A stretch of DNA of 64,000 nt from Pseudomonadota bacterium (GTDB lineage Bacteria > Pseudomonadota > Gammaproteobacteria > Burkholderiales > Ferrovaceae): positions 1-64,000 of the forward strand of contig JAKBLB010000010.1 in the NCBI GenBank assembly GCA_021832305.1, in the 5' to 3' direction. How positions within the stretch are numbered: position 1 is the first letter of the stretch; the number at the start of each line of letters is the position of its first letter. The position numbers were made by a program, and so were the translations under genes. Below the pieces are notes generated by a model, which saw only the letters and a list, made by a program, of their open reading frames with translations, had not been told where the DNA came from and searched no databases. Shown here piece after piece: positions 1 to 64,000 of this stretch.

Positions 1-375
1 CTTCCGCCCGAGGCTTTCGAACTCCTGAATCTGAACGCCCAGGCGGTACTGGTGGATGTTCGTACGCAAGCGGAGTGGGACTGGGTCGGATCCGTGCCCG
101 GAGCGGTGCATGTGGAATGGCAGTCTTATCCCATGGGCGTGCGCAACGAATCGTTTCTGGATACTTTGCGTGAACGGGTTCCTGAAGAGGCGCTGGTGCT
201 CTTTTTGTGCCGTTCCGGTGCCCGGTCCCACGCAGCGGCGGAGGTGGCTACTTCCGTGGGCTGGACGGGATGCTACAACATTCTTCAGGGTTTCGAGGGG
301 GATCGCGACCCGCAGGGGCACCGCGGTCATCTGAATGGATGGCAGGCTGCCGGGTTGCCCTGGAAACAGAGTTGA
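1..375 (+). CDS. rhodanese-like domain protein, 5' end outside the window
   Basis: The frame is open from base 1, so the true start lies upstream. The fragment covers most of a single rhodanese fold: a DVR motif near the beginning and the active-site loop CRSGARS, whose cysteine would carry the persulfide. Single-domain rhodaneses of this type move sulfane sulfur between thiols, but the physiological acceptor cannot be read from sequence. The TGA stop overlaps the ATG of aroE by one base, so the two are probably co-transcribed and translationally coupled. Family assignment is firm; the specific role is unknown. Confidence 0.85.
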   Translation, partial: LPPEAFELLNLNAQAVLVDVRTQAEWDWVGSVPGAVHVEWQSYPMGVRNESFLDTLRERVPEEALVLFLCRSGARSHAAAEVATSVGWTGCYNILQGFEGDRDPQGHRGHLNGWQAAGLPWKQS

Positions 376-1205
376 TGGATCGGTACGGGGTGATCGGACA
401 CCCGATTCGGCACAGCCGTTCTCCCGCCATTCATCGAGATTTTGCCCTTCTGACGGGACAGTCTCTCAGTTATGAGCGGATCGAAGGAACACTGGAGGGT
501 TTTGAAGGCGAGGTTACCCGCTTCTTTGCGGCGGGAGGACTGGGTTTGAATGTGACCCTGCCCTTCAAGGAGCGCGCCTTCGCCTTGGCGGCGCAGAGAT
601 CGCCGCGCGCTCAGGTGGCGCGTGCGGCCAACACCCTGGGGATGACGACCGAGGGGACGCTTTGGGCCGACAATACGGATGGTGAGGGGTTGGTTCGCGA
701 TATGACCCTGAATCTGGGCGTGACCCTCGCGGGTTCACGGGTGCTGGTTCTGGGTGCGGGAGGGGCTGCACGGGGCATCGTGCAGCCCTTGCTGAAGGCG
801 GGGATCGCGCAACTGGATATCGCCAACCGGACCTTGATGCGGGCGCAGACCCTGGTCCGCGAACTGGAGTCGGTTTCCAGCGAAGTTCCCTGCCATGCGT
901 TTTCCTGGAGCGAGATACCTGGGCACCTTTATGAAGTGGTCATCAATGCCACGTCTACGGCGGTGGCAGGCGATATGCCCTCACTCCCGGCAGCGTTATT
1001 CGACCAGAGAACCCTGGCTTATGATCTGGGCTACGGCAAAGGTACGACCCCGTTTCTGGAACTGGCCAGGCAGGCAGGAGCAGGCCGGACGGAGGATGGA
1101 TTGGGGATGCTGGTGGAACAGGCTGCCGAATCCTTCTATTTGTGGCGCGGCATACGTCCCCCCGGCGCAGAGGTATTACGCGCGCTGCGCGCCGCATGTC
1201 ACTGA
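375..1205 (+). CDS. aroE: shikimate dehydrogenase (NADP+)
   Basis: Reduces 3-dehydroshikimate to shikimate with NADPH in the cytosolic shikimate pathway. The 276-residue product has the usual AroE length. Visible motifs are the shikimate-binding HSRSP near residue 13, NVTLPFK with the catalytic lysine at about residue 65, NTDG with the conserved aspartate at about 102, and the dinucleotide-binding GAGGAA at 127-132. The ATG at 375 was chosen because the protein then begins directly with the YGVIGHP strand seen in the family; the longer open frame upstream is overlap with the rhodanese gene. It overlaps mtgA by 10 bases. Confidence 0.96.
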   Translation: MDRYGVIGHPIRHSRSPAIHRDFALLTGQSLSYERIEGTLEGFEGEVTRFFAAGGLGLNVTLPFKERAFALAAQRSPRAQVARAANTLGMTTEGTLWADNTDGEGLVRDMTLNLGVTLAGSRVLVLGAGGAARGIVQPLLKAGIAQLDIANRTLMRAQTLVRELESVSSEVPCHAFSWSEIPGHLYEVVINATSTAVAGDMPSLPAALFDQRTLAYDLGYGKGTTPFLELARQAGAGRTEDGLGMLVEQAAESFYLWRGIRPPGAEVLRALRAACH

Positions 1206-1924
1206 ACGGGGCGCTTCTGGCTGGGCGCAAGGGATTTGTGGCCTGGATCTGGCTCGGGATGAAGTGGATCCTGCTGATGGGTTTCCTGTGGGAAACCTTC
1301 ATTTTTGCACAGGTTTTATGGTGGCGGACCCATAACCCTGATCAGACGTCATTCATGCGTGCGCGCGCCGCCTCTCTCCAGTCTCAACGGCGCCCTCCCC
1401 TCTTCCCCCATCCCTGGGTTCCTTACCAGGGGATTCCAAACACCCTGAAGCAGGCGGTGGTGGCGGCCGAGGACAGTCACTTCATGGCCCACCACGGGTT
1501 CGATTGGGAAGGCATCCGACAGGCGTACCAACGAGATTTGAAACATCACCGGTTCGTGGCAGGCGGGTCCACCCTGACCCAGCAACTGGCCAAGAACCTG
1601 TTTTTGTCCGAACAGAGAAGTTTATGGCGCAAGGGCCAGGAAGCGCTGATCACGGTGATGCTTGAAGCGACCTGGAGCAAGCGGCGCATTCTTGAGGTTT
1701 ACCTCAATACCATCGAGTGGGGAGATGGCATCTTTGGGTGTGCCGCCGCCGCTCAGCACTATTTTCATGAGCCGGTCCGGGACTTGACGCCCGCGCAGTC
1801 CGCGCGTCTGGCTTCCATGATCTCCCGTCCGCGCTTCTATGAGGGTCATGGCAATAGCCTTCGTTTACAGGACAAGACCGACCGGATCGAGAACCGCAGA
1901 AGTCAGGTGGCGATTCCCGATTAG
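1196..1924 (+). CDS. mtgA: monofunctional biosynthetic peptidoglycan transglycosylase
   Basis: A GT51-family glycosyltransferase that polymerises lipid II into glycan strands on the periplasmic face of the inner membrane. The 242-residue product has one N-terminal membrane segment at about residues 14-40 and then the catalytic domain: AAEDSHF with the catalytic glutamate at about 92, and GGSTLTQQLAKNLFL. No transpeptidase domain follows, which separates it from class A PBPs. The ATG at 1196 overlaps the end of aroE by 10 bases, as is common for aroE-mtgA pairs in betaproteobacteria. It converges on the histone-like gene 18 bases away. Confidence 0.95.
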   Translation: MSLNGALLAGRKGFVAWIWLGMKWILLMGFLWETFIFAQVLWWRTHNPDQTSFMRARAASLQSQRRPPLFPHPWVPYQGIPNTLKQAVVAAEDSHFMAHHGFDWEGIRQAYQRDLKHHRFVAGGSTLTQQLAKNLFLSEQRSLWRKGQEALITVMLEATWSKRRILEVYLNTIEWGDGIFGCAAAAQHYFHEPVRDLTPAQSARLASMISRPRFYEGHGNSLRLQDKTDRIENRRSQVAIPD

Positions 1925-1942
1925 GCACGGCGGTCTCCCCCC

Positions 1943-2617
1943 TCAAGTCATGGGTTTGATCAGGGGAGGAAGGGTTTTGGGGGTACGAGGGCGACGAGGC
2001 GCTTTGGGGGAAGATACGGCGCTGGTGTCTGGAGAAACAATGGGCGGTTGCGCGGGCGCTGCGCGTTTTCTGCGCGCGGCAGGGACCGGTGGGACGGAAG
2101 GAGCTTTTTTGACAGGAGTTCGGCGTGTCTTGCGCTCGGCCAGCGGTGGCGTGGCAACTTCCACGGGTGCAGAAACCCGCCGAGCGCGCTTGGCGGGGGG
2201 GGTGACACTATTTTCGGGGAGTGAAGGCGTTTCCTTGCGGCGGCGGGGCTTCGCGGCAGAGGGGCTGGGCAGGGCCTCTGCAGATTTCTTCTTCCGGGGG
2301 GAAGGAGAAGGCTTGGCGGGGGCCGTGACTTCGGCGGGGGTGAATTCCTCGGAGACGGTATCGACCAGAGTGACTACCGCCGCGACATCCCCGAGTTCCT
2401 GCGCGGCCTTGCGCGCTTTTTTCTCGGCCTTCCTGGCTTTCTTGCCGGATTTCTTTTCCGCTTTTTTGGTTTTCTTACCTTTTTTCTCTTTCTCGATTTC
2501 TGGACCGCCCTGGGATTTTTCCTTTTTCGCGGCTTTTTTCTTACTCTTTTTGAGTTCCAAAAGGACTTCGGACTCGGGGGACTGCAGAGCGGATGAGGAT
2601 TTCTTTGCGGTGACCAT
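1943..2617 (-). CDS. lysine/alanine/proline-rich histone H1-like protein
   Basis: A 224-residue low-complexity protein. The N-terminal third is almost entirely lysine, alanine and glutamate (repeats such as KKAAKKEK and KKARKAEKKARKAA); the rest is rich in proline, arginine and serine with PRRP/RKTRR-type basic clusters. This composition is typical of bacterial H1-like DNA-binding proteins and of AlgP-like tails, but there is no folded domain to confirm it. I chose the ATG at 2617 because AGGGG lies six bases upstream; the ATG at 2650 has no ribosome binding site. It lies downstream of lysA in the same orientation. Nucleoid binding is an inference from composition. Confidence 0.7.
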   Translation of the reverse strand: MVTAKKSSSALQSPESEVLLELKKSKKKAAKKEKSQGGPEIEKEKKGKKTKKAEKKSGKKARKAEKKARKAAQELGDVAAVVTLVDTVSEEFTPAEVTAPAKPSPSPRKKKSAEALPSPSAAKPRRRKETPSLPENSVTPPAKRARRVSAPVEVATPPLAERKTRRTPVKKAPSVPPVPAARRKRAAPAQPPIVSPDTSAVSSPKAPRRPRTPKTLPPLIKPMT

Positions 2618-2701
2618 GACGAACCCCTGCACGAGAAGTGTGGAGGTCATTGTAGGCCGAATTCTTCCTTTCGTACAGAGGCGAACAAGGAGGGGCGTGA
2701 C

Positions 2702-3964
2702 TCAGGGCAATTCATGCTGGATCAAGTCTGCGTAGGTTTCCCGGCGGCGGATCACCGTGGTCAGGGATCCATTGACCAGTACCTCGGGGAGGAGTGGACG
2801 GGCATTGTAGCGAGAAGACATGGAGGCCCCATAGGCGCCGCAGGAAAGAATGGCCAGCAGGTCACCCGCCTGTACATCGAGTACGCGTTCTGTGCCCAGC
2901 ACATCGGTGGATTCGCAGACGGGACCCACGATATCCACCTTCTGATCCGTTTTTCGGGGCGCATCGACGGGAACGATTTCATGCCAGGCCTGATAGAGGG
3001 AGGGACGCATCAGATCGTTCATGCCGGCATCGACGATCACCAATTGACGTTCCGGAATGCTTTTCAGGTACTCCACGCGCGTCAGGAGCAGGCCGGCATT
3101 GCCGACGATGCGTCGTCCGGGTTCAAAGAGCAGGCGTCCCCGGAACTGACTGAAACGCGGTTTCAATGCGCTCGCATAGTCGGACAGGGAGAGAGGGTTT
3201 TCATCCCGGTAACAAATGCCTACGCCACCCCCAAGATCGATGTGTTCCAAATGAATGTCTTCTTCGGCGAGTTGGTGCACGAGGTCGAGAATTTTATCGG
3301 TGGCTTCAAGAAAAGGTTCCAGCGTGGTGATCTGGGATCCGATATGACAGTCGATACCGACGATTTTCAGGTGAGGAAGTTTCTTCGCCTCCCGATACAG
3401 GGCCAGTGCATCGGTCGCGGGCACACCGAATTTGCTGGTACGCAATCCTGTGGCGATGTATGGGTGGGTCCGTGCATCGACCTCCGGATTGACCCTCAGG
3501 GAGACGGGCGCAGTCACCGCCAACCGGGTAGCGCGTTCGGACAGTCGCCGGAGTTCGGCGGCGGATTCCACGTTGAAACAGAGGATCCCGGCCATCAATG
3601 CTTCATCGATCTCCTGCCGGGACTTGGCGACCCCTGAAAATACGATGCGGCGCGGGTCTCCACCGGCTTGCAACACGCGGAACAACTCTCCTCCGGACAC
3701 GATATCGAAACCGGCACCCTGCGCGGCGAGGAGGCGCAGAAGAGACAGATTGGCATTGGCCTTGACGGCGTAGCAGACGAGGGTATCCAAGGATTGAAAG
3801 GCGTCCCGGTACTCCTGATAAGACTGGAGCAGGACGGATTGGGAATACACATAGCAGGGGGTCCCATAGCGTTCGGCGACCTCGTTCAAGGAAACCGACT
3901 CCAGCATCAGGGTGCCATCGGTGGGCGAACGGTATGGGCCAAAAACGGTGAGAGGTCGGGACAT
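2702..3964 (-). CDS. lysA: diaminopimelate decarboxylase
   Basis: Decarboxylates meso-diaminopimelate to L-lysine, the last step of lysine synthesis, using pyridoxal phosphate. The 420-residue protein is the usual size. Motifs of fold-type III decarboxylases are present: YAVKAN with the PLP lysine at about residue 68, CHIGSQ, the glycine-rich DLGGG, EPGR, and the substrate-binding GPVCESTD. The start at 3964 gives the short strand preceding LNEVAERYGTPCYVY seen in other LysA proteins; the longer open frame runs through lptM in another frame. It follows the lptM-like gene by 11 bases and probably shares a transcript with argH. Confidence 0.96.
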   Translation of the reverse strand: MSRPLTVFGPYRSPTDGTLMLESVSLNEVAERYGTPCYVYSQSVLLQSYQEYRDAFQSLDTLVCYAVKANANLSLLRLLAAQGAGFDIVSGGELFRVLQAGGDPRRIVFSGVAKSRQEIDEALMAGILCFNVESAAELRRLSERATRLAVTAPVSLRVNPEVDARTHPYIATGLRTSKFGVPATDALALYREAKKLPHLKIVGIDCHIGSQITTLEPFLEATDKILDLVHQLAEEDIHLEHIDLGGGVGICYRDENPLSLSDYASALKPRFSQFRGRLLFEPGRRIVGNAGLLLTRVEYLKSIPERQLVIVDAGMNDLMRPSLYQAWHEIVPVDAPRKTDQKVDIVGPVCESTDVLGTERVLDVQAGDLLAILSCGAYGASMSSRYNARPLLPEVLVNGSLTTVIRRRETYADLIQHELP

Positions 3965-3975
3965 GGCGGTCTGCG

Positions 3976-4203
3976 TCAAGGAGAAGTTTGAGGGGGGACA
4001 GGATTGGTGGAAGAAGAGGGCGAAGTTCCCGAAGGTGCCGGAGCAGGCGCTGGCACGGTGGCTGAAACCGGCGTTTCTCCAGGAGGCAGAAAGAGCCCAC
4101 CCTTGAGTCCACATCCCGACAGGGACAGGCACAGCAGGCCGCACCATGTCCAGAACCCCGAACGCACTCCCCTTGCGCGGGGATGGAAGTTACTCACCCC
4201 CAT
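3976..4203 (-). CDS. lptM: small LptM/YifL-like outer-membrane lipoprotein
   Basis: A 75-residue precursor with a basic N-terminus, a hydrophobic stretch and a lipobox-like LSGC; the acylated cysteine would be residue 31 and is followed by GLKGGLFLP, close to the CGLKGPLY motif of the LptM (YifL) family. The C-terminal half is proline/serine-rich and probably disordered. In E. coli LptM assists assembly of the LptDE complex. The position directly upstream of lysA is the conserved one for this family, and the start overlaps the end of argH by 14 bases. The name rests on lipobox, motif and context, not on a search. Confidence 0.8.
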
Positions 4204-5590
4204 GATCCCAGCGCTGCCGTGCTTCCTGAAGGGCGGAACGGACCCGGGCAGGGGCCGTTCCGCCAGGAATGTCGCGACTGGCGACCGAACCTTCCAAAGT
4301 CAGCACCTCATGGACGTCGGATTCGATGGTGGAAGAAAAGGTTTGGAGCGTGGTCAGGGGCAGATCAGCCAGATCACAGCCTTCGGATTCAGCATGACGT
4401 ACGGCACGCGCCACAACTTCGTGGGCATCCCGAAAGGGGGTCCCTTTTTTGACCAGATAATCGGCCAGATCGGTGGCAGTGGAAAATCCTTCCTGCGCTG
4501 CCTGACGCAAGGCGGCTTCATTGACCTGCACATCGCCCATCATTTCAGCATAGACGATCAGGGTTTGAGACAGCGTTTCCACGGTATCGAAGAGCGGCTC
4601 CTTATCCTCCTGATTGTCCTTGTTGTAAGCCAGAGGTTGTCCTTTCATGAGGACCAGCAAGCCCATGAGATGCCCGATGACGCGTCCGGATTTGCCGCGC
4701 ACCAGTTCAGGCACGTCAGGGTTGCGTTTTTGGGGCATGATCGAGGAACCCGTGCAGAAGGCATCGCCGATCCGGACGAAATTGAAGCGTGGGCTCATCC
4801 ACAGGATCAGTTCTTCGGACAGACGGGACAGATGGACCATCAGCAAGGAAGCTGCGGCACAATATTCGATGGCGAAGTCGCGGTCGGAAACGGCATCCAG
4901 AGAGTTGCGACAGAGACCTTCGAATCCCAGTAACTCGGCGACCCGTTCGCGTCGGATGGGATAGCTGGTCCCCGCCAGGGCTGCGGCACCCAGGGGAAGC
5001 TGGTTGACCCGTTGGCGGCAGTCTGTCAGACGTTGGCGATCCCGCCCCAGCATTTCCACATAGGCCAGCAGATGGTGGGCAAAGGAGACGGGTTGTGCCA
5101 CCTGCAAATGCGTAAACCCGGGCATGAGCGTGTCCACATGCCCTTCTGCCAGACAGATCAGGGCGCACTGAAGGGTGCGCAGTTGAATCTGGTGCTGATC
5201 GATGGCGGCCCGCAGATAGAGGCGGATGTCGGTGGCCACTTGATCGTTGCGCGAGCGTCCGGTATGAAGGCGTTTGCCTGCATCTCCCACCAGTTGGGTG
5301 AGTCGTTTTTCGATATTGAGGTGGACGTCCTCATCGTCCAAAGTCCAGGGAAACCGATCCTGTTCCACTTCCTGGCGAATCACCGCCAAACCCTGCCGAA
5401 TGGCAGAAAAATCGTCTTCCGTCAGGATGCCGACCTCGCACAACATCTGGGCATGAGCCAGAGAGCCCTGAATATCATAGGTCGCCAGTCGTTTGTCGAA
5501 AAGCACCGATGCCGTGTAACGCTTGACGGTTTCGGCGACGGGGACACTGAAACGTCCGGACCAGGATTTTGGAGTGTCGGAAGAAGTCAT
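4190..5590 (-). CDS. argH: argininosuccinate lyase
   Basis: Splits argininosuccinate to arginine and fumarate, the last step of arginine synthesis. The 466-residue product carries the fumarase/aspartase superfamily signature [12 protein letters not shown], with the catalytic serine in its flexible loop, and the family motifs TGRSRNDQ and GFTHLQ. I use the ATG at 5590; the TTG codon just before it extends the frame but has no advantage. The upstream region lacks a strong Shine-Dalgarno sequence. argH, lptM and lysA are nearly contiguous on the minus strand, a frequent proteobacterial arrangement. Confidence 0.97.
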
Positions 5591-5619
5591 CAAAGGCTCG
5601 AACAGAAGGTAACCGTCCC

Positions 5620-5648
5620 ATTATAAATCAGACCGCCCCCTTTACCTA
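5620..5648 (-). promoter_or_regulatory. candidate sigma-70 promoter for argH-lptM-lysA
   Basis: On the minus strand a perfect TATAAT (5620-5625) follows, after 17 bases, a weak TAGGTA -35 (5643-5648). It lies about 30 bases upstream of argH and just past the terminator of groEL. The -10 match is good, the -35 poor, so this is a candidate only. Confidence 0.45.
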
Positions 5649-5673
5649 TCAAACGGGTAGGATCAAATAGGAA

Positions 5674-5706
5674 AAACCCCCTTCAGACATGGTCTGAAGG
5701 GGGTTT
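5674..5706 (-). terminator. rho-independent terminator of the groESL operon
   Basis: A perfect 15-bp inverted repeat (arms 5674-5688 and 5692-5706) with a three-base loop lies 46 bases past the groEL stop. On the minus strand the second arm ends in GGGGG followed by five T residues, the classic form of an intrinsic terminator for groEL transcription. It insulates groESL from argH. Confidence 0.93.
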
Positions 5707-5751
5707 GGCGCAACACTCCGGAATGAAACACCGGAGAGAACGACAGGGAAA

Positions 5752-7754
<2,003 letters not shown>

Positions 7755-7793
7755 ACGACGATTCTCCATGTTGAGAAAATAATTGAGGCAGGA

Positions 7794-7820
7794 TTAGCAC
7801 TCGTCAAGTGCGAGTGCTAA
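7794..7820 (-). promoter_or_regulatory. CIRCE operator (HrcA binding site)
   Basis: TTAGCACTC (7794-7802), nine spacer bases, then GAGTGCTAA (7812-7820): a perfect match to the CIRCE consensus. It lies immediately after the -10 of the groES promoter. It implies that HrcA represses groESL and that heat shock relieves this; hrcA is not in the window. Confidence 0.96.
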
Positions 7821-7821
7821 C

Positions 7822-7850
7822 AGTGTATGGGCGTCTTCGAAGGTTTTCAA
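7822..7850 (-). promoter_or_regulatory. sigma-70 promoter of groESL
   Basis: On the minus strand, -35 TTGAAA (7845-7850), a 17-base spacer and -10 TACACT (7822-7827). The CIRCE repeat begins one base downstream, covering the expected transcription start, so HrcA binding would block initiation. Confidence 0.75.
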
Positions 7851-7909
7851 GGGGAAGGGTATAAAAATCCTCCAAAACCCGGCGGTCTTCGGAAGATCTT
7901 TATATCCAA

Positions 7910-9493
7910 TTGAGTAAAAACGAAATTATAAATAAATTTGGCAGGCTTGTCTGGGGAATGTGGATCCTGGCCTTGGGTGGGATATCCTGCGCTGGCCCTG
8001 AGCCCTCTTCCACCGCTTCTCAGGAACTTCCTCAAACCCTGCGTCAGGCACTGGCCCAGGCCGGGGTTCCGGCTTCAGAGATTTCGGTCGTGGTCTGGGG
8101 TATCAACGAACCCCGTCCCCGCCTGGCTTGGGAGGCTCAAACGCCCCGCAATCCAGCCTCCGTCATGAAATTGGTGACGACCTTGGCGGCCCTGGAAAAT
8201 TGGGGCCCTGCCAAAACATGGCGCACGGAAGTTCGCGTGCCTCGTTTGGAGGCACAGAGGGGACAGGGACCCTTCGGAGTGATCGGAGTGGGAGATCCGG
8301 GACTGACGCTGGAACGTTGGCAGGAACTTTGGCGTCAAGTGTATCAACAGGGGGTCCACCAACTGTCGGGACCGGTTCGTTTCGATCAGAGTGGGTTTGT
8401 CTCCCCGGAGTCATCCCCTGAAACATTTGATCAGGAAGGTTTTCGAGCCTACAACGTCGTTCCCCGTGCCTTGCAGGTGGGACAGCAGACCCAGTGGTGG
8501 TTCATTCGTCCCGGGGAGCGGGCTGGCGAGCCGCTCCGGATCTGGCCGGAATTCCCTTTTCCCCGGATCATGCTGCGCAACCGGACCCACACCGTCAGCG
8601 GCCCCTGCCCTGCCCTGTGGCGTTCGGGTTTGCGCTATGCCATTCGCGCCAAATTTCCCGGAAAGGCGCCGATCTCTCATCCCGATAACCGCCTGGATAC
8701 CGGGGTGATTCTGGAGTTGACGGGGACCATGCCACAGGATTGCGGTGTTCAGGTCATGGGTTTTTCCTTGCTCACCAATCCCGCCTATCTCGATTCCTCC
8801 TTCCGGACCTTGTGGCACGAGTTGGGAGGAACGTTTACGGGGACCCTGGAGCAGGGTGCCGTGCCCAGTGACTGGCCCGTGCTGGCGTCCAGCGAATCTC
8901 CCGCTTTGATCGAGTTGCTCCTGCAAATGAACAAGAACAGCAATAACGTGGTGGCACGAACCCTGTTGCTCGATCTGGCGATGAGCGGATCGAATGCCGC
9001 CAACGCGGCGACGGAGTCGGGCGGTCGAGCCAAAGTCTTTCAGATTCTGGCGGAGCGAGGGTTGGATTTTCCTGAAATGGTGCTGGAGAATGGTGCCGGG
9101 TTATCGCGCAAGGCGCGTATTTCTGCGGAACACCTGGCGCGTTTGCTCCTCTGGATGCAGGAGAAAAGTCTTTATGGGAATGAATTCATGGCCACCCTGC
9201 CGCTGGTGAACGTGGATGGAACGCTGCGTCATTCCTTTGATGATCCACGATTGCACGCCCGCTTTCATCTCAAGAGCGGTACGTTGGACGGCGTAAAAGC
9301 CCTGGCGGGTTACGGGCTGGATGCGCAAGACCATTGGGTGGCGGTAGTCTTTCTGGCCAACGGAACAGGGGCAGAAAGTACGGTAGCGGTTCAGGAAGCC
9401 TTGCTCCGCTGGATCCGTACTGAATCAAAAATACCACAGTCCGGCACTGTTTCGGATACAAGGGTATTGTCTGAACCAAACCCCTTGCGCTAA
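7910..9493 (+). CDS. dacB: D-alanyl-D-alanine carboxypeptidase/endopeptidase (PBP4 type)
   Basis: Peptidase family S13 penicillin-binding protein acting on peptidoglycan cross-links in the periplasm. Up to 527 residues, with a hydrophobic N-terminus, the acyl-serine motif SVMK at about 84-87, the SNN motif in KNSNNVVAR, and KSG in place of the usual KTG near the C-terminus. The long insertion between the first two motifs is typical of PBP4. The start is uncertain: the open frame begins with TTG at 7910, without a good ribosome binding site; ATG at 7958 would leave only a short signal sequence. A cysteine in GGISCAG might be lipidated, but the lipobox is imperfect. Confidence 0.88.
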   Translation: MSKNEIINKFGRLVWGMWILALGGISCAGPEPSSTASQELPQTLRQALAQAGVPASEISVVVWGINEPRPRLAWEAQTPRNPASVMKLVTTLAALENWGPAKTWRTEVRVPRLEAQRGQGPFGVIGVGDPGLTLERWQELWRQVYQQGVHQLSGPVRFDQSGFVSPESSPETFDQEGFRAYNVVPRALQVGQQTQWWFIRPGERAGEPLRIWPEFPFPRIMLRNRTHTVSGPCPALWRSGLRYAIRAKFPGKAPISHPDNRLDTGVILELTGTMPQDCGVQVMGFSLLTNPAYLDSSFRTLWHELGGTFTGTLEQGAVPSDWPVLASSESPALIELLLQMNKNSNNVVARTLLLDLAMSGSNAANAATESGGRAKVFQILAERGLDFPEMVLENGAGLSRKARISAEHLARLLLWMQEKSLYGNEFMATLPLVNVDGTLRHSFDDPRLHARFHLKSGTLDGVKALAGYGLDAQDHWVAVVFLANGTGAESTVAVQEALLRWIRTESKIPQSGTVSDTRVLSEPNPLR

Positions 9494-9550
9494 CATGGAA
9501 AGTGTAGAAGTATCACTGGGGGATGGCGTCCGCCATCGGGAGAGATCGTC

Positions 9551-10048
9551 ATGAAAAAGGGTATGCAGGGAGTGGGTGTGCTCCTCCTCATGATGCAATC
9601 GGCTTTGGCTCAGGAGCAGGGAAATGGCTGGTTTTCCGGGATCAGTGCCTTGCCCTTTTCGGTGCAATGGAATACGGAACTGGCTCCGGAAGGGAGTGCA
9701 TTGTCCAGTCATATGCGCAGTGAAGGATTGGGGGGTTCGGAGACTTCCGGGCTTTCCCGCAGTTGGGTCCTGGGCGGTACGGGAACCCTGCCTTTGGGAG
9801 ACCGCCTGGCCCTGACGGGAAGTCTGGCAACCATTCGCAATCAAGGAATGGGCAGCGCTGCCAATACGTCGACGGTGGGATTGTATGATGCCTTGCCTTA
9901 CAACATGACAGGCCTGGGGATGCATTACGATCTCAGTCAGCGTTTGCGCTTTCAAGGGGGTTGGGATCACTACCAGTTGAATTACAACCGGATCAACGGC
10001 AATTCCAACATCGATTTGTTGTCGCTGGGGCTGCGTTACGGATTTTGA
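9551..10048 (+). CDS. small outer-membrane beta-barrel-like protein
   Basis: A 165-residue precursor with a clear signal peptide (MKK, hydrophobic core, cleavage after ALA near residue 20). The mature part alternates polar and hydrophobic residues in strand-like segments, such as GLGMHYDLSQRLRFQGGWDHYQLNY and the closing LLSLGLRYGF; the terminal phenylalanine is the usual outer-membrane insertion signal. This fits an eight-stranded OmpA/OmpW-like porin-type fold, but I recognise no specific family. GGGAGAG lies just upstream of the ATG. It converges on ubiA. Confidence 0.72.
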   Translation: MKKGMQGVGVLLLMMQSALAQEQGNGWFSGISALPFSVQWNTELAPEGSALSSHMRSEGLGGSETSGLSRSWVLGGTGTLPLGDRLALTGSLATIRNQGMGSAANTSTVGLYDALPYNMTGLGMHYDLSQRLRFQGGWDHYQLNYNRINGNSNIDLLSLGLRYGF

Positions 10049-10091
10049 AGCAAATGTCACGCGTCCTCGGGGGCGGGCGTGATCGTCGTCT

Positions 10092-10943
10092 TTACCGCAT
10101 GGCGTAGGATAAGAAAATTCCTCCAAAGATGGTGGCGCCAAACCAGGTGTTGTGCAGAAAAGCGCGCAGACACTGGGCGCGTGCGCGGGTGCGGATCAAG
10201 GTGTAATGAAAACTGGCCACGCCTGCTGCGCCGCATAGTCCCCCATAAAAAAATACGCCCAAATGAAAGTGCCAGCCTGTCCAGCCTAGCAGGAGCAGGC
10301 AAAGTCCGTAGAACATCATGATCAGGATCACGTCCCGGTCCCCGAAGAGGAGCGCCGTGGAATGAATTCCCAGGGGACGATCGTCTTCCCGATCCACCAT
10401 GGCGTATTCGGTGTCGTAGGCCAGAGTCCAGCAGGTGTTGGCCAGCAGCAGTACCCAGGCGGAACCGGGCACCTGACCGAGTTCGGCCGCGAAAGCCATG
10501 GGGATGCCGAAACCAAAGGCAATGCCCAGATAGGCTTGAGGGAGAGGAAAAAATCGTTTGGTCAGAGGGTAACTGGCGGCCAGAAAAAGAGCGGGTAGGG
10601 AAAGTAGCAGGGTCAGCGTATTGCGGGTCAGAACCAGGGCAAAGGCACACAGACTCAGGAGAAGCGCCAGCACGAGGGCTTCCTTGACACTGACTTCCCC
10701 GCTGGCCAAAGGACGCAAACGGGTTCGGGCAACATGGGGATCCACCTTGCGGTCTGCAATATCATTCATGACACAGCCAGCTGAGCGCATCAGCAGGGTC
10801 CCGAGGGAGAAGACGAGCAGATTGGACAGGGAGGGGTGACCCTGGCTGGCCAACCACAGGGCCCAGAGCGTGGGCCACAGTAACAGTAGGGTACCGATGG
10901 GTTTGTCCATCCGGGTCAGGCGCCACCATGCGTTCCAGTTCAT
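10092..10943 (-). CDS. ubiA: 4-hydroxybenzoate octaprenyltransferase
   Basis: Membrane prenyltransferase that attaches the polyprenyl tail to 4-hydroxybenzoate in ubiquinone synthesis. The 283-residue protein has multiple hydrophobic segments and both aspartate-rich metal/diphosphate-binding motifs of the UbiA superfamily: NDIADRKVD with the following RPLASG, and DTEYAMVDREDD. Start at the ATG at 10943. It follows recG by 4 bases on the minus strand, so it may be expressed with recG. No ubiC (chorismate lyase) is seen beside it. Confidence 0.96.
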   Translation of the reverse strand: MNWNAWWRLTRMDKPIGTLLLLWPTLWALWLASQGHPSLSNLLVFSLGTLLMRSAGCVMNDIADRKVDPHVARTRLRPLASGEVSVKEALVLALLLSLCAFALVLTRNTLTLLLSLPALFLAASYPLTKRFFPLPQAYLGIAFGFGIPMAFAAELGQVPGSAWVLLLANTCWTLAYDTEYAMVDREDDRPLGIHSTALLFGDRDVILIMMFYGLCLLLLGWTGWHFHLGVFFYGGLCGAAGVASFHYTLIRTRARAQCLRAFLHNTWFGATIFGGIFLSYAMR

Positions 10944-10947
10944 GAGT

Positions 10948-12990
10948 TCAAGCGGTCAGGTAGGGTTGACGGGTGCCCAACCAGCACGAGGCATGGTGGC
11001 GTGCTTTTTCAGGGGCTTCGGCAATCCAGGCGGCAGCGTATCGACGAGCCAGGGCCAGCAGGTCATCATCCTGCATGGGGTCGGCGAAGCGCAGCAAGGC
11101 CAGACCGCTTTGACGGGAACCCAGGTAGTCGCCGGGACCGCGGAGCAGGAGGTCCTGGCGGGCGATTTCAAACCCGTCGGTATGTTCATAAATCACTTTC
11201 AGACGTCGACGCGCCAACTCGGACAGTGGGGGCCGATAGAGGAGCAGGCAAACGCCAGGACGCGTGCCCCGCCCTACCCGCCCGCGCATCTGATGGAGTT
11301 GGGCCAGTCCCATCCGTTCCGTATGTTCGATGACCATCAGTGTGGCATTCGGGACATCCACACCCACCTCGATGACACTGGTGGCGACCAGCAATTGAAG
11401 TTCTCCCTTCAGGAAACGATTCATGATATCCCGTTTCTCGGTCCCGGCAAGTCTGCCATGAAGCAATTCGCAGCGTAAATCCGGCGCATCTACGGTGAGG
11501 GTTTGGAAGGTGGCTTGGGCATTTTGCAGGTCGAGAAGTTCCGATTCTTCGATCAGGGGGCATACCCAGTAGGCTTGATGGCCTTGGCGACAGGCCGACC
11601 GAATGCGTTCGATGACCTCATTCCGGCGGGCGGTAGAAACCAGTTTGGTGGTGATCCCCTGACGTCCGGGGGGCAGTTCATCGATCACGGAGACATCGAG
11701 GTCGGCATAGTAACTCATGCTCAAACTGCGGGGGATGGGCGTGGCGCTCATCATGAGTTGGTGGGGTTGACGGGGGGATTCTCCTCCTTTCTGATGGAGC
11801 GAGAGACGCTGGGCAACGCCAAAACGGTGTTGTTCGTCGATGATGACCAGTCCCAGGGTTTTGAAGGACACCCGTTCCTGAATCAGGGCATGGGTGCCGA
11901 TGACCAGGGCAATTTCTCCACTGGCAATGCGTTTCTGCACATGATGCTGGGCCTGACTCTTGAGTTGCCCGGTCAGTGATTCGACACGGATTCCTTGAGA
12001 AGTAAGCAGATCGTGGAGTTTTTCATGGTGTTGCTGGGCCAGTAATTCGGTGGGCGCCATCAGGGCCACCTGCCCTCCTCCTTCAATGCACTGAACGGCA
12101 GCCAGGGCTGCGACGATGGTTTTGCCACATCCGACATCCCCTTGCAACAGTCGATGCATGGGGCGCTCCTGCGCCAGATCCCGGCGAATTTCCTCCACGA
12201 CCCGGTGTTGAGCCGCAGTGAGCGGAAAAGGAAGTGACCGTTCGAGACGCCGGGAAAGTTCTCCCCGGGCAGGGTAGGCATGGGCGGGTATTTCCGTACG
12301 ATGCTGGCGGTGGAAATGCATGGACAATTGCTGGGCCAGCAGTTCATCAAATTTGAGACGTTGCCATAAGGCAGGTACCAACTGGGAAGCATCAGTGGGG
12401 CCATGCAGGATCTGCAGGGTCGTGGCAAGGTCGGGTAAATTCAGGGAGGCGCGCCAGGAAGGGGCCAAAGTGTCGCTCAGATCGAGTTGCGTCAGCGCCC
12501 GCGCCAGGGCACGCCGCAGGACGGTCTGGGACAGGCCGGCACAGGTCGGATAAACGGGTGTCAACGTGGCCGGAAGGGGACTGTTTTCCTTGAAGGGCTG
12601 GCAACGTGGGTGGACCATTTCCAGCCCCTGGTAACCTTGACGCGCTTCACCGAAGAGGCGCAAACGGTTTCCCGGGGTGAATAAATGTAGTTGACCGGGA
12701 TAGAAATGGAGGAAGCGCAATTCAAGCAAGCCGGTCTCATCCCTGACCTGCACGGTCAGGGTGCGGCGGGGACCCTGACGAATTTCATGACGAACCACCT
12801 GAACGAGGAGGCAGGCGCTTTGTCCTGCAACAAGAGCGGCTACGGACAGGGGGTGTCGCTCATCTTCGTAGCGCAGGGGAAGATGGAGCAGTAAATCAAA
12901 TCCATGATGCAGTCCCAGCGTGTGGAGCAAATTGCAGACGCGCGGGGTGAGACCCAAGGCACTCAGAGGAACAGTGGGAGGCAGGCGCAT
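10948..12990 (-). CDS. recG: ATP-dependent DNA helicase RecG
   Basis: Superfamily 2 helicase that regresses stalled replication forks and processes recombination intermediates. 680 residues: an N-terminal wedge/OB domain, then a helicase core with Walker A GDVGCGKT, DEQHRFG (DEAD-like box), MSATPIPRS, and the C-terminal motif with MRGRVGRG. Length and motif order are standard. It lies 3 bases downstream of the Kef-type antiporter gene and 4 upstream of ubiA, suggesting a minus-strand operon. Confidence 0.98.
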   Translation of the reverse strand: MRLPPTVPLSALGLTPRVCNLLHTLGLHHGFDLLLHLPLRYEDERHPLSVAALVAGQSACLLVQVVRHEIRQGPRRTLTVQVRDETGLLELRFLHFYPGQLHLFTPGNRLRLFGEARQGYQGLEMVHPRCQPFKENSPLPATLTPVYPTCAGLSQTVLRRALARALTQLDLSDTLAPSWRASLNLPDLATTLQILHGPTDASQLVPALWQRLKFDELLAQQLSMHFHRQHRTEIPAHAYPARGELSRRLERSLPFPLTAAQHRVVEEIRRDLAQERPMHRLLQGDVGCGKTIVAALAAVQCIEGGGQVALMAPTELLAQQHHEKLHDLLTSQGIRVESLTGQLKSQAQHHVQKRIASGEIALVIGTHALIQERVSFKTLGLVIIDEQHRFGVAQRLSLHQKGGESPRQPHQLMMSATPIPRSLSMSYYADLDVSVIDELPPGRQGITTKLVSTARRNEVIERIRSACRQGHQAYWVCPLIEESELLDLQNAQATFQTLTVDAPDLRCELLHGRLAGTEKRDIMNRFLKGELQLLVATSVIEVGVDVPNATLMVIEHTERMGLAQLHQMRGRVGRGTRPGVCLLLYRPPLSELARRRLKVIYEHTDGFEIARQDLLLRGPGDYLGSRQSGLALLRFADPMQDDDLLALARRYAAAWIAEAPEKARHHASCWLGTRQPYLTA

Positions 12991-12993
12991 GGC

Positions 12994-14982
12994 TCATTTC
13001 CCCTGGATGAGCCAAGTCTCGGCCTGGGCCAGGGCTTCCGGACGGCCGAGCAGGATCAGGATATCCCCGCTTTCGAGGCGGGTTTCTCCTTCGGGTCGAA
13101 AGCCGCGCAGCCCACGCCGGCGCAGGGCTGTGATTTCCACTCCCCACTGATTGAGGGGCAGATCGCGCAGTTGCATGCCCTTGGCGAGGCTGGTTTCCAG
13201 CAGCGTCAAGGTTTGCAGGCGGAGTTGGTCGGGGTTGGTGTTTTCACCGGATTCATCGGTCAATCCACGAAAAAACCCGCGCATCAACTGGTAGCGTTCG
13301 GCACGGACTTGACGGATCCGTTTCAGGACTCGTGACAGGGGTATGCCCAATTCGAGCAGCGCGTGACTGGCCAGCATGAGGGATCCTTCCAGAATTTCCG
13401 GAACGACCTCGGCGGCCCCCGCCTCTTTCAGACGATCCAGATCACTGTCATCGCGGGTGCGGACGATGACCGGAAGGTCCGGTTTCAACTCCCGGACCAG
13501 CGCGATGATGGCGAGAGACAATGCCGTATCGGAAAAACTGATGATGAGCGCCGAGGCACGCTGGATACCGGCAGCAATCAGGACTTCCTGACGCCCTGCA
13601 TCGCCAAATACGACCTCGTCGCCCGCTTCCGAGGCAAGCCTGACCCGTTGCGGGTCGCGGTCAAGGGCGAGGACCGAGACTTCCTCCTGCTCCAGGAAAC
13701 GGGCCAGATTTTGACCGCTTCGGCCGTATCCGCAGACGATGACGTGTCGTTGTTTTCCATAACTTCGACTGGACAGTTCATGAAGAGCGACGGAACGGAG
13801 AGCCCATTCGTTCTTGCAAGCGAAGAGGACGATACGGTCACTCATGAGCAGAATGAAAGGAGCCAGGATCATGCTGATGAGCATGGCTGCCAGGACGATT
13901 TGAAGCGGTGCGGCAGGAACCAGATGAAGCCCTTCGGTCTGGGCCAGCAGAACGAACCCGAACTCACCCGCTGGCGCCATGGCCAATGCAGTACGCAGGG
14001 CAACGGAATCCTGCTCGCCCAGCGCACGCGCGGGTCCGTATACCGTCAGCAACTTGAGCCCCAGAAGGAGGATCAGGGTCAGAAATACGGCAGGCAGGTG
14101 GTGGATCACGACCCCCAGATCGAGCAGTGTCCCGATGGTGATGAAGAAAAGGCCAAGCAAAACATCGCGAAAGGGCTTGATGTAATCTTCCACCTGGTAG
14201 CGGTAATCGGTTTCGGCCAGTAATACGCCAGACACAAAAGCCCCCAGCGCCAGCGATAGTCCGGCCTTCTGGGTGATCCAGGCCAACAGCAGAATGACCC
14301 ACAGGACGTTGAGTAGAAACAGTTCCGAGGATTTTTGGCGGGCAATCCAGTGGAACCAGCGTCCCAGCCACTTTTTGCCCAGACCCAGCAAAAGGGACAG
14401 AATGACCACGGCTTCGAAGGCCTCGATGAGCATCAAACGCCCCAGATGATCGTGGGGTTGGGCAAGTGCAGGGATCAGGACCAGAAGAGGGACGACGGCC
14501 AGATCCTGAAACAGCATCATGCCCATGATGCGTTGCCCATGGAGGGATTTCAGTTCGGAGCGTTCAGACAGCAGACGCGAAATGATCGCGGTGGAAGACA
14601 GGGACAGAGCTCCGGCCAAAACTACCGTGCCCTGCAGGGGCAGGTTCATGGCCCAGCCCAGCATGAAGACCAGTCCAAAGGCCAAACCCATCTGAGCAGT
14701 GCCCAGGCCAAATACGGTGCGTTGCATGGCGATCAGTTGGGGTAAACTGAACTCGAGCCCCACGCTGAACATGAGGAACACGACACCGAATTCGGCAAGA
14801 TGTCGGGTTTCTTCGCCGGGAGGAATCCAGCCTGCGGCATGAGGCCCGATCAGAATGCCGGTGAGGAGGTATCCGAGCATGGCCGGCAGGCGCAGGAGAC
14901 GAAACAGCGCCACGCTCAATGTCGCCAGGATCAGCAGCAATAAAATCAGTTCCAGTGTGTCGCTCACGAGTTTCCATTCCAT
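12994..14982 (-). CDS. Kef-type monovalent cation:proton antiporter (CPA2) with RCK domain
   Basis: Inner-membrane K+ or Na+/H+ exchanger. 662 residues: about a dozen hydrophobic segments in the first 390, starting with LELILLLLILATLSVALFRLL, followed by a TrkA-N/RCK nucleotide-binding domain (CGYGRSGQNLARFL, with DRDP ending the second strand) and a TrkA-C domain at the C-terminus. This is the KefB/KefC architecture; whether it is gated by glutathione adducts like E. coli KefC cannot be decided. First gene of the antiporter-recG-ubiA run and divergent from kdsD. Confidence 0.92.
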   Translation of the reverse strand: MEWKLVSDTLELILLLLILATLSVALFRLLRLPAMLGYLLTGILIGPHAAGWIPPGEETRHLAEFGVVFLMFSVGLEFSLPQLIAMQRTVFGLGTAQMGLAFGLVFMLGWAMNLPLQGTVVLAGALSLSSTAIISRLLSERSELKSLHGQRIMGMMLFQDLAVVPLLVLIPALAQPHDHLGRLMLIEAFEAVVILSLLLGLGKKWLGRWFHWIARQKSSELFLLNVLWVILLLAWITQKAGLSLALGAFVSGVLLAETDYRYQVEDYIKPFRDVLLGLFFITIGTLLDLGVVIHHLPAVFLTLILLLGLKLLTVYGPARALGEQDSVALRTALAMAPAGEFGFVLLAQTEGLHLVPAAPLQIVLAAMLISMILAPFILLMSDRIVLFACKNEWALRSVALHELSSRSYGKQRHVIVCGYGRSGQNLARFLEQEEVSVLALDRDPQRVRLASEAGDEVVFGDAGRQEVLIAAGIQRASALIISFSDTALSLAIIALVRELKPDLPVIVRTRDDSDLDRLKEAGAAEVVPEILEGSLMLASHALLELGIPLSRVLKRIRQVRAERYQLMRGFFRGLTDESGENTNPDQLRLQTLTLLETSLAKGMQLRDLPLNQWGVEITALRRRGLRGFRPEGETRLESGDILILLGRPEALAQAETWLIQGK

Positions 14983-14998
14983 TGACAGAGAGGCCGAG

Positions 14999-15028
14999 TT
15001 TCACACCCTTCTTGCCCTCAAGTATAAT
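14999..15028 (+). promoter_or_regulatory. candidate promoter of the kdsD-lpt-rpoN cluster
   Basis: A perfect -10 TATAAT (15023-15028) follows a weak -35 TTTCAC (14999-15004) after 18 bases. Initiation would fall about 3 bases before the kdsD ATG at 15038, and no Shine-Dalgarno sequence is visible there. If this promoter is used the transcript is nearly leaderless. Confidence 0.5.
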
Positions 15029-15037
15029 CCGTGAACC

Positions 15038-16039
15038 ATGAATGCTCATCCCGATTCTTTTCCTCCCCTCTCCCCTGACACGTTGTTGTCCATGGCACGC
15101 GCCATTCTGGGGATCGAGTCCGCAGCCATCCAGTATCAGGCCAGTCGTCTGAATGAACACTTTGTGGCCGCCCATCACCTGCTTCTGGGTTGTCGGGGGC
15201 GCATCGTGGTCAGCGGCATGGGCAAGTCCGGACATATTGGCGGCAAGATTGCCTCGACCCTGGCCAGTACAGGCAGTCCTGCTTTTTTCATGCACCCGGC
15301 CGAGGCCGGTCACGGGGATCTGGGTATGATCCTCGCCGAGGATGTGTTGCTGGCCTTATCCAATTCAGGAGAGAGCGATGAGTTGCTGACCATCGCCCCT
15401 TTACTCAAGCGACGCGGCACGCGCATTCTGGCCTTGACCGGGAATGCCCGCTCCCGTCTGGCCCGTCTCGCCGATGTGCATCTCGAAGTGCGGGTGGAGC
15501 GTGAGGCCTGTCCCCTCAATCTGGCACCGACGGCCAGTACCACGGCTGTTTTGGCATTGGGCGATGCACTGGCCCTCACCTTGCTCGAAGCGCGCGGGTT
15601 TTCCGCCGATGACTTTGCGCGGACTCACCCTGGGGGGGCGTTGGGTAAGCGTCTGTTGCTGGCGGTTCAGGACATCATGCACCATGGGGAACGTGTTCCT
15701 CGGGTGGCGCGCCAGGCGACGGTAGCTGAAGCATTACGGGTCATGTCGGACAAAGGTCTGGGGATGACGGCGGTGGTGGGGGACGACAACCATCTCGAGG
15801 GAATCTTTACGGATGGTGACCTGCGGCGTGCGCTTGAGACTGGTACCGTCGATCTTCTGAAACAGGAGGTCAGCCAGTGGATGACCCGTCATCCTGTGGT
15901 AACCCAACCGGACGAACTCGCGGTCAACGCGGCGCAGGTGATGCAGGATAAGCGGATTTTCGGGTTGTGTGTGGTGGAAAACGAGCGTTTGGTGGGCGCG
16001 TTCAATATGCACGATCTCTTGCGGTACGGAATCGTTTGA
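15038..16039 (+). CDS. kdsD: D-arabinose 5-phosphate isomerase
   Basis: Interconverts ribulose 5-phosphate and arabinose 5-phosphate, the first step of Kdo synthesis for lipopolysaccharide. 333 residues: an N-terminal SIS domain with GMGKSGHIG, HPAEAGHGDLGM and the serine-rich SNSGES loop, followed by two CBS repeats at about 205-330. The same layout and length as E. coli KdsD. The ATG at 15038 aligns with the usual N-terminus. kdsC follows after nine bases, so the two Kdo genes are coupled. Confidence 0.97.
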   Translation: MNAHPDSFPPLSPDTLLSMARAILGIESAAIQYQASRLNEHFVAAHHLLLGCRGRIVVSGMGKSGHIGGKIASTLASTGSPAFFMHPAEAGHGDLGMILAEDVLLALSNSGESDELLTIAPLLKRRGTRILALTGNARSRLARLADVHLEVRVEREACPLNLAPTASTTAVLALGDALALTLLEARGFSADDFARTHPGGALGKRLLLAVQDIMHHGERVPRVARQATVAEALRVMSDKGLGMTAVVGDDNHLEGIFTDGDLRRALETGTVDLLKQEVSQWMTRHPVVTQPDELAVNAAQVMQDKRIFGLCVVENERLVGAFNMHDLLRYGIV

Positions 16040-16048
16040 CAGGAAACC

Positions 16049-16585
16049 ATGAAGTCATCAGCCGAAGACCTTGCGCAACGCGCCCGCCAGATACGGTTGG
16101 TGGGATTTGACGTTGACGGTATTCTGACACCGGGAACCTTGATCTTTGATGAACAAGGGCACGAAACCAAATCCTTCCATTCGCGCGATGGGGTGGGACT
16201 GAAATTGTTGCAGCAGGCAGGCTTGACGCTGGCCTTCATCACTGGGCGTCAGTCCCCCATCGTGACGTTGCGCGCCCGCGAATTGGGTATTACCCATGTG
16301 TTTCAGGGCGTTCAGGACAAGCGTCAGGTGATGGATACCCTGCTCTCCGGTCAGGGGCTTAATTGGGACCAGGTGGCTTATATGGGCGATGATTTGCCCG
16401 ACTTGTCCGTTTTATGTCGCTCCGCTTTGGCGCTGACCGTCCCCGAGGCGCCGGAGGAGATTCGTACGGCGGCTCATTGGGTGGCTCCGGTGGGGGGGGG
16501 AATGGGAGCGGTCCGGGCCGCAGCAACCTGGCTCCTGCAGGCGCGCGGGGAGTGGGACAGAGTACTGGAACGATGGGTCGACTGA
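16049..16585 (+). CDS. kdsC: 3-deoxy-D-manno-octulosonate 8-phosphate phosphatase
   Basis: HAD-family phosphatase that removes the phosphate from Kdo-8-P. The 178-residue product has the minimal C0-type HAD fold without a cap: DVDGILTPG with the nucleophile/acid aspartates near residue 14, the TGR threonine motif, and GDDLPDL as the metal-binding motif. It lies between kdsD and lptC in the conserved Kdo/Lpt block and overlaps lptC by 13 bases. Confidence 0.97.
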   Translation: MKSSAEDLAQRARQIRLVGFDVDGILTPGTLIFDEQGHETKSFHSRDGVGLKLLQQAGLTLAFITGRQSPIVTLRARELGITHVFQGVQDKRQVMDTLLSGQGLNWDQVAYMGDDLPDLSVLCRSALALTVPEAPEEIRTAAHWVAPVGGGMGAVRAAATWLLQARGEWDRVLERWVD

Positions 16586-17160
16586 TCCAGAATCTGGAGG
16601 CCTGGGTACCGGTGGTTGTGGTTCTGCTGCTGGCCATGGTCACCACATGGCTATGGCGGGTGGTCGAAGGAGGGGGCGCGTGGGGGCAAAAATCCGTCCG
16701 CCACATACCCGATCTCATCATGTCTCACTTTTCTGCCCTGCAACTGGGAGAAAATGGGCAGATTCGTTACACTCTGGATGCTTCTAAAATGGTACATTAC
16801 CCCGACGATGATACTTCTCATTTCGAGACGGTTCTGTTTACCTCCTATGAATCCAATGGCCCTCCGGTGGATGTACGTTCCGAGCGGGCGGTGCGCTCCG
16901 AACCGCGTGACGAAGTGGTGTTTACCGGACATGTGGTGGTTACCCGTCAGCCCACCCCTGAAGAACCCCGGACGGTGATGACGACCAGTATTTTGACTGC
17001 CTATCCTCAGCGGGGTATCGAAAAGACTGATCAACCGGTGGTGGTCACTTATGGCCAGGATCGGCTGCTCGCCAACTCGATGATCGTTGACAACAAAACC
17101 AAAGTGGCCCATTTCACTCATGCCAAACTTCTCTATCATTCTGCGCCTCGTCACCCTTAG
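16573..17160 (+). CDS. lptC: LPS export periplasmic-bridge protein LptC
   Basis: Bitopic inner-membrane protein that receives LPS from LptB2FG and passes it to LptA. 195 residues: one N-terminal membrane segment (VPVVVVLLLAMVTTWLW, about 12-28) and a periplasmic OstA-like beta-jellyroll. Sequence conservation is low, as is normal for LptC, so length, topology and position between kdsC and lptA carry the call. The ATG at 16573 overlaps kdsC by 13 bases; the longer open frame upstream is glycine-rich shadow. Confidence 0.92.
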   Translation: MGRLIQNLEAWVPVVVVLLLAMVTTWLWRVVEGGGAWGQKSVRHIPDLIMSHFSALQLGENGQIRYTLDASKMVHYPDDDTSHFETVLFTSYESNGPPVDVRSERAVRSEPRDEVVFTGHVVVTRQPTPEEPRTVMTTSILTAYPQRGIEKTDQPVVVTYGQDRLLANSMIVDNKTKVAHFTHAKLLYHSAPRHP

Positions 17161-17773
17161 CGGGTTTCTGGCCGGGATTGTGACGGCAGTTCATGCTGAA
17201 AAGTCGGATCATGACCAGCCGGTCAATATCGAGGCGGATCGCATGACTGCGGATGACACTAAAAAAGTGAGTTACTTTGAAGGAAATGTCATTTTGACGC
17301 AGGGAACGATCCATATGACCGCAGACCACATGACGGTTCGTGAAGATCCCGAGGGCATGAAATACGCGTCGGCTTTCGGCAATCCGGTAACTTTCCGGCA
17401 GAAACGCGATGGCGTCGACGAATGGGTGGATGGCAAGGCACAGCATGTGGAATACAACGGCAAGATCGAACGGATCGAACTCTTCGACCGCGCCGTGGTG
17501 CATCAGGGTAAGGATGAGATCAAGGGAGACTACCTGTCCTATGACACGAAAACGGAATTTCTACGCGCCAATGGGGTGGCCGATGAGCAGGGTGGAAAAG
17601 CCCCTGGGCGGGTGCATGTGGTACTGCAACCGAAAAAGGATGAACAGAAGTCCGCAGTTGCAGGTAAGGGAGGCACGGCTTCAATTCCTTCAACCGTGAC
17701 CAAGGACAAGATGCCTTCTCCACTTACTCCAGCCCCCCTCATCCTGAAACAGGATACGGATTTATCTCCATGA
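17120..17773 (+). CDS. lptA: LPS transport periplasmic protein LptA
   Basis: Forms the beta-jellyroll bridge that carries LPS across the periplasm. 217 residues: a signal peptide ending near VHA-EKSD at about residue 26, then the OstA domain with [22 protein letters not shown] and the [11 protein letters not shown] segment. The tail after about 175 is lysine/proline-rich and probably unstructured. I chose the ATG at 17120 because it gives a proper signal peptide. The gene overlaps lptC by 41 bases and lptB by 4. Confidence 0.95.
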
Positions 17774-18492
17774 GCCAGTTACGCGCCGAGCATCTGGTCA
17801 AGCGTTATCGTGCACGCCAAGTGGTGAAGGATGTTTCACTGACCGTGGAAAATGGGGAGGTCGTGGGGTTGCTGGGGCCCAACGGTGCTGGAAAGACGAC
17901 CTGTTTTTATATGATTGTCGGGTTGGTGCCATTGGATGGCGGCGAAATTTATATGGACGGTACCCGTCTCAGTGCCTATCCCATTCATCGCCGTTCCTTG
18001 ATGGGGCTCTCTTATCTGCCGCAGGAAGCCTCGATCTTTCGGCGTATGACGGTGGCAGAGAACATTCGGGCTGTTCTGGAACTTCGTGGAATCAGCGAAT
18101 CCGATTGCCAGCAGGAACTGGATCAATTGTTGGAGGAATTGCATATCAGTCATTTGCGTGACAGTGCCGCCGTCAGTTTGTCCGGGGGAGAGCGACGGCG
18201 TGCGGAAATCGCGCGCGCGCTGGCGACACGCCCCCGTTTCATCTTGCTGGATGAACCTTTTGCCGGGGTGGACCCCATTGCGGTGATGGATATTCAGCAG
18301 ATCATCCGTTTTCTCAAGAATCGCGGTATCGGGGTGCTGATCACTGACCACAATGTGCGCGAAACCTTGGGAATTTGTGACCGGGCCTACATTATTAATC
18401 AAGGAGGGGTGTTGGCTGCGGGGAAGCCCGATGAAATCGTCTATAATGAAAGCGTCAGAAAGGTCTATCTCGGTGAAAATTTTCGGTTGTGA
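17770..18492 (+). CDS. lptB: LPS export ABC transporter ATPase LptB
   Basis: ATPase that powers extraction of LPS from the inner membrane with LptF/LptG, which are not in the window. The 240-residue product has Walker A GPNGAGKT at about 36-43, LSGGERRR as signature motif, [11 protein letters not shown] as Walker B, and the switch histidine in ITDHNVRE. Start overlaps lptA by 4 bases (ATGA). rpoN follows after three bases. Confidence 0.98.
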
Positions 18493-18495
18493 ACC

Positions 18496-19911
18496 ATGAA
18501 GGTTCAACTCCAACTCAAGCAAACGACGCAACTCGCCTTGACGCCGCAACTGCAGCAGTCGATTCGGTTGTTGCAGCTTTCCACGCAGGAGTTGGAACAG
18601 GAAGTCGAGGAATTTCTCCGGCTCAATCCCATGCTGGAACGCATCGACGGGAGGGATGGTGCAGTCGATCCGGAGCCGGGCCTCTTTGAACCTGCCGATC
18701 CCATAGAAACCGGACCTTCTTCCCCTTCTGCCGAAGTTGAGCAGGAATCCTGGAGTTTCGAAGAAGGAAGCGGCATCGGCCAGGGTGGGCAGGGCGAAGA
18801 TGAGGACGAGGGGATACAGGATCTGCGCGTGATTCCGGTGTCCCTGCGTGACCATCTTCTGGGTCAGATACGTCTGATGCCCCTCGAGGAACGCGATCAG
18901 GAACTGGTGGCCACGCTGATCGATCATCTGGACGAGGATGGTTACCTGCGTCATTCCTTCACCGACCTGAATTCCAGCGTATCCGATGCGCTCGGAGAGG
19001 TAGAAGAATCAGAATGGCTGGTGGCCTTGCGTCTTCTGCAGTCCCTGGATCCCGCAGGGATCGGGGCGCGTACCTTGAGTGAGTGCCTGGAAGTGCAATT
19101 ACTGGCCAGCCATGAGACCGAAGAGGACAAACGACTGGGCAAAAAATTGCTCGATCACCTTGAATGGCTGGCACAACGGGAATACACTCGCCTGAGGAGG
19201 GTTTTGGGCGTCGAGGAACGCAAGGTCCGGGAATTGCAGCAGATGTTGCTGCACTTTGATCCTCGTCCGGGAGCGGCGTTCAGTGTGGCCGAAACTCGTT
19301 ATGTCGTGCCCGATGTGATCGTGCGGCGAACGGGGCGGGGTTGGAGTGTATCGCTGAATGAGGGAGTGATGCCGCGTCTGCGGGTCAATCAGGTCTATGC
19401 CAATATTCTCAAGAAAGGGGTTCCCGGTCACTCCATGTCCCAACAACTGCAGGAAGCGCGCTGGTTGATCAAGAATATCCAGCAACGCTTCGACACGATC
19501 CTGCGGGTGGCCTGTGCCGTGGTGGAGCGACAAAAAGATTTCCTGGAACGGGGAGAGGTCGGGATGAAGCCTCTGGTGTTACGCGAAATTGCCGAAGTGT
19601 TGGGGCTCCATGAATCCACCATTTCGCGCGTGACCGTCCAGAAGTATCTGTTGACTCCGCGCGGTTTGTTCGAATTAAAATACTTCTTCAGCAGCCATGT
19701 GGGGACGGACAGTGGCGAAGCGGCCTCCTCCACCGCTGTCCGGGCCCTGATCCGTCAGTTGATCAATCAGGAAGATATCAAAAATCCCCTGTCCGACCAG
19801 CGTATTGCGAACATGCTGGGCGAACGGGGATTCCAGGTGGCAAGGCGGACCGTGGCCAAGTATCGTGAGGCCATGCATCTTTCTGCCGCCAGTTTGCGCA
19901 AGTCGCTGTGA
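18496..19911 (+). CDS. rpoN: RNA polymerase sigma-54 factor
   Basis: Alternative sigma factor recognising GG-N10-GC (-24/-12) promoters with AAA+ activators. 471 residues: glutamine/leucine-rich region I (TPQLQQSIRLLQLSTQELEQ), an acidic region II at about 70-110, the core-binding domain, and the C-terminal DNA-binding domain with the RpoN box ARRTVAKYRE. Length and layout are standard for betaproteobacteria. The following hpf-ptsN-hprK-rapZ order is the classical rpoN neighbourhood. Confidence 0.98.
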   Translation: MKVQLQLKQTTQLALTPQLQQSIRLLQLSTQELEQEVEEFLRLNPMLERIDGRDGAVDPEPGLFEPADPIETGPSSPSAEVEQESWSFEEGSGIGQGGQGEDEDEGIQDLRVIPVSLRDHLLGQIRLMPLEERDQELVATLIDHLDEDGYLRHSFTDLNSSVSDALGEVEESEWLVALRLLQSLDPAGIGARTLSECLEVQLLASHETEEDKRLGKKLLDHLEWLAQREYTRLRRVLGVEERKVRELQQMLLHFDPRPGAAFSVAETRYVVPDVIVRRTGRGWSVSLNEGVMPRLRVNQVYANILKKGVPGHSMSQQLQEARWLIKNIQQRFDTILRVACAVVERQKDFLERGEVGMKPLVLREIAEVLGLHESTISRVTVQKYLLTPRGLFELKYFFSSHVGTDSGEAASSTAVRALIRQLINQEDIKNPLSDQRIANMLGERGFQVARRTVAKYREAMHLSAASLRKSL

Positions 19912-19939
19912 GTTGCATATTTCCAAGGAGAACAACGAG

Positions 19940-20266
19940 ATGAAAGTCACCATCACTGGGCAACACATCGAAGTCACCCCTGCGATACGCGGACATGTGG
20001 AGGAGAAAATTGGACGGATCAAACGCCATTTCGAACATCCGCTGGACATCAACGTGGTGCTGACAGTGGAGAAACTCAAACATAATGCGGAAGCCAACGT
20101 CCATGTCAATGGCAAGGACTTTTTTGTCCATACTTCACAGGAAGACATGTACGAAGCCATCGATGATCTTGCCCATTTGCTCGATCGTCAGATCATCAAG
20201 CACAAGGAGCGCCAAAGCGATCAGCGGCACGGTCAGCCGCTGAAACATCTGGCTAACGGGGTGTGA
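19940..20266 (+). CDS. hpf: ribosome hibernation promoting factor, short form
   Basis: Binds the 30S decoding site and promotes ribosome dimerisation or inactivation in slow growth. The 108-residue product is a single S30AE domain (ITGQHIEVTPAIRGHVEEKI, basic KLKHN region, EDMYEAIDDLAHLLDRQI) without the long-form C-terminal dimerisation domain. AAGGAG lies upstream of the ATG at 19940. Positioned directly behind rpoN as usual. Confidence 0.96.
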   Translation: MKVTITGQHIEVTPAIRGHVEEKIGRIKRHFEHPLDINVVLTVEKLKHNAEANVHVNGKDFFVHTSQEDMYEAIDDLAHLLDRQIIKHKERQSDQRHGQPLKHLANGV

Positions 20267-20272
20267 GCTGCT

Positions 20273-20746
20273 GTGGGAAGCGTCGTTCCTCGACTCCCCC
20301 AGTTGCTCAAAGCCGACCACATTTTGCTTGATCTGGAAGTGACCAGCAAAAAGCGTTTGTTCGAGCAGATTGGGATACTTTTCGAAAATCATGATCAGTT
20401 ATCGCGCAGTCAAGTCTTCGACGCTTTGTTCAATCGTGAAAAGTTGGGCTCCACGGGGCTGGGTCATGGTTTTGCCCTGCCCCATGGACGCATGAAAGGA
20501 GTACGAGACACTTTTGCAGCGTTTCTGCGCCTGTCTACGGAAATCCCTTTTGAGGCGCCAGATGGTCAACCCGTGCGCATGGTTTTTGTTCTGCTGGTTC
20601 CGGAGCATGCCAACGAACTGCATTTGCGTCTCTTGGGAGAAATTTCCGAACTCTTCAGCGATGAATCCTTGCGCCAACACTTATTGTCGGTTACAGAACC
20701 CCTGGCCGTGATTCAGGCACTTTCTCAACCTCATGCCTTCGGTTAG
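20273..20746 (+). CDS. ptsN: PTS-Ntr EIIA component
   Basis: Phosphoryl acceptor at the end of the nitrogen-related phosphotransferase chain; it regulates potassium uptake and other targets rather than sugar transport. 157 residues with the conserved phosphorylatable histidine in GFALPHGR at about residue 71. The frame opens with GTG at 20273, six bases after hpf; no better start is seen. It overlaps hprK by 14 bases. Confidence 0.95.
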   Translation: MGSVVPRLPQLLKADHILLDLEVTSKKRLFEQIGILFENHDQLSRSQVFDALFNREKLGSTGLGHGFALPHGRMKGVRDTFAAFLRLSTEIPFEAPDGQPVRMVFVLLVPEHANELHLRLLGEISELFSDESLRQHLLSVTEPLAVIQALSQPHAFG

Positions 20747-21701
20747 CGTTCAACGCCTCTTTACAGACAATCGGGAAAGACTCGACCTGTGTTGGTTGGC
20801 GGGTCAGCAGGGGTCTCTCCGGGTGGTGACCGTAGGTGCCCTGAGTGATTCCACCGCAGGCCTGATTGCCCACCTCAATTTGACCCACCCCCATCGCTTT
20901 CAAGTCCTGGGCGCCCATGAAATGGCTTATTTGCAGGGTCTGGACGAGGAGGCGCTGGCAAGGGCCTGGGAGGGCATCTTTTCTTCCGAATTGGTGGCCA
21001 TTTTTCTCAGCGAAGGGTGTGTGCTGTTGCCTGCCCTGATGGAAAGAGCAGAACAACGAAGTATCCCTATCATGGGGGCGAGCGCAGACAGTACTTCGGT
21101 CATCAATCAGATACGGCATTACCTCAGTCAGGAATTGGCTGAGCAGGAAAGCCTCCACGGGGTTTTCATGGTGATTCTTGAAGTGGGGGTATTGATTACC
21201 GGGGATTCCGGGGTGGGAAAAAGCGAGTTGGCCCTAGAACTGATTTCGCGCGGAAACGGGCTGGTGGCCGATGATGTGGTGGAGTTCTACCGGGTCACTC
21301 CGGACACCCTCCAGGGGCGTTGCCCTCCCCTGTTGAGAGATTTTCTTGAAGTTCGTGGACTGGGGTTATTGAATATCCGTTCCATATTTGGGGAAACAGC
21401 GGTTCGTCCCCGTAAGAATTTGAAATTGATCGTGCATCTCGAGCGTCCGTCCAGTGGCGATCTGAATACCTGTGAACGGCTTCCCATGGGGCGCCAGACC
21501 CAATCCATTCTGGGGGTGGCCGTTCCCAGGGTGGTCTTGCCCGTGGCGGTGGGAAGAAATCTGGCGGTACTGGTAGAAGCCGCTACACGTAATTTCATTC
21601 TGGAACAGCGGGGGATCAACAGTACTCAGGAGTTTATCGATCGCCAGCAACAATTCATGCAGGAATCCTGCATTCATGAGGATTCTCATGAACCGCAGTG
21701 A
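20733..21701 (+). CDS. hprK: HPr kinase/phosphorylase
   Basis: Phosphorylates and dephosphorylates a serine of HPr, linking PTS-Ntr to metabolic state. 322 residues: an N-terminal HprK domain, the catalytic histidine in LHGVF at about 142, Walker A GDSGVGKS at about 157-164, and the signature LEVRGLGLLNI. HprK in the rpoN-ptsN cluster is typical of beta- and some gammaproteobacteria. ptsH and ptsI are outside the window. It overlaps the upstream extension of rapZ, but not the start I prefer. Confidence 0.97.
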   Translation: MPSVSVQRLFTDNRERLDLCWLAGQQGSLRVVTVGALSDSTAGLIAHLNLTHPHRFQVLGAHEMAYLQGLDEEALARAWEGIFSSELVAIFLSEGCVLLPALMERAEQRSIPIMGASADSTSVINQIRHYLSQELAEQESLHGVFMVILEVGVLITGDSGVGKSELALELISRGNGLVADDVVEFYRVTPDTLQGRCPPLLRDFLEVRGLGLLNIRSIFGETAVRPRKNLKLIVHLERPSSGDLNTCERLPMGRQTQSILGVAVPRVVLPVAVGRNLAVLVEAATRNFILEQRGINSTQEFIDRQQQFMQESCIHEDSHEPQ

Positions 21702-21714
21702 ACCGGGGACGGTC

Positions 21715-22596
21715 ATGTCCAAGGTGATATTGATCAGCGGGCTGTCAGGATCAGGAAAATCAGTGGCTCTGCGTGCCTTGGAAGACGCTGGTTACTTTGC
21801 CATGGACAATTTTCCTCTCTCCTTTCTGGTTTTTGTATTACAGGAACTGGTGGCGCGGGGGGAGCGCCAGATTGCCCTGACCCTCGACGTGCGCGGTGGG
21901 AATGCTCTGGATAATCTGCCTGCTGCGCTCCATACCCTGCGGGACAATGGGCTGGATGTTCGGTTGCTCTATCTGGAAGCCAGTGATCAGGATCTGGTCC
22001 GGCGTTTTTCGGAAACCCGTCGTCCCCACCCACTGGCGCTTCATCAGCATTCCCTTGCGGAATGCATCGCTCTTGAACGAAACCTGTTGTCGGGGGTGGC
22101 AGATCTGGCTCGTCGTTTCGACACGACGCACATCACCCCCAATACCCTGCGGGCCTGGGTACGTGATTTCGTGGACCTGGACCCGGCCCGTCTCACTCTT
22201 TTTTTTCAGTCCTTCGGGTTCAAGTTCGGCATTCCGCTCGATGCTGATTTTGTCTTTGACCTGCGTTGCATTCCCAATCCATTTTATGATCCCCACCTGC
22301 GTCCACTGACGGGACAGGATCCCGCCGTGATCAAGTTTCTTGAAAACCTTCCCATCGCGCAACGCATGTTCGCAGATTTACAAACTTTCGTGACTTCCTG
22401 GATGCCTGATTTCATCAGGGACAATCGCGCGGCCCTGACAATTTCCCTGGGGTGCACGGGAGGGCAGCATCGTTCTGTCTATTTTGCCGAGAAGTTGGCC
22501 CGCCACTTCTCTCAGCATCAGTCCACCCGGGTCATTCATCGGGAACTGGATCGGGGTGGAGAGGACCGGCGAAAGGCGGTAAGCAATCCGTCTTAA
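21715..22596 (+). CDS. rapZ: RNase adapter protein RapZ
   Basis: GTP/ATP-binding protein which in E. coli delivers the sRNA GlmZ to RNase E and so controls amino-sugar synthesis. 293 residues: Walker A GLSGSGKS near the start, the DNFP motif, and the conserved C-terminal domain with GCTGGQHRSVYFAEKLA. ATG at 21715 was chosen over 21676 because it matches the family N-terminus and follows GGGGAC. The last 65 bases overlap, tail to tail, the GGDEF-EAL gene, giving RapZ a slightly extended C-terminus. Confidence 0.95.
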   Translation: MSKVILISGLSGSGKSVALRALEDAGYFAMDNFPLSFLVFVLQELVARGERQIALTLDVRGGNALDNLPAALHTLRDNGLDVRLLYLEASDQDLVRRFSETRRPHPLALHQHSLAECIALERNLLSGVADLARRFDTTHITPNTLRAWVRDFVDLDPARLTLFFQSFGFKFGIPLDADFVFDLRCIPNPFYDPHLRPLTGQDPAVIKFLENLPIAQRMFADLQTFVTSWMPDFIRDNRAALTISLGCTGGQHRSVYFAEKLARHFSQHQSTRVIHRELDRGGEDRRKAVSNPS

Positions 22597-25363
22597 GAGG
22601 TTTCCGGGGGGAATTCAGATAGTCCAAAAAACGGGTCGTCTGAATGGGGGGAGAGAAGAAGTACCCCTGACCGGTCTGACAGCCATACCTGGCCAGGGTA
22701 GTGGCTTGAATTTGGGTTTCAACGCCCTCTGCAACCACTTCCATGCCGAGATCATGGGTCAGACCGATGACGGCCCGAACCAGGGTATCGTCCGTGGGGT
22801 TGTCTATGAAATCCCGAACGAAGGAACGATCGATTTTCAATGAGGAAAAAGGCAGTTTCTGGAGAAGGGACAAACTCGAGTATCCTGTGCCGAAATCATC
22901 CAGAGAAATCGATATGCCGCGTTTGACGACTTCAAGCGCAGTTTCCCAGGTTCGTTCCTGCATCAGGGCGGTTTCCGTGATTTCCATGGTCAGTCGCTGG
23001 GGAAGGATGGAAAAATGGGCCAAACTCTCTTCGATCTGGGCGATCAATGAGGCAGGTTCCAGCAATTGACGGGGCGATGCGTTGAAACTGAGTGCGACCG
23101 GAGGGATGTTCATGAGATCCCACTGGTTGAGGAGTCGGCAGACTTCATGGATGACCCAGTTCCCGATACGGATGATGAGATCGGACCGTTCAGCGTGCGG
23201 GATGAACATATCGGGGGACACGAGCCCCCGGACCGGATGGTTCCAGCGGATCAATGCTTCGGCACCGCAGAGGGTGCCCGTGTCGAGATTTATCTTTGGC
23301 TGGAAGTATAATTCGAATTCATGGCGCTCCAGGGCTTCACGTAATTCTGTCTCCAGTTGCCAGTATTCCATGCCTTCCCGTTCCAACGCTTCAGAAAACA
23401 GGGCAAAATGGTTCTTCCCCAGAGATTTGGCCTGATACATGGCCATGTCCGCACGTCGTAACAGTACGTCATATTCCAGGCCATGGTCAGGAAAAGTGCT
23501 GATGCCGATGCTGCAAGAGGTATGGATGCGCTGCCCTTCCAGCAGAAATTCCTGGGCAATGGTATGGCAAAGTTTGTCTGCTACTGCGAGTGCCGTATTT
23601 TCCTGACCATGGCGCAACAGGATCACGAATTCATCTCCGCCCAGACGGGCCACCGTATCATAATCCCTGACCGTTTGAGTGAGACGCAGGGCCACTTCCT
23701 TGAGCAGGCTGTCGCCTACGGAGTGACCGCGTGCATCATTGATGGTTTTGAAATTGTCCAGATCGATCAGCAGGATACAGAATGAAGCATCCTGTCCCGA
23801 GGTCATCCCCCGGGTCAGGGCGTTTTCGATTGCGCATTGAAACAGGAAACGATTGCCCAGACCGGTGAGTTGATCGCGCGAGCCTTGAATCTCCAGACGG
23901 GTTTGAAGTTGGATGCGATCATCGATATCCCAGAATACGAAAACCAACTGACTGGGAATGTGGCGGTCGGGGTCATGCAGATAGGCCACCGTCTGGTGGT
24001 ACCAACGCAGTTGCTGGCCAGTCAGGTCCAGCAACTGGATATCGGACCCCCGCGCCTCCAGAACCATGTGTTCCAGCCCCTTCAAAAAGGCGTTGTGGCC
24101 ACTGGGGGTATTGGCATTGAGCACATCGACATAGAATTCGCTGAGGTGTCGTCCGATGATCTGTTCGGAGGTCTGGGCTCCCAGGATATGAGCCATGCGC
24201 TGGTTGGTCTCGAGGATCCTGGTGCTGTGGGGTTCACAGAAGGCGATTCCGATCCCGGTTTGTTCAAAGACCAGTTGAAAACGAAAAGACTGGGTCTGGA
24301 GTTGTCGCGTCAGCTCCTGGTGCATCGTCATGTCGTGAAGGAGGGTGACGACCCCGTCCAACTGGTCGTTTTCCGTCAGGATGGGCGCGGCCCGGCTCTC
24401 TACCGGAATGAGTGTTCCCGCAGGGGTGTGCAACAGGTGCAGTGTGCTGGATGAGGCGCTCTGACGATTCTGAATGACCTGCAACAGAAGATCAGGCACG
24501 GGCGCGAGATGTTCGTCCGTCATTTGGACCTGTTGCTGGAAAAATTGCCTCTTGAGTTTTTCCTGAGGCTGTTCCAGCAGTGCCTCTGCTGCCCGGTTGA
24601 CAAAACGGATACGGCATTCTGGATCGGTCACAATGATGGCATCATCGATGGAATCCATGATGACAGCCGCTCGTCGCCCTTTGAGTTCGGTACTTTGCGC
24701 CAACTGGATGAGGCGCATGAAGGCCAGGATGATCAGGACCTCGAGACCGACGAAATACTTTCCCCAGACCTGCCACCAACGATTTTCGCCATTTCTCAAG
24801 CGATCCAGTTCGTCGATCTGGCGACTGGCGTATTCGGCAATTTGTCCCGCCAACTTCTGCAGGGAATTTTCCATGGGGCGATCCAGGCCGCGCACCTGCC
24901 GGTCCACCGAGCGATAAGACAGAGGGTCATGGGCATCGAGATGAGTCAGGGCGGTCTGGTAGGAGAGGTAGAGGGCATGGTGAAAAATGGAAATCTGCAG
25001 GAATTCGGCCAGTTCGGGCATCTGTTCTTCCCGTGCCAGAATCTGGGCAGCATCCAGCAATTCTTGCGTGGTTTCCTGGATCTGGATAAAGTCCGTCAGG
25101 TATTTTTGGCGCAATGCCGGGTCGTGCTGGCGCAGAAGGACATTTTTCCACTCGTGGATTTCACGTTGAAAACTGACCTGACTTTCCTCCGTGAGTTCTT
25201 CAAGGGCGAGTATGCGGGAGACGCGGACTTTGGTTTCATCCTGATCCTGTGAGCGGCTCTCATTCCACCAACTGGTCAGCATCATGAAGGACAGGATCCA
25301 GGCCGTAATGATCAGACTGACCATGATGCGTACATCACGTGCGCGTTGAACGGCTTCCTTCAT
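22532..25363 (-). CDS. membrane-bound GGDEF-EAL cyclic-di-GMP enzyme with periplasmic sensor and PAS domains
   Basis: A 943-residue dual-domain c-di-GMP protein. Two membrane segments at about 13-33 and 203-222 enclose a roughly 170-residue, mostly helical periplasmic region. Then come two PAS-like modules (about 230-350 and 360-485), a GGDEF domain with intact GGDEF at 575-579 and an inhibitory-site RxxD at 566-569, and an EAL domain with EAL at 702-704 and DDFGTGYSSL. All key residues are present, so both cyclase and phosphodiesterase activities are possible; which dominates is unknown. The periplasmic ligand is unknown. Convergent with rapZ (65-base overlap). Confidence 0.93.
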   Translation of the reverse strand: MKEAVQRARDVRIMVSLIITAWILSFMMLTSWWNESRSQDQDETKVRVSRILALEELTEESQVSFQREIHEWKNVLLRQHDPALRQKYLTDFIQIQETTQELLDAAQILAREEQMPELAEFLQISIFHHALYLSYQTALTHLDAHDPLSYRSVDRQVRGLDRPMENSLQKLAGQIAEYASRQIDELDRLRNGENRWWQVWGKYFVGLEVLIILAFMRLIQLAQSTELKGRRAAVIMDSIDDAIIVTDPECRIRFVNRAAEALLEQPQEKLKRQFFQQQVQMTDEHLAPVPDLLLQVIQNRQSASSSTLHLLHTPAGTLIPVESRAAPILTENDQLDGVVTLLHDMTMHQELTRQLQTQSFRFQLVFEQTGIGIAFCEPHSTRILETNQRMAHILGAQTSEQIIGRHLSEFYVDVLNANTPSGHNAFLKGLEHMVLEARGSDIQLLDLTGQQLRWYHQTVAYLHDPDRHIPSQLVFVFWDIDDRIQLQTRLEIQGSRDQLTGLGNRFLFQCAIENALTRGMTSGQDASFCILLIDLDNFKTINDARGHSVGDSLLKEVALRLTQTVRDYDTVARLGGDEFVILLRHGQENTALAVADKLCHTIAQEFLLEGQRIHTSCSIGISTFPDHGLEYDVLLRRADMAMYQAKSLGKNHFALFSEALEREGMEYWQLETELREALERHEFELYFQPKINLDTGTLCGAEALIRWNHPVRGLVSPDMFIPHAERSDLIIRIGNWVIHEVCRLLNQWDLMNIPPVALSFNASPRQLLEPASLIAQIEESLAHFSILPQRLTMEITETALMQERTWETALEVVKRGISISLDDFGTGYSSLSLLQKLPFSSLKIDRSFVRDFIDNPTDDTLVRAVIGLTHDLGMEVVAEGVETQIQATTLARYGCQTGQGYFFSPPIQTTRFLDYLNSPRKPLKTDCLPPFAGPLHPDPVPDE

Positions 25364-25390
25364 GCGATTTGGAGAAGAAATCTCATGGGG

Positions 25391-26449
25391 TCATTTTACA
25401 TCCTCTGTTTCCCTTGTGAATAGTGTGTGAACCAGTTGGTGAATCGGCGTCGGGAGAGGATAGGTCATCAGATCCGAAAGGGTGCCCCAGTGCCAGGGAG
25501 AGGAGGAGGGCGCAGGCACAGCCTCGCTGATTCTGAAGACTCTGGGGGTCAGGTGCCAGTCAAAATGGGTGAGGCGATGAATGAAGGGAGGGGGTTCCAG
25601 GTCGGGGCAGGGCGTGAGATCGAGTGTCCGGGAGTGACCTGTCGGCAGTGAGTCCATGTCTTCAATGGGGAAACTCCATAACCCTCCCCACACGCCCGGG
25701 ACAGGACGCTTTTCCATCAGCCATCGTCCGTCGGGCGTGCACAGCAACAGGAGACGATGATGGCGTTGGGATCGGGGCGTTTTTCGGCGTGCTGTGGGAT
25801 AACGCCGGGTTTCTCCGCGCAGGTGTGCCTGGCATTGGGTCTGGAGAGGACAGTCCGTACAACGGGGGCGCGCGCGCGTGCAGAGCAGACTTCCCATATC
25901 CATCAAACCCTGGGTATAGGCTTCCAGATGTCGATCCGGCAGTTGGGATTCGGCCAGTGTCCATAACTCGGCATTTCCCGGGTCATCCAATGCAAAGAAA
26001 CGTCCCAGGACACGTTTGACGTTCCCGTCCAGAATGGCCGCTCGTCGTCCAAAGGCAAATACGGCAATGGCAGCGGCAGTGGAACGCCCAATGCCGGGGA
26101 GTTTCTGGAGTTCTTCGGGGGATCGGGGAAAAAATCCCTGCTTGACGATTTCCTGGGCTGCACGGTGGAGATGGCGGCCGCGGGCGTAGTATCCCAGGCC
26201 GGACCAGAGGCCCAACACGGTCTCGAGGTCTGCTCGGGCCAAACTGGCCACATCGGGAAAGGTGGTCATGAATCGTTGGTAGAAGGGAATGACCGTACTG
26301 ACCTGGGTTTGTTGCAACATGATTTCCGAGACCCAGATCCGGTAGGGTTCATGGGTGCCTTGCCAGGGCAGGTCGTGGCGACCCTGTTGACGTTGCCAGT
26401 TCACCAGCGCCTGTGCGAAGAAAGTCGAGGGGGGGGCGGGACAATTCAC
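25391..26449 (-). CDS. mutY: A/G-specific adenine glycosylase
   Basis: Removes adenine mispaired with 8-oxoguanine. 352 residues: the helix-hairpin-helix core with catalytic glutamate in SEIMLQQTQV (about 42), LPGIGRSTAAAI and the catalytic aspartate in ILDGNVKRV, then the [4Fe-4S] ligands C-x6-C-x2-C-x5-C (CTRARPRCTDCPLQTQC), and a C-terminal NUDIX-like domain that reads 8-oxoG. The frame begins with GTG at 26449 without a clear ribosome binding site, so the exact start is open. Confidence 0.96.
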   Translation of the reverse strand: MNCPAPPSTFFAQALVNWQRQQGRHDLPWQGTHEPYRIWVSEIMLQQTQVSTVIPFYQRFMTTFPDVASLARADLETVLGLWSGLGYYARGRHLHRAAQEIVKQGFFPRSPEELQKLPGIGRSTAAAIAVFAFGRRAAILDGNVKRVLGRFFALDDPGNAELWTLAESQLPDRHLEAYTQGLMDMGSLLCTRARPRCTDCPLQTQCQAHLRGETRRYPTARRKTPRSQRHHRLLLLCTPDGRWLMEKRPVPGVWGGLWSFPIEDMDSLPTGHSRTLDLTPCPDLEPPPFIHRLTHFDWHLTPRVFRISEAVPAPSSSPWHWGTLSDLMTYPLPTPIHQLVHTLFTRETEDVK

Positions 26450-26466
26450 GGTAAATCGGTTAGAAT
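26438..26466 (+). promoter_or_regulatory. candidate promoter of tRNA-Gly
   Basis: -35 GGGACA (26438-26443), 17-base spacer, -10 TAGAAT (26461-26466). Initiation would occur about 11 bases before the mature tRNA 5' end. The promoter overlaps the first codons of mutY on the other strand. Confidence 0.55.
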
Positions 26467-26483
26467 CAGCGTTCAGGTTCGGT

Positions 26484-26557
26484 GCGGGTGTAGCTCAATG
26501 GCAGAGCAGAAGCTTCCCATGCTTAAGACGAGGGTTCGATTCCCTTCACCCGCTCCA
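26484..26557 (+). tRNA. tRNA-Gly (anticodon CCC)
   Basis: A 74-base cloverleaf: acceptor stem GCGGGTG pairs with CACCCGC, then T and an encoded CCA end; D arm with AGCTCAATGGCAGAGC; anticodon loop TTCCCAT giving anticodon CCC; T arm GAGGGTTCGATTCCCTT with the invariant TTCGA. It reads GGG codons. It ends one base before the ridA stop codon on the opposite strand. Confidence 0.96.
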
Positions 26558-26558
26558 G

Positions 26559-26939
26559 TCATGCCAGGACCATGATTCCGTCCATCTCCACCAAAGCCCC
26601 ACGCGGTAGCGAGGCCACGCCCACGGCGGCACGGGCAGGATAAGGGGCGTTCAGGTGCCGGGCCATGGCCTCGTTGACTTTGGAAAAATGCGCCAGATCC
26701 GTGAGGTAGACCGTGACTCGAACCAGATCATTCAAACTTCCGCCTGCGGCCTGGGTGACTGCCTGCAGGTTGGTCAGGACCCGCTCTATCTGGGCATCGA
26801 TGCCTTCTTCCAGGATCATGGTGATGGGGTCGAGCCCGATTTGCCCTGACAGATAGACGGTGGTTCCTGCCTGGACGGCCTGGGAATAAGTGCCGATGGC
26901 AGCGGGAGCTGCCGGGGTGGATAAAATGGTTTTAGACAT
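26559..26939 (-). CDS. ridA: reactive intermediate/imine deaminase RidA family protein
   Basis: Hydrolyses 2-aminoacrylate-type enamine/imine intermediates released by PLP enzymes. 126 residues of the YjgF/RidA fold with [14 protein letters not shown], the [11 protein letters not shown] segment and the closing [19 protein letters not shown], including the conserved substrate-binding arginine. ATG at 26939 gives the standard N-terminus. Downstream of spoT, whose 3' end overlaps an upstream extension of the frame but not this start. Confidence 0.94.
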
Positions 26940-26955
26940 GGGACTCCAGAGGGAT

Positions 26956-29085
26956 TCATACACGGGTTAGACGGACGACATCGGGATTTTCCCGCAGATT
27001 TTGCATCAAAATGGCCAAATGTGCGCGATCCTGCACTTGAACCGTAAAGTTGATCTCGCTATAGGTACCATCGGCTTTGGCGATGGTGACGCTGTCGATG
27101 TTCGAGTGCGCCTCCGCAATGGCAGAGGCAACTGTGGCCAGAACGCCGCGACGGTTGAGTACCAGTACCTTGATTGCCACTTCAAACAGTTGACCGCTGT
27201 TGTTTTCCCAGGCCACATCCACCCATTTATCCGGATCGGTGCGAGATTGGCGGATATTCTGGCAATCCTGCGTATGAACCAGCAATCCCTGGCCCTTTTT
27301 GATCAGTCCGATAATCGGGTCTCCCGGAATGGGGCGACAACAGGGGGCAAATTGCACGGCCATGCCCTCGGTCCCGCGAATGGTGATGGAAGTGCGCGTT
27401 TCGGGCGGGGGGACGGTATCCCCATTCTTGGGGAGCAAGGATCTGGCTACCACGATATTCAGACGCTTCCCCAAGCCGATCTCGGCCAACACTTCTTCCC
27501 GGGTCTTGCAGCGATCTCCTTTCAGAAGTTGTTCCCATTGATCCGTCGTGAGGGTGTCCGGGTCTGCATTGAGGGCGCGCAGGGCTTGATGAAGCAGGCG
27601 TTCTCCCAGAACTTCGGCCTCTTCGTGGCGCAGGGTACGCAGATAATGACGAATTTTGGCACGCGCCTTGGCGGTGACCACATAATTGAGCCAGGCCGGG
27701 TTGGGGGATGCTTCGGCTTCCGTAATGATTTCCACCCGGTCCCCATTGTTCAGAACGGTACGGAGGGGGGCCAATTGATCGTTGATCTTGGCGGCGACAC
27801 AGTGATGACCGATGTCTGTGTGGACATCGTAGGCAAAGTCCACGGCCGTCGCACCCCGTATCATGGATTTGATGGTTCCTTTGGGCGTGAAGACATAAAC
27901 GGCATCAGGAAACAAATCGACTTTGATGTGTTCCAGAAATTCTACCGCATCACCACTTTCGGATTGATATTCGAGCAGTGACTGGAGCCATTGATGCGTT
28001 TTTTTCTGGACATCGCTCAGGGGTGTGCTGGAAGACTTGTAGAGCCAGTGGGACGCCACCCCGGACTCGGCAATCTTGTGCATGTCCTGGGTGCGGATCT
28101 GGATTTCCACAGGGGTACCAAAAGGGCCGAAGAGAGTGGTGTGCAGGGATTGATAGCCATTGGATTTTGGAATGGCGATGTAGTCTTTGAATTTTCCGGG
28201 AATTGGTTTGTAAAGCGTGTGCAATGCGCCCAGGGCGAGGTAGCAACTGGGTAGGTCCGGTACGACGACTCGAAAGCCATAGATGTCCTGTACTTGCGAA
28301 AAGGACAGGGACTTTTCCTGCATTTTCTGATAAATGCTGGACAGATGTTTTTCTCGTCCCTTGATGGACACGTCCAAACCGAAGGAGGCAAGGCGTTGTT
28401 CCAGGGCGGTCAGAATCTTGCCCACCACCTCGCGCCGGTTGCCCCGTGCCGCTTTGAGCGCTTTGTTCAATACGGTATAGCGATTGGGGTAGAGATAGCG
28501 AAAGCCCAGGTCTTCCAGTTCCTGATACAGTTTGTGGAGTCCCAGGCGGTTGGCAATAGGGCCGTAGATATCGAGGGTTTCCCGTGCAATGCGCCGTTGC
28601 TGGTCAGACTTCATGGCCCCCAAGGTGCGCATGTTGTGCAGTCGGTCCGCCAATTTGATGAGGATGACGCGTACATCCCGGGCCATCGCCAACAGCATCT
28701 TGCGAAAGTTTTCGGCTTGGGCCTGCTGTTCCGTCTGGAATTCCAGACGATCGAGTTTGCTGACTCCCTCCACCAACTCGCTCACCGAATGGCCAAACTG
28801 TTCTGTGATCTCTTGTGTGGTCGTGCTCGTGTCCTCGATCGTGTCGTGGAGCAACGCGGCGCATAAAGCTTGGGGGTCGAGGTGCCATTCTGCCAGAATG
28901 ATGGCGACGGAGAGGGGATGGATGAGGTACGGCTCGCCACTTTTGCGGAATTGCCCCTTATGGGCGCGGGCCGCCATGTGAAAAGCCTGCTCCAGTAGTT
29001 CGAGGTCCGAGGGGCGCAGATATGTGGTGACCACCCGAAGCAGAGGTTCGGAAGTCAGAATCTCGGAGTGGGCGTGTGCGGTCAC
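26956..29085 (-). CDS. spoT: bifunctional (p)ppGpp synthetase/hydrolase
   Basis: Makes and degrades the stringent-response alarmone. 709 residues: HD hydrolase domain with the metal-binding HDTIED at about 80-85, the synthetase domain ([20 protein letters not shown]), TGS domain (VFTPKGTI), a zinc-finger/helical segment with the CCRPIPGD motif, and a C-terminal ACT domain. An intact HD site separates it from RelA. The frame starts with GTG at 29085, eleven bases after rpoZ. The order gmk-rpoZ-spoT is widely conserved in proteobacteria. Confidence 0.97.
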
Positions 29086-29096
29086 CAGAGTTGGAA

Positions 29097-29297
29097 TCAG
29101 GCTTTGTCGATGACTTCCGACCCTGTTTTGCCTGCAGCGAGTTCGCGCAGCGCAATGACGATGGGTTTGTTCCGATGGGGGTCGACCCGGGGTAGGGAGC
29201 CGGAAGCAATTTGGCGGGCGCGTTGAGTGGCCGCCAAGGTCAACTCGAAACGGTTTTGATTGGAGTGCAACGAATCGTCCAGGGTAATGCGTGCCAT
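29097..29297 (-). CDS. rpoZ: RNA polymerase omega subunit
   Basis: Small RNA polymerase subunit that aids beta' folding and contributes to the ppGpp-binding site. 66 residues: [24 protein letters not shown] and a shortened C-terminus ending EVIDKA. Slightly shorter than the E. coli protein (91 residues), as in many betaproteobacteria. Between gmk (25 bases upstream) and spoT. Confidence 0.96.
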
Positions 29298-29322
29298 GGT
29301 CAGGGTTCCGGGAGAGTGAAAT

Positions 29323-29946
29323 CTAACGCGTTAAAAGTGAGGCATAACGGGGATACTGACAGGTGCGACGACAACGTGCGGCGCGCAGGATGGCCGCCAG
29401 ATCCTTGAGTGCCTCATCGAATTCAGCGTTGATGATAGCATACTCAAACTCGTTCTCGTGGCTCAGGTCGTCCTGTGCCAGGGACAGGCGCTTTTCTATG
29501 GTCGATGGATCATCCTTGCCCCGCCCCTGCAGTCGGCTACGTAGCGTTTCGAGCGAGGGGGGAAGGATGAAAATCCCCAAAGACTCCGGGTAGAGTTGAC
29601 GGACCTGACGGGCACCTTGCCAGTCGATTTCCAGAATGACGTCGAGACCTTGATTCTGCAAATCTTCGAGGGATTGACGCGTGGTCCCGTAAAAATTCCC
29701 ATAGACTTCTGCCCACTCCAGAAACTGGTCTTCTACGCGCAAGGTCAAAAAGTTTGCGCGGGTGACAAAATGATAGTCCTTCCCTTCAACTTCACCCTGG
29801 CGCGGTGCACGGGTCGTATGAGAAACGGATAAGCGGACGCGCGGGTCCTGTTGCAGAAGCGCAGCGATGAGGCTGGATTTGCCTGCGCCTGAAGGGGCCG
29901 TGACAATGAATAACTGACCAGGCAGTGTGGGGTCGGTATCGGACAT
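29323..29946 (-). CDS. gmk: guanylate kinase
   Basis: Phosphorylates GMP to GDP. The product (207 residues from ATG 29946; an in-frame ATG at 29961 would add five) has the P-loop [30 protein letters not shown] for GMP binding, and [10 protein letters not shown]. Neither start has an ideal ribosome binding site. gmk normally follows yicC directly; here yicC lies about 22 kb away, on the far side of the carboxysome/DAB island, in the same orientation. Confidence 0.96.
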
Positions 29947-29961
29947 GATTCCAGATTTCAT

Positions 29962-30198
29962 GAGACGAAGATCCCTTCTTTTAACTCATCCCGAATCGCC
30001 CTGTCAATTTAACCAAGACCAAGACGGGGTATTCAGGGCTCCATCAGGTGTGACGATAAATGATAATAAAAGATGACAGTAAATACAATTAACTTTAATT
30101 AAGTCATTAAATCTTCCACAATGTGAAACAGCCAGCGGAACTCATTTAATCAAACGGTTCCAATCGCGTTCGTCAACTATCCTACGAGGAGAGCAAGT
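29962..30198. promoter_or_regulatory. divergent control region between gmk and cbbL
   Basis: This 237-base gap is markedly AT-rich in its centre (about 30050-30120), unlike the flanking genes. It holds the palindrome TTAAC-TTTA-ATTAA (30089-30102), shared with the cbbR and dabB control regions, and a -10-like TTTAAT at 30145-30150 with no convincing -35. A GAGGAG ribosome binding site precedes cbbL. It must contain the cso operon promoter, though I cannot fix its position. Confidence 0.65.
30089..30102. promoter_or_regulatory. putative CbbR operator upstream of cbbL
   Basis: TTAAC-N4-ATTAA, an imperfect 5-4-5 inverted repeat. The same 14-base layout recurs at 44594-44607 and 51465-51478. LysR-type regulators such as CbbR bind short T-N11-A palindromes of this kind. 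Assignment to CbbR is an inference. Confidence 0.55.
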
Positions 30199-31620
30199 AT
30201 GGCCGTTAAAAAATATGAGGCCGGTGTAAAGGAATATCGGCAGACCTATTGGGCGCCAGAATATGTGCCGCTAGACTCGGACATCCTGGCCTGTTTCAAG
30301 ATTATCCCACAACCGGGAGTGGATCGCGAGGAAGCTGCCGCCGCTGTGGCTGCCGAGTCTTCCACTGGCACCTGGACCACGGTGTGGACCGATCTCCTGA
30401 CCGATATGGATTATTACAAAGGCCGGGCTTACCGCATCGAGGACGTGCCCGGCGACGACACCTGTTTCTACGCCTTCGTGGCTTATCCGATCGATCTGTT
30501 CGAGGAGGGCTCGGTGGTCAATGTGTTCACCTCGCTGGTAGGTAACGTGTTCGGCTTCAAGGCCATCCGCGCCCTGCGTCTGGAGGATGTGCGCTTCCCC
30601 CTCGCCTACGTCAAGACCTGCAACGGACCACCGCATGGCATTCAGGTCGAGCGCGACAAGATGAACAAGTATGGCCGTCCGCTTTTGGGCTGTACCATCA
30701 AGCCCAAGTTGGGCCTGTCGGCCAAGAACTACGGGCGCGCCGTGTACGAATGCCTGCGTGGCGGCCTGGATTTCACGAAAGACGACGAGAACGTCAACTC
30801 GCAGCCCTTCATGCGCTGGCGCGATCGGTTCCTGTTCGTTCAGGATGCCATTGAAAACGCCCAAATTGAAACCGGCGAACGCAAGGGTCACTACCTGAAC
30901 GTGACTGCCCCGTCTCCCGAGGAAATGTACGAGCGTGCCGAGTTTGCCAAGGAGATTGGCTCGCCCATCATCATGCATGACTTTTTGACCGGCGGCTTTA
31001 CCGCCAATACCGGCCTGGCGCGCTGGTGCCGCAAGCACGGCATGCTGCTGCACATCCACCGTGCCATGCACGCCGTGCTCGACCGCAATCCGCACCATGG
31101 CATCCATTTTCGCGTGCTGGCCAAGGCACTGCGCCTGTCCGGCGGTGACCACCTGCACTCCGGCACCGTGGTGGGCAAGCTGGAAGGCGACCGCGGCGCA
31201 ACCCTGGGCTGGGTGGACTTGATGCGGGAATCCTTCATTCCCGAAGACCGCTCGCGCGGCATCATGTTCGACCAGGATTGGGGCTCCATGCCCGGTGTGA
31301 TGCCGGTCGCCTCGGGCGGTATTCATGTCTGGCATATGCCAGCACTGGTCAACATCTTTGGCGACGACTCAGTGTTGCAGTTCGGTGGCGGTACCCTGGG
31401 CCATCCTTGGGGCAATGCTGCGGGCGCCGCTGCCAACCGCGTCGCGCTGGAAGCCTGCGTCGAAGCGCGTAATGAAGGGCGCGAACTGGAGCGCGAAGGA
31501 AAGGAAATTCTGACCAACGCCGCCAAGGACAGCCCGGAACTCAAGATCGCCATGGAAACCTGGAAAGAGATCAAGTTCGAGTTCGATACGGTGGACAAAC
31601 TGGACGTGGTGAACCGCTGA
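30199..31620 (+). CDS. cbbL: ribulose-bisphosphate carboxylase large subunit, form IA (carboxysomal)
   Basis: Catalytic subunit of Rubisco, fixing CO2 onto ribulose 1,5-bisphosphate inside the alpha-carboxysome. The 473-residue protein is standard for form IA. Active-site motifs are intact: [10 protein letters not shown] (Lys168, Lys170), [10 protein letters not shown] with the carbamylated Lys194 and Mg ligands Asp196/Glu197, the HIHRAMHA histidine, and loop 6 [12 protein letters not shown]. First gene of the cso operon, preceded by GAGGAG. Its form IA character and the downstream csoS2 make the carboxysomal assignment firm. Confidence 0.99.
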
Positions 31621-31674
31621 TTTTCGGGTCGCAATGCTTTTTTGGCATAAATGAAAACTCTCGCAGTGCGTGGC

Positions 31675-31692
31675 CGCTCGGAAAGTCGAGCG
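31675..31692 (+). other. hairpin between cbbL and cbbS
   Basis: CGCTCG (31675-31680), loop GAAAGT, CGAGCG (31687-31692): a perfect six-pair stem in the 106-base cbbL-cbbS spacer, without a following T run. It may protect or process the mRNA and tune large/small subunit ratio; that role is only an inference. Confidence 0.45.
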
Positions 31693-31726
31693 ATTCCCCG
31701 TCAAGCGTCAAAGGAAAGGAAAGAAA

Positions 31727-32059
31727 ATGGCTGACATTCAAGATTACAACTCGACACCCAAGTACGAAACCTTCTCGTATTTGCCAGCGATGACGCCGGA
31801 AAAGATGCGCCGTCAAATTGCCTTCATCGTGAGTCAGGGATGGAATCCCGGCGTTGAACACGTGGAGCCGGCACGTGCATTCAACTACTACTGGTATATG
31901 TGGAAGTTGCCGATGTTCGGCGAACAATCGGTGGAAGCCATCATCACCGAACTGGAAGCCTGCCATCGTGCACATCCCAACCACCATGTGCGCCTGATCG
32001 GCTATGACAACTACTCGCAGAGCCAGGGCAGTTCTTTCGTGGTGTTTCGCGGACGGTAA
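31727..32059 (+). CDS. cbbS: ribulose-bisphosphate carboxylase small subunit, form IA
   Basis: Small subunit capping the L8 core of Rubisco. The 110-residue product has [19 protein letters not shown], the conserved WNPGVEHV and [13 protein letters not shown] segments, and [18 protein letters not shown] at the end. ATG at 31727 follows an AAGGAAAGGA ribosome binding site; the longer open frame upstream runs into the spacer hairpin and is not used. Located 106 bases after cbbL. Confidence 0.98.
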
Positions 32060-32122
32060 TCGGGGATTGAGCGATCCGGCACGGGTCCCCCAAGGGCCCA
32101 TTGAAATTGGAAGGATAAAAGC

Positions 32123-34114
32123 ATGAGCGATGCCAAGGCTGAAAATAAGGGTTCTGCGCCCAGTGGCGTGAGTGGACGCATGCTCTCGCGTGCGCGCCGT
32201 CAGGCGATGTCGCAGAGCGGCAAGGCAAGTTTGGGGCAGATGCGCAAGGCGGTGCCCACCGCCGCGCCAGTGCGTGTGGAATCGGTTGTGCCACCTGAAC
32301 TGCCAGAAGAGCCATCCAGAGACGATGATCATGGTGCGAGCAACTGCGGTTGTATGCAGGCCAGCGAGCAGAAAATGCTGGATGCAGTCTGCGACCTGGT
32401 AGAAGCGGAGCCGACCACCTTGGGAACGATCTCTTCCAGCGTGCGTCGCTTGTGCCAGGAGCGGCGGCGAGCGCTTTCCAGCCAGGGCAAGGCGGCCGTG
32501 AAATCTGCGGGATTGAATGCTGTTTCGACACGTCATGGCAGCATCAACAACAAGGCGGTCGCGATAGTCGGGTCGAGCGGGCGTGCCGCTGCACGGGCGC
32601 GCCGCGAGGCGATGTGCGAGAACGGCCGAGGCAATGATCCGGCGTGCCGTCCTTCCGGGCGAGTGCGTTCTCGAGTGGCTCCAGTCAAGGTCGAGATCGG
32701 CACTACACTGAGCGGCAACCTGGTCACTGGCACCCAGGTTGAGCGCAGCAGCAAGGTGACCGGGGTTGAATCGGGCAGTTGCCGGGAGATCACCGGTACC
32801 GAATACATTGGCGCCGAGCAGTATGGAAAGTTGTGTGTATCTACTCCACCAGCCGCGCCTGCCAAGGTCAGTGTCAGCACTACCAGTCGGAATCAGCGCG
32901 TGAGTGGCGTCGAACTTGGTCGTAGCGATAAGGTGACTGGAGATGAACACGGTGCCTGCAACGGCAAACTCACTGGCAGTCAGTATGTTCAGAATCCGTC
33001 CGGCAGCCTGTGTCAAGGCAGTGGCGTACCGCACAAGGTGAGCGTGATGAGCACCGTACGCGAGCGTCCGGTGACTGGCACCGATGTAGCGGTGAGCGCA
33101 TCGGTCACCGGCGGCGAATATGGCGCATGCAGCAGCGTGACGGGGACCGGGTACGTCGGGCTGCAGCAATATCAGGCATGTAACCGCGAACCGGTGTTGA
33201 CGCCGGAAAAAGTTGGCGTGATGCGCACTTGGCGCGACCAGCCGGTTTCCGGAACGATGATGGAGCACAACCCGAAGGTTACCGGTGCTGAATATGGCGG
33301 ATGCCAGCCGATTTCCGGTACCGAATACATGGGTCCGGATCAATATACTGCGTTTTGCGACGAGGAACGTCAGGCTGCTTCGCGCGCCCTGATGGCAAGT
33401 CGTGGTGCCCGGGCGGGTGTGGCGCCGAGCGGAACCCGCGTCGAATCCGGGAGCAAGGTGACAGGCGTGGAACGCGGCGAAAGCCGGGTCCTGAGCGGTA
33501 CGCCCTATTCCGGCCCACATCAGCGTGTGTCGCAGCGGGGTGCCAATAGCAATCCGCACCCGCTCACGCGTGGACCTGCAAATGCACCGCGTGCAGTAGT
33601 GTCCGAGGAGTCGCAGGCACCTGCGGTGCAAGGCATTTTCAGCATCGTCACCCCGGCACGCAGAGCCCAGGATAGCAGTTTGAGTCGCATTACCGGTACC
33701 GCTTCCGGTGCACAAGGACGCATCACCGGGCCAGTCAATCTGGCGGCCGGACTGGTTTCAGGTACGCCGGAGTTTCGCTATCGGGACGATGCCTACGGCG
33801 CTGCACCGATTGCGATGGAACAGTTGCAGGCACCTGAAGGGCAGCGCAGTCGCCTCACCGGAGATGGGCGCGAAGGAGGCTTCGCCATCACGGGTGCTGC
33901 CTGGCGCCGTAACGAAAGCATTACCGGCACAGAAGGGACTTCTGCCGCGCGGCGTAACCCGACTCTGCGCGGCAATCAGCGCAGCATGGCGATGCAAGTC
34001 CTTGCACTGAAGGATCGCGAGCATTTGCAAGTGGCGCCGAGCAAAGTCACCGGCAGCAGCGGTAGCGCCGACACCGGCTCAACCATCACCTACTCCGGTG
34101 GCGCGCGTGGCTAA
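32123..34114 (+). CDS. csoS2: carboxysome scaffold protein CsoS2, short variant
   Basis: Intrinsically disordered organiser that binds Rubisco through its N-terminal repeats and the shell through its middle and C-terminal regions. 663 residues, against 869 in Halothiobacillus. Three N-type basic repeats (about 17-35, 107-125, 152-170: SRARRQA, ERRRALSSQGK, RARREAM) precede four cysteine-containing M repeats (about 189-238, 249-297, 305-353, 363-412) with VTG/ITG triplets, one cysteine-free half repeat (438-466) and the C-terminal domain. GGAAGGA precedes the ATG. No classical -1 slippery heptamer is evident between repeat 4 and the C-domain. Confidence 0.97.
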   Translation: MSDAKAENKGSAPSGVSGRMLSRARRQAMSQSGKASLGQMRKAVPTAAPVRVESVVPPELPEEPSRDDDHGASNCGCMQASEQKMLDAVCDLVEAEPTTLGTISSSVRRLCQERRRALSSQGKAAVKSAGLNAVSTRHGSINNKAVAIVGSSGRAAARARREAMCENGRGNDPACRPSGRVRSRVAPVKVEIGTTLSGNLVTGTQVERSSKVTGVESGSCREITGTEYIGAEQYGKLCVSTPPAAPAKVSVSTTSRNQRVSGVELGRSDKVTGDEHGACNGKLTGSQYVQNPSGSLCQGSGVPHKVSVMSTVRERPVTGTDVAVSASVTGGEYGACSSVTGTGYVGLQQYQACNREPVLTPEKVGVMRTWRDQPVSGTMMEHNPKVTGAEYGGCQPISGTEYMGPDQYTAFCDEERQAASRALMASRGARAGVAPSGTRVESGSKVTGVERGESRVLSGTPYSGPHQRVSQRGANSNPHPLTRGPANAPRAVVSEESQAPAVQGIFSIVTPARRAQDSSLSRITGTASGAQGRITGPVNLAAGLVSGTPEFRYRDDAYGAAPIAMEQLQAPEGQRSRLTGDGREGGFAITGAAWRRNESITGTEGTSAARRNPTLRGNQRSMAMQVLALKDREHLQVAPSKVTGSSGSADTGSTITYSGGARG

Positions 34115-34117
34115 CCT

Positions 34118-35683
34118 ATGAATACGCGCAACCGCCCCGGGCGGCATATCAGCCCACAGTTTGCAGCCGGCCGTCCGCCTTATGGGCTGGGGACGCCTGG
34201 CAGCGTGCTCCAGGGGCGTCAGCCGGAGATGCAGGTTGCCGGCGCAGCCGTGGAACCCAATCCGGCCTGTACGATGCAAGGCGGGCGTCTGTGCCGCCAC
34301 CCGTTGTCGAACGAAATGGAGAACCGGCGCCTGCTGAAATACGAGGAAACCATCAAGGGGTGCTTCGCCAATATCGTTCCGGTGTTGAAGCGTATCGCCG
34401 GATTGCAGCATGAACCAGACTTCGTCGAGCGGGCGCAAGCCATCGCGAACCAGGAATTGGGCTTTGAGTTGCCGGCGCACATACTTGCAGATGCGTGGGT
34501 ATCTGACCTGAATATGCGGGCCTTGTATGGCGAAAGTGTCATGCGCATGCTGCGCTTTCAGGCAGAACGGGTCACTGCGTCCAATCCATCTGAGGCGGTG
34601 GGCACGGATGAGTCGATGTCGTTCCTGTTGGATTGCGGCTACCATGCAGTCGACATCTCGCCCTGCTCGGATGGGCGCTTGAAGGGTTTGGTGCATTATA
34701 TCCTGCGCTTGCCTGCTGGGGCGGTGCAGTCCTACGCTGGTGCGATGTTCGATGTGGATGCCAACGTCAAGCGCTGGATCGAAACCGAGTTGATGCGCTT
34801 TCGCGAGGGCCGTCCGGTATCCGCTGATGCAGGTACGCGCTACCTGAAGATGGTCGTGTACCACACCAGTAGTTCCGATCCCGAGCATGAAGGTTGTGCT
34901 GCCCATGACAGCAATGTGATGCAGGCGGCAGAGAAGGGGCTGGAGCGGCTGCGCGAGTTCCGTCAAGCGATCGAAAACAGTTTTTGCTGTGGTGCATCGG
35001 TCGACATCTTGCTGGTCGGTGTGGATACCGATACCGATGCGATCAAGGTGCATGTGCCCGACGCGGACGGCGACATGAGTTTATACCGCACAGTGGATAA
35101 CCTTGCGCTGTATCGCCAGACCGTCAACGATGACGAGAATACTGCCCGGCTCAAGGTCTATCAGGCGATTCAGGCAGCCAATACCCAGAGTGGTTGGGGT
35201 CGCGGCAACGGCGAGCCCCATGAGGGCATGCGGCGTTTGATCGCCACGTTGTTGATCAACAATTTGTCGCAGATCGAATATGTGTGCGGCAACTGGGGTG
35301 GACGTTACTCCGACATCGGCCACAACGAGCGCTTCATCAGTGTTGGTGAAGGGTTCGAAGAGTTTCAGTTGCGTAATCTGGCCTATTTTGCCCACCTGCA
35401 CACGGTTGAGGAGGGTGCGCCCGACCTGGACGTGGGAATCAGGATTTTCAAGAAACTCAACGTCAGTCACGGCTTGCCGATTCCGCTGGCAATTCACTAC
35501 CGTTACGACAGTCGCGTGCCGGGTAGCCGCGAACGCACGGCAGAGCGTTGCCGCCGTGTCAAGGCAGCAATCGAGTCGCGCTATGGCGAATTGGCCCGGC
35601 AAGGACTTCTGGCATGTGGCATGACGGTACAGGACAAGAGGGCCGGCAGCCCGATCGAGTTGATCGAGGCGAGCGGAGGTTGA
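34118..35683 (+). CDS. csoSCA: carboxysomal carbonic anhydrase CsoSCA
   Basis: Beta-type carbonic anhydrase (formerly CsoS3) that converts bicarbonate to CO2 inside the carboxysome lumen. 521 residues, with a basic, disordered first 60 that probably mediates cargo binding, then helical, catalytic and C-terminal pseudo-domains. The zinc ligands are readable as Cys173 (LDCGYH), His249 (VVYHTS) and Cys260 (EHEGC); the His-Cys spacing of 11 equals that known for Halothiobacillus. Starts three bases after the csoS2 stop. Confidence 0.97.
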   Translation: MNTRNRPGRHISPQFAAGRPPYGLGTPGSVLQGRQPEMQVAGAAVEPNPACTMQGGRLCRHPLSNEMENRRLLKYEETIKGCFANIVPVLKRIAGLQHEPDFVERAQAIANQELGFELPAHILADAWVSDLNMRALYGESVMRMLRFQAERVTASNPSEAVGTDESMSFLLDCGYHAVDISPCSDGRLKGLVHYILRLPAGAVQSYAGAMFDVDANVKRWIETELMRFREGRPVSADAGTRYLKMVVYHTSSSDPEHEGCAAHDSNVMQAAEKGLERLREFRQAIENSFCCGASVDILLVGVDTDTDAIKVHVPDADGDMSLYRTVDNLALYRQTVNDDENTARLKVYQAIQAANTQSGWGRGNGEPHEGMRRLIATLLINNLSQIEYVCGNWGGRYSDIGHNERFISVGEGFEEFQLRNLAYFAHLHTVEEGAPDLDVGIRIFKKLNVSHGLPIPLAIHYRYDSRVPGSRERTAERCRRVKAAIESRYGELARQGLLACGMTVQDKRAGSPIELIEASGG

Positions 35684-35701
35684 GGCTTTGCGGAGAGCAC
35701 A

Positions 35702-35950
35702 ATGAAAATTTGTCAGGTGGAAAAGACGCTGGTTTCGACTAACCGGATCAAGGAGATGGGGCATCGCCCGCTGCTGGTCGTGAAAGAAAAAGGTGGTTCG
35801 CGCAGCATTGCGGTGGACGCGGTGGGCTGCATCCCAGGAGACTGGGTGATTTGCGTGGGTTCTTCCGCGGCGCGTGAAGCTGCTGGCGGCAAGGATTTTC
35901 CCAGCGATCTCACCATCGTCGGCATTATCGACCATTGGGCGGAAGATTGA
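35702..35950 (+). CDS. csoS4A: carboxysome shell vertex protein CsoS4A
   Basis: Bacterial microcompartment vertex (BMV, EutN/CcmL family) protein; pentamers cap the icosahedral corners of the shell. 82 residues with the family's MKICQVEKTLVST start, GHRPLLVV strand, AVGCIPGDWVI and the C-terminal DLTIVGIIDHW. Followed after one base by csoS4B, its paralogue. Both are minor shell components needed to seal the shell. Confidence 0.96.
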   Translation: MKICQVEKTLVSTNRIKEMGHRPLLVVKEKGGSRSIAVDAVGCIPGDWVICVGSSAAREAAGGKDFPSDLTIVGIIDHWAED

Positions 35951-35951
35951 A

Positions 35952-36218
35952 ATGGAGATCATGGAAGTGGTTTCCGACTTGGTATCCACACGCCGCATCC
36001 CTGGTTTGTACAGTGCTTCGCTCAGGGTGGTACGCGATGTCAAGGGCCGGCTCAATGTGGCGGCCGACCCGGTGGGCGTGCCGCCGGGCAAATGGGTGAT
36101 TACCGTGAGCGGGTCGGCTGCGCGCTACGCCATGGGCGATTACAGGATTCTTACCGATTTGACCATCGGCGGCATCATCGATGGTTGGGACCCCGGCGCT
36201 GGTCAAGCCGGTAAGTAA
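35952..36218 (+). CDS. csoS4B: carboxysome shell vertex protein CsoS4B
   Basis: Second pentameric vertex protein. 88 residues with the same layout as CsoS4A: EVVSDLVSTRRIPGL, VGVPPGKWVITVSGSAAR and LTIGGIIDGWD. The ATG at 35952 is used; an internal ATG three codons later gives MEVVSD and is possible. It lies between csoS4A and the csoS1 array, the normal order. Confidence 0.95.
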   Translation: MEIMEVVSDLVSTRRIPGLYSASLRVVRDVKGRLNVAADPVGVPPGKWVITVSGSAARYAMGDYRILTDLTIGGIIDGWDPGAGQAGK

Positions 36219-36250
36219 GCAGTTTTTAATAACGCAAAAGGAGTATGAAA

Positions 36251-36547
36251 ATGGCAAACGTAAGCGGTATTGCATTGGGCATGATCGAGACGCGGGGTCT
36301 GGTGCCTGCGATTGAAGCGGCGGACGCGATGACCAAGGCGGCGGAAGTGCGTCTGGTGGGGCGCCAATTCGTCGGCGGGGGTTACGTCACCGTGCTGGTG
36401 CGCGGTGAAACCGGTGCGGTGAACGCAGCGGTGCGCGCCGGGGCGGATGCGTGCGAGCGCGTGGGGGATGGTCTGGTTGCGGCGCATATCATTGCGCGTG
36501 TGCACAGCGAGGTGGAGAACATTCTGCCGAGCCAGCCTGAAGCCTGA
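36251..36547 (+). CDS. csoS1: carboxysome shell hexamer protein CsoS1, copy 1
   Basis: Single BMC-domain protein forming the hexameric facets of the shell. 98 residues: [40 protein letters not shown], and the pore-region [14 protein letters not shown] lies seven bases before the ATG at 36251; an in-frame ATG at 36245 is too close to that site. Identical in protein to copy 2 except for one residue missing at position 4. First of three tandem copies; which corresponds to CsoS1A, B or C cannot be assigned. Confidence 0.97.
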
Positions 36548-36589
36548 AGGGTTTTGTCTTAACAACTTGACGAGAGAAAGGAATACATC

Positions 36590-36889
36590 ATGGCAAACAC
36601 AGTGAGCGGCATTGCATTGGGCATGATCGAGACGCGGGGGCTGGTGCCTGCGATTGAAGCGGCGGACGCGATGACCAAGGCGGCGGAAGTGCGTCTGGTG
36701 GGGCGCCAATTCGTCGGCGGGGGTTACGTCACCGTGCTGGTGCGCGGTGAAACCGGTGCGGTGAACGCAGCGGTGCGCGCCGGGGCGGATGCGTGCGAGC
36801 GCGTGGGGGATGGTCTGGTTGCGGCGCATATCATTGCGCGTGTGCACAGCGAGGTGGAGAACATTCTGCCGAGCCAGCCTGAAGCCTGA
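36590..36889 (+). CDS. csoS1: carboxysome shell hexamer protein CsoS1, copy 2
   Basis: Second shell hexamer gene, 99 residues, MANTVSG start. The protein matches copy 1 except for an inserted threonine at position 4, and matches copy 3 up to residue 94. GAAAGGA precedes the ATG. Together the three copies would give high shell-protein output from one transcript, consistent with the thousands of CsoS1 subunits per carboxysome. Confidence 0.97.
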
Positions 36890-36931
36890 AGGGTTTTGTC
36901 TTAACAACTTGACGAGAGAAAGGAATACATC

Positions 36932-37261
36932 ATGGCAAACACAGTGAGCGGCATTGCATTGGGCATGATCGAGACGCGGGGGCTGGTGCCTGCGATTGAA
37001 GCGGCGGACGCGATGACCAAGGCGGCGGAAGTGCGTCTGGTGGGGCGCCAATTCGTCGGCGGGGGTTACGTCACCGTGCTGGTGCGCGGTGAAACCGGTG
37101 CGGTGAATGCAGCGGTGCGCGCCGGGGCGGATGCGTGCGAGCGCGTGGGGGATGGTCTGGTTGCGGCGCACATCATTGCGCGCGTACACAGCGAGGTGGA
37201 GAACATTCTGCCGACGACTCCCGATGCGGGCCAGGGTGGACGGGATGGGGATATCAGTTAG
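36932..37261 (+). CDS. csoS1: carboxysome shell hexamer protein CsoS1, copy 3 with extended tail
   Basis: Third shell hexamer gene, 109 residues. Identical to copy 2 through residue 94, then the tail changes from SQPEA to [15 protein letters not shown], an acidic/glycine-rich extension of about ten residues. This pattern (two normal and one C-terminally extended copy) resembles the CsoS1C/A and CsoS1B relation in other alpha-carboxysomes, where CsoS1B carries a short extension. The equivalence is an inference. Confidence 0.96.
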
Positions 37262-37291
37262 GCTATCTCCCGAGTGGATAAAGGCGTGAAT

Positions 37292-37726
37292 ATGCATATG
37301 GACCCGCGTTTGAATGGCTACTTGACACGCGCACTCACTCACGAGTTGGCGGCGGTACAGCAATATCTGATGCAGGCCAGGTTGACCGGCCTGTGGGGGT
37401 TATCTGCACAGAGCACACAATTCCGCCGGGATGTGAATGAGGAACTGGTGCACGCCGAGCGCTTGATGGAACGCATGTTGGTCTTGGGGATTCCGTGTAA
37501 TGCAACCCAGTTGCCGCCCATCCGCCCAGGCAGAACGCTGGCGGAAATGCTGGAAATCGATCGCAAACTGGAAATCGAGGCGGTCCGGCTCTACGAAGAA
37601 GCGATGCTCTATTGCGCCAGACGCCAGGATGAGGAAACGCAGGCGCTGATGCGCGCCCTCATGGAAGATGAGTTGGGTCATCTCAAGGAATTGGATCAGC
37701 AGTTGTCCGAATTACAGGGAGAATAA
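37292..37726 (+). CDS. ferritin-like (bacterioferritin-type) carboxysome-locus protein
   Basis: A 144-residue four-helix-bundle protein with the ferritin metal-ligand pattern: glutamate in THELAAVQQYL, E-x2-H in NEELVHAERL, glutamate in LEIEAVRLYEEAM, and EDELGHL near the C-terminus. Such a Bfr-like gene is common in alpha-carboxysome operons; its role there is not settled (iron or redox protection has been suggested). ATG at 37292 follows AAGG by seven bases; a GTG at 37274 opens the frame earlier. Follows csoS1 copy 3. Confidence 0.9.
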   Translation: MHMDPRLNGYLTRALTHELAAVQQYLMQARLTGLWGLSAQSTQFRRDVNEELVHAERLMERMLVLGIPCNATQLPPIRPGRTLAEMLEIDRKLEIEAVRLYEEAMLYCARRQDEETQALMRALMEDELGHLKELDQQLSELQGE

Positions 37727-37730
37727 GGCC

Positions 37731-38009
37731 ATGATGCAAGCCAGGGATTCAGACACGGATATCACCACGTCAGAGGCGCGCAAGCCGGTATTGAACCGGC
37801 GCTTTGATTTCGGCAACTATGCCGAGGCGAGGTCCTTCCTGGATAAACTGGCAGAATTGTCCAGGCGCGAGGACTACTATCCGAATTTGAGTTTTGGAAG
37901 AACTTACGTGATCGTCAGCATCGATGCCGTGGGTTGGGCTGCGCTGGCCAGCCGGGAATCCGCCTTTATCAGCGAGATGGAAGCACTGGCTGCACCGGGC
38001 AAGATCTAG
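37731..38009 (+). CDS. acRAF: alpha-carboxysome Rubisco assembly factor (pterin dehydratase-like)
   Basis: A 92-residue protein of the pterin-4a-carbinolamine dehydratase-like fold: LNRRFDFGNYAEARSFLDKLAELSRREDYYPNLSF. In alpha-carboxysome operons this family assists Rubisco folding or assembly rather than pterin chemistry; the canonical PCD histidine cluster is not visible, in line with a non-enzymatic role. Starts five bases after the ferritin-like gene. Confidence 0.9.
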   Translation: MMQARDSDTDITTSEARKPVLNRRFDFGNYAEARSFLDKLAELSRREDYYPNLSFGRTYVIVSIDAVGWAALASRESAFISEMEALAAPGKI

Positions 38010-38024
38010 CGGGCTGGCGCGGTA

Positions 38025-38657
38025 ATGGCTGACAGGATCATCGCGATAATCAACCAGAAGGGCGGAACCGGCAAGACCACTCTGGCCCTGAACCTGGCGG
38101 CGGGGTTGGCGTTGCGCGGTTCGACTCATCTGGTGGATGCCGACCCCCAACGCTCCGTCAGCCAGTGGGTCGGGATGGGCGCCGGGCATGCCGTCCTGCC
38201 GTTGGCCGTGCTGGGAGGCGACTCTGTCGCCACCCTGGCAAAACTGGCGCGCAACCACCGTTATGTGGTGGTGGATTGTCCACCCGCTGTGCAAGGGCCG
38301 GTCATCGATGCGGTGATGGCTTCTGCCAACCTCGTGCTGATCCCGGTGCTGCCTTCGCCGCTTGACCTGTGGGCGAGCGTGGAGATGGGGGCGCTGGTGA
38401 GTCGGGCGCGGCAGAAAAACCCGGCATTGCAAGCTCGCCTGGTCCTGAATCAGATGGAAACTCGCAATACCCTGTCCCGCGCCATGCGTGAAGCAGTGGC
38501 GGCGTTCGATATGCCCGTTCTGGATGCCGACATGCAGCGACGTGCGGCCTACCGCAGCGCTGCAGTGGAAGGGACGAGCGTCTATGGTATGGGCAAGCGT
38601 GCGCAAACCGCAGTGGCGGATATCGAAGCGATCATCGAGGAGGTTTTATGTCTGTGA
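38025..38657 (+). CDS. mcdA: carboxysome positioning ATPase McdA (ParA family)
   Basis: ParA/MinD-type ATPase that forms gradients on the nucleoid and spaces carboxysomes. 210 residues with the deviant Walker A KGGTGKTT at about 12-19, the DADPQRSVSQW switch, VVVDCPP as Walker B, and DADMQRRAAYRSA near the C-terminus. Its place directly before an mcdB-type gene inside the cso operon makes it McdA rather than a chromosome partitioning ParA. Overlaps mcdB by ten bases. Confidence 0.95.
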   Translation: MADRIIAIINQKGGTGKTTLALNLAAGLALRGSTHLVDADPQRSVSQWVGMGAGHAVLPLAVLGGDSVATLAKLARNHRYVVVDCPPAVQGPVIDAVMASANLVLIPVLPSPLDLWASVEMGALVSRARQKNPALQARLVLNQMETRNTLSRAMREAVAAFDMPVLDADMQRRAAYRSAAVEGTSVYGMGKRAQTAVADIEAIIEEVLCL

Positions 38658-38848
38658 AAAAAATGGGGACAAAACTTGCGCAAGGCGTACATCAGGTCAA
38701 AGCCCAGCAGGATGAGGTGCCGCCGGACGAGGGGCTGAACGCCCCACTGGTCGCCAGAACGAAATCGGTGCGGAGTGCAGCCAAACCCGAACCCGCCAAG
38801 GTCAGCAAGCCTGGTGCGTTGCACCCGCATCGAGTTTGGCCCGACTGA
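38648..38848 (+). CDS. mcdB: carboxysome positioning adaptor McdB (alpha type)
   Basis: A 66-residue, polar, low-complexity protein that would link carboxysomes to McdA. The first 50 residues are lysine/glutamine/proline-rich and probably disordered; the C-terminus PGALHPHRVWPD carries the short tryptophan-containing RVWPD tail characteristic of alpha-McdB. Overlap with mcdA (ten bases) implies translational coupling. The small size fits the alpha-McdB group. Confidence 0.9.
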   Translation: MSVKKMGTKLAQGVHQVKAQQDEVPPDEGLNAPLVARTKSVRSAAKPEPAKVSKPGALHPHRVWPD

Positions 38849-39045
38849 GCGGTGTGTCTCTGTTCCGCTCTATTTTTCAGGGACGGAGCGAGTAGTCAGA
38901 CGGGTATAAACCTGCCGACAAGGTTGCTGTTTGTATACCGACCAGAATCTGTTTTGTATCGTGCCGCAATTTGCGACGTGGGGCAGTGTGACATTCATGG
39001 CGATGCCAACGACGGCCCCCCACCTACCCACTAAAAGGAGTCACC
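38849..39045 (+). other. spacer between mcdB and cbbQ
   Basis: A 197-base gap, the longest inside the cso operon. It contains an imperfect inverted repeat (GGTATA at 38903-38908 and TATACC at 38934-38939) and an AAAAGGAG ribosome binding site before cbbQ. A separate promoter for cbbQ-cbbO could lie here, but I see no -35/-10 pair I would defend, and the TTAA palindrome found elsewhere in the island is absent. Confidence 0.5.
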
Positions 39046-39849
39046 ATGAATGACGTGATCAACCAGTACCGCATCGAAAAAGAGCCCTACTACCATACCG
39101 TTGCCGACGAGGTCGATCTTTACGAGGCGGCCTACGGCGTGCGCATGCCGATGATGCTCAAAGGACCGACGGGATGCGGCAAGACTCGTTTTGTCGAATA
39201 CATGGCATGGAAGTTGGGCAAGCCCCTGATAACCGTGGCCTGCAACGAAGACATGACCGCCTCCGACCTGGTCGGACGCTTTCTGTTGGACGCCAACGGC
39301 ACCCGCTGGCAGGATGGGCCGCTCGCCATCGCCGCCCGGTTTGGGGCAATCTGTTACCTCGACGAGGTGGTGGAAGCCCGGCAGGATACCACCGTGGTGA
39401 TTCACCCCCTGACGGACAATCGCAGGGTGCTGCCCCTGGAAAAGAAAGGGGAGTTGGTGCACGCCCATCCAGATTTTCAGATCGTGATTTCCTACAATCC
39501 GGGCTATCAGAGTCTGATGAAGGATCTGAAACAGTCTACCAAGCAACGCTTCGGCGCACTCGACTTCAATTATCCCGAGCATGGGATCGAGGTGGAGATC
39601 GTTTCGCACGAGACAGGAGTGTCCGGCGAGATTTCCGACAAACTGATTTCGATTGCAGAGCGGGCGAGAAACCTCAAGGGGCACGGTCTGGACGAAGGCA
39701 TTTCCACCCGGATGCTGGTGTATGCGGGCAGTCTGATCGCCAAGGGGGTAGATCCCAGGAATGCTTGCCGCGTTGCGTTGATTCGTCCGATCACCGACGA
39801 CCCCGACATGCGCGATGCGCTTGATGCAGCAGTGACGACTTTCTTCTAG
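39046..39849 (+). CDS. cbbQ: Rubisco activase AAA+ subunit CbbQ
   Basis: MoxR-family AAA+ ATPase that with CbbO removes inhibitory sugar phosphates from Rubisco. 267 residues: Walker A GPTGCGKT at about 40-47, Walker B-type YLDEVVEA, a sensor in ISYNPGYQ, and the C-terminal CbbQ domain with [12 protein letters not shown]. The ATG at 39046 follows AAAAGGAG. cbbO follows 37 bases downstream. Confidence 0.97.
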
Positions 39850-39886
39850 ACACGGGTCATACAACGGAACTTGCCGGAGCAGAAAG

Positions 39887-42220
39887 ATGGCAATAGAACT
39901 CGAAAAGTACCAGGATATATTGGACGAACTCGGTGACCACGCCGGCGAAGTGCTGCGCGCCTCCTGGGGCGAGGCGGCGCGGGTGTTCGGCCCGCGTGGT
40001 CTGGAAGCCTATCTGCGTGGCGCAACCAGCCTGAAATCGTTGGGCCGTGGTACTGACCTGGTGGCATCCTTTATCCAGAGTGCACCGGCGGTGGCGCGCG
40101 AACTGGGCGAGGATGCGGTGAGCGATTTGATTGCCGCTGCCATCCGGATGTATTCCAAAACCAGCGCCACTGTGATCTCCCTGTTTTTTTCTTCCAGTCC
40201 GATCGCTGCTTCCCGGTTGGGCGACCCGGAACTGTTCCGGAGTTATCTACACCTGATCGATACCCTGCTCGCCCAGGCACCGCGTGGTGTACGCCCGATG
40301 CTGGATCACCTCGGCACCCTGCTCGGGCAACTGACTCTCGGCGGTCTGCGCCGTTGGGCGCTGTGGGGCGCCCAGGCGCACAAGGCGGATTTTGATGCCC
40401 AAGTCAGATATTTCGGCCTGGAGAGCCCGGAATCCTTGGGCGTTCTGCAAAAGGAACGCAAGGGCACCTTGTTTGTCGATGTACAGCGACGCATCGGCAT
40501 GTACCTGCGCGCCTTGTGGGGGCGAGATTTCTTCATGCGTCCCACCAGCGGCGACTTTGAACAGCGCGAAGGCTACCGGCCCTATATCGAGGGCTACATC
40601 ATTCACTTGCCCGACGCCTATGACGACCTCGAGACTCCTTCCGGCAAGACCGATGGTGTGGATCTTTATCGGGCAGCCTGTGCCCATGCTGCTGCCCATC
40701 AAATGTACACAAAAGACCCTCTTTCCGCCGAAGCGCTCACACCCCTGCAAATGGCGGTTATCGGCATCATTGAAGACGCACGCGTGGAGCAACTGGCGAT
40801 CAACAGTTTCCCAGGCCTTGCGCCTTTGTGGCAAAAACTTCACCACGCCACGCCCGACCGGAATGCGAGCATTGGCGATTATCTCGACCGTATTGCACAT
40901 GCCTTGCTGGACCCGGACTACGCAGACCCCGATCCGCTGATTGTCAAGGCGAGACTGCTGTTTGCCGGACAGGCGCATCTGCTTGCGAGCAATCAACTCG
41001 CGTGGGACCTGGGTGTGACGCTTGCCCACGACCTGATGCAGATGCAGTTGCCCTATAGCCCACATACCGATGTGCTCAACGCGCCCTATCGCGATGACAA
41101 TCGGTATCTGTGGGATTTTGACGAGGTCTCGGATTTCGCGCATGCGGAACCATGGAAGGAAAAGCAGGTACGCAAGCATGTCAGCCTCATGGAGTTTGCC
41201 AACGAGGTCGAGGTCGAGAACGCAGGTGACGATGCACAGGAAATCTGGGTGTTGTCCAGTGAGCTTTTTCCCTACGAAGATCTTGGAAAGAGTTACAACG
41301 AACTGGAAGGCAAGGAACCTCCTCCCCAGCCTTACCACTACGCAGAATGGGACTACCAGATGCAACTGGAGCGCCCGGATTGGTGTACCGTGCTGGAAAA
41401 GCACCCGAAACCGGGCGAAGTGGAGGTCATTGACGACATCGTAGTCAAGTACAAACCCATCATCGGCAGGCTCAAGTATCTGATCGAAGCCATGCAGCCG
41501 CAGGGGGTGCAGCGCCTGCGCAAGCAGGAGGACGGCGATGAGATCGATCTGAACGCCGCAGTGCGCGCCATGATCGAGATGCGCATGGGTGAGCAGCCCG
41601 ACCCGCGCGTCATGATGCGCAATGTGCGTAAAGTGCGCGATCTTTCGGTACTGCTGCTGATCGACCTGTCCGAATCCACCAATGATCCCGTGCTGGGTTC
41701 GGACAACACGGTGCTGCAGTTGGCGCGCGAAGCCACGGTACTGCTGGCCGATGCACTCGACAAGATCGGTGATCCCTTCGCCATTCACGGCTTCGATTCC
41801 AATGGACGCCACGACGTGGAGTACTTTCGCTTCAAGGATTTCGATGCGCCTTACAACGACCTGCCCAAGTCACGTCTGGCGGGCATGAGCGGTCAGTTGT
41901 CCACACGCATGGGTGCGGCGATGCGTCATGCCGGCTCGATTCTGAAGCGTCGGCCCAGCAACAAGAAGTTGCTGCTGGTGGTCACTGATGGCGAACCCGC
42001 CGACAACGATGTGCGCGACCCGCAATACCTGCGCTTTGACGCCAAGAAAGCGGTGGAAGAGTTGACCCGGGTCGGCATCACCACCTATTGTCTGAGCCTG
42101 GACCCCAGGGCTGACCAGTACGTGTCGCGCATTTTCGGCGCCAGGAACTACATGGTGGTGGACCACGTGCAAAGGCTGCCAGAAAAGTTGCCGCTCCTGT
42201 ACATGGGGCTCACGCGATGA
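39887..42220 (+). CDS. cbbO: Rubisco activase adaptor CbbO (VWA domain)
   Basis: Partner of CbbQ that docks the AAA+ ring on Rubisco. 777 residues: a long helical N-terminal half and a C-terminal von Willebrand factor A domain whose MIDAS motif reads D593-L-S595-E-S597, followed by the domain's VVTDGEPAD. The C-terminal VWA is required for Rubisco binding in the studied homologue. Stop overlaps by ATGA the start of a 58-codon ORF. Confidence 0.96.
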   Translation: MAIELEKYQDILDELGDHAGEVLRASWGEAARVFGPRGLEAYLRGATSLKSLGRGTDLVASFIQSAPAVARELGEDAVSDLIAAAIRMYSKTSATVISLFFSSSPIAASRLGDPELFRSYLHLIDTLLAQAPRGVRPMLDHLGTLLGQLTLGGLRRWALWGAQAHKADFDAQVRYFGLESPESLGVLQKERKGTLFVDVQRRIGMYLRALWGRDFFMRPTSGDFEQREGYRPYIEGYIIHLPDAYDDLETPSGKTDGVDLYRAACAHAAAHQMYTKDPLSAEALTPLQMAVIGIIEDARVEQLAINSFPGLAPLWQKLHHATPDRNASIGDYLDRIAHALLDPDYADPDPLIVKARLLFAGQAHLLASNQLAWDLGVTLAHDLMQMQLPYSPHTDVLNAPYRDDNRYLWDFDEVSDFAHAEPWKEKQVRKHVSLMEFANEVEVENAGDDAQEIWVLSSELFPYEDLGKSYNELEGKEPPPQPYHYAEWDYQMQLERPDWCTVLEKHPKPGEVEVIDDIVVKYKPIIGRLKYLIEAMQPQGVQRLRKQEDGDEIDLNAAVRAMIEMRMGEQPDPRVMMRNVRKVRDLSVLLLIDLSESTNDPVLGSDNTVLQLAREATVLLADALDKIGDPFAIHGFDSNGRHDVEYFRFKDFDAPYNDLPKSRLAGMSGQLSTRMGAAMRHAGSILKRRPSNKKLLLVVTDGEPADNDVRDPQYLRFDAKKAVEELTRVGITTYCLSLDPRADQYVSRIFGARNYMVVDHVQRLPEKLPLLYMGLTR

Positions 42221-42393
42221 AGAACCTGCCGCACAGTTCCAACAGTCTGTTGATACGCGCACTGCACTGGGCGGAGTGGTTGGGGCTGGTTCTGATCGCC
42301 AGGATTCTTGTCACCGGCGTAGGCAAGACGTGCGCCAATGAATCGCTGGAACAGGTTTACACTCATCCGCTATGGGCGGCGGGCGGCGTCTGA
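42217..42393 (+). CDS. 58-residue hypothetical protein coupled to cbbO
   Basis: ATG at 42217 overlaps the cbbO TGA (ATGA) and the frame runs 58 codons to TGA at 42391-42393, six bases before sua5. The product begins MKNLPHSSNSLL, has a hydrophobic, partly amphipathic centre (WAEWLGLVLIARILVTGVG, about 20-38) that could be one membrane helix, then CANESLEQVYTHPLW. I recognise no family. Tight coupling on both sides favours a real gene; a short random frame is possible because the gap must be filled by something. Confidence 0.5.
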   Translation: MKNLPHSSNSLLIRALHWAEWLGLVLIARILVTGVGKTCANESLEQVYTHPLWAAGGV

Positions 42394-42399
42394 ACTCGT

Positions 42400-43413
42400 A
42401 TGCTTTCGACCGAGAAATTGCTTGCCGCCGTGCAGTGGGCTGTGAAGGCACTGCGCGACGGTGGGCTCGTCGCCTTTCCCACCGAGACCGTCTACGGTCT
42501 TGGGGCGGATGCTGAAAATCCCTCGGCTGTAACTCGCATCTTTGCGGCAAAGGGCCGACCAGCCGACCATCCGCTGATCGTCCATATCGCGAGTCCCGAA
42601 CAAATCACCCACTGGGCCAAGGATGTTCCGCCTGCGGCTTGGCGCCTCGCGGGGCGCTACTGGCCGGGGCCGCTCACGCTGATTCTGCGTCGCGCCTGCC
42701 GCGTGCCCGATATTGTCACTGGTGGTCAGGACACGGTGGGGCTGCGCGTTCCCGATCATCCACTTGCATTGGCGCTGCTCGAGGCCTTCGGCGGCGGAAT
42801 TGCCGCTCCTTCCGCCAATCGCTTTGGCCGGGTGAGTCCCACCACCGCAGCGCATGTGCGCGAAGAACTGGGCGATGCCATGGACTTGATCCTGGACGGG
42901 GGGCCCTGCCGCGTGGGCATCGAGTCCACCATTCTCGATTTGAGTGGACATCAGCCCCGGCTATTGCGTCCCGGCGCGATCACTCCTGCCGAGATCGAAG
43001 CCGTTCTCGAGCAGCCAATTGCCCGGCCGGATAACGATGCGCCGCGGGCACCTGGCATGCTGCGCTCCCATTATGCTCCGCAAACCCCGGTCTACCTGGT
43101 TTCAACTGCGAATCTGGAAGCCGAAGCGCACCGGCATCTCGCACAAGGGCGGCGCGTTGCAGTGCTGTCCAGAGCCGCTCCTATTCTACCCGAGGCTCGT
43201 CTCTGGCAGGGTATGCCAACTCACCCGGCGGGATGGGCCCACGAACTGTACGCGCGGCTGCGCGACCTGGATGTGCAATGTTTCGATTGCATTCTGGTCG
43301 AGGCGCCACCCGCCGGTGTGGACTGGCAGGCGGTGGGCGACCGGCTGGAGCGCGCTGCTTCGGCGCAAGGTACGGTGCTCCCCAACAACCGGCTCATGAA
43401 AAATGCTTACTGA
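42400..43413 (+). CDS. sua5: L-threonylcarbamoyladenylate synthase, Sua5 type
   Basis: Makes threonylcarbamoyl-AMP from threonine, bicarbonate and ATP for the t6A37 tRNA modification. 337 residues: a YrdC/TsaC domain (about 1-200) with FPTETVYGLG, KGRPADHPL, and SANRFGRVSPT, joined to a C-terminal Sua5 domain with APGMLRSHYAP. It is the last gene of the cso run, six bases after the small ORF; its 3' end overlaps the convergent PDC-sensor gene by 20 bases. Its presence in a bicarbonate-handling locus is unusual, since the enzyme consumes bicarbonate. Confidence 0.94.
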   Translation: MLSTEKLLAAVQWAVKALRDGGLVAFPTETVYGLGADAENPSAVTRIFAAKGRPADHPLIVHIASPEQITHWAKDVPPAAWRLAGRYWPGPLTLILRRACRVPDIVTGGQDTVGLRVPDHPLALALLEAFGGGIAAPSANRFGRVSPTTAAHVREELGDAMDLILDGGPCRVGIESTILDLSGHQPRLLRPGAITPAEIEAVLEQPIARPDNDAPRAPGMLRSHYAPQTPVYLVSTANLEAEAHRHLAQGRRVAVLSRAAPILPEARLWQGMPTHPAGWAHELYARLRDLDVQCFDCILVEAPPAGVDWQAVGDRLERAASAQGTVLPNNRLMKNAY

Positions 43414-44449
43414 TACTTGTCCCGCTGTGGGTATTATTCTGGAACACCTGATCCATTTTGAGGAATTCATCATACGGAATGTAATGAGACCCATCGCATG
43501 AGAACGTCAAGCCCACTATCCCATTGAAAATGTTGAGTGTGCCGGAGCGCAGGTATAACATTTCATTCATGAACCGCAGTTCCCTCAGGGTATCCAGCAC
43601 GGCACGGATCTGCTGGGCGGGCACCAGTGCATCGGTGGGGTAGGGTCGCTTGGGATACGCCATGCAACTGTCTGGATCAGCCAGCGTATCCATGGCCAAC
43701 ACACGATAACGATACGGGTCGTCCATTACCCAGACAACGGCCTGACTGCTGGAGAAATGTAGAATCACATGATAGACACCGTGGTCGAGGATCAACTCTT
43801 CCACCACGCTGAGGACCGTATCCAGGTGTCTGTCCATCACACTTTTCGAACGAGCCTGGCTGGGTGCCGCCCCAATGGGGGAGTCGCCAACGAATTGGCG
43901 CCAGTGACGGGGTTCTTCATAGAGTTGGTGCGTCTGCGGCAAATCACGCAAGGCAAAATCGGCACCTATGAAACCGAGTACCCTTCCATCGGCATTGCGC
44001 ACAAATTGAATGGCAGTCAACGAAGGACGCAGCGCCCGCAGGCTGATATAGGCTTCGCACAACAGGAAATCGGTGGCCTGGACCCCTTCACGAAGGTAAG
44101 GCCACTGTTGGTAATGCTGTTCGCGGTTCTTGTCAAAAAACCCCGTAGCCAGCAGCGCTTCTCTCATGTAGGGCCGGTCTGACCGTTCCCGCCCGAAATG
44201 TTCTGCAACCAGCCCATCGCGGCTTATGTTGGAAGTGAGTTGTACCGCGTTCGTATCCAGTGCATACAGGAACTTGCAGTAAGGCACGGAGGGAAATGCT
44301 TCGTTCAGTACCGTCTCCATCTTTGCGCGATCAGCCCAGACATGGCTGCATGCTTCCGCCAATTGATGCAACGGCTCGTACAGTAACTCGGTGAGCATTT
44401 CACGCTGCTGAACGATGCTTTTATATAAAGATTCCTTGGGTTGATTCAT
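43394..44449 (-). CDS. PDC/Cache-like sensor domain protein
   Basis: A 351-residue protein without a signal peptide or membrane segment. The middle contains a PDC/Cache-like segment: LDTNAVQLTSNISRDG, SDRPYMREALLATGFF and FVRNADGRVLGFIGADF, the pattern of extracellular ligand sensors, but here apparently cytosolic. No kinase, cyclase or methyl-accepting output domain is attached. GGAG lies nine bases before the ATG. It is divergent from cbbR and shares its control region, suggesting a role in sensing a metabolite for carbon-fixation control; this is inference. Confidence 0.75.
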   Translation of the reverse strand: MNQPKESLYKSIVQQREMLTELLYEPLHQLAEACSHVWADRAKMETVLNEAFPSVPYCKFLYALDTNAVQLTSNISRDGLVAEHFGRERSDRPYMREALLATGFFDKNREQHYQQWPYLREGVQATDFLLCEAYISLRALRPSLTAIQFVRNADGRVLGFIGADFALRDLPQTHQLYEEPRHWRQFVGDSPIGAAPSQARSKSVMDRHLDTVLSVVEELILDHGVYHVILHFSSSQAVVWVMDDPYRYRVLAMDTLADPDSCMAYPKRPYPTDALVPAQQIRAVLDTLRELRFMNEMLYLRSGTLNIFNGIVGLTFSCDGSHYIPYDEFLKMDQVFQNNTHSGTSISKHFS

Positions 44450-44648
44450 ACCGGGACTCCTTGATAAATTACTACGGAACGGTCATGGATGAGGCCGAGT
44501 TTGTCTTTGGCTGAACAAACTATTCCTTCTCCTTGCGATGGCGTCTTTGGAGAAATTTTGGGGTACTGTGGAAATTATGATGAATTTGCAGATTTAATAA
44601 AAGTTAATTATATTTACAGTTGTGTTTTACTATGGTTTAATATCAATC
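44450..44648. promoter_or_regulatory. divergent control region of the PDC-sensor gene and cbbR
   Basis: A 199-base AT-rich gap with the palindrome TTAAT-AAAA-GTTAA (44594-44607) and a good cbbR promoter: -35 TTTACA (44613-44618), 17 bases, -10 TTTAAT (44636-44641). The expected start falls at or next to the cbbR ATG (44649). From 44594 to 44643 it matches 51465-51514 upstream of dabB at 37 of 50 ungapped positions. Confidence 0.75.
44594..44607. promoter_or_regulatory. putative CbbR operator between PDC-sensor gene and cbbR
   Basis: TTAAT-AAAA-GTTAA, same 5-4-5 palindrome as at 30089 and 51465, five bases upstream of the cbbR -35. The position fits autoregulation by a LysR-type protein and divergent control of the sensor gene. 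Confidence 0.6.
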
Positions 44649-45635
44649 ATGCCCATTCGTCACGCTACCCTGCACCAGTTCAAGATTTTCAACGCCGTGG
44701 CTCGACACATGAGTTTTGCCCGCGCTGCCGAGGAACTCCACCTGACGCCGCCAGCCCTGTCCATTCAGGTCAGGCAACTCGCTGAGGCCGTCGGTCAGCC
44801 CCTCTTCGATCAGATCGGCAAGAAGATTTATCTTACCCCGGCGGGGGCGGTTCTGACAGTGGCCAGTCAGGATATACTCGACAGGCTTGAACACGTCGCC
44901 CAGGAACTGGCGGCGCTCCAGGGAATAGAGAAGGGCAGTCTGAAACTCGCCACGCTTGCCACTGCCAAATACTTCATCCCCCGCTTGTTGGGCGACTTCT
45001 GTGCGAAACATCCCGGTATCGATGCTGCCCTGTTCGTCGGTAATCGGGAGGCCCTGCTGGAACGGCTCGCGCGCAACCAGGACGATCTCTACATCCTGGG
45101 CCAGCCGCCGGCACACATGAACGTCACCGCAGAGCCTTTTGCGGATAATCCCTTGGTGATAGTGGCCCGACCGGACCATCCTCTGATGTCGGAAGAGAAG
45201 ATCGATCCATCGCGCCTGCAGGATATTCCATTCATTCTGCGCGAGCCGGGTTCGGGAACGCGTCTGGCCACTGGGGAGTTTTTCGGCCGGCATGGGATCG
45301 CCCTCAAGGCGCGCATGGAGTTTGGGAGCAACGAGGCCATCAAGCAGGTTGTGGCCAGCGGTTTGGGCATGGCCGTGCTGTCTGCCAGCACGATCAGCGC
45401 GGAACTCGCCAGTGGGGAACTGGCAGTACTCGACGTGCGCGGCTTTCCTCTGGAGAGAAAATGGTACGCAGTCTATCCTGCGGGAAAGCAACTCACCCTG
45501 ACCACCAAGGCATTCATGGAATACTTGTTCGCTGCCGCGCACCAAATCGATAGGCTCCCGCATGCTATAGCGACCCCGGTCGGGCGCAAGGAGCGGAAAC
45601 CGGCGTCCGGCTCAGGGAGTTTCGGTATTCCATGA
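44649..45635 (+). CDS. cbbR: LysR-type transcriptional regulator CbbR
   Basis: Regulator of CO2-fixation genes. 328 residues: winged helix-turn-helix at the N-terminus (TLHQFKIFNAVARHMSFARAAEEL), then the two-lobed effector-binding domain. The N-terminal sequence is close to known CbbR proteins (VARHMSFARAAEELHLTPPALS). The ATG at 44649 gives the expected N-terminus, but no ribosome binding site precedes it and the promoter would start transcription there, so the mRNA may be leaderless. Convergent with the DAB operon; 21 bases separate them. Confidence 0.9.
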   Translation: MPIRHATLHQFKIFNAVARHMSFARAAEELHLTPPALSIQVRQLAEAVGQPLFDQIGKKIYLTPAGAVLTVASQDILDRLEHVAQELAALQGIEKGSLKLATLATAKYFIPRLLGDFCAKHPGIDAALFVGNREALLERLARNQDDLYILGQPPAHMNVTAEPFADNPLVIVARPDHPLMSEEKIDPSRLQDIPFILREPGSGTRLATGEFFGRHGIALKARMEFGSNEAIKQVVASGLGMAVLSASTISAELASGELAVLDVRGFPLERKWYAVYPAGKQLTLTTKAFMEYLFAAAHQIDRLPHAIATPVGRKERKPASGSGSFGIP

Positions 45636-45656
45636 CGTGGTGAGCGGACGTCGCGT

Positions 45657-46232
45657 TCATTCATTCGTCCTGCCTCCAGGCAATCGCTCTTCGTTCTGCA
45701 AGGACAATCTGCCCGTGACCGGGTCGTAATAGATCGGTTGCGTGATCCGGAGCGGGTGACGGGTATCGAGTCGTTCGATCTCGGCGCGAACCTGTTTCTC
45801 TGGCGTGTCGTGGGTAAAGGCCGGTGAATAGCGGCAGACTCTCCTGGCATCTCCCCGCGTGAGCGCGAATAGCGCATCAAATACCCTATCGTGGGACAAC
45901 CCCATGTCGGTGTTTTCCCATGGATGCACGTGCTCGATTGACGCAACTGCCCAGACCCCCCACAAGGAAAAACTTTCATGCACCGCCAGTACGATTGCCT
46001 CGTCAGTGGGTAACCGTAACGTCATCTCCCGGGGAAGTTCGGTGACGGCATGTTCATCGATCCAGGCCCCCAGCAACCGTCCATCGGCGAATGAGCCACT
46101 CTGGCGACTGCGGCAATACGTGAGAAATTCTCCTACCTGTTGGCAGGCGCAGGCAAGGTCATCCGTTGTGCGTACGAAAATAAGCAGGCTCGTTATTCGT
46201 CCATTCTGCGTTTCATTGGCATTCATTCTCAT
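45657..46232 (-). CDS. hypothetical protein at the end of the DAB operon
   Basis: A 191-residue soluble protein I do not recognise. It begins MRMNANETQNGRITSLLIFVRT, has four cysteines, including CACQQ and a CRSRQ segment, a central LAVHESFSLWGVWAV strand-like region, and an acidic, arginine-rich C-terminus ending GRTNE. No signal peptide. The start is uncertain: ATG 46232 (11 bases after the DUF6671-like gene) or 46226. Its position as last gene of the dabB-dabA operon suggests a role in inorganic carbon uptake, but nothing in the sequence shows what. Confidence 0.6.
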   Translation of the reverse strand: MRMNANETQNGRITSLLIFVRTTDDLACACQQVGEFLTYCRSRQSGSFADGRLLGAWIDEHAVTELPREMTLRLPTDEAIVLAVHESFSLWGVWAVASIEHVHPWENTDMGLSHDRVFDALFALTRGDARRVCRYSPAFTHDTPEKQVRAEIERLDTRHPLRITQPIYYDPVTGRLSLQNEERLPGGRTNE

Positions 46233-46243
46233 AGGCTTCAGCC

Positions 46244-47098
46244 TCACGGGTTGCAGAAGTCGCAGCGGCCCGCCTGAGCCACCTTCTCGGGGCGCTCCAC
46301 CCTCACCTGATGGCCGCATCTTACGCAACGGTGGATGTCTGTCCGGACTTCGCGGGTCGGCGCACCGCAATTCTCGCAGGGCAGCCCTGGGACGCACTCC
46401 ATGACCTGGAAGCCGGGCGCGTCACAGGCGGGGCAAAGGGTGCAGAGTTTACGTGCGAGATCTTGAGCAGCTTGGCCGATCCTTTCCATGCGTGTGGGAT
46501 TGGCATGGGCGCGCACGTCGGTTTCAATGAACACCCGTCCGTTGGTCGATTCTGCGAGCGCCCAGGTAAAGACGGCCTCGAGTTCCGCCCAAGTGGCGAT
46601 TTCCTTGCGGATGCGCGGGTCCTCCTCGTCTTGTGGACGTACCACCAGATGATGCTCGGGGAATCCGGTCCGGTGGCCGAATCGTTCGGCTTCCTCCCAT
46701 CTTGCGGTGAGCAGATGAGAAAAGCCGGTCGACCCCGAGGCCACACCAGTCACCTCGATGCCCAGTATGTCGTCGATCCAGACGATCATCTCCCTGTTCC
46801 AGGGGAGCATCCCGGCAAAGTGATCTGGCCCGAAACTGCCCTCGCTCGCCAGCCCCAGCGGCAGGCCGGACAGTTCCATGCCGATGCGTGCCTTTTTGCG
46901 TGCTGCTTCCAGTTGGGTGCCGGGGCGCGGGATATCGCGGGTGAAGGTGCCCAGGGTATCCGTATCGAAGCCGCTTACCCGCTCGATCCGGCAGCCCAGG
47001 GCGGCATCCAGCACCGGCAAGATCACCCGCTCCTTGCCATGCTGGGTGAGCAAGGCCGCAGTCGCACCGTTGTAGACGGATTTTTTTCCTGAATTCAT
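46244..47098 (-). CDS. DUF6671-like protein with C-terminal zinc-ribbon cysteines
   Basis: 284 residues. The first 230 contain LLTQHGKERVILPVLDAALG, FDTDTLGTFTRDIPRPGTQLEAARKKARIGM and GLASEGSFGPDHF, which I associate with family DUF6671; not verified by search. The last 60 hold four CxxC-type pairs (CTLCPAC, CENC, CVRC, CDFC), as in a double zinc ribbon. No signal or membrane segment. Starts 37 bases after dabA on the same strand; AAAGG precedes the ATG. Biochemical function is unknown; operon position suggests a link to the DAB transporter. Confidence 0.72.
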   Translation of the reverse strand: MNSGKKSVYNGATAALLTQHGKERVILPVLDAALGCRIERVSGFDTDTLGTFTRDIPRPGTQLEAARKKARIGMELSGLPLGLASEGSFGPDHFAGMLPWNREMIVWIDDILGIEVTGVASGSTGFSHLLTARWEEAERFGHRTGFPEHHLVVRPQDEEDPRIRKEIATWAELEAVFTWALAESTNGRVFIETDVRAHANPTRMERIGQAAQDLARKLCTLCPACDAPGFQVMECVPGLPCENCGAPTREVRTDIHRCVRCGHQVRVERPEKVAQAGRCDFCNP

Positions 47099-47135
47099 GA
47101 CCTTTGCATGCCTGCAGTGAGTGCGGCTCTGGACC

Positions 47136-49727
47136 TCAGTGCTCGGACGACACTCGTTGCCATTTCCCGTCCGTATTGCGCTGGTGGATGCTTCCATGTT
47201 CGTCGTCGATGTGAAAAAGAAACAGCCATCGATTTTCGACGAGTTCGCGCACGAGTTCGTGTTTGGCGATGATTCGATCGATCTCCGCCTTTGGGGCTTC
47301 GAGAAATACGTTCAATCTCAAGGGTTCGTGTACCCACTGCTTGCCATCATGGAGCGACTGCAGGGGAAGGCCGACGCGCAGGTCGCCCCCATTGCCCTCG
47401 AATACACCGATGGACCCACCCACGACGTTATGCAGTACTTTATTGCCGCTGCCGAATCTCTGGTTGTCGACGACGGATCCGTAGTACTGCATGTTGATCC
47501 AGTTGGCAACCACCATCGGTGCGGTCATGATGAGTTCCAGAACACCGAAGCCTTCATCCTTGCGCCATTCGTAGTCATGCAAAAACGCCCTTCCGGAAAG
47601 GTCGATGCCTGTGGTTCTGGAACGGGGTGCGGCGATGAATGCGGCATTGCCGGCAAGACCCCATTCCGGAAAAACCTGCGACCAGTCCCGGCTGCGTTCC
47701 CGAATCAGGGCATCGACAACATCCGGAGCCAGATTCGAGATGCCAAGCAAGTTGGACCGTTCCATGCGTGCCAGTTGTCCGGCCTGGGCGAGCCACTTGC
47801 GCAGTCGTTCCAGATCCGGTGCGTGAGTCGCCTCCAATCCCTCGATATCAAACAAGGTGATCGCATCGAGTGTCGTGTCATGCAAGGCTGGCACAAACCG
47901 GGTGTCCGCCGGAATATGAATGCCCTTTTGTGCAAGCTCCGCACGCACTTTTGGATCATTCAGCAACGTGGCGATGACCCGGGCACTGACTTCACCGGTC
48001 TGGCCTGCACAGGCCCCACAATCGAGTCCTGTGGCATGAGGATTGTTGACCGTGCTGCTTCCATGCCCAATCAGCAAAATCAACCGTGCAAAATTGCTGG
48101 TCATCGACATGGCCTTCAAAATCATTTCTGCCGAGGCGCTGCGGTTTTCTATGGGAATGCCGACTGTCGGGTTCTGGGTTGTTTTCTGTCGGGTTTGGGT
48201 GATTTCATATCCATGAGACACCTCTGCCAACGTCGGCGCAAGACGGTCGCGTAATTCGGTGGGAATTCCCTTGGTTTCCGGATGGGGTACGGTACGGCTC
48301 CATCCGAAACTGTCGCCAAGCAATTTTGGACCATACAGCAGGCCGGCCGACTCCACGAATGAAAAACAGGAGGAAGGTGAACTTCTGAAGGCTTTCCAGG
48401 CATTGGCGCCGTGCAGACGTCGATGGCGGCGGTTGATGGCCTTTTCCACTTCCTGGGCGCTGGCGCCGCGAACATGTTCGTGGACCCGGTAGCCGGGCGT
48501 CAGCAGCACAGGCATGTGCGTCCGCGCATCAGATGCTCCCAAAGGAACATATTCCATGAAAGCGCCGAAAAACCCGGCAAAGCCCACGGTTTGCACGGTG
48601 GGTGCAACGGTTTCCAACGCCCTACGAAACACTTCCGACCGCACATCGATGCAGAACGCGGCCTGTACGGAGGGGCGGACTGGATTGGGCTTCGTTGCTG
48701 ACTGCTGGGCAGGACTGGACAGTTTCGCAATGATTTTCTTCTGGTAACCCAGTTCAAAGGCCGATTGCAGTACAAAGTCTATTTGTGTCTGTGCTTGCGT
48801 GCTGCGTGCCGGAGTTCGCACCGCATGCCGCCAGGCATCTCCCAGTTTCGGGGCCTGTCGCGCATCGAACAGGATCAGTTCCCAGGCAAGGCGGATGGCC
48901 AGCAGATCGACGATGGAGTCCTCCTGCCCGCCCACCAACTCCTGTTCCCAGCGGAGGTAACGTGTCCAGGATGCCCAGCCGCCGATATTCAGCAAGGCGG
49001 CATGGAGATAATCATCGACCCGATCGGCTGGGATGGAAAGTTTCTGCAGGGCCAGAGCAATCGTGTCCATCGGCAGATTGGGCAACGTGGCGACTGCGCT
49101 CCTGATCCCACGCAGGCCCATCATCCCAGGGGCCAGATCGATTTCCGCAAATTGGCGCCAGGCTTCGTAGAGGGATTCCTTCCGCCAGGGCATCGGCCAG
49201 ATGGCCTGGCCTCGATCGAAATAAGCGGCAGCGAACTGGCTGATTCGTTCTATGACAAACCCGGTCCACTGAGTACCGTCCAGGTCTTCAAGGACATTCG
49301 AGACCAATGCGATTTGGCCTGTAGGGGGAGGGGAATCGTCGGCGATGGCTCTTTCCAATGCGGCGCCATCGAGCGCGAGGCCATGTTGCCGCAGCGACTG
49401 TTCCAGGTCGGCACGGGCAATGCGACCGGTCGAGATCTGCTCCCGATAATAGCGACGCGGCATGACCAGAGGAGAACCCGCCACTCTGGCAAGGGTTTCG
49501 CTGGCATGTTCGAAATCCTGATGACGCAGGCCAAAATAGGGGTTGACCGCCACGAAGGCATTGAGTGGCCAGAGCGGCACGATCCGCTGGCATGCCGATT
49601 CCACCAGGGCCTCAAGCGAAGCGGAATCATGAACGACGTCGGCCCTGCGGGTTGCATCGATGTCATTCGCGTCAATATTCGTGGTTCTGACAAATGCTGT
49701 CGAAGGGTTGGTTGTCGTGCGGTCCAT
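47136..49727 (-). CDS. dabA: DAB inorganic carbon transporter, DabA subunit
   Basis: Large cytoplasmic, zinc-binding, carbonic anhydrase-like subunit of the DAB complex (DUF2309), proposed to convert CO2 to bicarbonate vectorially, driven by a cation gradient through DabB. 863 residues. The metal/active-site set reads Cys359 and Asp361 (FCIDVRSE), His554 (LIGHGSS) and Cys569 (GLDCGACAG), equivalent to Cys351/Asp353/His524/Cys539 of Halothiobacillus DabA. AAGGAG lies nine bases before the ATG. Begins three bases after dabB. Confidence 0.97.
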   Translation of the reverse strand: MDRTTTNPSTAFVRTTNIDANDIDATRRADVVHDSASLEALVESACQRIVPLWPLNAFVAVNPYFGLRHQDFEHASETLARVAGSPLVMPRRYYREQISTGRIARADLEQSLRQHGLALDGAALERAIADDSPPPTGQIALVSNVLEDLDGTQWTGFVIERISQFAAAYFDRGQAIWPMPWRKESLYEAWRQFAEIDLAPGMMGLRGIRSAVATLPNLPMDTIALALQKLSIPADRVDDYLHAALLNIGGWASWTRYLRWEQELVGGQEDSIVDLLAIRLAWELILFDARQAPKLGDAWRHAVRTPARSTQAQTQIDFVLQSAFELGYQKKIIAKLSSPAQQSATKPNPVRPSVQAAFCIDVRSEVFRRALETVAPTVQTVGFAGFFGAFMEYVPLGASDARTHMPVLLTPGYRVHEHVRGASAQEVEKAINRRHRRLHGANAWKAFRSSPSSCFSFVESAGLLYGPKLLGDSFGWSRTVPHPETKGIPTELRDRLAPTLAEVSHGYEITQTRQKTTQNPTVGIPIENRSASAEMILKAMSMTSNFARLILLIGHGSSTVNNPHATGLDCGACAGQTGEVSARVIATLLNDPKVRAELAQKGIHIPADTRFVPALHDTTLDAITLFDIEGLEATHAPDLERLRKWLAQAGQLARMERSNLLGISNLAPDVVDALIRERSRDWSQVFPEWGLAGNAAFIAAPRSRTTGIDLSGRAFLHDYEWRKDEGFGVLELIMTAPMVVANWINMQYYGSVVDNQRFGSGNKVLHNVVGGSIGVFEGNGGDLRVGLPLQSLHDGKQWVHEPLRLNVFLEAPKAEIDRIIAKHELVRELVENRWLFLFHIDDEHGSIHQRNTDGKWQRVSSEH

Positions 49728-49730
49728 GAT

Positions 49731-51386
49731 TCAGACTCCTTTTGGTTGGTTACATGGAGCGGCTTGCATTGGCCAGAATCGTTGCAACAGCCGCGAGAAC
49801 GGGATGTCGACATACAACCCGTTATAAAGATGCACGTAGGCCCTGCGTGCGATCGGGTATTGGACCAGGTTGGGCAGGTTCTGCTGAATCAGGAGGATGG
49901 CAAAAAAAGTCAGCATCACCAGTCCGATGAGGGTGAATTGAGCGGGACCATCGACCATCCGTTCTGCCGGGAGGCTCGTCGTCAGCATGAAATGAAACAC
50001 GGCATGCAGGCTGAAATAAGCAGTACAGACCAGAGCGCTGAGGCCGACTGCACGTACGATGAACGCGGCCCCCATGCCTGCCTTGAAAGACTGGAGCAAG
50101 AGTTGGGTCATTGCCACGGCAACGATGGTGCCCAAGGCCAGGAGTGCGGGCTGACTTTCCAGAGTGACGCCAAAGGCCGCACCGATACCGACCGTCATCA
50201 GGCCTGCGAAGGCGAGTACGATGAGCCACTGCCAGAATGTGGGGGTGGATTGGGCGGGGCGCACGGCTGGCGTGCGGAAGATATCCACGACGCTACCCGA
50301 GGATAAAAAGGCATGAGCCTTGTACAAGGAGTGCGTCACCAGATGCAGCATTGCCAAGCTGTACAACCCAAAGCCGCATTCCAGCAGCATGAAGCCCATC
50401 TGGGCAGTGGTCGTCCAGGCCAGGAACACCTTGATGCTGGTTTGGGTCAGCATGATCAACCCGGCGGCAGCGATCGTGATGATTCCGATGATGGTCAGGG
50501 CGTTGGAGGCCGTGATGGACTGGGACATGATCGGGCTCATGCGAATGATCAGGAAAGCGCCTCCATTGACAATGCCCGCATGCAACAGGGCCGACACCGG
50601 GGTAGGGGCTTCCATTACCTGAATCAACCAGCCTTGCAGGGGAAATTGGGCCGTTTTGAGGGCTGCGGCCAGTACGATGAGCCAACTGGCCCATTGGAGT
50701 TTGACCGGAAGCGGACCAGCCATTGCCGCCATGGTATGAAAAACCGTCTCAAATTCCATGGTGTGCAGGGTGGAACCGATGAGCAATACGGCGATCAACA
50801 GGCTGATCTCGCCAACCCGGCTGACAATGATCTTTTTGCGCGCCGCGAGTACAGCGCCCACCCGCTCCGGGTAGAACATCAGGAGGTGATGCAAGCAAAG
50901 GCTGGTGGTCATCCACACCAGCACGAACATCAGCATGTTGCCGGAAACGATCAACGTCAGGATGGAGGCGAGCGTGAGATTGAGCCAGGTATAAAACCGT
51001 CCCTGACGTTTTTCTCCCTGGAGATAATTGCGCGCATAGCGGGAGACCACGAATCCGACGAAAGAAACCAGGGAGAGCATCACCACCGTGACTGGGTTGA
51101 TATAGAGGCTCAAAGCCAACGCACCCATGTCTCCGGGCAATGCAACGGAGAACGGAGTTACCGTCAGGGATTTTCCGCCGAGCGCATACAGCAGGGCGGC
51201 AATGGCTGCGCAGACAAAGGACAATGCGGCGGCGCCATTACTCAGACGTGCCATCGGCTGGGCATGTTCGTCGGACAGAACACTCCCGAAAATCCCCGTC
51301 ATCCACAGTAGCAACGGTACCGCAGAGATGAGCGCAAGGATGATGAAATTCAGGTCTGACAGCATGACAATCTCCGTAGATAACAT
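49731..51386 (-). CDS. dabB: DAB inorganic carbon transporter, DabB membrane subunit
   Basis: Proton_antipo_M family membrane protein (NuoL/MrpA-like) that supplies the ion-coupling part of DAB. About 551 residues with some 13-14 hydrophobic segments and the antiporter-core motifs HLLMFYPERVGAVLAARKK and PLQGWLIQVMEAPTPVSALLHAGIVNGGAFLI, which include conserved lysine, histidine and glutamate residues. Two starts have ribosome binding sites: ATG 51386 (AGGA) and ATG 51365 (GGAG); the longer is listed. First gene of the dabB-dabA-DUF6671-hypothetical operon. Confidence 0.95.
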   Translation of the reverse strand: MLSTEIVMLSDLNFIILALISAVPLLLWMTGIFGSVLSDEHAQPMARLSNGAAALSFVCAAIAALLYALGGKSLTVTPFSVALPGDMGALALSLYINPVTVVMLSLVSFVGFVVSRYARNYLQGEKRQGRFYTWLNLTLASILTLIVSGNMLMFVLVWMTTSLCLHHLLMFYPERVGAVLAARKKIIVSRVGEISLLIAVLLIGSTLHTMEFETVFHTMAAMAGPLPVKLQWASWLIVLAAALKTAQFPLQGWLIQVMEAPTPVSALLHAGIVNGGAFLIIRMSPIMSQSITASNALTIIGIITIAAAGLIMLTQTSIKVFLAWTTTAQMGFMLLECGFGLYSLAMLHLVTHSLYKAHAFLSSGSVVDIFRTPAVRPAQSTPTFWQWLIVLAFAGLMTVGIGAAFGVTLESQPALLALGTIVAVAMTQLLLQSFKAGMGAAFIVRAVGLSALVCTAYFSLHAVFHFMLTTSLPAERMVDGPAQFTLIGLVMLTFFAILLIQQNLPNLVQYPIARRAYVHLYNGLYVDIPFSRLLQRFWPMQAAPCNQPKGV

Positions 51387-51464
51387 GGTTGAGATCCTCT
51401 CAATTGGGTTCGTCGACGCGCACAAGGAGCGATGTCTGAATTGCATTATGGCGAAACCATACAA

Positions 51465-51478
51465 TTAACAAAAGTTAA
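51465..51478. promoter_or_regulatory. putative CbbR operator upstream of dabB
   Basis: TTAAC-AAAA-GTTAA, a perfect 5-4-5 inverted repeat about 80 bases upstream of dabB. It is the best of the three matching sites in the island and lies where a LysR-type activator would bind. On the plus strand it is followed at the same distance as in the cbbR promoter by TTTATT-N17-TTTAAT. Confidence 0.62.
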
Positions 51479-51736
51479 ATGTATTTATTGTGATATTTTA
51501 TAAAAATTTAATATAAAGGGGTCCCGCGCCATGTTGGGCCTCTTCCTGGATCGTGTCACAACGACGTGCCTGAGATTCAGGCGGTACTGGAGGGGGTGCT
51601 CGCAAACTGCCGGGAATCCGTGCTGAAAAATCAGCAGACCGGAGTTGAAAGGGGCGCATTCGGGGGGTTACCCACCTTGATGCGTTTGCCCATGCGGGTT
51701 TCGGGGGGGGGGGATGGCGTTGGTGGCTGTGAAACG
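51479..51736. other. gene-less gap between the dab control region and yicC
   Basis: I see no gene here. The left part (51479-51520) is AT-rich and continues the resemblance to the cbbR promoter (TTTATT at 51484-51489, TTTAAT at 51507-51512) pointing right, where no LysR gene follows. The rest returns to high GC and contains an 11-base G run (51703-51713). Short frames of 20-60 codons exist but none has a start, ribosome site or recognisable motif. It marks the right edge of the carboxysome/DAB island. Confidence 0.6.
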
Positions 51737-52606
51737 TTACTCGACGTTTTGTACCTGCTCGCGCATTTGCTCGATGTGCAGTTTGAGGTCGAGGGAGACG
51801 AGCGACAATTCCGAGTGGAGAGCCTTGGAACCCAGGGTGTTGGCCTCGCGATGCAGTTCCTGCATCAGGAAATCGAGTCGTTTGCCGCTTTGTCCCCCGG
51901 CATGGACGACCCGGACCACTTCTTCGAGGTGCATGTCGAGACGGGAGAGTTCCTCGGCAATGTCGATTTTGGCCGACCATTGGGCGACCTCCTGCAACAG
52001 TCGGTCTTCATCGACGCTCGCCAGCGACTCGCGCAGGCGCTGGGTCAGCTTTTCCTGATAGGCGCGGACCAATGCAGGCATTCGTTCCTTGAGAGGCTGG
52101 ATTCGTGCGCTCATGGCCTGGGCATGGTCCAGCAGGAATTTGCCCAGTTTCTGTCCTTCCCGGCCACGGGTGGCGCTCAGGGAATGAAGTGTGGTGCTGG
52201 TCAGGGATTCCACCCATTCATCTGCGGGAGCACGTTCCAGGGAACGGGGAAGGACCCCAGGCCAATTCAGGATATCTGCCACAGACAGGGGACGGGCATC
52301 GGGGAATTCTTTCCGGATGAGTGCGGCGACTATGCGTAACTGTTCCAGGTTGTGTTTATCCGGAGAGAGGGACTGGCCCTGCGCGGGATGGGGCAGCCAT
52401 TCGAGACGACAATCCACCTTGCCCCGTTTCAGGGACTGGGAGAGAAGTTCGCGCAGACGCGGTTCACAGGGGCGCAGGACATCGGGCAGACGAAACTGCA
52501 ATTCAAGGTAACGATGATTGACGCTGCGCAGTTCCATCAGCAGGGTCCCGTCGGGGGTCTCCTGAGAACCTGAGGCAAAGCCCGTCATGCTGTACAAGGT
52601 ATTCAA
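51737..52606 (-). CDS. yicC: YicC family endoribonuclease
   Basis: YicC/YloC-type RNase, which in E. coli cleaves structured RNA such as RyhB. 289 residues: MTGFA at the start, the family's SVNHRYLE and the C-terminal KIDIAEELSRLDMHLEE and GKRLDFLMQELHREANTLGSKA. The first ATG at 52606 is used; MTGFA starts six codons later. Normally directly upstream of gmk; here the carboxysome/DAB island intervenes. Divergent from rph. Confidence 0.96.
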   Translation of the reverse strand: MNTLYSMTGFASGSQETPDGTLLMELRSVNHRYLELQFRLPDVLRPCEPRLRELLSQSLKRGKVDCRLEWLPHPAQGQSLSPDKHNLEQLRIVAALIRKEFPDARPLSVADILNWPGVLPRSLERAPADEWVESLTSTTLHSLSATRGREGQKLGKFLLDHAQAMSARIQPLKERMPALVRAYQEKLTQRLRESLASVDEDRLLQEVAQWSAKIDIAEELSRLDMHLEEVVRVVHAGGQSGKRLDFLMQELHREANTLGSKALHSELSLVSLDLKLHIEQMREQVQNVE

Positions 52607-52730
52607 GGGGGCGTATCCTTCAAAACGGAACGATTCGATGACCGTGGGCTATCATACCCTAGTTGCATCCTGTGCTGTAGCCCCCTAGAATCGGGGGCCA
52701 GTGACTTTACCGTGAGAAGAGGACCCTCCT

Positions 52731-53462
52731 ATGCGCCCCAGCCAGCGTCGCACCGACCAGTTGCGTTCCGTCGAGTTTTTGCGCGGATTCACCAAACATG
52801 CAGAAGGTTCGGTCCTTGTGGCCTTTGGGGATACCCGTGTGGTGTGCACGGTGAGTATGGAGGAAGGAGTTCCCTCCTTTCTCAAAGGGCAGGGCAAGGG
52901 TTGGGTGACAGCCGAGTATGGCATGTTGCCCTGCGCCACCCACACCCGTTCCCGGCGCGAGGCCACCGTCGGCAAGCCCTCCGGGCGCTCCCAGGAAATT
53001 CAACGCCTGATCGGGCGCTCCCTGCGTGCTGTGGTCGATATGGAAGTGCTCGGCGAGCGAACGCTGCATGTGGACTGTGATGTCCTTCAAGCCGATGGGG
53101 GTACCCGTACGGCCAGCATTACCGGGGCCTACATTGCCCTCGAGGATGCAGTGGGCAGGTTGCTGGAGAGAGGGGTGCTGGATCAGTCACCCATTCTTCA
53201 ACCCGTGGCGGCAGTCTCGGTGGGAATCTGGCAAGGTGTCCCGGTCCTGGATCTCGACTACGAGGAAGACAGCACCTGTGATACGGACATGAACGTGGTG
53301 ATGACCGCCGATGGATACTTCGTGGAACTGCAGGGTACTGCCGAGGGCGTTCCTTTTCGGCGAAGCGAGGTGGATGCGTTGCTGGATCTGGCCTCGAAGG
53401 GATGTCGGGAGTTGATCGGGTTGCAGATGCAGGTCCTGGAAACCGGTTTGGTCGCAGGATGA
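52731..53462 (+). CDS. rph: ribonuclease PH
   Basis: Phosphorolytic 3'-5' exoribonuclease that trims tRNA precursors. 243 residues: [11 protein letters not shown] start, the phosphate-binding [28 protein letters not shown], and [20 protein letters not shown]. Complete and not truncated as in some E. coli K-12 strains. Its TGA overlaps the rdgB ATG (ATGA). Confidence 0.98.
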
Positions 53463-54052
53463 CAGGGGGACGAGAGGTCGTTCTGGCATCCTCCAATTCG
53501 GGCAAGATCCGTGAGTTTGATGCGCTTCTTTCACCCCTGGGGTGGAGGGTACTTGCCCAGAATGATCTGGGGATCGAAGGGGCCGATGAACCTCATCGGA
53601 CCTTCGTGGAAAATGCCCTGGCCAAGGCGCGGCATGTGGCCCAGTGGAGTGGGCGACCTGCCCTGGCGGATGATTCGGGACTCTGTGTGCCTTCGCTACA
53701 GGGTGCGCCGGGAGTGGATTCGGCCTACTACGCCGGTCCTCAACGACGGGATCAGGATAACAATCAGGCGCTTCTGCGTGCTCTTGCCGGAAGTGCCGAT
53801 CGCCGTGCATTCTACTACTGTGTCCTGGTCTGGGTGATGCATGCGGCGGATCCGACGCCGTGCATCGCCGAGGGACGCTGGTTTGGCGAAATTCTGGACG
53901 CGCCTCGGGGAACGGGTGGGTTTGGCTATGATCCCCTGTTTTGGGTTCCCGAAGGTGGGAAAACGGCGGCTCAAATGACGCTGACCGAAAAAAATACCCA
54001 AAGTCACCGTGCGCGCGCCTGGCAATCGCTGTTGCCCTTTCTGCAGACATGA
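53459..54052 (+). CDS. rdgB: dITP/XTP (non-canonical purine NTP) pyrophosphatase
   Basis: Hydrolyses inosine and xanthosine triphosphates to keep them out of DNA and RNA. 197 residues with [10 protein letters not shown] for nucleotide binding, ADDSGLCV, and [16 protein letters not shown] at 53459 overlaps the rph stop; the next gene, hemW, also overlaps by four bases. rph-rdgB-hemW is a conserved proteobacterial operon. Confidence 0.97.
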
Positions 54053-55188
54053 AACTGTCGCCCCCTCTATCGTTGTATCTGCACGTTCCGTGGTGTGTAC
54101 GCAAGTGCCCCTACTGTGATTTCAACTCCCATGTCATGCCGACCCGGTTGCCCGAAGAGCGCTACTTGACGGCTTTGCGCCAGGATCTGGAAATGCAGTT
54201 GCCGCGTATTTGGGGGCGCCCGGTGGAAACGATATTTTTTGGCGGGGGAACCCCCAGCGTTTTATCGCCGGATGGAGTGGGACGCCTGCTCGAGGAGATC
54301 AGGGCTCTGGTGCCGCTGGCGGCAGGGGCCGAAATTACCCTGGAGGCCAATCCTGGCACGGTGGATGCAGGACGATTCCGCGCCTTTCGCTCCGCCGGCA
54401 TCAACCGCCTGTCCGTGGGGATTCAAAGTTTTTCGGACGACCAACTGAAGTTGTTGGGCCGCATCCATGGGTCAGGGGAGGCGCATCGGGCAGCCGAAGC
54501 GGCTGCCACTCATTTCGAGCGGTTCAATCTGGACCTGATGGTGGGGTTGCCCGAGCAAACCGTCGAGGGGGTTTGCTCGGACGTGACTCAAGCGCTCCAG
54601 TATGCCCCTTCGCACGTGTCCTGTTATCAATTGACCTTGGAACCGCATACCCCGTTTCACCATCGTCCCCCCCCTCTACCGGATGCCGATACCCTGGATC
54701 AGGGAGAACAGGCCGCCCATGCGGCTTTGCTTGCGGCGGGGTATGAGGCCTATGAGACCTCAGCCTGGGCGCGAGGGGGGGATCAGTGTCGGCATAACCT
54801 CAACTATTGGTGCTTTGGCGACTATTTGGGACTGGGCGCCGGAGCGCACGGCAAATTGAGTGGACCATGGGGCATCGAGCGACAACGCCGGGCTCGTCAG
54901 CCCGAGGCCTACATGCGTGCAGTGGAACGCGGGGCACCGATAGAGGAATCCTGGAACGTGGCGGCACAGGATCTGCCTTTCGAATTCATGATGAATGCCT
55001 TGCGCTTGTGCCAAGGAGTCCCCAGAGGGTTGTACGAGCGTCATACGGGTTTATCCTTGCAAGCGCTCCAACTTCTGTTGGACACACTGGAAGAGGAAGG
55101 CTGGCTGGAGGCGGATCCCCATCGGTTGCGTCCGACTCCGCGTGGACAGCGCTTTCTCAACGACCTGTTGCAGCGGTTTTTGCCATGA
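54049..55188 (+). CDS. hemW: radical SAM heme chaperone HemW
   Basis: HemN-like radical SAM protein now regarded as a heme chaperone rather than a coproporphyrinogen oxidase. 379 residues: the cluster motif CVRKCPYC gives Cys16, Cys20 and Cys23, lacking the extra cysteine of HemN; FFGGGTPS and the LGLGAGAHG segment follow, and the C-terminal HemN domain is complete. ATG overlaps the rdgB stop (ATGA) and its own stop overlaps ogt likewise. Confidence 0.96.
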   Translation: MKLSPPLSLYLHVPWCVRKCPYCDFNSHVMPTRLPEERYLTALRQDLEMQLPRIWGRPVETIFFGGGTPSVLSPDGVGRLLEEIRALVPLAAGAEITLEANPGTVDAGRFRAFRSAGINRLSVGIQSFSDDQLKLLGRIHGSGEAHRAAEAAATHFERFNLDLMVGLPEQTVEGVCSDVTQALQYAPSHVSCYQLTLEPHTPFHHRPPPLPDADTLDQGEQAAHAALLAAGYEAYETSAWARGGDQCRHNLNYWCFGDYLGLGAGAHGKLSGPWGIERQRRARQPEAYMRAVERGAPIEESWNVAAQDLPFEFMMNALRLCQGVPRGLYERHTGLSLQALQLLLDTLEEEGWLEADPHRLRPTPRGQRFLNDLLQRFLP

Positions 55189-55730
55189 ATCTCCTTCGGC
55201 AGATGTCCTGTTCCCTGGGATGGCTCTCCTGGGTATTTGATGCCACCGGGTTGCGCTGGCTGACCTTGACGGGTACCCCTGAGGAGGGGCATCGTCAGGC
55301 CATGGCGCGTTTTTCGGATTTGGTTGGGAGGGCTGACATGCCGGTGCCGGTGGCTTGGGAGGAAGCGCTGCTTGCGGCGGTGGAACGCCCTGCTGCAAGG
55401 CGTCCGCCCATCCCTGTGCGGGCTCAGGGGACGGCTTTTCAACGGGCGGTGTGGGATGCCCTGGGCACCATCCCTGCAGGGCAATGGCGCACCTATGGCG
55501 ATATCGCACTCCAGATTGGGCGGCCTCGGGCGGTGCGTGCCGTGGGTTCTGCCTGCGGGGCCAATCCTCTGCCTTTCCTGATTCCCTGTCACCGGGTGGT
55601 GGCGAGCGGAGGACGCTGGGGGGGATTTGGTCTGGGGCTCGGAGTGAAAGAAGTTTTACTTTTTCGGGAAGGGATGATTCCTCGGGCTTCTGGCCAGATA
55701 AATGCCCATGATAGAATCCCCTTTTTATAG
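55185..55730 (+). CDS. ogt: methylated-DNA-protein-cysteine methyltransferase
   Basis: Suicide enzyme that transfers alkyl groups from O6-alkylguanine to its own cysteine. 181 residues: a poorly conserved N-terminal domain and the C-terminal ATase domain with the DNA-binding RAVRAVGSACGANPLPF and acceptor cysteine in IPCHRV (about residue 135). ATG 55185 overlaps the hemW stop. Ogt versus AdaB is not distinguishable. The thiS gene begins 16 bases later. Confidence 0.94.
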   Translation: MNLLRQMSCSLGWLSWVFDATGLRWLTLTGTPEEGHRQAMARFSDLVGRADMPVPVAWEEALLAAVERPAARRPPIPVRAQGTAFQRAVWDALGTIPAGQWRTYGDIALQIGRPRAVRAVGSACGANPLPFLIPCHRVVASGGRWGGFGLGLGVKEVLLFREGMIPRASGQINAHDRIPFL

Positions 55731-55745
55731 TTGTGGATCTTGGGC

Positions 55746-55949
55746 ATGATCACTCTTTTCATCAATGGTTCTCCGCAGGCTTATGCCGCAGTGCCGACGG
55801 TGCGTCAGGTTCTGGAAGACCTGGACATGACCGGACGCCGGGTGGCCGTCGAATGCAACGGAGACATCGTGCCGCGCAGTCACCATGATTCGAGGACGTT
55901 GGCCGATGGCGATCGACTCGAGATCGTGGTGGCGGTGGGCGGGGGCTGA
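55746..55949 (+). CDS. thiS: sulfur carrier protein ThiS
   Basis: Ubiquitin-fold protein whose C-terminal glycine becomes a thiocarboxylate and donates sulfur to thiamine thiazole. 67 residues ending in the required Gly-Gly; the family motifs MITLFINGS, VECNGDIVPR and DRLEIVVAVGGG are clear. ATG at 55746 gives the standard N-terminus. thiG follows 51 bases downstream. Confidence 0.97.
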   Translation: MITLFINGSPQAYAAVPTVRQVLEDLDMTGRRVAVECNGDIVPRSHHDSRTLADGDRLEIVVAVGGG

Positions 55950-56000
55950 ACGCCCCTTCCCGGACCACTCTCAATATCAATACTCACTGCAGGACCAATC

Positions 56001-56798
56001 ATGACATTTACCGTTTCCCCTGATCCCTTTGTCCTGGCTGGACGTACCGTCCGTTCCCGTTTACTGGTGGGCACCGGCAAATACGCCGATCTGAATCAGA
56101 CCCGGGAAGCCGTGGAAGCCAGTGGAGCTGAAATCGTCACGGTGGCGATCCGGCGCACCAATATTGGGCAAAATCCGGGCGAACCCAATTTGCTGGACGT
56201 GATTTCTCCTGACCGTTACACCCTGCTGCCCAATACGGCCGGTTGCTATACTGCGGATGAGGCGGTGCGCACTCTGCGCTTGGCCCGTGAATTATTGGAT
56301 GGGCATGCACTGGTCAAGTTGGAGGTTCTGGGGGATGCAGATACACTTTTTCCGAATATGGTGGAAACCCTCGAAGCCGCGGAAATTTTGATTCGGGAGG
56401 GATTTGAGGTCATGGTTTACTGTAGCGATGATCCCATTCTGGCCCGCCGCCTGGAAGACCTCGGTTGTGTTGCCATCATGCCCCTGGCGTCCCTGATTGG
56501 ATCAGGGATGGGGATTCTCAATCCCTGGAATCTGGGCATCATTCTGGAACATGCCCAGATTCCGGTGATCGTGGATGCGGGGGTAGGTACGGCTTCCGAT
56601 GCCGCCATTGCCATGGAACTGGGGTGTGCCGGTGTCTTGATGAATACGGCCATTGCACAGGCACGCCATCCCGTACAGATGGCACAGGCCATGGCCTTGG
56701 CCGTGGAAGCCGGTCGGCTGTCCTGGCGGGCGGGACGAATGCCCAAAAAACCTTATCGGGCCAGCGCCAGTTCCCCTTTAGGCGGGCTGATTCAGTGA
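56001..56798 (+). CDS. thiG: thiazole synthase
   Basis: Assembles the thiazole phosphate of thiamine from deoxyxylulose phosphate, dehydroglycine and ThiS thiocarboxylate. 265 residues, TIM-barrel; the Schiff-base lysine is in LVKLEVLG (about residue 106), and the phosphate loop appears in [17 protein letters not shown] and LMNTAIAQA. Follows thiS; overlaps trmB by four bases. No thiO or thiH is visible in the window. Confidence 0.97.
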
Positions 56799-57481
56799 CT
56801 GGTTACCCGTCCATCCGCAGTTTCGTCCTCCGCCAGGGTCGTATGTCTCCGGCGCAACAAAGGGCACTGGAAGAAGGGTGGGTGCACTGGGGGGTGGATT
56901 ATTCTCCCCAGGACCTGCTCACGCCTGAGCGCTTGCAGACACTTTTTGGGCGCGCGGCACCTCTTGGGCTTGAAATTGGTTTTGGCATGGGCGAAGGGAC
57001 CTTGGCCATGGCGTTGCAACGACCGGAGTGGAATTTTCTGGCGATCGATGTCCACGGCCCTGGCGTGGGGGCTCTGCTCAAGAAACTGGCCGAAAATGAT
57101 ATCGGCAATGTCCGGGTGATGCGCCATGACGCCGTGGAGGTGGTGCGTCACATGCTCCCTCGGGCCGTATTGGATGGCATCCATATTTTTTTTCCTGATC
57201 CCTGGCCAAAATCCCGCCATCATAAACGTCGTTTGATTCAGCCGCCTTTCGTGGAACTTTTGAGCGGGCGTCTGAAAGGGGGCGGCTACTTGCATCTGGC
57301 CACGGATTGGCAGGATTATGCCGAACAGATGCGCGTTGTATTACGTGCTGAACCCCAACTGGACAACGAGGGAGGAGATTTTATCGAACGCCCGGACTGG
57401 CGCCCCCTGACCCGCTTCGAGAGTCGGGGAGTTCGCCTCGGGCATGGCGTGTGGGATCTGTTGTTTTGGCGCAAGGCATGA
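56795..57481 (+). CDS. trmB: tRNA (guanine-N7-)-methyltransferase
   Basis: Adds a methyl group to G46 of tRNAs using S-adenosylmethionine. 228 residues: [15 protein letters not shown] at the start, LEIGFGMG for SAM binding, and the family signature [19 protein letters not shown] at 56795 is the only plausible start near the conserved N-terminus and overlaps the thiG stop. The long frame upstream is the shadow of thiG. Confidence 0.96.
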
Positions 57482-57524
57482 CCTGGGTGCGCAGGGGCGA
57501 GGAAGGCTACGCAATCCTTGCGAT

Positions 57525-57554
57525 TTGTGAGGGTGCCGGATTCTGGAGTAACAT
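57525..57554 (+). promoter_or_regulatory. candidate promoter of the mla operon
   Basis: TTGTGA (57525-57530), 18 bases, TAACAT (57549-57554), about 50 bases upstream of mlaF in the 122-base trmB-mlaF gap. Plausible but imperfect match to sigma-70 elements. Confidence 0.4.
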
Positions 57555-57603
57555 GGGAAGGCTGTCCTTATGTCTCCCTTCTTTTTCTCCTCTGTGACTG
57601 AAT

Positions 57604-58410
57604 ATGATCCATCAGGTGGAAATCCGTGATCTGAATTTTGGCTATGGCGAGCAACTGGTGCTCAAGGGGATCAATCTGACGGTGCCCAAAGGCAGTCTGG
57701 TGGCCATCATGGGGCTGAGTGGCTGTGGCAAGACCACCCTTCTGCGTCTGATGGGTGGGCAGTTACTGGCGCGTCAGGGTTCGGTGCGTGTGGCCGGGCA
57801 GGAATTGAACCACATGAATGAAGCGCAACTCTACGCCATGCGCCGTCGGGTGGGCGTGCTGTTCCAGTTTGGCGCACTTTTTACGGATTTATCAGTGTTC
57901 GACAATGTAGCTTTTCAAATGCGGGAACATACCCGCCTGCCGGAATCCATGATTCGTGATCTGACCCTGATGAAACTCAATGCGGTGGGGTTGCGTGGGG
58001 TACAGTCCCTGATGCCTGCCGAACTATCCGGGGGCATGGCCCGGCGTGTGGCCTTGGCTCGGGCGACGGCCCTGGACCCGGCATTGATTCTGTACGATGA
58101 ACCCTTTACGGGGCTCGATCCCATTTCCCTGGGCGCGATCGGTCGCCTGATCCGTCAATTGAACGATGCGCTGGGGGCAACCTCCGTTCTGGTGACACAC
58201 GATGTACAGGAGTCGATGAAGATCGTGGACTACATTTATTTCGTTTCGGACGGCGTGATCGTGGCTCAGGGAACCCCTGAGGAAATTCATGCCTCTGCCT
58301 TACCCTTCGTGCACCAGTTTGTCTGGGGAGAGGCCGATGGTCCCCTGCCCTTCCACTACCCTGGACCAACCCTGAAAATGGATTTTGGCGACGAGCGAGG
58401 GCAGGCATGA
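57604..58410 (+). CDS. mlaF: phospholipid transport ATPase MlaF
   Basis: ATPase of the MlaFEDB complex that maintains outer-membrane lipid asymmetry. 268 residues: Walker A GLSGCGKT at about 37-44, signature LSGGMARR, Walker [14 protein letters not shown], and a C-terminal extension typical of MlaF that contacts MlaB. Overlaps mlaE by four bases. The order mlaF-E-D-C-B is conserved. Confidence 0.97.
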
Positions 58411-59204
58411 GAGGCGCATGGGGGCATGGACTGCGTACGGTGGGCGATACCACCTTGAGCATCGTCGGGCGGATCGGTGCCGTGGTCCTGTTTTTGGGGC
58501 AGATTCTACGCCATTCAGGTACCAGTTTTCGACGTTTTGGTCTGGTCATTCGGGAAGTCTATTTTGCCGGAGTGCAGTCTCTCATCATCATTCTGGTTTC
58601 CGGTTTGTTTGTGGGGATGGTGTTGGGTTTGCAGGGGTTCGAGACCTTGCAGAGTTACGGCTCCTCGGAAAGCGTTGGAGTACTGGTGGCGCTTTCCCTG
58701 ATGCGCGAGTTGGGACCAGTGGTTTCGGCCCTGCTTTTTGCCAGTCGGGCGGGCTCGGCCATCACCGCAGAAATTGGCTTGATGAAGGCCACGGAACAGT
58801 TATCGGCCATGGAAATGATGGCGGTGAATCCGTTGGCACGGGTCGTGGCTCCCCGTTTCTGGGGGGGGGTGATTTCTTTACCCTTGCTCGCCGTCCTGTT
58901 TGCCGCCATGGGGATCCTTGGCGGATTTCTCGTGACGGTGGTCATGCTGGGGGTGGACAGTGGGGCATTCTGGTCGCAGATGCAAGCCGCCGTGGATTTT
59001 CATCATGACATCCTCAATGGCATGATCAAGAGTCTGGTATTCGGCGTGGCGGTTTCGGCCATTGCCACTTTCGAGGGGTATGAAGCGCCGCCTACGGCAG
59101 AAGGGGTTTCCGGAGCCACGACCCGTACGGTGGTGAGTTCTTCCCTGGCCATCCTGGCCCTCGATTTGTTGTTGACTGCATTCATGATGAAGGGGTGGAA
59201 TTGA
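58407..59204 (+). CDS. mlaE: phospholipid transport permease MlaE
   Basis: Inner-membrane permease of the Mla complex. 265 residues with five to six hydrophobic segments and the family stretch [26 protein letters not shown] followed by [14 protein letters not shown], the cytoplasmic coupling region for MlaF. The gene contains a nine-base G run at 58861-58869, in frame here. TGATG overlap with mlaD. Confidence 0.96.
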
Positions 59205-59698
59205 TGAACCGTGCAACCTTGAATCTCTGGGTAGGGTTTTTTGTACTGTTGGGTTTTCTGGCTTTTTTGATGCTGGCCTTCAAGGTGGGGAACCTGAACC
59301 TGGACGGGTCGGGAGGAACCTACGAAGTGGTGGCCCACTTCGACAATATCGGGCAACTCAAGGAACGTGCTCCCGTTCGCAGTTCCGGAGTCCTGGTGGG
59401 GCGGGTGCATTCAGTGCGTTTCGACACCCTCCATTACAATGCTGAAGTGCATATGGCCATCGATACCCAGTATCATTTCCCTGTAGACAGTTCGGTTTCG
59501 GTCCTGACTTCGGGGATTCTGGGCGAACAGTACGTTGGGCTGGATGCAGGCGGAGATGACAAGATGCTGAAGAATGGCGACGAGATCAAGTTGACGCAGG
59601 GGGCCATGGTGCTCGAGCGCCTGATCGGCCAGTTTCTCTTCAACAAGGCCCAGGAAGGCGGGACCGACAAGACTTCAACCGATAAGGGGGCACCATGA
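59204..59698 (+). CDS. mlaD: MCE-domain phospholipid-binding protein MlaD
   Basis: Forms the periplasmic hexameric MCE ring bound to MlaE. 164 residues: one N-terminal membrane helix (about 7-27, WVGFFVLLGFLAFLMLAF), then the MCE domain with FDNIGQLKERAPVRSSGVLVGRV and SVLTSGILGEQYVGLDAGG. ATG at 59204 shares a base with the mlaE stop. Overlaps mlaC by four bases. Confidence 0.96.
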   Translation: MNRATLNLWVGFFVLLGFLAFLMLAFKVGNLNLDGSGGTYEVVAHFDNIGQLKERAPVRSSGVLVGRVHSVRFDTLHYNAEVHMAIDTQYHFPVDSSVSVLTSGILGEQYVGLDAGGDDKMLKNGDEIKLTQGAMVLERLIGQFLFNKAQEGGTDKTSTDKGAP

Positions 59699-60330
59699 GG
59701 CGATGGACAATATGGCAACGGGCCGGGGTGGCGTTGACCCTGGCAGGATGGAGTCTGGCAGTGTGGGCCGCCATCACCCCTGAATCTGTGATCTCCAACA
59801 CGGCAGATGAGGTGGTGGCCACCTTGAAAAAAGACAAGGCCATTCAGAAAGGGGATCGCGCCAGGGCCTATGCCCTGATTCAGGATAAAGTAATTCCGCA
59901 CTTTGATTTTACGCGCATGACCCGTTTGGCGATGGGAAAAAACTGGCGTCAGGCCAGTCCTGACCAGCAACAAAAGTTGACCGAAGGGTTTCGTGATCTG
60001 CTGGTGCGGACGTATGCCAGTTCTCTGTCTCAATACAGGAATCAGGAATTGAAGGTCAAGGGTTCTGATCTGGACGATGGTGGGAATGAGGCCACGGTGC
60101 ACTCTATCGTGATTCCTTCTGACGGTCCATCCATCCCGATCGACTATCGCATGGAAAGGTTGGGAGAGGACTGGAAAGTGTTCGATATCCAGGTGGATGG
60201 GGTGAGTCTGGTGACCAATTACCGCAATGAATTTTCCGATATCGTGCGCAATCATGGGATCGATGGATTGATCCAGGCCATGGCCGACAAAAGCAAGCAG
60301 GCGGAAAACAAGGCGTCCGGAAAAAAATGA
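59695..60330 (+). CDS. mlaC: periplasmic phospholipid-binding protein MlaC
   Basis: Soluble lipid shuttle between the MlaA-porin complex and MlaFEDB. 211 residues: signal peptide with cleavage near VWAA-ITP (about 26), then the Tol_Tol_Ttg2 domain: FDFTRMTRLAMGKNWRQAS, SYQYRN-like segments and VFDIQVDGVSLVTNYRNEFS. Lysine-rich tail. Overlaps mlaB by four bases. Confidence 0.95.
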   Translation: MRRWTIWQRAGVALTLAGWSLAVWAAITPESVISNTADEVVATLKKDKAIQKGDRARAYALIQDKVIPHFDFTRMTRLAMGKNWRQASPDQQQKLTEGFRDLLVRTYASSLSQYRNQELKVKGSDLDDGGNEATVHSIVIPSDGPSIPIDYRMERLGEDWKVFDIQVDGVSLVTNYRNEFSDIVRNHGIDGLIQAMADKSKQAENKASGKK

Positions 60331-60617
60331 TCCAGCGTGAGGGTAACCATCTTTTTCTGGAAGGCCCGGTGGTCATGGATACGGTACCCGATCTGGTGCG
60401 CTCCACCTCCTTTTCCTCTTTGGGGCAGGAAGTGACCATCGATTTTTCCCGTACGACGGATCTGGATTCAGCGGCTGTCGCTCTGCTTCTGCATTGGCAA
60501 CGGGAAGCGGTGCGGGATAAGAAACACCTGATTTTCGTGAAAATTCCTGCCAATCTGCGCGTTTTGATCTCGCTTTATGGTCTTTCCCCCCTGCTGGAAG
60601 GCATCGTCGAGGTCTGA
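60327..60617 (+). CDS. mlaB: STAS-domain protein MlaB
   Basis: Small cytoplasmic STAS protein that stabilises MlaF in the Mla complex. 96 residues: VTIDFSRTTDLDSAAVALLL is the STAS core and contains the conserved TDLDSA loop. Overlaps mlaC (ATGA) and is followed after five bases by the ABC ATPase gene. Confidence 0.93.
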   Translation: MIQREGNHLFLEGPVVMDTVPDLVRSTSFSSLGQEVTIDFSRTTDLDSAAVALLLHWQREAVRDKKHLIFVKIPANLRVLISLYGLSPLLEGIVEV

Positions 60618-60622
60618 AACGG

Positions 60623-61369
60623 ATGTCTTCCCAGGAGCGGTCATTGCCAGCGGTGGAAATACGCGCGGCACAGAAATCCTACGGTGCCCTGCAGGCCTTG
60701 CGAGGGGTGGATCTGACCATCGAGCAAGGGGAATTCTTTGCCTTGCTGGGTCCCAACGGGGCGGGAAAAACCACGCTGATCAGCATACTGGCCGGACTGG
60801 CCCGTGCCGACGCGGGAACGCTGAAGGTCATGGGTCATGAGGTGGTGCAGGATTATCGTGCAGCCCGGCGTGCTCTGGGGGTGGTTCCCCAGGAATTGGT
60901 ATTCGATCCTTTTTTCAGCGTGCGTGAAACGTTGCGTATCCAGTCTGGATATTTTGGTTTGCGCCACAATGATGACTGGATCGATGAGATCCTTGAGAAC
61001 CTGCATCTGACCGACAAGGCCGAGGTCAACATGCGTACCCTGTCGGGGGGGATGAAGCGACGCGTATTGATCGGTCAGGCTCTGGTTCATCGCCCGCCGG
61101 TCATTGTGTTGGATGAACCTACGGCCGGCGTGGATGTGGAACTGCGTCAGACCCTTTGGAAGTTTATTCGACAACTCAATGGCGCAGGCCATACCATCCT
61201 TTTGACCACGCATTATCTGGAGGAGGCGGAAGCCCTGTGTCAGCGCGTGGCAGTATTGCACAAGGGTCAATTGGTGGCCTGCGAACGCATCAGCGATTTA
61301 CTGCTGGGTCGGCAGGCGGCCACGCTGGAAGAGGCTTTTGTGGGGTTGATTCGAGACGTGGAGATTTGA
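60623..61369 (+). CDS. ABC-2 type exporter ATPase (YadG-like)
   Basis: ATPase of an ABC-2 exporter of unknown substrate. 248 residues: Walker A GPNGAGKT at about 43-50, signature LSGGMKRR, Walker B VIVLDEPTAGVD, switch LLTTHYLEEAEAL. Its partner permease follows after two bases. This pair commonly sits between mlaB and ibaG in betaproteobacteria, so a link to envelope lipids is plausible but unproven. Confidence 0.93.
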   Translation: MSSQERSLPAVEIRAAQKSYGALQALRGVDLTIEQGEFFALLGPNGAGKTTLISILAGLARADAGTLKVMGHEVVQDYRAARRALGVVPQELVFDPFFSVRETLRIQSGYFGLRHNDDWIDEILENLHLTDKAEVNMRTLSGGMKRRVLIGQALVHRPPVIVLDEPTAGVDVELRQTLWKFIRQLNGAGHTILLTTHYLEEAEALCQRVAVLHKGQLVACERISDLLLGRQAATLEEAFVGLIRDVEI

Positions 61370-61371
61370 GG

Positions 61372-62130
61372 ATGGGCGTGGGATTCACAACGTTGTTTGG
61401 CAAGGAGGTGCTGCGTTTCTGGAAAGTGTCTTTTCAGACCCTGCTCGCGCCCCTGATCTCCACACTTCTCTATCTGGTTGTTTTTGCGCAGGTCCTGGGA
61501 CAGCGCGTCAGCGTGTACCCGGGGGTGGGTTATGCCGCATTTCTGGTGCCTGGGCTGGTGATGATGGCCATGCTGCAGAACGCCTTCGCCAACAGTTCCT
61601 CCAGTTTGGTGCAATCCAAGGTGAGTGGAAGTCTGGTTTTTGTGCTGCTGGCCCCCCTGTCGGAAATCGAATTTTTTTCGGCCTATGTGCTGGCCGCCAT
61701 GCTGCGCGGGTTGTTGGTCGGGTCCGTGGTGTTGGTGACGGCGGGTTTTTTCTTTCCTCCCCGGATTCATTCCCTGCTCTGGATCCTGGTTTTTTGTTTT
61801 CTGGCCACGGGCTTGTCCGGGGCATTGGGGGTGTTGGCCGGCGTCTGGGCAGAAAAATTTGACCAGATGGCTGCCTGGCAGAATTTTCTCATTTTGCCGT
61901 TGACGTTCCTGTCCGGCGCCTTTTATTCGCTCCATTCCCTGCCGCCCCTCTGGCACTTCATTTCCCGCTTCAATCCGTTTTTTTATGCCATCGATGGGTT
62001 CCGCTATGGTTTCATCGGAGCGAGTGACGTTTCCCCCTGGGAATCCCTGCTCATTGTCGGAAGTACCTGTTTGGCCTTATCATGGGCGACTTTAGCCTTG
62101 TTGCGCAGTGGTTGGCGGGTGCGCCCCTGA
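61372..62130 (+). CDS. ABC-2 type exporter permease (YadH-like)
   Basis: 252 residues with six hydrophobic segments and the ABC-2 membrane signature FLSGAFYSLHSLPPLWHFISRFNP near the C-terminus. GAGG-like sequence precedes the ATG at 61372, two bases after the ATPase gene. Substrate unknown. The long in-frame extension upstream is the shadow of the ATPase gene. Confidence 0.92.
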   Translation: MGVGFTTLFGKEVLRFWKVSFQTLLAPLISTLLYLVVFAQVLGQRVSVYPGVGYAAFLVPGLVMMAMLQNAFANSSSSLVQSKVSGSLVFVLLAPLSEIEFFSAYVLAAMLRGLLVGSVVLVTAGFFFPPRIHSLLWILVFCFLATGLSGALGVLAGVWAEKFDQMAAWQNFLILPLTFLSGAFYSLHSLPPLWHFISRFNPFFYAIDGFRYGFIGASDVSPWESLLIVGSTCLALSWATLALLRSGWRVRP

Positions 62131-62155
62131 GTTTCGGGCATGTCGAGAGGATGGA

Positions 62156-64000
<1,845 letters not shown>

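Follow-up and report, generated by a model that had tools for sequence, protein, structure and literature searches.

Behind dabB and dabA, the window (the whole stretch of 64,000 nucleotides that was analyzed) codes for a DUF6671 protein. This is a real, conserved accessory family, undescribed in the literature searched. Its genes are associated with inorganic-carbon transporters of unrelated kinds, the partner changes along the DUF6671 tree, and the predicted fold is ITPase-like with an inserted subdomain that resembles an ATP-grasp lid; all three are supported by the data presented below. Our preferred, still tentative explanation is that DUF6671 is a nucleotide-binding controller of bicarbonate uptake that is common to unrelated systems and is no subunit of DAB. 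No paper with the term DUF6671 was found, and searches by family name and by DAB terms returned no description of a protein that joins an ITPase fold to an ATP-grasp lid and to zinc ribbons.

The DAB operon and its genomic setting

The window is Ferrovum-like and carries a CO2-concentrating island in which RuBisCO, a carboxysome shell gene (for the vertex protein), CbbQ, a CbbO-like VWA protein, Sua5, a CbbR-like regulator and DAB occur together (Table 1). All of these except DAB had been passed over by the initial annotation. The name CbbO for the VWA gene is our own and was given by place and type. For the CbbR-like gene, the best NCBIfam model is CbbR (NF045990), with 263 bits, which is below its cut-off of 450. 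The Sua5 gene of the island is one of three PF01300 genes in the source genome.

Table 1. Features of the island and parts of the DUF6671 gene, with positions in the window.
Feature	Position	Strand	Basis and remarks
RuBisCO large subunit	30199..31617	+	PF00016, PF02788
Carboxysome vertex protein, EutN/CcmL family	35874..36215	+	PF03319 (E=2e-21)
CbbQ and CbbO-like VWA protein	39046..42220	+	CbbQ_C (E=3.5e-34); VWA (E=6.1e-7)
Sua5-type threonylcarbamoyl-AMP synthase	42400..43413	+	PF01300 and PF03481
CbbR-like LysR regulator	44622..45635	+	LysR_substrate/HTH_1; convergent to the DAB operon
ORF191, 191-aa protein, rare family without Pfam match	45657..46232	-	relatives; third-position excess
DUF6671 gene, 284 aa	46244..47098	-	PF20376 (E=1.8e-43); model; neighborhood survey
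DUF6671 residues 218-284, zinc-ribbon-like, four CxxC pairs	46247..46447	-	conserved columns; weak Pfam zinc-finger/ribbon matches
DUF6671 residues 126-196, inserted ATP-grasp-lid-like subdomain	46511..46723	-	VIA-align, hhalign
DUF6671 residues 11-125, ITPase-like (RdgB/YjjX) part	46724..47068	-	Foldseek, VIA-align, hhalign
dabA	47136..49727	-	PF10070 (E=1.3e-281)
dabB	49731..51464	-	PF00361 (E=9.4e-37); first listed start codon is TTG, the true start is perhaps further in

DabA (PF10070) and a DabB of the PF00361 type are encoded by adjacent genes on the minus strand, as in a DAB system. On this strand the order is dabB, dabA, DUF6671 and ORF191, and ORF191 ends against the convergent CbbR-like gene. 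The two extra open reading frames behind dabB-dabA had been noticed before, and their positions, their strand and the gaps of 37 bases (dabA to DUF6671) and 11 bases (DUF6671 to ORF191) are confirmed. Their placement outside the known DAB subunits is borne out as well; both proteins are conserved, and both occur in loci for inorganic-carbon uptake. Among the named genomes, the closest DUF6671 locus is that of a Ferrovum sp. MAG (93% protein identity). Both small genes are coding, as their differences to relatives gather at third codon positions. Differences at the first, second and third positions number 30/28/85 for DUF6671 against Ferrovum myxofaciens P3G (locus L004); for ORF191 they are 6/6/19 against L002 and 69/46/90 against L008. 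A scan of positions 44300-51900 for Sigma-70-like promoters gave 4, with 3.6 expected.

For ORF191, which had been described as an unknown protein, there is indeed no Pfam or NCBIfam match at E values up to 1. Relatives occur in six loci (L002, L003, L008, L034, L005 and L025) and adjoin DUF6671 in all of them, in both relative orientations; this part of the link is biased, as the loci were fetched via DUF6671. An unbiased profile search of 274 genomes of the class found the family in three, the source genome, G121 and G236, and in the latter two there is no DUF6671 match. The order in G236 is CbbR-like, FBA-like, ORF191, dabB, a 256-aa gene without Pfam match, dabA and PII. In G121, it is CbbR-like, FBA-like and ORF191, and the DAB pair lies 11 kb away. 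Each of the nine known ORF191 loci, seven of which were reached by way of DUF6671, either contains DUF6671 or combines a CbbR-like gene with DAB in the vicinity. DAB is absent within 6 kb in L005 and L025, the second of which has carboxysome genes; L034 begins at a contig end. F. myxofaciens P3G and L007 have dabB-dabA-DUF6671 with no ORF191 copy detected, so that ORF191 is no fixed part of the module. The structural model, for which seven rows were used, is of poor quality (mean pLDDT 52), and hhalign found nothing (best P 0.07) against eight profiles, namely the C-terminal part of the FBA-like neighbor, RdgB, biotin carboxylase, DabA, CbbR, beta-CA, DUF6671 and Sua5. From its neighborhoods, ORF191 belongs to carbon-uptake settings. 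It is a real, rare family and the second and rarer member of such loci.

Neighbors of DUF6671 and exchange of partners

DUF6671 loci were joined from named genomes (39), a class sample (11), an order sample (27) and plasmid records (12); with the window, these are 90 loci, which merge into 80 groups at 90% DUF6671 identity. Their neighbors were identified on representatives with Pfam or NCBIfam. The controls were 40 equally large windows, cut at fixed positions from 14 genomes of the class; DUF6671 is present in six of these genomes. DabA/B, SbtA, SulP or beta-CA is found within 1.5 kb in 51 of the 80 groups and within 6 kb in 56, as compared to none of the 40 control windows, a comparison in which the neighbor seeds were drawn from DUF6671 loci, which favors finding them at DUF6671. 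For DAB or SbtA alone, the numbers are 48 and 51.

Within 6 kb, DabA is present in 33 groups and SbtA in 19, 18 of which are without dabA. Five groups have only SulP or carbonic anhydrase, and 24 have none of these partners. SulP occurs in 5 of the 80 groups, beta-CA in 2 and a CbbR-like gene in 27. The SulP neighbors (PF00916) could be sulfate transporters; in Methylobacter, cysD is adjacent. The data show that DUF6671 is common to DAB loci and SbtA loci; its link to SulP loci is less certain. Further neighbors at this distance are IlvD (18 groups), Sua5 (13), PyrC (10), CysD, TerC and CbbO (8 each), FBA-like (7), Ca-ATPase (6), PurK and PurE (5 each), BioA (4), and PEPC, biotin carboxylase and OadA (2 each). 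IlvD and BioA each occur in one of the 40 control windows, and BioA is not enriched near DUF6671. Of the 24 groups without transporter, eight lie no further than 1 kb from the end of a contig. Six loci (L006, L024, L033, L112, L159 and L172), however, lack every searched-for partner although 2.9 kb or more of sequence is available to either side. Two loci from the phylum sample described below lie outside the 80 groups: L289 unites Sua5, a CbbR-like gene, DUF6671, CysD, DAB and TerC, while L290 has none of the searched-for partners.

In the class sample of 274 genomes, DUF6671 is matched in 12 (11 above the cut-off) and DabA in 68. DUF6671 lies beside dabA in eight of the 12 (G000, which is the source genome, G041, G065, G105, G160, G207, G263 and G172, where the copy is a remnant) and beside SbtA in G169. 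It lies beside neither in G119, G136 and G200, the match in G200 being a contig-end fragment. DabA or SbtA is encoded somewhere in the genome in all 12 DUF6671 genomes and in 102 of the 274 genomes of the sample (5e-6 for drawing without replacement, with kinship ignored).

Matches were found in 29 of 250 genomes of the order sample (28 above the cut-off) and in 6 of 299 of the phylum sample (5 above the cut-off). DUF6671 is also encoded on 12 plasmid records, four of them typed as conjugative; seven of the 12 have DAB within 6 kb, three have SbtA, and records from Pseudomonas and Methylocystis have neither. Phage records gave no DUF6671 match. The plasmids and the patchy occurrence in the class and phylum samples would fit a gene that merely hitch-hikes on mobile CO2-concentrating islands and has no role in carbon uptake. 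We consider this scarcely credible, given that DUF6671 is conserved at the protein level and is tightly coupled to unrelated transporters, on chromosomes as well as on plasmids, in Pseudomonadota, Actinomycetota and one Nitrospirota MAG, with changes of partner.

These changes are seen on a tree that was computed by a quick method from 79 of the 80 DUF6671 rows, a contig-end fragment (L114) being left out. Support is below 80 for 24 of the 76 inner branches, and the branch that leads to one remnant (L122) has a length of 10. The labels DAB and SbtA require 10 changes between them on this tree. On well-supported branches alone, there are at least nine gains or losses of DAB and at least five of SbtA, each counted against all other rows, including those without partner. 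Shuffled labels are nevertheless less clustered than the real ones (for DAB, a mean of 25.4 changes against 18). Partners are therefore partly inherited and partly exchanged. This partner switching is the main argument against DUF6671 being a DAB subunit or a zinc chaperone of DabA, and it favors a role in what the transporters share, which is bicarbonate in the cell.

The initial annotation had regarded the companions of DAB as the best candidate for an undescribed extension of that system, and had suggested that a zinc-ribbon protein might deliver metal to DabA, assist in its assembly or be a regulatory factor. As a target, DUF6671 is well chosen, but the framing as DAB plus zinc is too narrow. 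Supplying DabA with zinc cannot be what DUF6671 does at all of these loci, because the partner elsewhere is SbtA: this is so in 18 groups that are without dabA, and five more groups have only SulP or carbonic anhydrase. Neither SbtA nor SulP is known to be a zinc enzyme. A DAB subunit would have dabA as a constant partner, and dabA is within 6 kb in only 33 of the 80 groups. Nor does DAB need DUF6671, because only eight of the 68 dabA genomes have it beside dabA, one of these copies being the remnant, and 60 do not. The neighborhood survey that had been suggested as a check gives a divided answer: DUF6671 does occur mostly without dabA, but many of the other loci have an unrelated bicarbonate transporter.

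According to PMC13144422, DAB2 has two subunits, whereas a small membrane protein is named as the third component of DAB1. The window shares the dabB-dabA pair with these Halothiobacillus neapolitanus systems. DUF6671 stands apart from them: its model has no long membrane helices, and at 47 of the 80 loci dabA is absent within 6 kb. The same paper reports that DabA2 and DabB2 alone rescue an Escherichia coli deficient in carbonic anhydrase, and the solved structure is that of a DabB2-DabA2 fusion (PMC13144422). The rescue speaks against the idea that DUF6671 is a zinc chaperone of DabA or helps to assemble it, as do the SbtA loci and the many dabA genomes that lack DUF6671 beside dabA. Four conserved CxxC pairs, and the fact that dabA is the commonest single partner, are in favor of such a role; we judge it very unlikely. 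As reported, purified DAB2 bound CO2 and did not hydrate it (PMC13144422), which makes a separate controller plausible.

Predicted structure of the DUF6671 protein

The protein from the window scores 149.3 bits against PF20376, the curated cut-off being 23.8. All 38 members of our alignment match this family. The alignment comprises the window and all but two of the 39 named-genome loci; left out were a near-copy (L013) and a gene that is broken or internally deleted (L037). AlphaFold2, run on the 38 aligned sequences, gave a confident model with pLDDT 91.2 and pTM 0.85.

The overall fold of the predicted model is that of the ITPase-like superfamily (RdgB/YjjX/Maf). A Foldseek search of the PDB found YjjX best (E 4.9e-4 for 1u5w, and 7.6e-4). 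These are the only two matches at E values up to 0.001; their TM-scores are low (0.33/0.54) because of the insert in DUF6671. They are followed by RdgB, human ITPase and archaeal NTPases, and then by Maf, KomB and CinA-type entries. With VIA-align, RdgB (2q16) has a Z-score of 12.3 (134 residues aligned, 3.0 A) and YjjX one of 12.0. The RdgB and YjjX matches span model residues 11-228, with 131-134 residues aligned, and the predicted fold is completed by residues ~197-221. There is no Pfam match of the RdgB, YjjX or Maf type among the matches listed. The N-terminal motif aligns with that of RdgB in register; T18, H20 and K22 are at least 90% conserved and E86 is invariant. We take these four to be signature positions of ITPases, as judged from ITPase motifs and the alignment. 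The RdgB stretch ADDSG reads ASEGS in DUF6671. DUF6671 differs from RdgB/HAM1, YjjX, Maf and KomB, which are the best structural matches, by its insert (~70 residues) and its zinc-ribbon-like tail.

The predicted insert resembles the lid subdomain of ATP-grasp enzymes, at 1.7-2.2 A over 61-70 residues. For residues 126-196, VIA-align gave Z-scores of 10.0 for cyanophycin synthetase, 9.7 for a phosphoribosylglycinamide synthetase entry (4dim; 63 residues, 1.7 A), 9.2 and 8.9 for biotin carboxylase domains, and 8.4 for carbamoyl-phosphate synthetase (CPSase); for 7kbl_B the score is 9.2 (67 residues, 2.0 A). The ATP-grasp matches listed span only model residues ~99-197 and cover the lid alone. 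Biotin carboxylase, CPSase and PurK activate bicarbonate. PurK is absent from the structure matches listed for the model.

Sequence profiles agree in register with the structure matches when cut to the two regions. Residues 8-123 match the RdgB profile with P=4.4e-4 (next best biotin carboxylase, 0.0085; controls at least 0.034), and residues 124-204 match CPSase (P=1.4e-4) and biotin carboxylase (P=3.1e-4; controls at least 0.035). The controls were 22 profiles of 16 families, all of them neighbors of DUF6671. HH probabilities are modest (33-53%), and the sequence evidence is supportive and no independent proof, since the cuts were picked after the structure matches were known. The separation from controls is clear only with the cut regions and not at whole length, where the match to RdgB has P=0.0021 and an HH probability of 13.5%. 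At whole length, the top alignment with biotin carboxylase and CPSase (P=4e-5, probability 70%) pairs DUF6671 residues 52-88 with the stretch directly preceding the lid, and the lid comes second (P=0.41). This conflicts with the ITPase assignment of residues 52-88. As the order is the same in both proteins, the match and the lid may belong together, or the former may have arisen by chance.

The four CxxC pairs that had been noticed in the protein are confirmed (C222/C225, C241/C244, C258/C261 and C279/C282). Each of the eight cysteines is kept in at least 90% of the 38 aligned sequences, and the C-terminus is a conserved CxxCNP. The designation as a zinc-ribbon protein holds for the last ~65 residues, but the rest is predicted to fold like an ITPase and to carry a lid of the ATP-grasp type. 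Weak matches of the tail are to the reverse-gyrase zinc finger (7 of the 38 members, best E 5e-4), the dksA/traR zinc finger (8 of 38) and an RNA polymerase subunit ribbon (8 of 38). A search of solved structures with the DUF6671 profile gave only weak hits, the best having an E value of 0.069 (RNA polymerase and ribosomal chains).

With such ribbons, which are linked to nucleic acids, and with Sua5 among the neighbors, DUF6671 might be a nucleic-acid-binding regulator of low-CO2 genes, or might have an RNA role together with Sua5. This seems improbable to us: the ribbon matches are all weak, no helix-turn-helix family is listed for the protein at E values up to 10, and the loci often (27 of 80) have a CbbR-like gene of their own within 6 kb.

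Control of bicarbonate uptake as a possible function

A controller that is encoded next to its transporter has a precedent, as SbtB is encoded with SbtA in cyanobacteria. According to PMC10991534, SbtB is a PII-like protein with ATPase/ADPase activity; it binds adenyl nucleotides and is a regulator of the CO2-concentrating mechanism. By analogy, DUF6671 may work in the same way. It differs in having no match to the PII family at E values up to 10, in its predicted ITPase-like fold with lid insert and zinc-ribbon-like tail, and in also occurring with DAB.

We propose that DUF6671 is a soluble accessory protein of DAB, SbtA and probably SulP or carbonic-anhydrase loci. An adenine nucleotide or another nucleotide would be bound in a pocket between the ITPase-like domain and the inserted ATP-grasp-like lid, and the zinc-ribbon-like tail may be a contact or stability element. 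The nucleotide state, perhaps together with bicarbonate, would switch inorganic-carbon uptake on or off. In this way, DUF6671 would set the activity of the neighboring pump and do for it, by another fold, what SbtB does for SbtA. Nucleotide binding, bicarbonate sensing, contact with the transporter and the direction of control are the points that we infer.

In the chief rival explanation, DUF6671 catalyzes a step of nucleotide or bicarbonate chemistry, such as that of an ATP pyrophosphatase or of a ligase-like enzyme that uses ATP and bicarbonate, and acts on a metabolite instead of a transporter. It would do so within a low-bicarbonate module that also has additional copies of enzymes consuming bicarbonate. 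The ITPase fold with its invariant E86, and a lid that resembles those of bicarbonate-activating enzymes, are consistent with this, as are the bicarbonate users Sua5, PurK, PurE, PEPC, biotin carboxylase and OadA among the neighbors, each of which is absent from the 40 control windows. In addition, all seven genomes that were chosen for Sua5 near DUF6671 have at least one further, shorter PF01300 gene elsewhere; six of the seven have a long PF01300 gene (>740 residues). The counts for PEPC and the carboxylases are, however, too low to stand alone, the putative enzyme has no known substrate, and transporters of unrelated kinds clearly predominate among the immediate partners (within 1.5 kb in 51 of the 80 groups). 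On balance, we regard an enzyme as rather unlikely, though a serious alternative.

The frequent neighbors ilvD, pyrC and cysD fit an enzyme role equally well. For IlvD, PyrC, CysD and TerC, we are aware of no direct connection with bicarbonate. For the IlvD encoded at the locus, a further PF00920 gene is present elsewhere in four of seven genomes; it is the sole copy in the other three, which belong to one genus.

In a more far-reaching version of the controller hypothesis, DUF6671 would be a new class of ATP and bicarbonate sensor and the core of a portable module for survival at low bicarbonate. An ITPase-like protein with the lid of bicarbonate enzymes would control whichever inorganic-carbon pump is co-encoded. 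The module would consist of the pump and an extra Sua5, PurK/PurE and perhaps PEPC and pyruvate carboxylase; ilvD, pyrC, cysD and TerC would also belong to it, by a link that is yet to be found. We consider this unlikely in its full extent.

To our knowledge, the control of CO2 and bicarbonate pumps outside cyanobacteria is little understood. A soluble family that goes with DAB and SbtA across phyla and on plasmids offers a direct and testable handle on pump control, and DUF6671 would be worth trying as a component when CO2-concentrating mechanisms are engineered. The presence of Sua5 at DUF6671 loci has a further aspect. For t6A synthesis, a bicarbonate Km of 31 mM is given for the human mitochondrial system in PMC5951830. 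The Sua5 genes suggest that t6A modification of tRNA may be a weak point that bacteria reinforce under carbon limitation.

Genes recurring near DUF6671

Four genes are found within 6 kb of the gene for the DUF6671 protein more often than in control windows. These are ilvD (18 of 80 locus groups versus 1 of 40 control windows), pyrC (10 of 80 versus 0 of 40), and cysD and TerC (each 8 of 80 versus 0 of 40). The loci listed for this observation are L002, L011, L016, L019, L028, L034, L040, L121, L158, L161, L177-L179, L233, L234, L238, L241 and L245. On two Mesorhizobium plasmids, dabA, cysD and DUF6671 are on one strand, with cysD in the middle; cysN is not annotated adjoining either of these two cysD copies. 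In genome G764, cysD follows DUF6671, and dabA is on the opposite strand.

Two loci (L018, L121) code, close to CbbR-like genes, for a class II aldolase-like protein whose C-terminal part is a stress-responsive A/B barrel domain (Pfam Dabb). Similar aldolase-like genes directly precede ORF191 in L243 and L244, where the C-terminus was assessed by eye.

Other genes of the island and its surroundings

Other Ferrovum loci keep the unassigned 351-aa ORF close to the same genes as here, and in L122 it adjoins the DUF6671 remnant. A DUF6671 copy from locus L037 lacks residues ~160-241. This could reflect gene decay, a genuine short form or an error in the assembly. The RdgB (Ham1) gene that this genome itself carries is probably ordinary context, although the predicted fold of DUF6671 is related to that of RdgB.

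A two-domain Sua5 is encoded within the carbon-uptake island. In all seven genomes chosen for having Sua5 at the locus (window, L116, L118, L113, L010, L121, L167), at least one additional, shorter PF01300 gene occurs elsewhere. Because bicarbonate limits t6A synthesis in another system (PMC5951830), the island Sua5 may be a low-bicarbonate back-up.

Coordinates of the genes discussed
Gene	Location	Strand	Remark
cysD	L240 5078-5983		
cysD	L246 5054-5950		
cysD	L289 7708-8613		
Aldolase-like/Dabb	L018 4338-5567		
Aldolase-like/Dabb	L121 11782-13005	-	
351-aa ORF	window 43394-44449	-	no Pfam match
Short DUF6671	L037 7619-8206		behind dabA
RdgB (Ham1)	window 53477-54037		~2 kb upstream of dabB
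Sua5	window 42400-43413	+	

Plasmid-borne DUF6671

DUF6671 is encoded on plasmids of 24-709 kb from nine genera (12 records: L233-L242, L245, L246). Seven of the 12 records also carry DAB and three carry SbtA; four are typed as conjugative. Thus, carbon-uptake modules appear to be mobile.
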